Counted from the stretch's first letter, positions 1 to 32,008 are shown. The stretch: 32,008 nt of DNA from Bdellovibrionales bacterium (GCA_023301025.1 JALZUR010000049.1:1-32008); one strand, 5' to 3'. The notes: a model not told the origin generated them from the sequence alone. Translations and numbers: made by a program.

Positions 1-615
1 CGTATTGATTTGGAAGCAAAAGATAAAAATGGCTTTACAGCACTTATGCTTGCAGCATTTAGTGGACAAACTAAAACTGTTCTAACCATGATGAAAAGTG
101 GTATGATTGATCTTGAGGCTGCTGATAAGAATGGCTATACAGCTTTTATGTGGGCCTCTTTTAATGGTAAGCAAGAGACTGTTCAAGCTATGCTTGATAC
201 AGGGCTTGTTGATTTAAATAAAAAAGATCGCTTTGGGAATACCGCTTTAGTTTTGACAATTTTAAGAGATCATAAAAAAACAGCTTTTACTCTTATTGAT
301 AGTGAAAAAGTTGACATTAACATGTATTACGGCGCTAACTCTACACCTTTAATGGAAGCTTCTTTAAAAAATAGATCTAAAATAGTTTCGGCTTTAATTG
401 AAAGTGATAAGGTTAAGATCAATAATGCGGATTTTTATGGGCGTACAGCTTTAATGAAAGCTATTCAAAGTGGCAACACAGATATAGCTCTCCTTCTAAT
501 AGAGAAATCCAGTAATATAGACACTGATAAGGTTGATATTTATGGAGAAACAGCTTTAACTATGGCTGAAAGTAGAGGCTTCGATGAAGTTGTTCAGGCT
601 TTGAAAAATAAATGA
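1..615 (+). CDS. ankyrin-repeat protein, 3' part only
   Basis: The reading frame is open from the first base of the window, so the true start lies upstream and only the C-terminal part is visible. About six ankyrin repeats of 33-35 residues follow one another, most with the pattern D-x-x-x-x-D-x-x-G-x-T-A-L/F-x-x-A and a second helix ending in a run such as MLDTGLV or LIESDKV. The last repeat ends the protein (VVQALKNK). Ankyrin repeats are protein-protein interaction scaffolds; partner and cellular location cannot be told without the N terminus. The recQ-like gene starts 26 bases downstream on the same strand, so the two may be co-transcribed. The third repeat (NTALVLTILRDHKK) is the most diverged. 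The family assignment is secure; the function is unknown. Confidence 0.9.
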   Translation, partial: RIDLEAKDKNGFTALMLAAFSGQTKTVLTMMKSGMIDLEAADKNGYTAFMWASFNGKQETVQAMLDTGLVDLNKKDRFGNTALVLTILRDHKKTAFTLIDSEKVDINMYYGANSTPLMEASLKNRSKIVSALIESDKVKINNADFYGRTALMKAIQSGNTDIALLLIEKSSNIDTDKVDIYGETALTMAESRGFDEVVQALKNK

Positions 616-641
616 TCTGAAATTAGGGGTATTTTAAATCA

Positions 642-2219
642 ATGCTAGAATCAAGCAGCACAAAATTTAAAAAAAACTTAGACAAAAATTTAGACAAAAG
701 CTCAAGTGTACATTTTGATATAGAGCATCAGTTAAAGAAAACCTTCAATCTTGAAGGTTTTAGGCTTGGTCAAAAAGAGATTATAAACTCTGTTCTTAAA
801 CAAAAAGATGTTTTAGCCGTAATGCCAACTGGTGGAGGCAAATCTCTTTGTTACCAACTTCCTGCTATTAGCCAAGAAGGTATTGCCATAGTGATCTCGC
901 CTTTAATAGCTTTAATGAACGATCAAGTTCATGGCTTAAGAGAAAAACAAATATCCGCAGGCTGTATTCATTCTGGCTTAAGTTTAGACGATAAGAGAAC
1001 AATTTTTTCTGATATGAAAAAAGAAAAGAATTATATCTTATATCTATCGCCTGAACGAACTCAAAAAGAAGGATTCTTAAATTGGATAAAAGAGCAAAAG
1101 GTATCACTATTTGCAATTGATGAGGCTCACTGTGTTTCTCAGTGGGGTCATGACTTTAGACCTGAGTACTCTATGCTTAAAAAATTAAGAGAACTAAAGC
1201 CAAATACCCCAATGATTGCACTTACTGCTACTGCAACTCCTTTAGTTAAAAGAGATATTATAAAGCAGTTAAATCTTAAAAAAGTTGATGAGCATGTTTA
1301 TGGTTTTTACAGACCAAACCTTTTCTACCAAGTAGAAGAGTGCAGCAACGATGAATCTAAAAAAAACTTTGTGCTAGCTGCTTTAAAAAAAGTTACAAGT
1401 GGTAGGGTGATTCTTTATTGTGGAACAAGAAAAAAAGTTGAAGAGTGGAATGAATTTATTAATGATCATGGATACAGTTGTGGCTTTTATCATGCAGGGC
1501 TTAGCAGTGAACAAAGAGTCACTGTTGAAGAGCAGTATAAAAACTCTGAAATAAGAATTCTTACAGCGACTAGTGCTTTTGGTATGGGTGTAGATCATTC
1601 TGATGTACGACTTGTGATTCATACACAAGTCCCTGGAAACATTGAATCTTACTATCAAGAAGTAGGACGTGCTGGTCGTGACGGTGAGGAGTCTACTTGT
1701 ATGCTTTTGTATGCAAAAAAAGATAAAGGACTTCAATCATTTTTCATTCAAAATTCGCAAGCTGAATCAAGAATTAAGAGTATGAGGTGGGAGGCCTTAA
1801 ATGCAATGATTGCCTACGCTGAAGGCGCTGAGTGCAGACACGCTGATATTCTAACGTATTTTAAAGATAAAAAAAGAATCAAAAGCTGTGGACACTGTGA
1901 CACCTGTGATCCTAAATCTGAAAGAAAAATTGATTCAGTTATTACCGTTGAGTCAGTTGTTCGTAAGGCCAGAAAAGAAGCTGTAGTTAAGCTATCTTTT
2001 GAAGAAGAGGGATATTTTCAAGAGTTAAAAGACTGGAGAAAAGCGTATGCCAAAGAGCACGACATACCAGCATTTATAGTTTTTGGTGATAAAACTCTTA
2101 GAGACATAGTGATTAAAAAACCTAAGACTATAAAAGAGTTAGAGTATGTTTACGGATTGGGTGCAAAAAAAGTTGAACGATTTGGAGCTAAAATTTTAGA
2201 GCTCACGGCTAACCTTTAA
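642..2219 (+). CDS. recQ: RecQ-family ATP-dependent DNA helicase, short form
   Basis: A 3'-5' superfamily 2 DNA helicase of the RecQ type, acting in recombination and repair. Seen in the 525-residue product: Walker A MPTGGGKS (61-68), DEAH box (160-163) followed by CVSQWGHDFRP, motif III TATAT (195-199), the helicase C domain with SAFGMGVDHSDVR and QEVGRAGRDG (339-348), and the RecQ zinc module with Cys398, Cys416, Cys419 and Cys422. A C-terminal segment (about 455-520) looks like an HRDC domain. E. coli RecQ is about 610 residues. Here only about 35 residues separate the zinc module from the HRDC-like segment, so the winged-helix part of the RQC region appears to be missing. An N-terminal extension of about 25 residues is rich in Ser and Lys. 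The stop codon overlaps, tail to tail, the end of the decayed minus-strand gene. Confidence 0.92.
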   Translation: MLESSSTKFKKNLDKNLDKSSSVHFDIEHQLKKTFNLEGFRLGQKEIINSVLKQKDVLAVMPTGGGKSLCYQLPAISQEGIAIVISPLIALMNDQVHGLREKQISAGCIHSGLSLDDKRTIFSDMKKEKNYILYLSPERTQKEGFLNWIKEQKVSLFAIDEAHCVSQWGHDFRPEYSMLKKLRELKPNTPMIALTATATPLVKRDIIKQLNLKKVDEHVYGFYRPNLFYQVEECSNDESKKNFVLAALKKVTSGRVILYCGTRKKVEEWNEFINDHGYSCGFYHAGLSSEQRVTVEEQYKNSEIRILTATSAFGMGVDHSDVRLVIHTQVPGNIESYYQEVGRAGRDGEESTCMLLYAKKDKGLQSFFIQNSQAESRIKSMRWEALNAMIAYAEGAECRHADILTYFKDKKRIKSCGHCDTCDPKSERKIDSVITVESVVRKARKEAVVKLSFEEEGYFQELKDWRKAYAKEHDIPAFIVFGDKTLRDIVIKKPKTIKELEYVYGLGAKKVERFGAKILELTANL

Positions 2220-2660
2220 ATTAAAAGTTCTCTACATGTCATTGTTGTTGATTGAGAAGAGAGACCTTTAAAAGTATGATCTCGTAGTTGGTGATTTAAA
2301 TCTTCGTACGCATTTATAACTTTAGCCAAGCCTTTAATAGCATCTAGTAGCTCTTCTTTATTTAAATTCTCACCCTGCATTTTTATATCAAAGTATGTAT
2401 TTTCAAAATTCTTATTTATCGCACCAAGTTGACTAGCAAAGTCATTGGCTTTTTTCTGCGTTAGGTTTTGATCATGCTGTTGCATCCAAATGAGCTTTTC
2501 TAAACTTTTTTAGTTTTATAAATTTCTGAAACAAAAACTTTTAAACCATCAGTGGCATTTTTAAGTTCATCTTCACTGTATTAACATTTAGGTATTTAGA
2601 GTCTTCAGTGAGAAGCCATGGTCTTTCGTCTAGTTATTTACACTTAATTTCTATTTTCAT
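2216..2660 (-). pseudogene. decayed small gene with internal stop and two frameshifts
   Basis: Only the last 89 codons (ATG at 2485, stop at 2216) form an open frame, but coding-like sequence continues upstream on the minus strand. From an ATG at 2660 the frame reads MKIEIKCK, then a TAA, then LDERPWLLTEDSKYLNVN. A one-base shift near 2580 gives SEDELKNATDGLKVFVSEIY. A second one-base shift in the A6 run near 2512 gives KKSLEKLIW, which joins the open 89-codon frame exactly. The reconstructed protein is about 145 residues, hydrophilic and mostly helical (for example NKEELLDAIKGLAKVINAYEDLNHQLRD). I do not recognise the family. Frameshifts in a homopolymer could be sequencing errors, but the separate TAA makes true decay more likely. 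The remaining 89-codon ORF could still be expressed as a shortened protein. Confidence 0.65.
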
Positions 2661-2732
2661 TACTTTCCTGAATATGATGATTAAAACGCTAATTTTTTTT
2701 CAACTAGTAAAAGACAGGATGGCTTTGAATTT

Positions 2733-4127
2733 ATGAAAATTTTAAAATCTACACTCTTTCGAATGTTAATTGTAACAGTAAGCTTGTGTTTTTTCACTGA
2801 AGCTTACGCTGTCGATGCCCATAAAGTACGGCCTAGAAGTATGAGATCTTCAAATTTCACAACTTACGACCAAATTGCCAATCCAGAGTTTTATGATAAA
2901 TTAAACTTCTCTGTACATTGGAGTTTTTTAAAGAATCCGATTGAGTACGGCGGTGTTAATGATGCGGCAAGAGAAGATAGTATTCTAGAGGATGTACATC
3001 TTTTAAATCTAAATATGTCCTATAATCTTAATAAGAATTTTATGCTTGCAGTTGATTTGTCAGCTTCTTATTTACAAAAATTTGAAGAGTTAAACAGCGA
3101 GTTTGATGAAAATGAATTTGTATATATAAATGACATTCACCTTTCTGGTGTTTGGACCTTTTATAGATCAGAAAATAAAAAGACTCAGTATGCTTTTGCA
3201 CCAAGACTAATAATCCCTACTGGTGATGAGCATCTTTTTCTAGGTGAGAATAGTTTTTCTTTTGGAGCTGATTTATTAGCACAGTGGCGTCCTAAATCAA
3301 AGAGTGAAAGTCATCTTTTCACTAGCCGATTAGGTTATACACATAGAGATAAGACTCAAATTTTAAATCTTGAAGTGGGACCTTCTCTTGATTTAGCAAT
3401 TGGGCATCAATGGATGTTTAACAAGAAAAAAAGTTTGAGTTTAAATTCTGAATTGGTGGCTGAGATTCCTGTCGCCTACAGAGCAAGCGGGGCTAATCTA
3501 CCTGTAGAGTTCTTATTGGGTTTCAAAGATTTTAATCAGAAGGGAAGAAGTTGGTCTGTGCTTTTGGGTAAGGGACTTTCAAGTGGTTATGGGTCTCCAG
3601 ATTGGAGAGTTTCACTTGGTATAAGTTTTAGTGGCTATCCTCACGGTCAAGGCGCTATAAAAAATCAAGAACCTAAAGATCTGGAGCCTAAACCAGTAGT
3701 TAAAAAGAAAAAAGTAAAAAAGCTTTCAACAAAACAAAGAAAAGCCAAAAAGAAACTTTTAGAGACGTCTCTTTTAGAAATTAGAAATGTAAACTTTGAA
3801 TCGAACAAGGCTATAATAACTGAAGATAGTTTTAAAATTTTAGATGCAGCAAAAAAGACCTTAGAAGACAACATTAATTATATAGATGGTGTAGTAATTA
3901 GTGGCCATACAGATTCTCAAGGAAAAGTTTCTAATAATCAGTTGCTTTCTGAACAGCGAGCTGCAGCTGTAAAAGACTTTCTTTCTGAAAGTAAAGTATT
4001 GAGTGAAAACTTAAAGTTTCAAGCTTCAGGTTTTGGAGAGTCTCAACCACTAGTAGAAGAAACTGACGCAGCAACAAGAAAAATGAATAGAAGAGTTGAG
4101 CTAAAATTGGAGATGAAAAATGATTAA
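2733..4127 (+). CDS. outer-membrane protein with C-terminal OmpA peptidoglycan-binding domain
   Basis: A 464-residue exported protein. The N terminus is a signal peptide ([20 protein letters not shown], cleavage probably after TEAYA). Residues about 35-310 alternate hydrophobic and aromatic residues in short strands, as expected for a beta-barrel. A strongly basic linker at about 325-345 ([20 protein letters not shown]) leads to an OmpA-like domain (about 350-460) with [10 protein letters not shown], the signature ISGHTDSQG and a terminal NRRVELKLE. That domain normally binds diaminopimelate of peptidoglycan, so the protein probably tethers outer membrane to cell wall. Its last eight bases overlap the start of the next gene, whose ribosome-binding site GGAG lies within this reading frame. 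The two proteins are therefore likely made together. The basic linker is longer and more Lys-rich than usual. Confidence 0.88.
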
Positions 4128-6954
4128 GTCCCTTTATATTTTTTTAGGAGTTTTGTTAACATCAAGCTTGGCCTTTTCAGAAGGTACAATTGACCTTGAA
4201 GACACTGCAGGTGGTGGAGCTAGAGGTAATTTAATTGGTTCAGGGCGTGTTTTTGCCTTTTTAGCTGAGGGAGAAACCTTGAACATGGCTTCAAGTGCCT
4301 TAGGACTTGCAAGTGGTGCAATCACCTATACACGTCCCGATGGGTCATCAAGATCGTGTTCTACCAGTGGAAGTGTGGGCCTTATTGCTTCACGAAGCCA
4401 AGAGGTGCAAGGTTCAGGTGTAGGCTACACTCCTTGTTCTGTTACTGCTACTGCAGGTGAAAGTGGAATATGGAGTGTTGAGTTTATTTCGCCAGGTTCT
4501 GATAAACGCACAGAAGTTGCTATTGCAGTAAACGAGAATTGGGTTCAAGGAAATTTTTTAGATATTCTGGCTTGGGATGTTTCTGTGAGTTCAGGTGGTG
4601 CTCTAGGAAGTGGGGGACAAGCAATTTCAGGTAGAGCTTACATGACCATATTTGGAGGCGATGTAGGGGCTTTCACCCAAGGTGAAGTTTTTTACAACTT
4701 CTTCGTTCTTACTAAAGATGGATATCAGTATGAAGTGGATACAAATGGATTTCAGCCGTACGGGTTTTCATTGTTCGCAAACAATAAGGGCCATAGGCTT
4801 TTGGATGGTCAACCTTCATACTTTAGCGTTTTGAGTAGTGAAGCTAGCATTCACGATGTGAACACTCCTGATTCTGATACTGATATTACGTTTAAAATGT
4901 TCTTTAATCTCCCTGACTCTAGTATGCCGCAAACGTCAGTCGTTGGAGGACAAAACACTTGGCTATTCAGAGCTCCAGCTACAACAGCAACTTTTAATGA
5001 TTTTTCATTCGTTGGTGATGAAGGAACTCCAAATAAAATTGCTTTTGGAAAAGGTGGTACTTTTAATTTTGAAACGGACACTTTAGGTTCTACATTTGTT
5101 ATCAGAATGGATTTAGATTCTGACGGCACTCCAGAAGTTCAAGTTGTACTGTCAAATTCTGTTGTGGGAGTTAACACTGCAAAATGGGATGGGCGTGATA
5201 CAAACGGAAATTTTGTTGCGCCAGGTGAGTACAACCCGACAGTATCTATTGAGGCTCATTTAGGTGAAATTCATTTTCCTTTTGTTGATGTTGAATTTGC
5301 TAATAATGGTCTTATAATTACTAGGCTAAACGGAGGGGGAGCTTTTCCAAATACAGGTGTATTCTGGAATGACAGCAGACTTTTATCGCCTTCTGGTCCT
5401 GATTTTTCTAATTCGCCACAAGATTCAAGCACAGGTGCAAGATCTTGGACTGTCTTTGAATACGGAGATGCTAGGCATTTGGATACATGGGCATATTACG
5501 GCTACACACCAATACCACCTATATCTACTACCTTAGACATTGGAGAGGCGTCACTATTTATAGATTCACTGGTGAAGGTTTCGCCAACTAATCCTGATGA
5601 GGGAGATCAAATAACATTTACTTATGTGGTAAGAAATGCAGGACCAAGTGATGTAGATGGTGCTCCTGTAAAATTTGTGTTTAATCCAAATTTAATGTCA
5701 GGTTTTAGTATGGACTCTTGTACATCAAGTGGTGTTGCTTCTTGTGGTTTGGCTACAGAGTCAGGTGGCGAATTTAGTTTTCCAGCTGACATAGATGCTG
5801 GAAGTTCATTGACTATAACTATAACGGGGACTGTTGCTTCTAATCTCCCAGATATTGCAAACTTTCAACCCGTTGCAGGTGTACTAAGACCGGCGGATGT
5901 TACAAATCCAAATGCAACTGAACCTACAAGTGTTGTCCCGACAAGCTTAGAAGTAGAGTGTAATGGAACAACCCCGAATAGCTACCCCTTATCCTGTCCA
6001 TCAGTGGCAACTTTAAGTTTTAACATCAGTGATAGTGATGGTGATGGAGTCTTAGATAGAGATGATTTAGATTCTGATAATGATGGAATTCCAAATACTG
6101 TAGAGGGCACACTTGATACTGATATGGATGGAGTTCCTGACTATCTTGATATCGACTCAGACAATGATGGTCTAACCGACACATTTGAAGCAGGTGGTGC
6201 AGATAGTAATGGAGATGGTCGCTTAGATAACTTTACTGATACAAACAATGATGGTCAGGATGATGCAAGCTTTGCAGAGCCTCTACCTCTTCCTGATACT
6301 GATGGTGATTTAAAGCCCGATTACTTGGATTTAGATTCAGACAACGACAGTATCACTGATGCCACAGAAGCGGGTTATCAGGATCAAGATGGAGACGGAG
6401 AAATTGATGAATTTACGGATACAGACTCTGATGGCTATCATGACGGAGCAGCCTCTGACCCGATCACACCTCTAGATTCTGATTCAGATGGAGTTCCTAA
6501 CTATATTGATTTGGATTCTGATAATGACGGCGAGTTTGATATTTTTGAAGTGGAAGGTCCTGATGTAGATAATGATGGATTAGTTGATAATTTTACAGAT
6601 GCCAATCAAAATGGGCTTGATGATTCTTTAGAAGCAAGACCTTCTATAATTTTAGATTTTGATGAGGATGGTATTTTAGATTACGTAGACCCGTTTGTAT
6701 TTATTGATACAGATGGTGATGGAATATCTGATGATGAAGAAATAGCGCAAGGCTTAGATCCTTTTACTTCTGATGTTAGGGTTCAAGGTTCAGGTGCTGT
6801 TTTTGGGTGTGAAAGAGCGGTTGCATCTCAAGGTAGCTTGAGTCCAACTGATATATGGACCAAGTTAGTATCTTTACTTTTTTATATTCTTTTTATTAAG
6901 CTAACGTTTATGTTTCTTAGACTTTTCACTAAAGATGAAAAGTTAGTAAATTAG
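4120..6954 (+). CDS. large surface protein with DUF11-like, FlgD-Ig-like and thrombospondin type 3 repeats
   Basis: A 944-residue secreted, acidic protein, translationally coupled to the OmpA gene (8-base overlap, GGAG 9 bases before the ATG). Order of parts: signal peptide (1-20, ending SLAFS); a Gly/Ser-rich beta region to about 320; a FlgD-Ig-like segment (about 330-380) with [16 protein letters not shown]; a DUF11-like domain (about 475-600) with [18 protein letters not shown]; then about 240 residues of thrombospondin type 3/calcium-binding repeats (about 638-880) such as DSDGDGVLD and [11 protein letters not shown]; then a Cys (VFGCERA), a hydrophobic segment (about 914-937) and a short charged end (TKDEKLVN). 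The Asp-rich repeats should bind calcium. The C-terminal Cys plus membrane segment resembles a sorting/anchoring tail. Probable role: cell-envelope or surface structure, possibly adhesion; partner likely the upstream OmpA protein. Confidence 0.85.
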
Positions 6955-6958
6955 ATAT

Positions 6959-6995
6959 TAGTCCTCATCAGTAATTTATGTTGGGGACTATTTTT
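6959..6995 (+). terminator. Rho-independent terminator of the OmpA/TSP3 operon
   Basis: TAGTCCTC (6959-6966) pairs with GGGGACTA (6983-6990), eight pairs including one G-U, around a 16-base loop, and is followed at once by T5 (6991-6995). It begins four bases after the stop codon of the TSP3-repeat gene, the right place to end that operon. Confidence 0.75.
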
Positions 6996-7046
6996 ACCAT
7001 CGAATTTGGTAAATAAATGAGATAACTATTTATTGTCTAAAAAAAA

Positions 7047-7122
7047 TGGATGGGGTAGCAGGACTCGAACCTGCGAATGACGGGATCAAAACCCGTTGCC
7101 TTACCAACTTGGCTATACCCCA
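7047..7122 (-). tRNA. tRNA-Gln, anticodon UUG, CCA encoded
   Basis: The minus strand folds into a 76-base cloverleaf. The acceptor stem is TGGGGTA (7122-7116) with TACCCCA. The anticodon stem ACGGG/CCCGT carries the loop TTTTGAT, giving anticodon TTG for Gln (CAA codons). The T arm is GCAGG-TTCGAGT-CCTGC. The discriminator base is U and the CCA end is encoded (7049-7047), followed immediately by eight T residues on the minus strand. It lies 57 bases downstream of spoVG on the same strand and no convincing promoter is seen between them, so it may be processed from a shared transcript. Confidence 0.96.
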
Positions 7123-7179
7123 AAGTAAGAACAACCTTTTTCTTAAAAAAAATGTGAATTGGCAAGTTATTTTATAAAC

Positions 7180-7461
7180 TTAGAGCTTTTTTAGGCTTTG
7201 TTCCATAGTTTTAACTTGGTTTTCATACTCTGCAAAAATTTGGCGCTCAACTTCTTCTCTAGTCTCTTTGTTTACAGGGTGTGCAATGTCTTTAAATTGA
7301 CCATCTTTTCTTTTTTTTGAGGGCATGGCTACAAATAGTCCACTGTGACCTTCGATAATTTTGATATCTCTGATTACAAAGCAGTCATCTATGACTAAGG
7401 TGACAAAGGCTTTTAGTTTGTCTTCATTGATAGGATGAACTTTGATTTCTGTGATGTTCAT
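7180..7461 (-). CDS. spoVG: SpoVG-family nucleic-acid-binding regulator
   Basis: A 93-residue protein that matches SpoVG along its whole length: MNITEIKVHPI at the start, AFVTLVIDDCFVIRDIKIIEG, FVAMPSKK and the phrase KDIAHPVNKETREEVE. SpoVG was named from Bacillus sporulation and septation, but in other bacteria it is a small site-specific DNA- and RNA-binding regulator; sporulation is not implied here. The start ATG at 7461 follows GGAG (spacing about 8). The C terminus (YENQVKTMEQSLKKL) is a short helical tail. The upstream 200 bases on this strand contain the terminator of the cyclophilin gene and a weak promoter-like pair (TTGAGA at 7548-7553, TACAAA at 7524-7529, 18-base spacer). The tRNA-Gln gene lies downstream. 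Confidence 0.95.
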   Translation of the reverse strand: MNITEIKVHPINEDKLKAFVTLVIDDCFVIRDIKIIEGHSGLFVAMPSKKRKDGQFKDIAHPVNKETREEVERQIFAEYENQVKTMEQSLKKL

Positions 7462-7659
7462 AATGCTGATCTCCGCTTAGATGTGTCTTAAAAATGCCGT
7501 ATTAGTAAGTATCTTTTCGGACTTTTGTACTAAGCCTAAAGTCTTAGTCTCAAAATTAGACAAAGAAAAAAGTAAAGTGTTCTACTTTGATTCAAAAAAG
7601 AGGCTTCATTTTTTTAAATGTATTTTTTTTGTAGATGATAAGCGGTGGGAAAGATCAAA

Positions 7660-7687
7660 AAGAAAAAGCCGCAATTTATGCGGCTTT
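7660..7687 (-). terminator. Rho-independent terminator after the degP-cyclophilin genes
   Basis: A perfect 8-bp stem, AAAGCCGC (7665-7672) with GCGGCTTT (7680-7687), around a 7-base loop. On the minus strand the stem runs into TTCTTTTT. It lies 38 bases past the stop codon of the cyclophilin gene. The plus-strand side is followed by AAAC, so it works mainly in the minus direction. Confidence 0.85.
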
Positions 7688-7725
7688 AAACTAAGATTTA
7701 ATATTTTGAAGTTTAGATTTAAAGT

Positions 7726-8274
7726 TTACTTTTCTAAAGAGACTTTAACCATAACGTCAGGCTCATCCACTGCACCATTTGCATGTGCCGGGCCTTTTTT
7801 TAATTTATCTACAAGCTCCATGCCTTCAGTCACTTCACCAAATACAGTGTATTGACCATTAAGGTGAGGTGCATCTGCAAACATAATAAAAAACTGTGAA
7901 TTGGCTGAGTGAGGTGATTGCGATCTAGCCATACCTAGAACACCCCGAGTAAACATAGTGTCAGTGAATTCAGCTTGAAGATCTGGAAGCTCTGAACCTC
8001 CTGTTCCATCACCTTTAGGGTCACCGGTTTGTGCCATAAATCCATCGATCACTCTGTGAAATTTTAGGCCATTATAAAAGCCTTTTTGTGTGAGTGTTTT
8101 TATACGTTCAACATGCTTTGGGGCAAGATCAGGTCTTAGTTTGATTTTAACGTCACCATCATTAAGTTTGATAATAAGAGTATTAAGGTCAGTCATAGGT
8201 TTTGATTTCTCCTTTGTTTTAAAACAGCCAGATAAAAACACTAAGCACATAAAAAATGTATAGATAAACTTCAT
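7726..8274 (-). CDS. cyclophilin-type peptidyl-prolyl isomerase, lipoprotein
   Basis: A periplasmic proline isomerase of the cyclophilin (PpiA/PpiB) class, 182 residues from the chosen start. The ATG at 8274 is preferred over the one at 8286 because GGAG lies 6 bases before it and the product then begins with a clean lipoprotein signal (MKFIYTFFMCLVFLSGC, lipobox LSGC). The catalytic core is visible: GFYNGLKFHRVIDGFMAQTG with the catalytic Arg in FHRV, then QFFIMFADAPHLNGQYTVFG. Acylation at the lipobox Cys should anchor it to a membrane facing the periplasm. It follows the DegP-like protease by 55 bases on the same strand and precedes a strong terminator. The two fit one envelope protein-folding unit: isomerase plus chaperone/protease. 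Confidence 0.93.
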   Translation of the reverse strand: MKFIYTFFMCLVFLSGCFKTKEKSKPMTDLNTLIIKLNDGDVKIKLRPDLAPKHVERIKTLTQKGFYNGLKFHRVIDGFMAQTGDPKGDGTGGSELPDLQAEFTDTMFTRGVLGMARSQSPHSANSQFFIMFADAPHLNGQYTVFGEVTEGMELVDKLKKGPAHANGAVDEPDVMVKVSLEK

Positions 8275-8329
8275 GAGGGTCTCCATTGTAAACTTTACTG
8301 ATATTTTAAAGCCGTTTATCTATTTATGT

Positions 8330-9823
8330 CTATTCAAGGCGCGCTAAAATATACATGTCACCTCTTTTTATTCGAATGAGAAAACTTGTATTCTGGTAGC
8401 CTAAGATTTGTTTAGCCTCTTTTAGGTTGTAAATGGGTTTTGTGTTGATCTCATAAATCACATCGCCGGCTCGAATTCCTGCTCTTGAAGCTCTAGAGTA
8501 GCCAAGGACTTGTTTTACAACCACTTGATGTTTGCCTGTGTTTTTAATTTCAAATTCTTTTTTTAAGCTTCTCGTGAGTTCTGATAGATCAAGCCCGTAA
8601 ACTTTTAGAAGAGTTTTTGATTGTGTTTTTTTAGGGTAGCTTGGGCTAGGTGAATTTTTTAGAGCCACTTCAGGGGTTTGTGTGTTTCCAACAGATGTCT
8701 TAAGCTTTACTTTTTTTCCTTGTCTGAAAACTAAGATGTCCTTTGTCGAACCAATTTTAGCTCTGCTAACAGCCCTTGATAAATCCGCTGGAGTTTTAAT
8801 TTCTTTTTTATCAAACTTTACAATTACATCATAGGGTTTCAAACCTGCCCTATCCGCAGCAGATTTTGCCACAACATTTGCAACAAGTGCACCTTCTGTT
8901 TTTTCTGGAAGACCAAGTTGTTTTGCAAAGTAAGGATTCATGCCCTGCATTTCAACACCTAAAAAACCTCTTTTAACAGAGCCTGTTTCTTCAAGCTGGG
9001 CTATTAGTGGCTTAATTTCATCAATAGGAATGGCAAAGCCTATGCCCTGAGCTCTGGCATCAATAGCAGTATTTACTCCAATAACTTCACCTTTAAGGTT
9101 TACTAAAGGCCCTCCTGAGTTTCCAGGATTTATGCTTGCATCGGTTTGAATAAAAGGCAGAAGATTTATGTTGTCTAAATCTCTACCCATTGCAGAAACA
9201 ATTCCTTTAGACATACTGTTTGAGTGACCAAAAGGGTTTCCAAAAGCTGAAACCCACTCGCCAACTTTTAAGGTGCTGCTCTCTCCTAGTTTAACGGCAG
9301 GCAATTTTTTAGGAGCTTTTATTTTTATCAGAGCTATATCTGTTTTTGAATCTTTACCGATTAAAGTTGCAGAGTATTCAGTGTCTTTATCACCACTAAG
9401 CTTAACTTTTATTATATCGGCACTTGCAACGACGTGACTGTTTGTGAGAATTAGGCCGTTTTCTTTTATGATAAAGCCTGTGCCTAGAGACCTTTCTGGT
9501 CCAGCATTAAAGGGGTTAGAGCCTTGTCCACCTCTTTGATTAAGCTGACCGCCAAAGAACTGTCTAAAAAGTTCTTCCATAGGGTCTTGAGCTTCGCCTC
9601 TTGAAAGCTTTTTAGGTGAACTTTCAGTAAAAATGTTAACAACTGAGGGGTTAACAGCTTTGTTGAGTTCAATAAAAATATTTGAAGGAAGTGGTTTTCC
9701 TGATTCAACACTTGGGAGTTTTGCAAAGGCTTTTGTAGTAGAGTTAAAATTTAAAAGAATAAAACTAAAAAAAACAAAACAAAAAATACGTATAGATAAA
9801 GGTTTTAAAATAGTTTTTTTCAC
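8330..9823 (-). CDS. degP: DegP/HtrA-family periplasmic serine protease with two PDZ domains
   Basis: A Do-type protease/chaperone for misfolded envelope proteins. The GTG at 9823 is chosen because GGGGAG sits 5 bases before it and it opens a proper signal peptide (MKKTILKPLSIRIF, cleavage near TKAFA). An ATG at 9850 in the same frame would place that ribosome-binding site inside the gene. In the 497-residue product the triad is His130 (TNSHVVAS), Asp162 (SKTDIALIKI) and Ser236 (NPGNSGGPLV). Two PDZ domains follow: the first around GFLGVEMQGMNPYFAKQLGL and AADRAGLKPYDVIVKFD, the second near the C terminus (ASRAGIRAGDVIYEINTKPI). Between signal and protease is the Gln/Gly-rich LA-loop-like stretch. 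It is downstream of the DUF1844 gene and upstream of the cyclophilin gene, all minus strand, probably one operon. DegQ is an equally possible name. Confidence 0.93.
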   Translation of the reverse strand: MKKTILKPLSIRIFCFVFFSFILLNFNSTTKAFAKLPSVESGKPLPSNIFIELNKAVNPSVVNIFTESSPKKLSRGEAQDPMEELFRQFFGGQLNQRGGQGSNPFNAGPERSLGTGFIIKENGLILTNSHVVASADIIKVKLSGDKDTEYSATLIGKDSKTDIALIKIKAPKKLPAVKLGESSTLKVGEWVSAFGNPFGHSNSMSKGIVSAMGRDLDNINLLPFIQTDASINPGNSGGPLVNLKGEVIGVNTAIDARAQGIGFAIPIDEIKPLIAQLEETGSVKRGFLGVEMQGMNPYFAKQLGLPEKTEGALVANVVAKSAADRAGLKPYDVIVKFDKKEIKTPADLSRAVSRAKIGSTKDILVFRQGKKVKLKTSVGNTQTPEVALKNSPSPSYPKKTQSKTLLKVYGLDLSELTRSLKKEFEIKNTGKHQVVVKQVLGYSRASRAGIRAGDVIYEINTKPIYNLKEAKQILGYQNTSFLIRIKRGDMYILARLE

Positions 9824-9871
9824 ATGCACTCCCCGTAATTTTTTAAGCATTTGAACTGATTCCGTGTATTT

Positions 9872-10144
9872 TTATTTTTTAGTTGATGAGGCATCTACAA
9901 ACTTTAGCTGAAGATCCGATAACAGGTGAGTCATGAGTTTGTTTTCGTCATCTGTTAAATTATTTGAAGTCTTGTCCTTAATAACTTTTAAGAGATCGAT
10001 ATTAAATTTTGCAATTTGTAAGTCTTTTTCTATCTTTCCAGTTTCTGGGTGAGGGCTTAGGCCTAAGCTTATTTCAGCATTGGATCCTAGGGAAAAGAGA
10101 AGGGTTGATAGACTTGCCATTAAATCATTGTTCTGATCACTCAT
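9872..10144 (-). CDS. DUF1844-family small protein
   Basis: A 90-residue protein with the pattern of the DUF1844 family: an N-terminal helix with SLSTLLFSLGSNAEISLGL, the hallmark PHPETGKIEKDLQIAKFNID, then LLKVIKDKTSNNLTDDENKL and the closing LLSDLQLKFVDAS. The biochemical role of the family is not known to me. No signal peptide is seen, so it should be cytoplasmic. It is the first gene of the minus-strand group with degP and the cyclophilin; its stop lies 48 bases before the degP start. There is no Shine-Dalgarno sequence before the ATG at 10144, and a promoter-like pair ends 7 bases upstream, which suggests a leaderless mRNA. Confidence 0.85.
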   Translation of the reverse strand: MSDQNNDLMASLSTLLFSLGSNAEISLGLSPHPETGKIEKDLQIAKFNIDLLKVIKDKTSNNLTDDENKLMTHLLSDLQLKFVDASSTKK

Positions 10145-10151
10145 AAGGTGA

Positions 10152-10179
10152 AATATATTGTATTTGCGACAAAAATCAA
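10152..10179 (-). promoter_or_regulatory. candidate promoter for the DUF1844-degP-cyclophilin operon
   Basis: On the minus strand TTGATT (10179-10174) and TATATT (10157-10152) are separated by 16 bases, a good match to sigma-70 -35 and -10 elements. Only 7 bases separate the -10 hexamer from the ATG at 10144, so transcription would begin at or next to the start codon. Confidence 0.5.
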
Positions 10180-10197
10180 CATTTGAAAATAATGGAG

Positions 10198-10995
10198 TTA
10201 CTTTTTAGGTTTTTCAGTTAGAAGTCTTAAAGACTCAAGCTGTGTCATGAGAAGTAAGTTTTTTAATGAAGTAGTACGTCTTTAGTCCTGATAAAGAATG
10301 TAATCAGTAAGAGATAGAGGGCTAAATAAGGGGTCGACGTGGCCGGTGTCTAAGTAAGATTGACTCTTAAGCAAATGAACAGCTTTAAGCTTTTTAAGTT
10401 CAGCGCTCTTTTCTGCCCCTGGCACCAGTACAGAACATAGCCAGTTAAGAATAGGAGAAACCACCATTCTAGAGATCATTCTTGGCTCTCCAGCATTTGT
10501 AGTGATTCCAAATACAAAACATAAAAAGGCGTCAAATTGCCTAAAGATACGCCCTAGGTAAATAAAACATGCTACAAGTCTTTGTCTGTTTTTAAATTTG
10601 TGAGAGTTACTGACTAGCAAACCGCCTTTTAAAAGAGATTTAAGCTCTGCATCACTATGGACGTCTAAGATAAATTTAGAACACAGAATAGTTATGGGTT
10701 TGGTGTCTATAAAATAAAATTGTATGTCTTTTTTATCTTCATAAAGAAGAACCTGCACTCCATTGGGATTGGAGTCTTTAAATTCGTCGTTGAATATTTT
10801 TTGTTTTCTAAAGTAAGGAGTGTTTCTAAGTGGTTTTGTTCTTGAAAAAACACTTAAGAGCACACGTTTTGAAAAAAAACTCGACCAGAGCACCAAGAAG
10901 AGCAAGAGCAAGAATAATACTACAGCAATAGTTGATTTGATGTAGAATAATGAGGCTAAGATGAAAAATAAGCTTAATAAAACGAGTAAAACCAT
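10198..10995 (-). pseudogene. M48-like membrane protein without active-site motif, probably truncated by a stop
   Basis: The open frame runs from ATG 10995 to a TAA at 10282 (237 residues). Two membrane segments open it (about 1-22 and 24-42), as in integral-membrane M48 peptidases. The family arrangement follows: ITILCSKFILDVHSDAELKS should precede the zinc motif HExxH, but the sequence there reads LLKGGLLVSNSHK, with no HExxH. A later AEKSAELKKLKAVHLL corresponds in place to the third-ligand helix. Immediately after the TAA the same frame stays open for 27 more codons (R-R-T-T-SLKNLLLMTQLESLRLLTEKPKK, stop at 10198), and that tail resembles the usual M48 end. I therefore mark the gene as probably interrupted. 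It could also be a working, shorter pseudopeptidase. The M48 link rests on pattern only and is moderately sure. No Shine-Dalgarno is seen. Confidence 0.5.
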
Positions 10996-11030
10996 ATTTA
11001 ATATAGGCTACAACAGATAAATTGATGCCG

Positions 11031-11052
11031 TTAGTAAAATAATTAGTAAAAT
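11031..11052. repeat. 10-bp direct repeat upstream of the Bat operon
   Basis: TTAGTAAAAT occurs at 11031-11040 and again at 11043-11052, a period of 12 bases, close to one helical turn. It lies between the divergent M48-like gene and moxR, about 80 bases before the moxR start, in a position where a regulator could bind. In such AT-rich DNA it may be chance. Confidence 0.35.
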
Positions 11053-11128
11053 TCAACTTTATTTTACTAGGATAAATATTGTATATTTTTACTTGTTTGT
11101 AATTTAATTTTTTAAGGAGTTTTAAAAA

Positions 11129-12097
11129 GTGTTAGAAGAGAAATTTGACCATGTTGTTAATCAGATCAATGTCTCTAAACTTGAAGTGGAAAAGGTGATT
11201 GTTGGGCAAAAAGACCTAATCAATGCTCTTTACATGGGGCTTTTAACAGGTGGGCATTTGCTTTTAGAGGGCCTTCCAGGTTTAGCAAAGACTCTTTCTG
11301 TTTCTACAGTTGCTCAAACTCTTTCTGTAGATTTTAAAAGAATTCAGTTTACTCCGGATTTACTGCCTTCAGATCTTATTGGGACAATGATTTACAATCC
11401 TTCAGATGGTAATTTTCAAACTAAAAAAGGTCCTATCTTTACTAATCTTCTTTTGGCAGATGAAATCAACAGAGCACCAGCTAAAGTTCAAAGTGCACTT
11501 TTAGAGGCAATGGCCGAAAAACAAGTTACAATTGGTGACAGCACACATACTTTAGAAAAACCCTTTTTGGTTTTAGCCACTCAAAACCCTGTAGAGCAAG
11601 AGGGAACCTACTCTTTGCCTGAGGCTCAGCTTGATCGTTTTATGTTTAAAGTTTTGGTGGACTATCCAAATAAAGATGAAGAGCTTCAGATTTTAAAAAA
11701 CTTTGGAGTATCGAATCAAGCTGAAATAAGTGCTGCTTTAACAAAAGAAGAAGTTTTGGCTGCTCAAAAAATGGTTGAAAAAGTGAAGGTTGATGAGTCT
11801 TTACAAAACTACATTGTCAATTTGGTTTGGGCCACAAGAAACCCTGAAGATTTTGGTTTAGATCATCTATCAAGTTTTTTAAGAATTGGAGGGTCTCCTA
11901 GGGCGACTCTTTCTTTAGTTAAAGCTTCAAGAGCCTACGCTTTTTTAAATGGTAGAGACTATGTAACTGCAGAGGATGTTAAAGTTATTGTTCCTTTAGT
12001 TTTAAGGCATAGACTTATACTAAGCTTTGAAGCGCAAGCTGAGGGTGTAGACTCTGAGTCTATAATTAAAGAAATTGTTGGTGCAGTAAATTTATAG
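11129..12097 (+). CDS. moxR: MoxR-family AAA+ ATPase
   Basis: The first gene of the Bat operon, 322 residues, cytoplasmic. MoxR ATPases act as chaperone-like remodelling factors for partner VWA-domain proteins, which are encoded downstream here. Seen: Walker A EGLPGLAKT (47-55), Walker B LLLADEINRAP (Asp111, Glu112), the sensor-1 region ATQNPVEQEGTYSLPEAQLD, and an arginine-rich lid region with GGSPRATLSLVKASRAYAFL. The length is normal for the family. The start is a GTG preceded by AAGGAG at 11114-11119. The DUF58 gene begins seven bases after the stop, typical of moxR-bat operons. Confidence 0.95.
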   Translation: MLEEKFDHVVNQINVSKLEVEKVIVGQKDLINALYMGLLTGGHLLLEGLPGLAKTLSVSTVAQTLSVDFKRIQFTPDLLPSDLIGTMIYNPSDGNFQTKKGPIFTNLLLADEINRAPAKVQSALLEAMAEKQVTIGDSTHTLEKPFLVLATQNPVEQEGTYSLPEAQLDRFMFKVLVDYPNKDEELQILKNFGVSNQAEISAALTKEEVLAAQKMVEKVKVDESLQNYIVNLVWATRNPEDFGLDHLSSFLRIGGSPRATLSLVKASRAYAFLNGRDYVTAEDVKVIVPLVLRHRLILSFEAQAEGVDSESIIKEIVGAVNL

Positions 12098-12103
12098 ACT
12101 ATC

Positions 12104-12997
12104 ATGTCCGCAAAAACCACAACTCTAGAAAAAGAGATTCTTAAAAAGGTTAGAAGTATTGAGTACCAAGTTAGGCGCTTGATTTCTGGCGTGCAGTTTG
12201 GTGTTAAAGCCTCGCCGTTTAAGGGGCATGGCATGACCTTTTCAGATATCAGACATTATGAGCCTGGAGATGATATAAGAAACTTTGCTTGGCAAATTAT
12301 GGCAAAAACTGGTGAACCCCATATTAAGCAGTTTGAAGAAGAAAGAGATCTTGAAGTTCATGTGGCTGTTGATGTGGGACATGCAATGAATTTTGGAGGT
12401 CTTCATAAATCTAAGTTTGAAATGGCAGCTTTCACACTAGCCTATCTTGGGCTTTCGACTCAAAAGTCAAAAGACAAATTTGGAGGGGTTAGTTTTTCAA
12501 ATAGAGTCTTAGACCGAGCAAACCCTTTAAGAGGGGATGATAATGTCAGGCGCTTTTTATACAACATGCTCGTGCAAAAGCCAAAGCCTGGAGTAGGTTC
12601 AAATCTTGATTCAGCACTTTTATATTTTAGTAAATTGAGATCTAAAAATAATATTTGTTTTTTAATCAGTGATTTCTCATCTCCACTAGATAAAAAACTT
12701 TTTGCAAGAGTAAGATCTAGAAATCCAATACACTTGATCCAAATTTATGATCCGTATGAGCAAAAATTTCCGATGATGGATTGGATGAATTTTAGATCAA
12801 ACTCTTCGCTTAAACCAAGCCTACTTAAATTTTCAGAAGGTTTAAATTTAAAGCTTGAAACAAATTTTTCAAAAAATAAGGCGCAGCTAGAAAAACTCTG
12901 TAAGGGTTACGGTTCTCACCTCATTCAGCAATCTACCCATGATTTAAAATTTAGTGAAATGACTAAATTTATGAGACTTGGGAGTCTAAATGGCTGA
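12104..12997 (+). CDS. DUF58-domain protein of the Bat operon
   Basis: A 297-residue cytoplasmic protein. The DUF58 signature lies near the N terminus: GVKASPFKGHGMTFSDIRHY followed by EPGDDIRNFAWQIMAKTGEPHIKQ. After it comes a VWA-like fold (VHVAVDVGHAMNFG at about 87-100; the usual DxSxS is replaced by DVGHA) and NICFLISDFSS. DUF58 proteins are the constant partners of MoxR ATPases and VWA proteins; their exact role is not settled. The altered metal-site motif (D-x-G-x-A) suggests a VWA fold that does not hold a standard MIDAS metal ion. The stop overlaps the next start by eight bases (ATGGCTGA). Confidence 0.93.
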   Translation: MSAKTTTLEKEILKKVRSIEYQVRRLISGVQFGVKASPFKGHGMTFSDIRHYEPGDDIRNFAWQIMAKTGEPHIKQFEEERDLEVHVAVDVGHAMNFGGLHKSKFEMAAFTLAYLGLSTQKSKDKFGGVSFSNRVLDRANPLRGDDNVRRFLYNMLVQKPKPGVGSNLDSALLYFSKLRSKNNICFLISDFSSPLDKKLFARVRSRNPIHLIQIYDPYEQKFPMMDWMNFRSNSSLKPSLLKFSEGLNLKLETNFSKNKAQLEKLCKGYGSHLIQQSTHDLKFSEMTKFMRLGSLNG

Positions 12998-14093
12998 ACC
13001 AAATACAGAGCAAGAGCAAAAACAAAAAGAGGTTGCAGCTGCTACCGCTGCAGAAACTGCAGAAACTACAGAAACTACAGATACTGTAGATACTGTAGAT
13101 ACTGTAGATACTGTAGATACTGTAGATACTGTAGATACCCCTTCTGCTACTGCAGATACTACAGATGCCCCTTTGGCTACTGTTCTTAAAGATTCTGAAG
13201 CTGTTGCAAAGGTTAAGAAAACACCTACGTGGAGATGCAATTTAGAGCCTAGTACTGAACTCACTGTGGGGCAAAAGTTAAGCCTTAAGTGTGAGGGTTT
13301 AGAGGAGCTTGAGAGTTTTGGAAGTTATAGAATAGAGGGCAAAGATGAAGACCAGTATGCTCTTCATTTATTAGAGCTTGTAAATGATGACTCAATGACT
13401 AAGGAGTTTGTTGTAACCCCTTATAGAGTTTATCAAGGTGCTTTAAAGCTTAACTTTATTGACACAAAAGATGGAAAAACAGTTTTTAAATCAGGTGTTG
13501 AGCAAATAAGTGTTACATCTGTTATTCAAGATCCAAAAAAAGCTAAAATGATTGGGCCTGAAGGGCCTTCACTTGTGCTTTTTAGTCTGTATGAAACTAT
13601 TTTTATAGGTATATTAATTGTTGTTTTTCTAACCTTGGCTTTAATTAAGTTTTTCAAAAGAAGATCTCTATCAAAAGATTTTGGAAAGGTTATGAATAAA
13701 ACGGGCTACAGTAGTAAAACAAGTTCTAAGCTAAATCTTGTTGATGCCTCTGTTAGCTATGATGATCCGTTTTTAGATTTAAACATTGATTTATCTAAAA
13801 TTGAGAAGAATAAAGATCAAAAGCTAAAAGAGTCATATGAGATGGCTTTAAAAAAATTCTTTTACAATTTTTTTAAAAAACCTATATTTCTAACAGATTC
13901 AATTTTATTAAATGCTGAGCTTAAAAAACTAAATGTTCCAAGTCATGAACTTAGATCTATAGCTGTTATTAAAAATGACTTTGAAAAAGTTCTTAATAAC
14001 GTTGAGTTTGATGAAGAGTCTAGAAAAGATTTACTAAGCTACACAAAAAAACATCTAAACCGCCTAAAAAAGTACTACAAAGAGGTGGATTAA
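12990..14093 (+). CDS. single-membrane-span Bat-operon protein with TVD repeat tract
   Basis: A 367-residue protein, not recognised as a named family; by position and layout it resembles the DUF4381-like membrane proteins of other bat operons. Parts in order: a low-complexity acidic N terminus (1-60) of Ala/Glu/Thr repeats with six D-T-V units in a row; an extracytoplasmic-looking beta domain (about 75-190) with two Cys (WRCNLEP, LKCEGLE); one membrane segment (about 194-220) followed by KFFKRRS; and a charged helical C-terminal domain (about 225-367) ending RLKKYYKEVD. The positive-inside rule would put the C-terminal domain in the cytoplasm and the first 190 residues in the periplasm, yet no signal peptide is visible. 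It overlaps the DUF58 gene by 8 bases and abuts the next ATG directly (TAAATG), so it is firmly part of the operon. Confidence 0.8.
   Translation: MAEPNTEQEQKQKEVAAATAAETAETTETTDTVDTVDTVDTVDTVDTVDTPSATADTTDAPLATVLKDSEAVAKVKKTPTWRCNLEPSTELTVGQKLSLKCEGLEELESFGSYRIEGKDEDQYALHLLELVNDDSMTKEFVVTPYRVYQGALKLNFIDTKDGKTVFKSGVEQISVTSVIQDPKKAKMIGPEGPSLVLFSLYETIFIGILIVVFLTLALIKFFKRRSLSKDFGKVMNKTGYSSKTSSKLNLVDASVSYDDPFLDLNIDLSKIEKNKDQKLKESYEMALKKFFYNFFKKPIFLTDSILLNAELKKLNVPSHELRSIAVIKNDFEKVLNNVEFDEESRKDLLSYTKKHLNRLKKYYKEVD
13080..13133 (+). repeat. 9-bp in-frame minisatellite, six copies
   Basis: The unit GATACTGTA is repeated six times without mismatch, with a partial seventh copy (GATACCCC), inside the coding region of the single-span Bat-operon protein. 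Each unit encodes D-T-V. Related degenerate units (GAAACTACA, GAAACTGCA) precede it from about 13050. As the unit is a multiple of three, copy-number change would alter protein length but not the frame. Confidence 0.95.
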
Positions 14094-15101
14094 ATGATTT
14101 ATCAGAGTTTTCTTTTAGCCTTTTTTTGTTTTCTTTTTTTATTATTATCATCCATTGCTATTTTTTATTTTCTATCTTCAAAAAATAAAAAATATGTATA
14201 CTTATGGACTCTAGGTGAAAATGGATCTGATCCTTTAGGTTCAGCTTTTAAATTCTTAAGGTATATTCTTTTATTTGTTGCTCTTTTATTTTTATTTTTC
14301 TCATTAGCTAGGCCACAGGAGAAAAAGCTTTTTTCTAAAACCAGTCAAAAAGGGATAGATATTCTATTTGTTTTAGATATATCAGATTCAATGTTGATTG
14401 AAGATATGAAGCCTTTAGACAATAGGTTAGAGAGTGCAAAGTTTCATATTAAAGAGTTCATGAAAAATCGTCCAAATGATAGAATGGGCTTAGTTGTTTT
14501 TTCTGGAGAGGCTTATACAAGAATTCCTTTAACAACAGATCATGGTCTGCTACTTGGAAATATTGATAAGATTTATATTAGTGAAACTATGAAAAAAGGA
14601 ACAGCTATCGGTGTTGCTTTAGCTTCTGGTGTAAACCGCTTAAGGTCCTCTAAAGCCAAGTCTAAGGTTTTAGTGCTACTCACTGATGGTGAAAATAACT
14701 CTGGTGTTATTGATCCTTTAACAGCCCTTGATTTAGCTGTTGATGAAGAGATTAAATGTTACACACTTGGAATTGGAAGAGACGGGCAGTCAATGCTTCC
14801 AATTTTTAAAAAAGACAGATACGGAAGGAAGGTTAAAACTTACCGTCCATTTCCGACAAAGATAAACGAAGAGCTTTTAAGAAAAATTGCCTATGAAACA
14901 AAAGGCCAGTTCTTTAGAGCCTCTGATGAAGACGATATGACTAGAGTTTTTTCGAACATAAATAGTTTAGAAACAAGTGAAGTTAAAACTCCAAAGACTT
15001 ATAAGATTGAAGAGCTCTTTCAAAGCCCTTTAAAAGTCTCTTTTGTGTTGTTTATACTCTTTTTTATGGTTGAGCTCTTGTTTTTTTGGAGGTCCTACTG
15101 A
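14094..15101 (+). CDS. batA: BatA-like membrane VWA-domain protein
   Basis: A 335-residue inner-membrane protein with a von Willebrand A domain facing the periplasm. Membrane segments are at about 5-27, 54-72 and near the C terminus (about 311-331). The VWA domain starts after LARPQEKK; its metal-binding site DxSxS is intact (Asp95, Ser97, Ser99 in VLDISDSML), as is the later LTDGENNSG. This arrangement (two N-terminal spans, VWA, one C-terminal span) is that of BatA in aerotolerance operons. It is probably a partner of the MoxR ATPase, with BatB. The start directly follows the previous stop (TAAATG), and its TGA overlaps the next ATG by one base, pointing to coupled translation. Confidence 0.92.
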   Translation: MIYQSFLLAFFCFLFLLLSSIAIFYFLSSKNKKYVYLWTLGENGSDPLGSAFKFLRYILLFVALLFLFFSLARPQEKKLFSKTSQKGIDILFVLDISDSMLIEDMKPLDNRLESAKFHIKEFMKNRPNDRMGLVVFSGEAYTRIPLTTDHGLLLGNIDKIYISETMKKGTAIGVALASGVNRLRSSKAKSKVLVLLTDGENNSGVIDPLTALDLAVDEEIKCYTLGIGRDGQSMLPIFKKDRYGRKVKTYRPFPTKINEELLRKIAYETKGQFFRASDEDDMTRVFSNINSLETSEVKTPKTYKIEELFQSPLKVSFVLFILFFMVELLFFWRSY

Positions 15102-16123
15102 TGAGGTTCTCAAATCCTGAGTGGTTCTTTGCTATTTTTATACTAATATTAATTTTGCTTTTATGGCGTTATCGTTCTAAGCGAGACCAGACTAAGCTTG
15201 AAAAGTTTTTTTCTAAAGAAAATAGAATCAATTTAGGTTTAGAAAATGAAAATCTTCTCTACTCTCATTTATATCGCGGGTTTTTGATTTTATTCATGTT
15301 CTTTTTGGTTCTATCATTGGCACGTCCTCAGCTGGGCTCTAAAAAAGCTTCTAAAATTATAAGTGAAAGAAGTGTTGTTTTTTTAGTGGATCTTTCAAGA
15401 TCTATGCTTACAAGAGACATAACTCCTTCGCGATTGGATCTTACAAAGTTTGAAATTAAAAAAACCTTAAAACTGATCACTGACACTAAAGTTGGACTTA
15501 TTGCCTTTGCTGGTAATGTGGATTTGATATCTCCTCTTACAGAGGACCTTTCAGCAATTGAGGATTTTATAGATTCTTTAAGTGCAGATTCAATGACAAT
15601 TCAAGGAACAGAAATTAGAACAGCTTTAGATGAAGCTAAAGGTTTTTTTAGAAGAGCCTCTGAAGCGGAAGAAGATGATGAGGCTTTTAAAAAAGAATCA
15701 AAAGTCATTGTTCTCTTTACAGATGGTGAGGATCACCAATCTGATACGCTTGATTTTGTTAAGAGTATGGCTGATGAGAATTATGTTTTGATCACTGTTG
15801 GTGTGGGCTCACTAGAGGGGGGCTATGTTCCTAAAAGCGATAATTCAACAGCAGTTATAAAAGATGGCTCTGGTCAGCCTGTAATTTCAAAACCAAATTT
15901 TGATTTTTTAAAAGACATTTCTAAATCTGCAAAAGGTAGCTTTTTTTATTTAGATCCGGTGTCTGACCTAGCGCCAAAGCTTAAAAAATCTCTAGAAAGT
16001 TTAGATAGTGTTAAGCAGTCGCAAAAAGATTTTGTGGTGAATAATGAAGTCTATCAAGTTTTTCTCATTCTCTCACTTTTAAGTTTGATGTTGTCTTTAG
16101 TGTTTTCGAGGTTAAGAGAATGA
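15101..16123 (+). CDS. batB: BatB-like membrane VWA-domain protein
   Basis: A second VWA protein, 340 residues from ATG 15101. That start is chosen because GGAGG lies 8 bases before it and it overlaps the batA stop as TGATG; a frame start at 15086 would add five residues inside batA. Membrane segments are at about 8-22, 58-76 and the C terminus (VYQVFLILSLLSLMLSLVF). The MIDAS motif is intact: Asp97, Ser99, Ser101 in LVDLSRSML, with LFTDGEDHQSDT further on. It is longer than BatA in the VWA loops, with an acidic insert (EAEEDDEAFKKES). It probably forms a membrane complex with BatA and the TPR protein BatC. Confidence 0.92.
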   Translation: MRFSNPEWFFAIFILILILLLWRYRSKRDQTKLEKFFSKENRINLGLENENLLYSHLYRGFLILFMFFLVLSLARPQLGSKKASKIISERSVVFLVDLSRSMLTRDITPSRLDLTKFEIKKTLKLITDTKVGLIAFAGNVDLISPLTEDLSAIEDFIDSLSADSMTIQGTEIRTALDEAKGFFRRASEAEEDDEAFKKESKVIVLFTDGEDHQSDTLDFVKSMADENYVLITVGVGSLEGGYVPKSDNSTAVIKDGSGQPVISKPNFDFLKDISKSAKGSFFYLDPVSDLAPKLKKSLESLDSVKQSQKDFVVNNEVYQVFLILSLLSLMLSLVFSRLRE

Positions 16124-16872
16124 AAAAAATATTATTTTTAATCTGTAACATAAGACCTTCTCTTTTTATTTTACTCTTGGCCTCTTGCTCAAAACCTTCA
16201 CTTTTAAACAATGAAGGTGTTCTAGACATGTATTTTGAAAAGTACAGATCTTCTAAAGATGCTTTTGTAGAATCATTAGTTCTTAGCCCTGAGAGTCTTC
16301 ATACAAGATATAACCTTTCTTTAGTAGATCTTAAAGAAGAACGTATAGCTTCTGCTGATAAAGAACTTGATCATCTGTTAAAACTTTTAAGAAATTCGCA
16401 GTCTTTTGATAAAAAAAATGAAGAGTTATTCAAAGTTTTATTTGCTAAGGCTATAATTCAAACTAGTTTAGAGAATATTCCTGGTGCTTTAACAAGATAT
16501 CAAGAGGCCTTAGGGCTAAAGCCAGACTCAATTTCTGTTAAAAACAATATTGAACTTTTACTTAAAAATCAAAGTGGTAAATCAGGCTCTGATGGTGAAA
16601 AGAGTGATAAGAAAGGTAAAAAAGGAGATTCTAAAAAAGAAAAAGACAAGGATCAAGATGGTGGTGACTCTAAAGATAAAAAAGGTGAAGGGGATAACCC
16701 TTCTGATGAAACACCAAAAGGTCGCGATGACTCTACCTTAAAAAGAAAGAATTTGAGTGAAAAGGAAAAAGACCAGATATTAAAAGAGATCAAGTCACAA
16801 GAGTCTAAGATTAGATCAAAAGAAAATTCTAACAAGAAAAAAGGCGAGGGTGTGAGTGGCAAGGCTTGGTAA
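16120..16872 (+). CDS. batC: BatC-like TPR lipoprotein
   Basis: A 250-residue protein with a lipoprotein signal (KKILFLIC, then LFILLLASC; lipobox LASC). Two or three TPR-like helical pairs follow (about 65-150), including RYNLSLVDLKEERIASADKE and GALTRYQEALGLKPDSISVK. The last 90 residues are a highly charged, Lys/Asp/Glu/Ser/Gly-rich tail without clear fold, typical of BatC proteins. The lipid anchor places it at a membrane in the periplasm, where it may scaffold the VWA proteins. It overlaps batB by four bases (ATGA) and batD by 17. Confidence 0.85.
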   Translation: MKKILFLICNIRPSLFILLLASCSKPSLLNNEGVLDMYFEKYRSSKDAFVESLVLSPESLHTRYNLSLVDLKEERIASADKELDHLLKLLRNSQSFDKKNEELFKVLFAKAIIQTSLENIPGALTRYQEALGLKPDSISVKNNIELLLKNQSGKSGSDGEKSDKKGKKGDSKKEKDKDQDGGDSKDKKGEGDNPSDETPKGRDDSTLKRKNLSEKEKDQILKEIKSQESKIRSKENSNKKKGEGVSGKAW

Positions 16873-18730
16873 CTTTTTTAGTAAAACACCAAAGATTTTA
16901 TACTTTGTATTAAGCATTCTATGTCTTTTTAATTTTAGTCAGGCTTTTGCTGAAGTTAAGGTCAAGGCTAGGCTTATTACACCTAATGTAAGTATTGGTG
17001 AACAGGTTAGAATACAAGTTGAGCTTAGTTCAACCGAAAATAATGACTTTGGTGGAGACGTCAGCCCAGTTGAAATTATTGGGGATGGGGCTTTAGAGTT
17101 TTTAGGGATCAATCAAAGTTCTTCTTCAAGCTATAGCATCGTTAATGGTAAAACAAAAAGCTCATTCACTAAAACACTCACTCTAAATTATGCTGCTTTT
17201 AAAGAGGGTGTATGGACAGTGCCTAAAATTAACCTAGGTTCTAGTGGTGAAAAAACTGTTGGTCCTTTTCAAGTTAGAGTTTTTAAAGTGCTTCCTGATA
17301 AGTACAAAAAAAACAGAGTGCAAACGCAAAAGCCAAAACAGTATGGGGGCCTTTTAGATAAAATTTTCGGAGGCGGTCAGGGCAGTGCATATAACAACTC
17401 CCCAAATAGAAAAATTGAGTTTTTTGCCGAAGCTGAAGTGGATAAAACAAAAGTGTATGCAGGGGAGCAGATTTATGTCTCTTTTAATATATACACTACA
17501 GGTTCTATCACTCAGTTTGACACATTAAAATTTCCGACCTTTAAAGGTTTTTGGAAAGAAGATGTTAACTTTGCAGGGCGATTTATGTGGGAGCCTGTTA
17601 TAAGAAATGGCAAACGTATGCAAAAAGCAGAACTAAGCTCTTACATTTTGATTCCATATAAAGCTGGGAACTTAGAAGTTGATAGCTTTAAGCTAAGAGC
17701 GGGAGTTTCTCAAAGAAGTTTTGGTTTTGGGCGTGAGAGTAAGTTGATTAAGTTTGATACAAAATCAATTCCCATTGAAGTGCTTCCTTTTACTGAACCA
17801 GAGCCTGAATCTTTTAAGGGGGGTGTTGGACGCTTTGCTGCTGGAGTCGTTGGCGGTCTTAATAGACGGCAAATCAATGCAGGAGAGGTCTATGAACTAA
17901 GATTAAAAGTTGTTGGTGATCAATCAAGTGTTAAATTTGTTGAAGCCCCGTCTCTAGATTTAGGTGATGACTTTAAACTTTTATCTCAAACAGAAGACTA
18001 TAGATTTTTTAAAAGAAACTTAAGTTCTATGAAGATTTTTAAGTACAATATAATTCCTAAAAAAGAGGGCATCTTTAAAATACCCGATGCTGTCCTTAAT
18101 TTTCATGAAGCCTACGGTGAAAAAGGTGGACCTGATTCTTTTTATCAACTTGTTCAAGAGCTACCAACTTTAAAGGTTATTAAAGGCAAGGGCAAACTTA
18201 AGGCAAAAGATGAGCTTTTTACCTCTGAAGATAAGACAACAAAGTGGATGTCTTTTAAGGAACAGAGATTTTTAGAATTTATAAGCTCTAAGATCTCTTG
18301 GTGGGTGTATTTAATTTTAACTTTAGCCCTTTTTATTTTGTCCTATTTTATCTTTAAAAGTGAGATTAAAGTTGGTGAGTTTGATGATCAATTAAAAGAC
18401 AAATTAGAAAATTACACACGAAAGGCTAATCAGTCTTTTAAAGACAGGAAATTTAAAGACTCTGCAACAGAGCTTATCAATTACTACTATCTAATTGTTG
18501 GAGCTTTGATTGGAAAACGTTTATCAACAGAAGAAGAATTTATGGTTTCAATTGAATCTATACCAGCAGGTTTGAAAAAACATAAAGAGTCAATCAAAGA
18601 GCAAATGAATGAGCTCCAAGAACTTAGGTTTGGTTCTGATTTGTCCATTAAGAAGAATCAGGATAGGTTAGATGAATGTATTCAAAAACAAGAAAAAGAT
18701 TTAAAACTTTTAGAATCCTACATTTCTTAA
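16856..18730 (+). CDS. batD: BatD-like membrane protein
   Basis: A 624-residue protein matching BatD in layout. A signal peptide (ending FNFSQAFA) is followed by EVKVKARLITPNVSIGEQVR, the typical BatD opening; then several beta-sandwich segments (PVEIIGDGALEFLG; AEVDKTKVYAGEQIYVSFNI; KAGNLEVDSFKLRAG), one membrane segment (about 481-500, WWVYLILTLALFILSYFIF) and a cytoplasmic helical tail (about 505-624). The start is a GTG at 16856 preceded by GAGGG, inside the end of batC. BatD is thought to work in the periplasm with BatA/B; its exact role is unknown. Its last 55 bases also encode the signal peptide of the next gene. Confidence 0.9.
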   Translation: MARLGNFFSKTPKILYFVLSILCLFNFSQAFAEVKVKARLITPNVSIGEQVRIQVELSSTENNDFGGDVSPVEIIGDGALEFLGINQSSSSSYSIVNGKTKSSFTKTLTLNYAAFKEGVWTVPKINLGSSGEKTVGPFQVRVFKVLPDKYKKNRVQTQKPKQYGGLLDKIFGGGQGSAYNNSPNRKIEFFAEAEVDKTKVYAGEQIYVSFNIYTTGSITQFDTLKFPTFKGFWKEDVNFAGRFMWEPVIRNGKRMQKAELSSYILIPYKAGNLEVDSFKLRAGVSQRSFGFGRESKLIKFDTKSIPIEVLPFTEPEPESFKGGVGRFAAGVVGGLNRRQINAGEVYELRLKVVGDQSSVKFVEAPSLDLGDDFKLLSQTEDYRFFKRNLSSMKIFKYNIIPKKEGIFKIPDAVLNFHEAYGEKGGPDSFYQLVQELPTLKVIKGKGKLKAKDELFTSEDKTTKWMSFKEQRFLEFISSKISWWVYLILTLALFILSYFIFKSEIKVGEFDDQLKDKLENYTRKANQSFKDRKFKDSATELINYYYLIVGALIGKRLSTEEEFMVSIESIPAGLKKHKESIKEQMNELQELRFGSDLSIKKNQDRLDECIQKQEKDLKLLESYIS

Positions 18731-20757
18731 CTTTACTCTTTTATGCACAGAGCGCATTTTCATATGCCTTATCTAGCGATGAGGTGTTAAAAAGAACTGA
18801 TTTTATTACTAAGTATAAGCCATCTTCAAATGATATCGTTATGCAGAGTTTTATTAAAGAGTGTTTTTATGACAGTAAAATTGACTGTATAAAAAGACTT
18901 TTAGCTCTAACTAAGAAAGATGAATACAGTGAATTTCTAGATTTATTTAAGGCCACTTTTTTTAAACGTTTTTCCGGACAAGAAGAAGGTCTTCTTTTTT
19001 TAGATGAAATTAAAGATAAGTTAAATCAAGAGGATTTAAATGACTTTATTTCTAAAACAAATATCAAAAGAGATTCAAAAGACTGGTATGTAAACAATTT
19101 TAACTCTCTTAAAAAATCTTTATCTTCTTTGGTTCAAGAAAAGCCTAATACTCTATGTTCTCTTCATAGACTTTCTGTAATAGATCAAGCTGAAAAAAAA
19201 CATGATACGAATCAGGTTGAATTTATCAAAGATCAGCTTTTGATGCTTTCTAAACGCAGTGATAGGTTTGAACTTAATTTTTCAAGACACCCTTGTGGTG
19301 TTGATACTTTTGAGTATTTGAGTGATCTTAAAAAAGATAAAGAAAGCTTTGATAAAGGCCTTTATTCTTTTGATTATAAATACAGTTTTTATCAAAAAAA
19401 AGCCTCTCTTAAAATTTATAAAACTATCAAACGAAAAAAAGACGTAGATTTTTGGAATCAGCTTGTAAAAGAAAATAAAAGTGTACAAGATTTAATTGTT
19501 AAAAATACGTTTTTTAAGAAAAAATTTTCAAGAGTCAGAGCTGTCTCTGAAACTCAAATTTTAAAATTACGCCCACAAGCTTTGATGTACGTTGCAAAAG
19601 CATTTTTGTATGGTGATGAGCATGATAGGCTTGAGTCATTGTCTAAAAAATTAAACTTTGAGAAAGCTGTTTGGGCTGAAGAGATACTTTTAACACTTTC
19701 AATTTCTAGAATTAGACAAAAAAAATTGGTAGAAGCTAAAAAATCTTTAGAAAAACTTTTAAAGTATCATGTCGATTTAAGACTTTCAGGGCTTTATTGG
19801 CTTTGGGTGATTAACAATAAGATTGATTTAAAAGCTGAAAATAAGAAGATTATTGAACTAGTAGAAAAACAATATGCTTTTACTTACTATGGTTTAAGAA
19901 TTTTGATCAAAGAAAAAGGATCTAAGTATCTTAAAAACTTTGTAAAACCTAAAAATTTAAAAGTTAAGAAATTTAAACTTTCAAAAAAGAAAATCAAAAA
20001 GTTTTTGATTTATTATTCTGGTGGCTTTGATGATCTTTATACAAAATATTTAGAAAAAACCAAAAAAAATATTGATGTAAGAGAGCTTGCACTTTTTACG
20101 ATGATTTTGGAGCGTTTTGGTAAGCGCTTAGAAGCTATTAAGCTTTTGAAGTTTGTTTGGGAGCAGGATTCAAAATTAAGGATTAGACCTCTGTTTCAGG
20201 TCTCTTATCCATTTTTATATGAACCACTTGTAGATAGTGCGGTAAAAAGATTAAAGTATGTCACTAAGCCTTTAGTCTGGTCTATATCTAGGCAAGAGAG
20301 TGCTTTTAATCCAAGAGCACAAAGTGCTTCTGGTGCAAAAGGTTTAATGCAAGTTATCGGCTCCACCGGGCGTGAAGTTTCAAGACAAATGCGTTTAAAA
20401 ACTTATAAGGGTTCAAGGTCTTTGTTTAAGCCAGAGATAAATCTTCAAATAGGATCAAAATACTTAGATCGTTTGATTGTTTCTAGTAAAGGCTATGTGC
20501 CTTATGCTTTGGCTAGTTACAACGCAGGCCCTGGTAATCTTTTTAGGTGGTCAAAACTTAGGCCAGGAGTTCAGGACCTTCGTAAAGGCTTTGATGTTAA
20601 TAGTTATGAGGCCTTTGATGAGATTTGGGTTGAAGAGCTTCCGTGGTCAGAAACTAGATTTTATGTAAAGGCTGTTTTAAGAAATTTTGGACTCTACAGA
20701 CTTCTGTCAGACCAGTCAGGTGGCTTTAGTTGTGACTTTTATTGGATTTGCACTTAA
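18676..20757 (+). CDS. slt: Slt70-like soluble lytic transglycosylase
   Basis: A periplasmic murein lytic transglycosylase, 693 residues. The N terminus has a basic region (MYSKTRKRFKTFR) and a hydrophobic core ending AQSAFS, a good signal peptide. A long helical, Lys-rich superhelix region follows, as in Slt70. The C-terminal SLT domain holds SISRQESAFNPRAQSASG with the catalytic Glu541, then AKGLMQVIGSTG and YALASYNAGPGNLFRW. It cleaves the MurNAc-GlcNAc bond to give 1,6-anhydro ends. The only ATG that keeps the signal peptide lies 55 bases inside batD, so the genes overlap heavily and are probably coupled. The Lys content of the helical region is unusually high. No obvious terminator follows the gene. 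Confidence 0.92.
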   Translation: MYSKTRKRFKTFRILHFLTLLFYAQSAFSYALSSDEVLKRTDFITKYKPSSNDIVMQSFIKECFYDSKIDCIKRLLALTKKDEYSEFLDLFKATFFKRFSGQEEGLLFLDEIKDKLNQEDLNDFISKTNIKRDSKDWYVNNFNSLKKSLSSLVQEKPNTLCSLHRLSVIDQAEKKHDTNQVEFIKDQLLMLSKRSDRFELNFSRHPCGVDTFEYLSDLKKDKESFDKGLYSFDYKYSFYQKKASLKIYKTIKRKKDVDFWNQLVKENKSVQDLIVKNTFFKKKFSRVRAVSETQILKLRPQALMYVAKAFLYGDEHDRLESLSKKLNFEKAVWAEEILLTLSISRIRQKKLVEAKKSLEKLLKYHVDLRLSGLYWLWVINNKIDLKAENKKIIELVEKQYAFTYYGLRILIKEKGSKYLKNFVKPKNLKVKKFKLSKKKIKKFLIYYSGGFDDLYTKYLEKTKKNIDVRELALFTMILERFGKRLEAIKLLKFVWEQDSKLRIRPLFQVSYPFLYEPLVDSAVKRLKYVTKPLVWSISRQESAFNPRAQSASGAKGLMQVIGSTGREVSRQMRLKTYKGSRSLFKPEINLQIGSKYLDRLIVSSKGYVPYALASYNAGPGNLFRWSKLRPGVQDLRKGFDVNSYEAFDEIWVEELPWSETRFYVKAVLRNFGLYRLLSDQSGGFSCDFYWICT

Positions 20758-20799
20758 AATAAATAATAGTTGTAATTACTATACACAAAAGAGGCTCAA

Positions 20800-20827
20800 T
20801 TGTGTCTCAATAGAATTTTGATATCCT
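20800..20827 (+). promoter_or_regulatory. candidate extended -10 promoter of the MltD-like gene
   Basis: TATCCT (20822-20827) is preceded by TG at 20819-20820, an extended -10 element, and by TTGTGT (20800-20805) with a 16-base spacer. The coding start with AGAGG at 20834-20838 follows at 20846. The -35 match is weak (three of six). Confidence 0.35.
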
Positions 20828-20845
20828 AGGGGTAGAGGTGTTTTT

Positions 20846-22438
20846 ATGAAGTTTAGAGTGTCACATAAATCTAATTTAGAGTTTTCTTTTAATACAAAGA
20901 AGCTTTTAATTGGTGCAAATTTACTTTTTGTTCTTACAGCTTGTATGCACAAAAACCCTCATAGCCCTGTTGATGTTCCTTATGGAAGTCCTGTTTCGGC
21001 TACTCAAGTTCCAGGCCATGGACAGGTAGACTACGTTGCTCCTGCTGTGACGTCCAGAGAAGAGATTAAGGTTACAAATTCTGTTGAGCTTAATAAACAT
21101 CAAAGAAACGATATTTTTTACGTAAACGACTATGGTGCTCCTTTTGTTAAAAAGTGGGAGGATTACTTTACTGGTCGTGGCCGTAGACATATGGACACTT
21201 ACTTAAATCGTCTTCCTCGTTACGAAGCTATGATGAAACAGATTTTAAAAAGTGAAGGGGTTCCAGAAGAACTTATCTATATAGCATTAATTGAATCAGG
21301 ATTTAATTCTAAAGCGTACAGCCGTGCAAGTGCAGTTGGGTATTGGCAGTTTATTAGAGGAACAGGTAAGCACTATGGTTTAAAGCAAAATTGGTTGGTG
21401 GATGAAAGAAGAGATCCGATTCATTCAACTCGTGCCGCTGCACAATACTTTAAAGCTCTTTATCATGCTTTTGGCTCTTGGCACTTGGCTATGAGTTCTT
21501 ACAATGCTGGAGAGCATAGAGTTTTACGAGCTATTATGGGCAATGTGACTCGTGAATTTTGGAGTCTTCATGAAAAGAAACAACTCCCAAGAGAAACAAG
21601 AGATTATGTTCCTAAGTTTATTGCTGCAGCAAAAATTGCTTCAAATCCAAAAAAATATGGTTTTACTCACACTGTAAGTAATGACCGTTTTAACTTTGAT
21701 ACCGTTAGAATGAATAAAGGTGTTAGTCTTTCCGCTTTTGCTAAAAATTTAGGTGTTAGTGTTTCTGAAGTAAAAAGACTCAATCCCACATTTAAAACTG
21801 ATCTTGCTCCGGTTTACAGAGGAAAATTTGTAGACTTAAGAGTTCCTGTTGGAATGGGTGGCGATAAAGGACTTCTCGCAGCTCAGAAAAGTATCTCTAC
21901 TAAAAAATATTATGCAGCTTCAGGCGGCTATCATAAAGTAAGACGAGGTGATAATTTATCAGTTATTGCAAAACGTCATCGTACTTCAGTTAGAAAACTT
22001 AAGAGATTAAATGGGTTAACGAGCCGTTCTGTTCTTTATCCTGGTATGAGAATCAAACTTCCGGGTGCAAAGGGTTCAGTGGCTAAAGCCTCTAATACAA
22101 CGCCTGTAAAAGCTTACACGGGAAGTGCTGCAAGCTATAAAGTAAGAAGTGGTGACAATCTTTGGACCATTGCTAAAAAGTTTGGAATGTCTGTTGGCTC
22201 TTTAAAGAAAATAAATAATCTTTACTCTTCTAAATTAAAGATAGGTCAGATTCTACTTTTAAAGACTCCAGGAAGTACAAATATCTCAAAGACTAAAACA
22301 CATTATGTGAGAAGCGGAGAAAACCTTACACGTATTGCTAGAAAGTACAGTGTAAGTCTCAATTCTTTACTTAAACAAAACAACATGAGCTCACGCTCAG
22401 TTTTAAAAGTTGGAACTCGTCTTAGAATTCCAAATTAA
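20846..22438 (+). CDS. mltD: MltD-like membrane-bound lytic transglycosylase with LysM repeats
   Basis: A 530-residue murein transglycosylase. The N terminus has a lipoprotein signal (LLIGANLLFVLTAC, lipobox LTAC). The SLT domain (about 135-260) has GVPEELIYIALIESGFNSKA with catalytic Glu150, ASAVGYWQFIRGTG and MSSYNAGEHRV. After a degenerate LysM-like segment (about 285-330) come three clear LysM domains that bind peptidoglycan: about 362-405 (KVRRGDNLSVIAKRH), 430-473 (KVRSGDNLWTIAKKFG) and 485-528 (YVRSGENLTRIARKYS). AGAGG lies 7 bases before the ATG. It has its own promoter-like sequence and an 88-base gap from slt, so two different transglycosylase types lie side by side. In a predatory or cell-wall-remodelling bacterium this fits growth or prey-wall processing, but that is inference. 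Confidence 0.94.
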   Translation: MKFRVSHKSNLEFSFNTKKLLIGANLLFVLTACMHKNPHSPVDVPYGSPVSATQVPGHGQVDYVAPAVTSREEIKVTNSVELNKHQRNDIFYVNDYGAPFVKKWEDYFTGRGRRHMDTYLNRLPRYEAMMKQILKSEGVPEELIYIALIESGFNSKAYSRASAVGYWQFIRGTGKHYGLKQNWLVDERRDPIHSTRAAAQYFKALYHAFGSWHLAMSSYNAGEHRVLRAIMGNVTREFWSLHEKKQLPRETRDYVPKFIAAAKIASNPKKYGFTHTVSNDRFNFDTVRMNKGVSLSAFAKNLGVSVSEVKRLNPTFKTDLAPVYRGKFVDLRVPVGMGGDKGLLAAQKSISTKKYYAASGGYHKVRRGDNLSVIAKRHRTSVRKLKRLNGLTSRSVLYPGMRIKLPGAKGSVAKASNTTPVKAYTGSAASYKVRSGDNLWTIAKKFGMSVGSLKKINNLYSSKLKIGQILLLKTPGSTNISKTKTHYVRSGENLTRIARKYSVSLNSLLKQNNMSSRSVLKVGTRLRIPN

Positions 22439-22458
22439 AAATTAGCTTCCCTTATTTT

Positions 22459-23226
22459 TCAAAGAATAAGTTCTCCTAAAGATTCCATGGCTTTAAAAGT
22501 CTCAGAGTCTTTAGAAGATTTAATATAAGGTATTCCAGCTTCAGCAGTCTTACCTATGCTTGGCTCAAAAGGAATCTTTATAAAGTTTTTGATATCGTAG
22601 TTTTCTAAAAGCTCATTAAAGTTCCCTTCAGGAAATAAATTTAATGACTCCCCATTTGGCAGTGTGAAGCCTGACATGTTCTGAACAATAGCAGCAATTG
22701 GCACATCCATTTTCTTAAACATCATCAAAGCTTTTTTAACTTCTGCTAAAGAAAGGGATTGAGGAGTTGTAACCACAATGGCTTTTGAAAGAATTGTTTT
22801 TTGAGCAAGTGTTAAAGCCACATCACCCGTGCCTGGAGGCAAATCAACGATTAGATAATCAAGTTCCCCCCAATGCACGTCGTTTAAAAACTGATCAATA
22901 GCTTTAAAAAGCATTGGACCACGCCAAATAACAGGTTGGTCTTCTTCAATTAAAAAACCCATGCTCATAAGTTTTACGCCATAGCGTTCTAAGGGGATCA
23001 TTTTTTCATCTTTTAACTCAATGTCCTGCTGATGACAGCCAAACAAAGAGGGCACTGAAGGGCCATATATATCTGCGTCTAATAAGCCCACCTTATAGCC
23101 TTTTAAAGAAAGCAGTGTTGCTAGATTTGAACTTACAGTGCTTTTTCCAACGCCACCCTTTCCTGAACCCACTGCAATAATATTTTTAACACCTGGGATT
23201 TCTTTTTGCTGATCAAAAGCGTTCAT
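22459..23226 (-). CDS. mrp: Mrp/ApbC-type P-loop ATPase lacking the CxxC motif
   Basis: A 255-residue P-loop ATPase of the Mrp/NBP35 branch, usually an iron-sulfur cluster carrier. Visible: deviant Walker A GKGGVGKST (22-30), LLDADIYGPSVPSLFG, MSMGFLIEEDQPVIWRGPM, and DYLIVDLPPGTGDVALTLAQ. Two things differ from the textbook member. The N-terminal MIP18/DUF59 domain is absent. The conserved CxxC that binds the bridging cluster after ENMS is replaced (QNMSGFTLPNG, residues about 182-192), and the only other Cys is in the GCH segment near 59. AGGAG lies 10 bases before the ATG at 23226. It is divergent from the J-like gene. The family call is sure; a cluster-carrier role is not. Confidence 0.9.
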   Translation of the reverse strand: MNAFDQQKEIPGVKNIIAVGSGKGGVGKSTVSSNLATLLSLKGYKVGLLDADIYGPSVPSLFGCHQQDIELKDEKMIPLERYGVKLMSMGFLIEEDQPVIWRGPMLFKAIDQFLNDVHWGELDYLIVDLPPGTGDVALTLAQKTILSKAIVVTTPQSLSLAEVKKALMMFKKMDVPIAAIVQNMSGFTLPNGESLNLFPEGNFNELLENYDIKNFIKIPFEPSIGKTAEAGIPYIKSSKDSETFKAMESLGELIL

Positions 23227-23294
23227 TCTATTTGTTCTCCTACTTATAAATGTACTAGACTATATTTGTTTAAAACTCTCAGGGGGAAAGTCAA

Positions 23295-23705
23295 TTGCCT
23301 TACATGCTTAAAGTAGGTTTTTATTTAAGCCTCATCTTGGTTGTGGTCTTGTTGTGGAAAAAGAAAAAGTCTAAGCCTACATCATTAAAGCTTAAAGCTT
23401 ATAAAGAGCATAAAACAGGTCTTCCCGGCTTAAGAAAAGTCTCTGCTGAAGTTGTAGAACCTGGATATGAGGATCAAGAAGGTGAGGTCGCGTTTTCAGA
23501 TCGAAGCGATAAAGACAATCCAGGCGGTCTATTTATTTTTAGGGGAGATAGGTATTTGGCTTATGATCTTTTACAAGTGCCACGTGGTGCCGAAGAGAAA
23601 GAATTAAAAAAGGCCTTTTCAAAAAAAGTACAAAGTGAGCCAGGTAAAAAAGCGCTGTATTTTAAAGCCTATGAAACTCTTATAAAAGAGTTAGCAAAGG
23701 ACTAG
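23295..23705 (+). CDS. membrane-anchored J-domain-like protein without HPD
   Basis: A 136-residue protein. A membrane segment (VGFYLSLILVVVLLW, about 7-21) is followed by KKKKSK, so the rest should be cytoplasmic. The C-terminal 45 residues (about 89-135) resemble a DnaJ J-domain: AYDLLQVPRGAEEKELKKAF like helices I-II, and LYFKAYETLIKELAKD like helix III. The HPD tripeptide that stimulates DnaK is absent; the stretch there reads SKKVQSEPGKKA. The start is a TTG at 23295, chosen because GGGGG lies 8 bases upstream; an ATG at 23304 is 17 bases from it. The stop overlaps the fur-family stop tail to tail. The J-like call is moderate; a DnaK-stimulating role is unlikely. Confidence 0.6.
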   Translation: MPYMLKVGFYLSLILVVVLLWKKKKSKPTSLKLKAYKEHKTGLPGLRKVSAEVVEPGYEDQEGEVAFSDRSDKDNPGGLFIFRGDRYLAYDLLQVPRGAEEKELKKAFSKKVQSEPGKKALYFKAYETLIKELAKD

Positions 23706-24124
23706 CTGCACTTGGAACATTGACCTTGAAGTACAATGGCTGAGACTTTTGATAAAATCTTTGAGAGCTTTTTAATTTCATTAGAAGCTTTGCAGATCAT
23801 TTGGTTGTGCTCTTTTATCTCTTCAGTTCTACTGCACTTAGTGCAGCTTACAATAATATGAATATGAGAGTGTGACTCTGACTCTGAATGTTGATGATGG
23901 CATATGGAGTATGTGCCTTCACTTAAAGAATGCACAATACCAAGCTCTTTAAAAAGTAAGATGTTTCTGTAGATTGATGCTAAATCTGTTTTTTCTTTTA
24001 AAGACTTATATAAATCCTTTGGAGATAATGATTTTTTTGAACTGTGTAAAGCTTTAAACAAAAGTTTTCTAGATTCTGTAAGTCTTAGATTTTTTTCTTT
24101 TAATTTGGTTTCAAGTTGCATCAT
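23702..24124 (-). CDS. Fur/Zur-family metal-responsive repressor
   Basis: A 140-residue Fur-superfamily DNA-binding protein. The N-terminal winged helix includes LRLTESRKLLFKALHSSKK and a recognition helix DLASIYRNILLFKELGIV. The dimer domain has His-rich metal ligands (ICHHQHSESESHSHIHIIVS) and two structural-zinc pairs, Cys94/Cys97 (CTKC) and Cys136/Cys139 (CSKC). The family senses iron (Fur), zinc (Zur), manganese or peroxide; the His-rich loop and the neighbours (TonB receptor, MerC-like protein, His-rich secreted protein) make Zur the best guess. No Shine-Dalgarno precedes the ATG. It is last in a tonB-redoxin-fur series on the minus strand, so the palindrome in front of tonB may autoregulate it. 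Confidence 0.88.
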   Translation of the reverse strand: MMQLETKLKEKNLRLTESRKLLFKALHSSKKSLSPKDLYKSLKEKTDLASIYRNILLFKELGIVHSLSEGTYSICHHQHSESESHSHIHIIVSCTKCSRTEEIKEHNQMICKASNEIKKLSKILSKVSAIVLQGQCSKCS

Positions 24125-24171
24125 TGTTTAAATTTTGTTTGTACTTAAGGCTTTACTTAGTTGATTAAAAG

Positions 24172-24645
24172 TTATGATTCAGAAGGGGTTGAAGTGTTCT
24201 TAAGAATTTCACTTTTAATATCCTTACAGGCTTTATATCCAATAATATGCGTTTCATTTTTAGGGTTAAAAAAGATACTTTGAGGTGTGATGCCTTCTTC
24301 AAAGCCTAAGCTTTCGTAGTTGTCTTTTGAGATGTAGTAACCTTTAAAGTTTGTTTTCTTTTTTAAGTATGAGCGTAAAACCTTACGATCATGTTTAAAA
24401 CTGCCAATAAGCACTATTTTATCAACAGTTTCTTTTAAGCACTCAAGTCGTTTGATTTGTTTTTTGCAAGCACCGCAGTTGGGTTGAAAAAGAACAGCAA
24501 GAGTGCCTTTAGTTAAGATCTCATCAACAGAAAAACTTTTAGATGAGTTAAGATCTTTTAGAACTTTAAGCTCATCTTTTGCGAAAAGATTTTGCGAGCA
24601 AAGAGTAAAAACAAATAGAGTTGAGATAAAAAATTTAGAGTTCAT
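24172..24645 (-). CDS. periplasmic thioredoxin-like protein with CGAC active site
   Basis: A secreted thioredoxin-fold protein of the TlpA/redoxin type, about 157 residues. A signal peptide (MNSKFFISTLFVFTLCSQ, cleavage after LFA) is followed by LAVLFQPNCGACKKQIKRLE, with the redox pair Cys57/Cys60. The segment TPQSIFFNPKNE is where thioredoxins have the cis-Pro loop (GITPQ). A TTG at 24651 is also possible: GAGG is 6 bases from it but 12 from the ATG at 24645. The gene overlaps the end of tonB by 11 bases (17 with TTG), so it is co-translated with it. A dedicated thiol oxidoreductase here may keep the Cys residues of the receptor or metal proteins in the right state; that is inference. Confidence 0.85.
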   Translation of the reverse strand: MNSKFFISTLFVFTLCSQNLFAKDELKVLKDLNSSKSFSVDEILTKGTLAVLFQPNCGACKKQIKRLECLKETVDKIVLIGSFKHDRKVLRSYLKKKTNFKGYYISKDNYESLGFEEGITPQSIFFNPKNETHIIGYKACKDIKSEILKNTSTPSES

Positions 24646-25207
24646 AGACAATTGGTACCTCGAAAGTTTGCGATTTAAGTAGTTTTGGTAAAGGTTTAAA
24701 GTAGGCTATTTTCTTTAAAAAAGATAGAGTGCCTTGGTTTAAGGTTTTATGGTTTGAAGGTGAGATTAAATCAACATCGATAAACTTACCGTCTTTGTTG
24801 ATTTTGATTCGCACCTGAACACTCCCACTGTGTTTTAGCTTCGCAGCAATGGGTGGGTAGTGATCTTTGTTTTTTAAAAACTGATAGAGTTCTTCTTTAT
24901 AGCTAAGTTTTTCAGGTGATTCAGGCGGAGCACTTGCATTTGCAAGTTTTGAATTTTTATTAGGAAGATGAGTGTTGTTTTTAAGTGTAGCGTTGGGTTT
25001 TAACTTTGAGATAAATTTTTGAGTTTTAACTAGGTTTTTGCTGCTTTTTAGTTTTTTACTAGGACTTAAATCAGATGTTTTAATATCTATTGAAACATAA
25101 TAATTATGAGTATTTTCTTTATCTTTGTGAGGTAGGTGAAAATGACTGAAGACTAAGACCAATAGACTCAGGTGTAGAATGACACTCATTGAAAAAAATC
25201 TTCTCAT
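24635..25207 (-). CDS. tonB: TonB-family energy transducer
   Basis: A 190-residue protein. The N-terminal membrane anchor (FSMSVILHLSLLVLVFSH) has the TonB-type S-x-x-x-H pattern (Ser-Val-Ile-Leu-His), which in TonB contacts ExbB/ExbD. A basic, Ser/Asn/Lys-rich periplasmic spacer follows, then the TonB C-terminal domain: KDHYPPIAAKLKHSGSVQVR, IKINKDGKFIDVDLISPSNH, and a final TFEVPIVYEL. It passes proton-motive energy to outer-membrane receptors, most likely the receptor encoded divergently at 26132. The ATG at 25207 is preferred; the TTG at 25243 would add twelve residues before the anchor and overlap the promoter. No exbB or exbD gene is in the window. It is the first gene of the tonB-redoxin-fur group. 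Confidence 0.88.
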   Translation of the reverse strand: MRRFFSMSVILHLSLLVLVFSHFHLPHKDKENTHNYYVSIDIKTSDLSPSKKLKSSKNLVKTQKFISKLKPNATLKNNTHLPNKNSKLANASAPPESPEKLSYKEELYQFLKNKDHYPPIAAKLKHSGSVQVRIKINKDGKFIDVDLISPSNHKTLNQGTLSFLKKIAYFKPLPKLLKSQTFEVPIVYEL

Positions 25208-25228
25208 ATCTATTGTTTTTGCAAAAAA

Positions 25229-25258
25229 ATTGTAATAAAACAAGCTTTATTATTGCAA
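25229..25258 (-). promoter_or_regulatory. candidate tonB promoter
   Basis: On the minus strand TTGCAA (25258-25253) and TACAAT (25234-25229) stand 18 bases apart; TACAAT matches the -10 consensus at five of six positions. The -10 ends 21 bases before the tonB ATG at 25207. Its -35 lies inside the left arm of the 9-5-9 inverted repeat. Confidence 0.5.
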
Positions 25259-25272
25259 ATTAATTGCAATAA
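25250..25272. promoter_or_regulatory. 9-5-9 inverted repeat, candidate Fur/Zur-family operator
   Basis: TTATTGCAA (25250-25258) and its perfect reverse complement TTGCAATAA (25264-25272) are separated by five bases (ATTAA). The repeat lies between the divergent tonB and His-rich protein genes and covers the -35 of the predicted tonB promoter. A third related half-site, TTGTAATAAAACAAG (25230-25244), is a near-direct repeat of TTGCAATAAAACTAG (25264-25278), with 13 of 15 bases equal. Binding by the Fur/Zur-like protein encoded at 23702 is inferred from position and symmetry. Confidence 0.6.
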
Positions 25273-25383
25273 AACTAGTTTAGTGGTTATTTTGATCTAA
25301 ACCAGCTTATTTGTGCTTATTTCCTCTATTTTTTAAATTTAGGCAGTGATTCATAAATTTAAGTGCTAACAAGGGAGACTTTC

Positions 25384-26106
25384 TTGAAGAGCTTTTTAAT
25401 TTTTATGTTTATTTGTTCTGTAGCTTGTGCTGAAACTCCAGATTTTGTTTTAGAACAAGCGTCTGATTCACACTCTGGTCACGATCATGGTGATGGTGGT
25501 TCTAATGTGGATAACGGTGGCCTGTCAGGAGAACTTAGTGGTTCGAATGTAGTTTCAACTCAAGCCTATGAATTTTCTGGTTTATGTGGTGAAGGTTTTG
25601 TAACTAGTTCTTTTAAAGAAACTAAGATTTATATCGGTAAAAAGTCTTCAGATGATCTAGCTTTAAATGAGCAAGAGTTTTTGATTAGAGTTGTGTACTC
25701 TGCACCTGATGGAGACGCTCTAAATGATGGACGTTTAAAGTTTTATTATGAAAATGGCACTGATCTTACTCCAGTAGCATCTCCTTTTAAGAAAACTTCT
25801 AATACTAAGATTGTACTTACGGGCCTAGTTATTGAAGGCGAAGATGATTTGATAGACCAATCACTTTTAACTGATATTTTAAATGCAGCAGATGAAAATC
25901 TAACCAATAGCTACAAAAGCTATTATAAAGTTTATTTAAATAATGATTTTGACTTTTCTATGAAGGGTACAGATCTGAATATTAAAGATCTTCTTGTTGG
26001 ATCTTTAGAAAGTATAATTGTTGCAGGTGTTGGGCATTATCATTTTCCAAAATGTGTTGATGTTACTTTTAAAGATATTGTTGAGGACTTTGATTTTAAA
26101 TTGTGA
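25384..26106 (+). CDS. secreted His-rich protein of the metal-uptake locus
   Basis: A protein of about 240 residues, not recognised as a family. The TTG at 25384 is preferred over the GTG at 25363 because AGGGAG lies 6 bases before it and a signal peptide (KSFLIFMFICSVAC) then begins at once. The Cys in SVACAE could be a lipoprotein Cys, though the lipobox is imperfect, or the site could be a signal peptidase I cut (ACA). The mature start has a metal-binding His cluster (DSHSGHDHGDGG), the middle is beta-rich (EFLIRVVYSAPDGD), and the end contains another group, GVGHYHFPKC. It is the first gene of the rightward set with the TonB-dependent receptor, 25 bases upstream of it. Inferred role: periplasmic or surface binding of zinc or a similar metal. 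Confidence 0.7.
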   Translation: MKSFLIFMFICSVACAETPDFVLEQASDSHSGHDHGDGGSNVDNGGLSGELSGSNVVSTQAYEFSGLCGEGFVTSSFKETKIYIGKKSSDDLALNEQEFLIRVVYSAPDGDALNDGRLKFYYENGTDLTPVASPFKKTSNTKIVLTGLVIEGEDDLIDQSLLTDILNAADENLTNSYKSYYKVYLNNDFDFSMKGTDLNIKDLLVGSLESIIVAGVGHYHFPKCVDVTFKDIVEDFDFKL

Positions 26107-26131
26107 TTTTTTTAGATCATATCTTGTTTTT

Positions 26132-28270
26132 ATGAATTTAGCATTTCGTTTTCTAATCCTATTTGTTGTACAACTTGTTATTCATTTTAGTGTGAGTGTT
26201 AAGTCATATGGAGCTGAAGTCTTAAACCCTATTGTGGTTCAAAAAAAAGACCGCACTCGTCTTGATCCTCATGCAACTTTTAAATCAGAAAGAGTTTCTG
26301 AAAAAAGTCTTAAAAGTCCTTCTAGACAAAATTTAACTCAGGTATTGAAAGATCAAGTTGGTGTTGATGCCCAAGTCTACTGCTCTAATTGTGGCGCTAA
26401 AAGGCTTACCATCAATGGCTTAAGAGCAGAAAACACCTCTTTACTCATTGATGGCCTACCACTTCACTCTTCAGTTTCAGGTTTTTATGGGGTTGATAGT
26501 GTTGGTCCTAATGGAATTTATGAAATTGAAGTTATGAGAGGAACAGGAGCTTCGCTTACAAATCCTGAAGCTATAGGTGGGACGATAAATATAATCACAC
26601 TTGATCCTTTAGAAAGCCCATTATCTTCGCTATCCACGTCTTTTAGCTCAAATGATCAAGCTGAAGTTAGTGCTCAGAATCAACAGGCTCTTTTTTCTTA
26701 TGCAAACCAAGACAAAACCTTTGGGGTTTTATTTGGGGCTCAGTACACTGAGCAAAAACCTTGGGATGAAAATAAAAATGGGATAGCTGAGTCTCCTATG
26801 AGAGACTCTTTAAATGTTTTTACAAAAATTAAATTTATGGCAGGCAAAAAAAATGAGTTTTTTTTAAGAACCTCTATAAATGAATTAAAGATTTTAGGTG
26901 GTCCTTCTAAAAATGCAAAAAAGCCTGAAACAATTTCTGATGAAGAGGTTCTACCTAGTGATTTTGAAATTTTGGGTGATGTTGAATCAAAATATGTTGG
27001 AGATAATAGAGAAATTACAGATTGGATAAATTTAAAAAGGTATGAAGGGCAATTTAAATGGATGCATCATTTTGCCGATGATTTTAAAATAGATTTAAAT
27101 TTAGGAGTTGCAAGGCAAGAGCAACGATCTTTATACCAGCATGGTTTTGATTACGCCAACAATGATATTTTGTGGGTTGGAGATTTAAAAGTTGAAAAAC
27201 TCTGGAACGAGCATATTTTCAATGCAGGTCTTTTTTTTAAGGATCAGAGGCTTAGATCGACTTCTGAGATTTTATTTGAAGACAGAGGTTTAAGAAAAGA
27301 CAGTTTTAATCACAAATCATTAGCTTTTTATCTTAGAGATACTTACGTAATGTCTGAAAAGTTTGAAATGGATTTGGCTTTAAGGTTTGATCAAGTGAAT
27401 ATGACTTGGATTGATCTTGAAAATGAGATTTCAAATTTAGTTATTGCCCCTAGGGTTCAACTTAAAAATAGTATTACCGATCACCTTACGCAAAGACTTT
27501 CTTATGGTTTGGGCTACAGAACTCCACTCACGTACTTTGAGTCACAGCACACAAACAGTGAGGTGGGTTATGAGGTCGATATCTCAAAAATTGAGAGTGC
27601 AGACTCTTTAGTGTATACATTAAGTTATAACACCCCCAAACACTACTCAACTTTTGGTAGCCACTACACACATTTAAAGAACATGTCTTTTGCTGATGAG
27701 CCTAATGATCTTACACAACCTGTTTTTTTTAGAAATGCGAATGAAGCTTATGACATTTGGGCTTTTGATATTTTAGTAGGTTATAAGCTTAACCCCTCGT
27801 TGATGCTTGAGCTAAGTTATGAGCATTTTTTATTTGAAGATGGCTATACAAAAAAGCTTCCGACAGCATCAATAGAGCAAAGGCTTCAGTTTAAAAGCTC
27901 TTATGAAAAGGGAAGATGGTCGGCTTTTATGAATTTAAGTTTTGTTCCCTCTAGAGATCTTGGTAGGTATGGAGATTACATAAATCACTATAGAGTTTAT
28001 AGATTGTCTTCGACTGCTGAATTTATTGATCCTAAGAATTTAAAAGCAGATAGTTTTTTTACTCTAGATGCTGAAGGACAGTATAAAGTAAATAAATATT
28101 TTAGTTTAAGCTTTGGTGTTAAAAACTTACTGGATCAGACTCAAGTCAGCTCGAAAGATAGCCCTTCAATGTGGCACAACCACTTAGGACATGCTCATTA
28201 TGATGGACTTCACACTTGGGGACCTAATAGGGGGCGTGAGTGGTATTTACAGTTGTCAGCAAACTTTTAG
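26132..28270 (+). CDS. TonB-dependent outer-membrane receptor, probably for a metal
   Basis: A 712-residue gated beta-barrel transporter from ATG 26132. This start gives a signal peptide (MNLAFRFLILFVVQLVIHFS, cleavage near SYGA); the frame is open to 26018 but that would overlap the preceding gene. A TonB-box-like NPIVVQKKD opens the mature protein. The plug domain (about 65-170) contains LTQVLKDQVGVDAQVYCSNC with Cys84/Cys87, INGLRAENTSLLIDGLPLHS and GGTINIITLD. The barrel follows, ending in the aromatic C-terminal strand WYLQLSANF. Close to the end a His cluster (MWHNHLGHAHYDGLHTW) is placed in the last loop. Known zinc receptors (ZnuD type) have His-rich loops; with the Zur-like repressor and MerC-like neighbour this suggests zinc, but cobalamin, copper or a chelate are not excluded. 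Confidence 0.9.
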   Translation: MNLAFRFLILFVVQLVIHFSVSVKSYGAEVLNPIVVQKKDRTRLDPHATFKSERVSEKSLKSPSRQNLTQVLKDQVGVDAQVYCSNCGAKRLTINGLRAENTSLLIDGLPLHSSVSGFYGVDSVGPNGIYEIEVMRGTGASLTNPEAIGGTINIITLDPLESPLSSLSTSFSSNDQAEVSAQNQQALFSYANQDKTFGVLFGAQYTEQKPWDENKNGIAESPMRDSLNVFTKIKFMAGKKNEFFLRTSINELKILGGPSKNAKKPETISDEEVLPSDFEILGDVESKYVGDNREITDWINLKRYEGQFKWMHHFADDFKIDLNLGVARQEQRSLYQHGFDYANNDILWVGDLKVEKLWNEHIFNAGLFFKDQRLRSTSEILFEDRGLRKDSFNHKSLAFYLRDTYVMSEKFEMDLALRFDQVNMTWIDLENEISNLVIAPRVQLKNSITDHLTQRLSYGLGYRTPLTYFESQHTNSEVGYEVDISKIESADSLVYTLSYNTPKHYSTFGSHYTHLKNMSFADEPNDLTQPVFFRNANEAYDIWAFDILVGYKLNPSLMLELSYEHFLFEDGYTKKLPTASIEQRLQFKSSYEKGRWSAFMNLSFVPSRDLGRYGDYINHYRVYRLSSTAEFIDPKNLKADSFFTLDAEGQYKVNKYFSLSFGVKNLLDQTQVSSKDSPSMWHNHLGHAHYDGLHTWGPNRGREWYLQLSANF

Positions 28271-28321
28271 AGAAGTAAGACGATTGTAAGATTAGTGTAC
28301 GTTAAAGGTGAATGAAAATAC

Positions 28322-28747
28322 ATGAGTTCAAAGAAAAACTTAAAACCTGATTTAAATTTTAATTTAAAATCTAAGAAAGATAAGATTGGTATTTTTCTAT
28401 CAATTCTTTGTGCTTTGCATTGCTTACTTTTACCAATACTTTTAGTGGCAACAAATTTAGGTAACACCTTTGGTGATTTACATACAAAGCATGAGTACAT
28501 TCATGTACTTTTCTTTATCTTGCTTTTTCCCTTGGCTGTAAATCTTTTGTTTACTTTTTTTAATGAAGGAAAGAAAAATCTTCTCATTGTTGTTTTTGTT
28601 GGAATTGTTTTTTTAACAGTTTCACTTTTAAACACTTACAGCCATTTCTTAGAGCATGACTCTTTATCAGAAATTTTACTCTCTATTAGTGGCAGTCTCT
28701 TATTAGCCTGGGCACATTTTAATAATTTACTTAAAATTAAAGAATAG
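28322..28747 (+). CDS. MerC-domain membrane protein
   Basis: A 141-residue integral-membrane protein with four predicted spans (about 22-44, 57-78, 86-106, 117-137). The first span carries the MerC hallmark CALHC (Cys30, His33, Cys34 in ILCALHCLLLPIL). The first loop has HTKHEYIH and the third loop has SHFLEHDS, further possible metal ligands. MerC was described as a mercury transporter, but chromosomal MerC-like proteins often sit with zinc-regulated receptors. Here it is the third gene of the rightward set, 51 bases after the receptor, and may carry the metal over the inner membrane. AAGGTG precedes the ATG by about 12 bases. Its end overlaps the coaE stop by 11 bases, tail to tail. Confidence 0.85.
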   Translation: MSSKKNLKPDLNFNLKSKKDKIGIFLSILCALHCLLLPILLVATNLGNTFGDLHTKHEYIHVLFFILLFPLAVNLLFTFFNEGKKNLLIVVFVGIVFLTVSLLNTYSHFLEHDSLSEILLSISGSLLLAWAHFNNLLKIKE

Positions 28748-29321
28748 ACAAGAGGTTAGAACATTCTTGTTTTAGGCCATTGAGGCTTTTTGAGTTGTCG
28801 ATGTAAAAATCTGCTCTTTTCTTTTTTTCTTGTAAAGACCACTGAGCATTTATCCGGGCATCAATTTCTTTTAAAGACCAGTCTGGATTTCTTTTTTTTA
28901 TTCTCTTTATTTGAATGTTTTTTACAGCTCCAATGCAAAGTGTTTTATCAAATGTAGACTCTAAGTTTTTTTCAAATAAAAGTGGTATTTCATAAAAAGA
29001 AACTAAGAAATTTTCTTCAATTAAAATATTTTTTTGAATTAAAGATTCTTTTCTAACTAAAGGATGTAAGTACTCTTCTAATTTTTTAAGTTTTTCAGAA
29101 GATTTAAAAACGACTTTTGAAACCTCATTTTTTAGTTCAGAACTCTTGGTTTCTGGATTTAAGTCTAGCAGTGATATTATGTTCTTTTGGATTGAATTTT
29201 TGCTGTATAGATTTGAGACAAGACTGTCGGCTGAGACAACGCCACATCCTAAATCTTTAAAAGTTTTCAGCGCTGTAGACTTGCCACAGCCCAGGCCCCC
29301 AGTTAATCCGATCCATTTCAT
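28737..29321 (-). CDS. coaE: dephospho-CoA kinase
   Basis: The last enzyme of coenzyme A synthesis, phosphorylating the 3'-OH of dephospho-CoA with ATP; 194 residues, a normal length. The ATG at 29321 is chosen because the product then begins MKWIGLTGGLGCGKST, placing the P-loop (8-16) where CoaE has it; an upstream ATG at 29369 would add 16 residues not found in the family. Next come the substrate motif VVSADSLVSNLY, the lid region KLEEYLHPLVRKE, VSFYEIPLLFEKN, and IKRIKKRNPDWSLKEIDARI with the typical R-x-x-x-R. Some usual signature residues are altered (SADSL for DADxI). There is no clear Shine-Dalgarno. Confidence 0.92.
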   Translation of the reverse strand: MKWIGLTGGLGCGKSTALKTFKDLGCGVVSADSLVSNLYSKNSIQKNIISLLDLNPETKSSELKNEVSKVVFKSSEKLKKLEEYLHPLVRKESLIQKNILIEENFLVSFYEIPLLFEKNLESTFDKTLCIGAVKNIQIKRIKKRNPDWSLKEIDARINAQWSLQEKKKRADFYIDNSKSLNGLKQECSNLLSIL

Positions 29322-29390
29322 ATGAAAGTATGTATTACCAGGCCTTAGACTTGTAAAGATGGGGCGCAACTAAACCGAATCGTACTTTAG

Positions 29391-31172
29391 ATGAGTAGTG
29401 ATAAGTTTGAATCTTTTGGTTCATATATTTTATTAGAGAAACTGGCTATGGGTGGCATGGCTGAGATCTTTCTTTCTAAGTCTTCAGGGGCTCAAGGCAT
29501 TGGTAAGTTTGTAGCTATCAAAAGAATTTTGCCTCAATTTTCTTCTAATGAAGATTTTATAAAAATGTTCACAGATGAGGCTAAGATTTGTATGAATCTA
29601 TCTCACTCAAATATTGCAAAGATTCATGAATTTGGTATTGAAAAGTCTCAGTTCTATATTGCTATGGAGCTTATTTCTGGCAGAAACCTCAGACAAATTC
29701 TTTCAAGATTAAATAAAGAGGGACGTCCTGGGCTTTCTGTTGATCAGTCTGTTTTTATTGCAAAAGAAATTGCTGCTGGTCTTGATTATGCTCATAGATG
29801 TTTAGAAAACTCTAGTGGTAAACCCCTTAATATCATTCACCGTGATATGAGCCCGCAAAATGTAATGATAAGCTATGATGGTGAAGTTAAGGTTGTAGAT
29901 TTTGGTATTGCAAAAACTGATAAAGAAGACACTCAAGAAACACGCGCAGGAACTTTAAAAGGTAAATTTTCTTATATGTCACCAGAGCAATCTGTAGGTG
30001 GAAAGCTTGATGTGAAAACAGATGTATTCTCTTTAGGTATTGTTCTTTGGGAGATTCTTGCAAACAAAAGACTTTTTGCTTCAAATACTGAAATTGCAAC
30101 TTTAAAAAAGATTAGAGAGTGTAAGATTCCATCTATTAGTAAAATTAATCCGAAGGTGCCAGAAGAGTTAGAGCGTATTGTTAATATCTCTTTAGCAAAA
30201 AATCCTGAGAATAGGTATCTGACTTGTGCGGAGTTTTACAAAGACCTTAATAGATTTTTAAATAGATTCTTTCCAGATTTTTCATCTCATGATTTTTCTG
30301 TTTTTGTGAAAAGTCTCTATGCAGATGATGTTTTAAACAATAGAAATAAGTTCATTGAGTACTCTAAGGTATCCAATGAATATAAAAACAAAAGAAACTC
30401 ACAAAATGATCTTGGAAAAAGTGCTTTTAAAAAGAACTTTTTTGATGGAACATCAAACGATTCTAAGATTTCTTTACAAACAAGCAGTTTAATTGTTGAT
30501 AAAAGCTCTTCAGGGACGCGTGCCGAAACTACAAGTCGAAGATCAAAGAGTGTAGTAAAGAAAGTTCATCGTGGAAGAGACCTTTTAACTCCTGCTAATT
30601 TAAGTTTAGTTGCTCTGTTTGTAGTTGCAATTGGTTTAATAGTTTCTCAACTTTTACCTAACGAGTATGATGAATTTGCAAGTGAACAGCCAAACCTTAC
30701 ATCTACAATAGATGCATCTGGATTAGATACTCATAGCTTAGTCTTAACTTCAACGCCTTCTGCTGCAGCTATTTATATTAATGGTAGAAACACAGGACAA
30801 TTAACACCTGCAAGAGTTATGGTTCCTTCAAATAAAGAGTTTCAAGTAAATCTTAAAAAAGATGGATACTTGAGTAGAAATGTAACTCTATCATCAAGAG
30901 GCAGTGGATCAAAAGAAAACTATGATTTGGCAAAATTAGATATTGGGTATTTGAATATCTATTCTAAAAGTAGCAATACTGTTATTTACTTAAATGGCAA
31001 AAAGATAAAAGAGCGTACTCCTTTAAAAAATTACCGTGTTCCTGCTGGGCAAAAAATAAAAATCAAAGCAATAGACACTAAAAACAGAAGATACACTGAG
31101 AAAACTGTAAATGTTAGAGCAGATCAGAGTCTTACCTTAGAGCTTAATCCAAGAAAAAGATTAAAAAAGTAA
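29391..31172 (+). CDS. transmembrane Ser/Thr protein kinase with PEGA domains
   Basis: A 593-residue Hanks-type protein kinase. The cytoplasmic kinase domain (about 10-290) has the Gly-rich loop LAMGGMAEIFLSKS, catalytic Lys44 (VAIKRI), the catalytic loop HRDMSPQN with Asp152, DFG (170-172) and FSYMSPEQ. A Ser/Lys-rich juxtamembrane region (about 325-395) is followed by one membrane span (about 403-422, SLVALFVVAIGLIVSQLL) and two extracytoplasmic PEGA-like domains: SLVLTSTPSAAAIYINGRNT and LNIYSKSSNTVIYLNGKKIK. The HRDMSPQN loop is common in the large kinase families of myxobacteria and relatives. PEGA domains are thought to bind surface ligands or cell-wall parts, so this may sense the envelope. 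No clear Shine-Dalgarno precedes ATG 29391; coaE is divergent upstream. Confidence 0.92.
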   Translation: MSSDKFESFGSYILLEKLAMGGMAEIFLSKSSGAQGIGKFVAIKRILPQFSSNEDFIKMFTDEAKICMNLSHSNIAKIHEFGIEKSQFYIAMELISGRNLRQILSRLNKEGRPGLSVDQSVFIAKEIAAGLDYAHRCLENSSGKPLNIIHRDMSPQNVMISYDGEVKVVDFGIAKTDKEDTQETRAGTLKGKFSYMSPEQSVGGKLDVKTDVFSLGIVLWEILANKRLFASNTEIATLKKIRECKIPSISKINPKVPEELERIVNISLAKNPENRYLTCAEFYKDLNRFLNRFFPDFSSHDFSVFVKSLYADDVLNNRNKFIEYSKVSNEYKNKRNSQNDLGKSAFKKNFFDGTSNDSKISLQTSSLIVDKSSSGTRAETTSRRSKSVVKKVHRGRDLLTPANLSLVALFVVAIGLIVSQLLPNEYDEFASEQPNLTSTIDASGLDTHSLVLTSTPSAAAIYINGRNTGQLTPARVMVPSNKEFQVNLKKDGYLSRNVTLSSRGSGSKENYDLAKLDIGYLNIYSKSSNTVIYLNGKKIKERTPLKNYRVPAGQKIKIKAIDTKNRRYTEKTVNVRADQSLTLELNPRKRLKK

Positions 31173-31180
31173 AAGCACAG

Positions 31181-32008
31181 CTATAAAAGTTTTTCCCACT
31201 CCGATAAAGTATTATCATCAATGTAAGGTTCTTCTTTTGAAAATGAAGGATTTTCATATGTAGCCTTAACTCCATCAAAGCCTTTAAATGAGGTAGAGTT
31301 ATTATCACTTTCGGTGATAAAATTTGGAGTTAGGTAGGCCTTTCCCCCACCTGAGGGAATGTCTACCGAGTATGTTGGAAGTGTTAGACCTGAACTTTTG
31401 CCCCAAAGTTTTTTTTGAATTTCTAAAGAGTCTTTAATAGAGGTTTTTAAATGCTCTGTTCCTGGAGAAGGGTCGCACTGAAACATATAGTAGGGGTATA
31501 CTCTTGCACTTAATAGTTTTCGCGACAGTTTATAAATTAAAGCCTCATGATTGTTGATGCCATTTAATAAAACCATTTGGTTTAAGATTGGAACCCCTGA
31601 TGTTGTAAAGTGTTTTAGTTTTAAGAGTGTGTACTCACTTAGCTCTTGAGGGTGATTGAAGTGCGACATAAGATAAACAGGTTTGTCTCTTTTTAAAATG
31701 TGTAAAAGCCCTTCATCAAGTCTCATGGGACAAGCCGCCGGCATTCTTGAACCCACGCGTATAAGTTCAACATGTTCTATGCGTTCAATATCTGTTAAAA
31801 TGTTATCAAGCTTATCGTTTGAAAGTGTTAAAGGATCACCGCCACTTAATATAACTTCTTTAATCTCTTTATTGTTTTTTATATACTCGAGAGCTTTTTG
31901 ATACTCTGTTTTTTTTGGTAAGACTTTAAACTGACCAGTAAAGTGTTTTCTTGTGCAGTACCTGCAGTAGATACCACAAAAGTCAGTGATTAAAAAAAGC
32001 ACTCTATC
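31181..32008 (-). CDS. lysine 2,3-aminomutase-family radical SAM protein, 5' end missing
   Basis: The frame is open to the end of the window (D-R-V-LFLITDFCG), so the start lies beyond it and about 276 residues are visible. The radical SAM Cys triad CGIYCRYC is present, then the SAM-contact EVILSGGDPLTLSND and VGSRMPAACPMRL. The KamA-type substrate-binding region is visible: MFQCDPSPGTEHLKTSI and PTYSVDIPSGGGKAYLTPNF, with both Asp residues that hold the amino group in lysine 2,3-aminomutase. The PLP lysine may be in SGGGK, as in KamA. It converts L-lysine to beta-lysine, either free or for modification of elongation factor P (EpmB). The C-terminal extension (FKGFDGVKATYENP) is more KamA-like than EpmB-like. 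It is convergent with the kinase gene (8-base gap). Confidence 0.87.
   Translation of the reverse strand, partial: DRVLFLITDFCGIYCRYCTRKHFTGQFKVLPKKTEYQKALEYIKNNKEIKEVILSGGDPLTLSNDKLDNILTDIERIEHVELIRVGSRMPAACPMRLDEGLLHILKRDKPVYLMSHFNHPQELSEYTLLKLKHFTTSGVPILNQMVLLNGINNHEALIYKLSRKLLSARVYPYYMFQCDPSPGTEHLKTSIKDSLEIQKKLWGKSSGLTLPTYSVDIPSGGGKAYLTPNFITESDNNSTSFKGFDGVKATYENPSFSKEEPYIDDNTLSEWEKLL

Follow-up and report, generated by a model that had tools for sequence, protein, structure and literature searches.

Outer-membrane crossing by zinc and other bare metal ions is, to our knowledge, poorly understood. A divergent six-gene locus on contig 49 of a Bdellovibrionales genome related to those of predatory bacteria (GCA_023301025.1; 2.03 Mb, 97.5% complete) raises a question in this regard: do a Fur-family regulator, a redoxin, a TonB, a secreted protein, a TonB-dependent receptor, and a MerC-like protein work together in metal acquisition, and if so, on which metal? 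The original prediction read them as one self-regulated system for the uptake of zinc or a related metal. We examined the window, i.e. the whole 32,008-nucleotide stretch of DNA analyzed here, and all six genes were found where they had been placed (ORFs, Pfam, NCBIfam). The genes for TonB, the redoxin, and the regulator run leftward (-); those for the lipoprotein, the receptor, and the MerC-like protein run rightward (+). The flanking ORFs (Mrp-type ATPase, weakly DnaJ-like, CoaE-like) were judged by eye to be unrelated to the locus. The features are as follows.

23702..24124 (-): Fur-family repressor, Zur type (PF01475)
24172..24651 (-): secreted thioredoxin-fold redoxin, CGAC motif
24635..25207 (-): dedicated TonB with C-terminal TonB_C domain (PF03544)
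25219..25235: second, weaker operator, TTGCAAAAAAATTGTAA, 1 mismatch, overlapping the -10 element of the predicted leftward promoter
25229..25258 (-): candidate promoter of sigma-70 type for the tonB-redoxin-zur operon, TTGCAA-18-TACAAT, by consensus match only
25253..25269: perfect operator, TTGCAAATTAATTGCAA, candidate Zur box, the sole perfect copy in the genome
25384..26106 (+): lipoprotein of a new family, His/Cys motif GHYHFPKC, TTG start after AAGGGAG
26132..28270 (+): TonB-dependent receptor, CxxC-plug family, zinc-type clade, ATG start at 26132
26381..26392 (+): CSNC motif of the plug, residues C86 and C89 (counting from codon 26126)
27140..27142 (+): receptor H339
28181..28198 (+): receptor C-terminal His cluster H686, H689, H691
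28322..28747 (+): MerC-family inner-membrane protein, CxxHC motif (LCALHC), candidate zinc permease

The regulator and its operator

The regulator matched PF01475 with 49 bits (cut-off 23.1). In a profile of eight paralogues, its residues H65, C75, H87, and E102 align with H77, C88, H96, and E111 of E. coli Zur (4mtd), and all four are invariant (8/8), as are C94, C97, C136, and C139, which make up a structural Cys4 site. The major sites of Zur proteins are of the N2OS type, and the C88S mutation in EcZur causes loss of the zinc response (PMC6103462). The genome's second Fur-family protein (L001) is without the sensor cysteine. On these residues, the assignment of the regulator as Zur-type and a candidate zinc sensor is well supported. 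A profile search with the eight-paralogue group returned about equal scores against Zur, PerR, and Fur structures. The NCBIfam Zur model gave 34.5 bits, far under its 167-bit equivalog cut-off (which serves to name close orthologues and does not describe function); the PerR and Fur models scored higher, and no Fur-family equivalog model of NCBIfam reached its cut-off for this protein. Because these cut-offs were missed, our claim is limited to a protein that probably works like a Zur and has Zur ligands; it is not that of an orthologue of E. coli Zur.

What might this regulator bind? The divergent intergenic region harbors a palindromic pattern, TTGCAA-N5-TTGCAA, perfectly at 25253-25269 and with one mismatch at 25219-25235. 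The two copies sit over the -35 and -10 elements, respectively, of the sole plausible leftward promoter. Rodionov et al. predicted a Zur box, ATGCAACNNNGTTGCAT, upstream of Desulfovibrio znuABC-zur (PMC545781); the operator nearly equals that published box (ATGCAACnnnGTTGCAT), with practically the same half-sites and spacing. The Desulfovibrio box controls an ABC transporter, whereas the one here would control the receptor, lipoprotein, and MerC set. At two or fewer mismatches the pattern is not rare in the window alone (two hits in 6% of shuffles), so the support for the operator comes from its conservation. With at most one mismatch, it lies ahead of 11/28 zinc-type operons (shuffle mean 0.06, maximum 1) and 0/28 gammaproteobacterial ones, counts that are inflated by kinship among the loci; in roughly half of the zinc-type loci, no operator could be recognized within the stretch scanned. 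From this operator, a Zur regulon would be expected throughout the phylum. As to a wider regulon in the window's own genome, the 11 other one-mismatch matches are mostly intragenic, none being ahead of an obvious metal gene, so that they give no wider regulon there.

Could the locus instead serve iron uptake, with a receptor like its Fur-regulated gammaproteobacterial relatives and an iron sensor encoded by the Fur-family gene? The model scores above favor this explanation, and those relatives have the same receptor family and redoxin. Fur boxes (at most 4/18 mismatches) precede 21/28 of the gammaproteobacterial operons (shuffle mean 0.20; the locus counts are again swollen by kinship), which makes iron uptake probable for these receptors outside the zinc clade; a search ahead of the operons outside that clade for the gammaproteobacterial Zur box (TGTTATAnTATAACA) and an MntR box yielded nothing convincing. 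The zinc-type loci, in contrast, had a Fur box in 1/28 operons, not beyond shuffles. Their operator is of the Zur-box type, the regulator has the Zur sensor cysteine, and a receptor residue considered below is changed throughout the clade; we regard an iron locus as very unlikely.

The receptor, its redoxin, and its TonB

The receptor scored above the cut-offs of both PF07715 and PF00593. Clear orthologues are patchy, occurring in about 25/243 related genomes. Searching 84,980 species genomes with a receptor profile gave 80 loci, mostly in Bdellovibrionota, Gammaproteobacteria, and Campylobacterota, with some in Elusimicrobia. Cysteines occupy both plug positions in 77/77 aligned receptors, although the search patterns left out the plug CxxC. 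In a tree made by a quick method, a His-type group that includes the window receptor stands apart from the rest. We set the His-type label from the C-terminal histidines and then tested it for clustering on the tree: it requires two changes, vs. 22.6 in shuffles, and the second change is a single long-branched row. H686, H689, and H691 are nearly confined to this zinc clade, which is partly true by the group's definition. Residue 339, which is independent of that definition, is His in 28/28 zinc-clade receptors and Glu in 49/49 others. The metal appears to change with a Glu-to-His swap within this one receptor family, for which the locus offers a testable set.

An AlphaFold2 model of the receptor (pLDDT 89) has, as predicted, the fold of an ordinary TonB-dependent receptor; the nearest solved folds include FepA, OprC, FecA, and BtuB, at 11-17% identity. 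Strand counting on the model would place the clade's histidines in extracellular loops. The presence of the copper receptor OprC among these folds, together with the plug cysteines and redoxin, could point to a copper-acquisition locus in which Cu is reduced and carried by these parts. Yet the resemblance to OprC goes no further than the general TonB-dependent receptor fold (~13% identity, beside FepA and BtuB), no cuproprotein-like gene is nearby, and the regulator and operator are of the Zur type, so that copper is a most improbable substrate.

Separately, NCBIfam holds families of selenocysteine-containing receptors, e.g. the FCYXU type (PMC13188914). These would fit a redox-active plug pair, a likeness that rests on the kind of motif, not on a matched position.

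We then counted which genes accompany the receptor, taking genes within 3.5 kb (the lipoprotein-type motif being counted directly upstream) in loci that are mostly from metagenome assemblies, some of them incomplete. The 31 zinc-type loci had a redoxin in 23, the lipoprotein motif in 23, TonB in 19, a Fur-family gene in 10, and COG0523 in 2; the corresponding numbers for the 49 other loci were 30, 0, 3, 0, and 2. From these counts, the redoxin is a core partner, and TonB, the lipoprotein, and the regulator are markers of one clade. The redoxin and the dedicated TonB had both been called unusual additions; this did not hold. The redoxin is the family's most widely conserved partner, found near the receptor in 53/80 loci across several phyla (redoxins make up 53 of the 452 ORFs within 2 kb of the receptor vs. 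2 of the 540 farther off), and a TonB of its own is a usual feature of a zinc-clade locus (19/31 vs. 3/49 elsewhere). The window redoxin itself gave a weak Pfam match (19 bits), its membership in the thioredoxin family being confirmed through relatives; it had no match on plasmids. Its likely start is the ATG at 24645, and the gene overlaps the end of tonB. TonB matched PF03544 with 52 bits and probably starts at the ATG at 25207 rather than at the listed TTG at 25243. The genome has many ExbB homologues at other sites, and the dedicated TonB can accordingly be energized.

Gene order is conserved as well. Regulator, redoxin, and TonB genes divergent from those for the lipoprotein and receptor recur almost exactly in other genomes (L035 and L039) and, without TonB, in L051, a clustering that is not due to chance. 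The synteny of these five genes, the Zur-type sensor ligands, the Zur-box operator at the divergent promoters, and COG0523 neighbors with the same operator in relatives all speak for the original reading, and we conclude from these sequence comparisons that the locus is very probably a Zur-controlled zinc-acquisition set with its own regulator.

The lipoprotein and the MerC-like protein

The product of 25384-26106 had been described as a secreted, His-rich protein. It does appear to be secreted, and its lipobox (SVAC) makes it a lipoprotein, but its own His content is modest: long His/Asp tails belong to many of its long relatives. Those relatives retain a cysteine and an H-x2-H-[YI]-x(4-5)-C stretch, and the short lipoproteins of more distant loci retain a similar pattern. 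Because the profile alignment of long and short forms spans only the signal peptide and first cysteine, their common origin is suggestive. Neither this protein nor its relatives matched a Pfam or NCBIfam family, and a fold search with a poor model (mean pLDDT 60) gave no structural match.

Does MerC, the last gene, belong to the system? It matches PF03203 with 61.5 bits (cut-off 27.6) and follows the receptor by ~50 bases on the same strand; no merA, merR, or merP was seen among the window ORFs. It could be that the zinc system comprises the five conserved genes and that MerC lies downstream by chance, having another role such as efflux or heavy-metal binding. Indeed, we found MerC beside no other CxxC-plug receptor, the adjacency being particular to the window genome, and the operator was upstream of 0/26 genes in the Bdellovibrio-type set of MerC genes, which occur in 94/243 relatives overall. 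Outside that set, however, the operator is just upstream of 7/21 MerC genes (shuffle mean 0.05), often together with Fur-family and COG0523 genes. COG0523-Fur family-MerC clusters with the operator are present in L089 and L215-L217, and in L222 the operator heads a NicO-MerC-COG0523 set that adjoins a Fur-family gene. Two genomes that have a receptor locus carry the operator ahead of an unlinked MerC gene (perfect in G038, one mismatch in G033). The shared operator assigns MerC to the regulon of the receptor locus; the original assignment of MerC to the zinc system gains by that link, although not by synteny with the receptor, and a chance neighbor seems unlikely. MerC-like proteins may have a function outside mercury resistance, which the locus makes testable. 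Our literature search on MerC with Zur found nothing useful.

A proposed route for zinc and its relation to known systems

How might these parts work together? The metal, the direction of transport, the order of transfer (receptor, lipoprotein, MerC), and the role of the cysteines we infer from sequence. With ample zinc in the cytoplasm, the Zn-bound regulator would occupy the two operators over the divergent promoters and silence both tonB-redoxin-zur and lipoprotein-receptor-merC; under zinc limitation, both sides would be expressed. The receptor would capture Zn2+, free or weakly bound, at its extracellular His site, and the dedicated TonB, with ExbB/ExbD encoded elsewhere, would drive passage through the plug. 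The lipoprotein may bind the incoming zinc, with the MerC-like protein as candidate carrier across the inner membrane. The plug itself may be the target of the redoxin, its paired cysteines being kept reduced so that they could bind or pass on the metal or gate the plug.

A related module, published in 2026, consists of a CQNC receptor and a periplasmic thioredoxin-fold protein (pTFP) under MntR in S. maltophilia; its authors suggest that pTFP reduces the plug motif (PMC13217887). The two have in common the CxNC plug pair (CSNC here), the neighboring periplasmic thioredoxin-fold CXXC protein (CGAC here), and regulation by metal starvation, which we infer for our locus. The Stenotrophomonas module is bicistronic and concerned with manganese/iron, whereas the present locus is divergent, has a Zur-type regulator and operator, and adds a dedicated TonB, the His-rich lipoprotein, and MerC. 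The sharing of the two core parts is what a manganese module would predict. Against it, MntR and MntH were not found in the locus, the regulator and operator are of another family, and the receptor and lipoprotein bear His/Cys in place of the hard ligands that manganese usually has; we deem this assignment extremely unlikely. Because the CQNC module is already in print, we describe our locus as a variant of zinc type that is under Zur control and includes a new lipoprotein family. What is new, as read from the sequences, is the zinc type, the Zur control, the locus's own TonB, the lipoprotein family, the residue swap relative to the Fur-linked clade, and the link to MerC; the pairing of a CxxC-plug receptor with a redoxin has so far been in print for manganese only. 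It is conceivable, if not yet what we would call probable, that this pairing is a general redox-dependent module for outer-membrane metal import, its metal switched by a few ligand changes and a regulator swap: iron with Fur in Gammaproteobacteria, manganese with MntR in Stenotrophomonas, and, in Bdellovibrionota, zinc with Zur, a dedicated TonB, and a His-rich lipoprotein, MerC then being the permease for zinc in the inner membrane.

Little work seems to have been done on how Bdellovibrionota handle zinc; a narrow literature search found nothing relevant. Comparison with zinc systems elsewhere is instructive. Like the ZnuD-type receptors of Neisseria (PMC2895646), the receptor here would be a Zur-controlled zinc receptor; unlike them, by description, it belongs to a CxxC-plug clade that has its own redoxin and lipoprotein. 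Zur regulons with COG0523 (PMC2770081) resemble our set in having a Fur-family regulator, COG0523 GTPases (here in relatives), and a shared operator. They differ in that MerC stands here where an inner-membrane importer is expected: the window genome has no match to ZnuA or ZIP and no clear COG0523 member, its two PF02492 matches (ORFs of 1090 and 375 aa) probably being other GTPases. Finally, ZepA, a secreted zinc protein of cyanobacteria (PMC10957091), is Zur-linked and exported, and its His motif, H-X2-9-H-F/Y-H, resembles the HYH stretch of the lipoprotein. ZepA has a PEP-CTERM tail, whereas our protein is a lipoprotein and has a conserved cysteine in addition; the likeness is one of appearance, and we claim no homology.

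CxxC-plug receptors at other loci

TonB-dependent receptors with paired plug cysteines (CxxC-plug receptors) were also encountered outside Bdellovibrionota. At the gammaproteobacterial loci L138-L182, the receptor gene is adjoined, frequently with overlap, by that of the redoxin, its secreted thioredoxin-fold partner, and Fur boxes lie 5' of these pairs. Such receptor-redoxin pairs with Fur boxes probably represent an iron version of the module. CxxC-plug receptors without a redoxin occur in Sulfuricurvum and its relatives (L132, L135, L144, L145, L147, L152, L157 and L158). Most of these are preceded by a small protein of ~85–90 residues that carries a His stretch and a CxxC motif (HTHHKGEVCEVC in L152), and in several, an MCE/Mla-type ABC gene set follows the receptor. 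At another compared locus, L058:7853-9950, the receptor gene is made up of two overlapping ORFs; this split is a frameshift or an assembly error.

MerC proteins in relatives

The MerC proteins of Bdellovibrio-type genomes (L061-L084) are extended N-terminally by CCxVDHxxH, which appears to be metal-binding; the neighbors of their genes form a conserved, unrelated set. At L222:844-2917, one run of genes encodes a permease of the NicO family, then MerC and a COG0523-like GTPase, with the TTGCAA-N5-TTGCAA operator ahead of it. We regard this run as a candidate for a further zinc (or nickel/cobalt) set.

Other genes in the window

Inspection by eye of 11129-18730 revealed consecutive genes for a MoxR ATPase, a DUF58-like protein, BatA/BatB-like von Willebrand proteins, and TPR and BatD-like proteins, a row that resembles a Bat (aerotolerance) operon. 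An Rfam search of the window returned no match besides a tRNA gene at 7050-7122 (-). Also by eye, a tandem pair of lytic transglycosylase-like genes was noted at 18676-22438, the second with LysM repeats.
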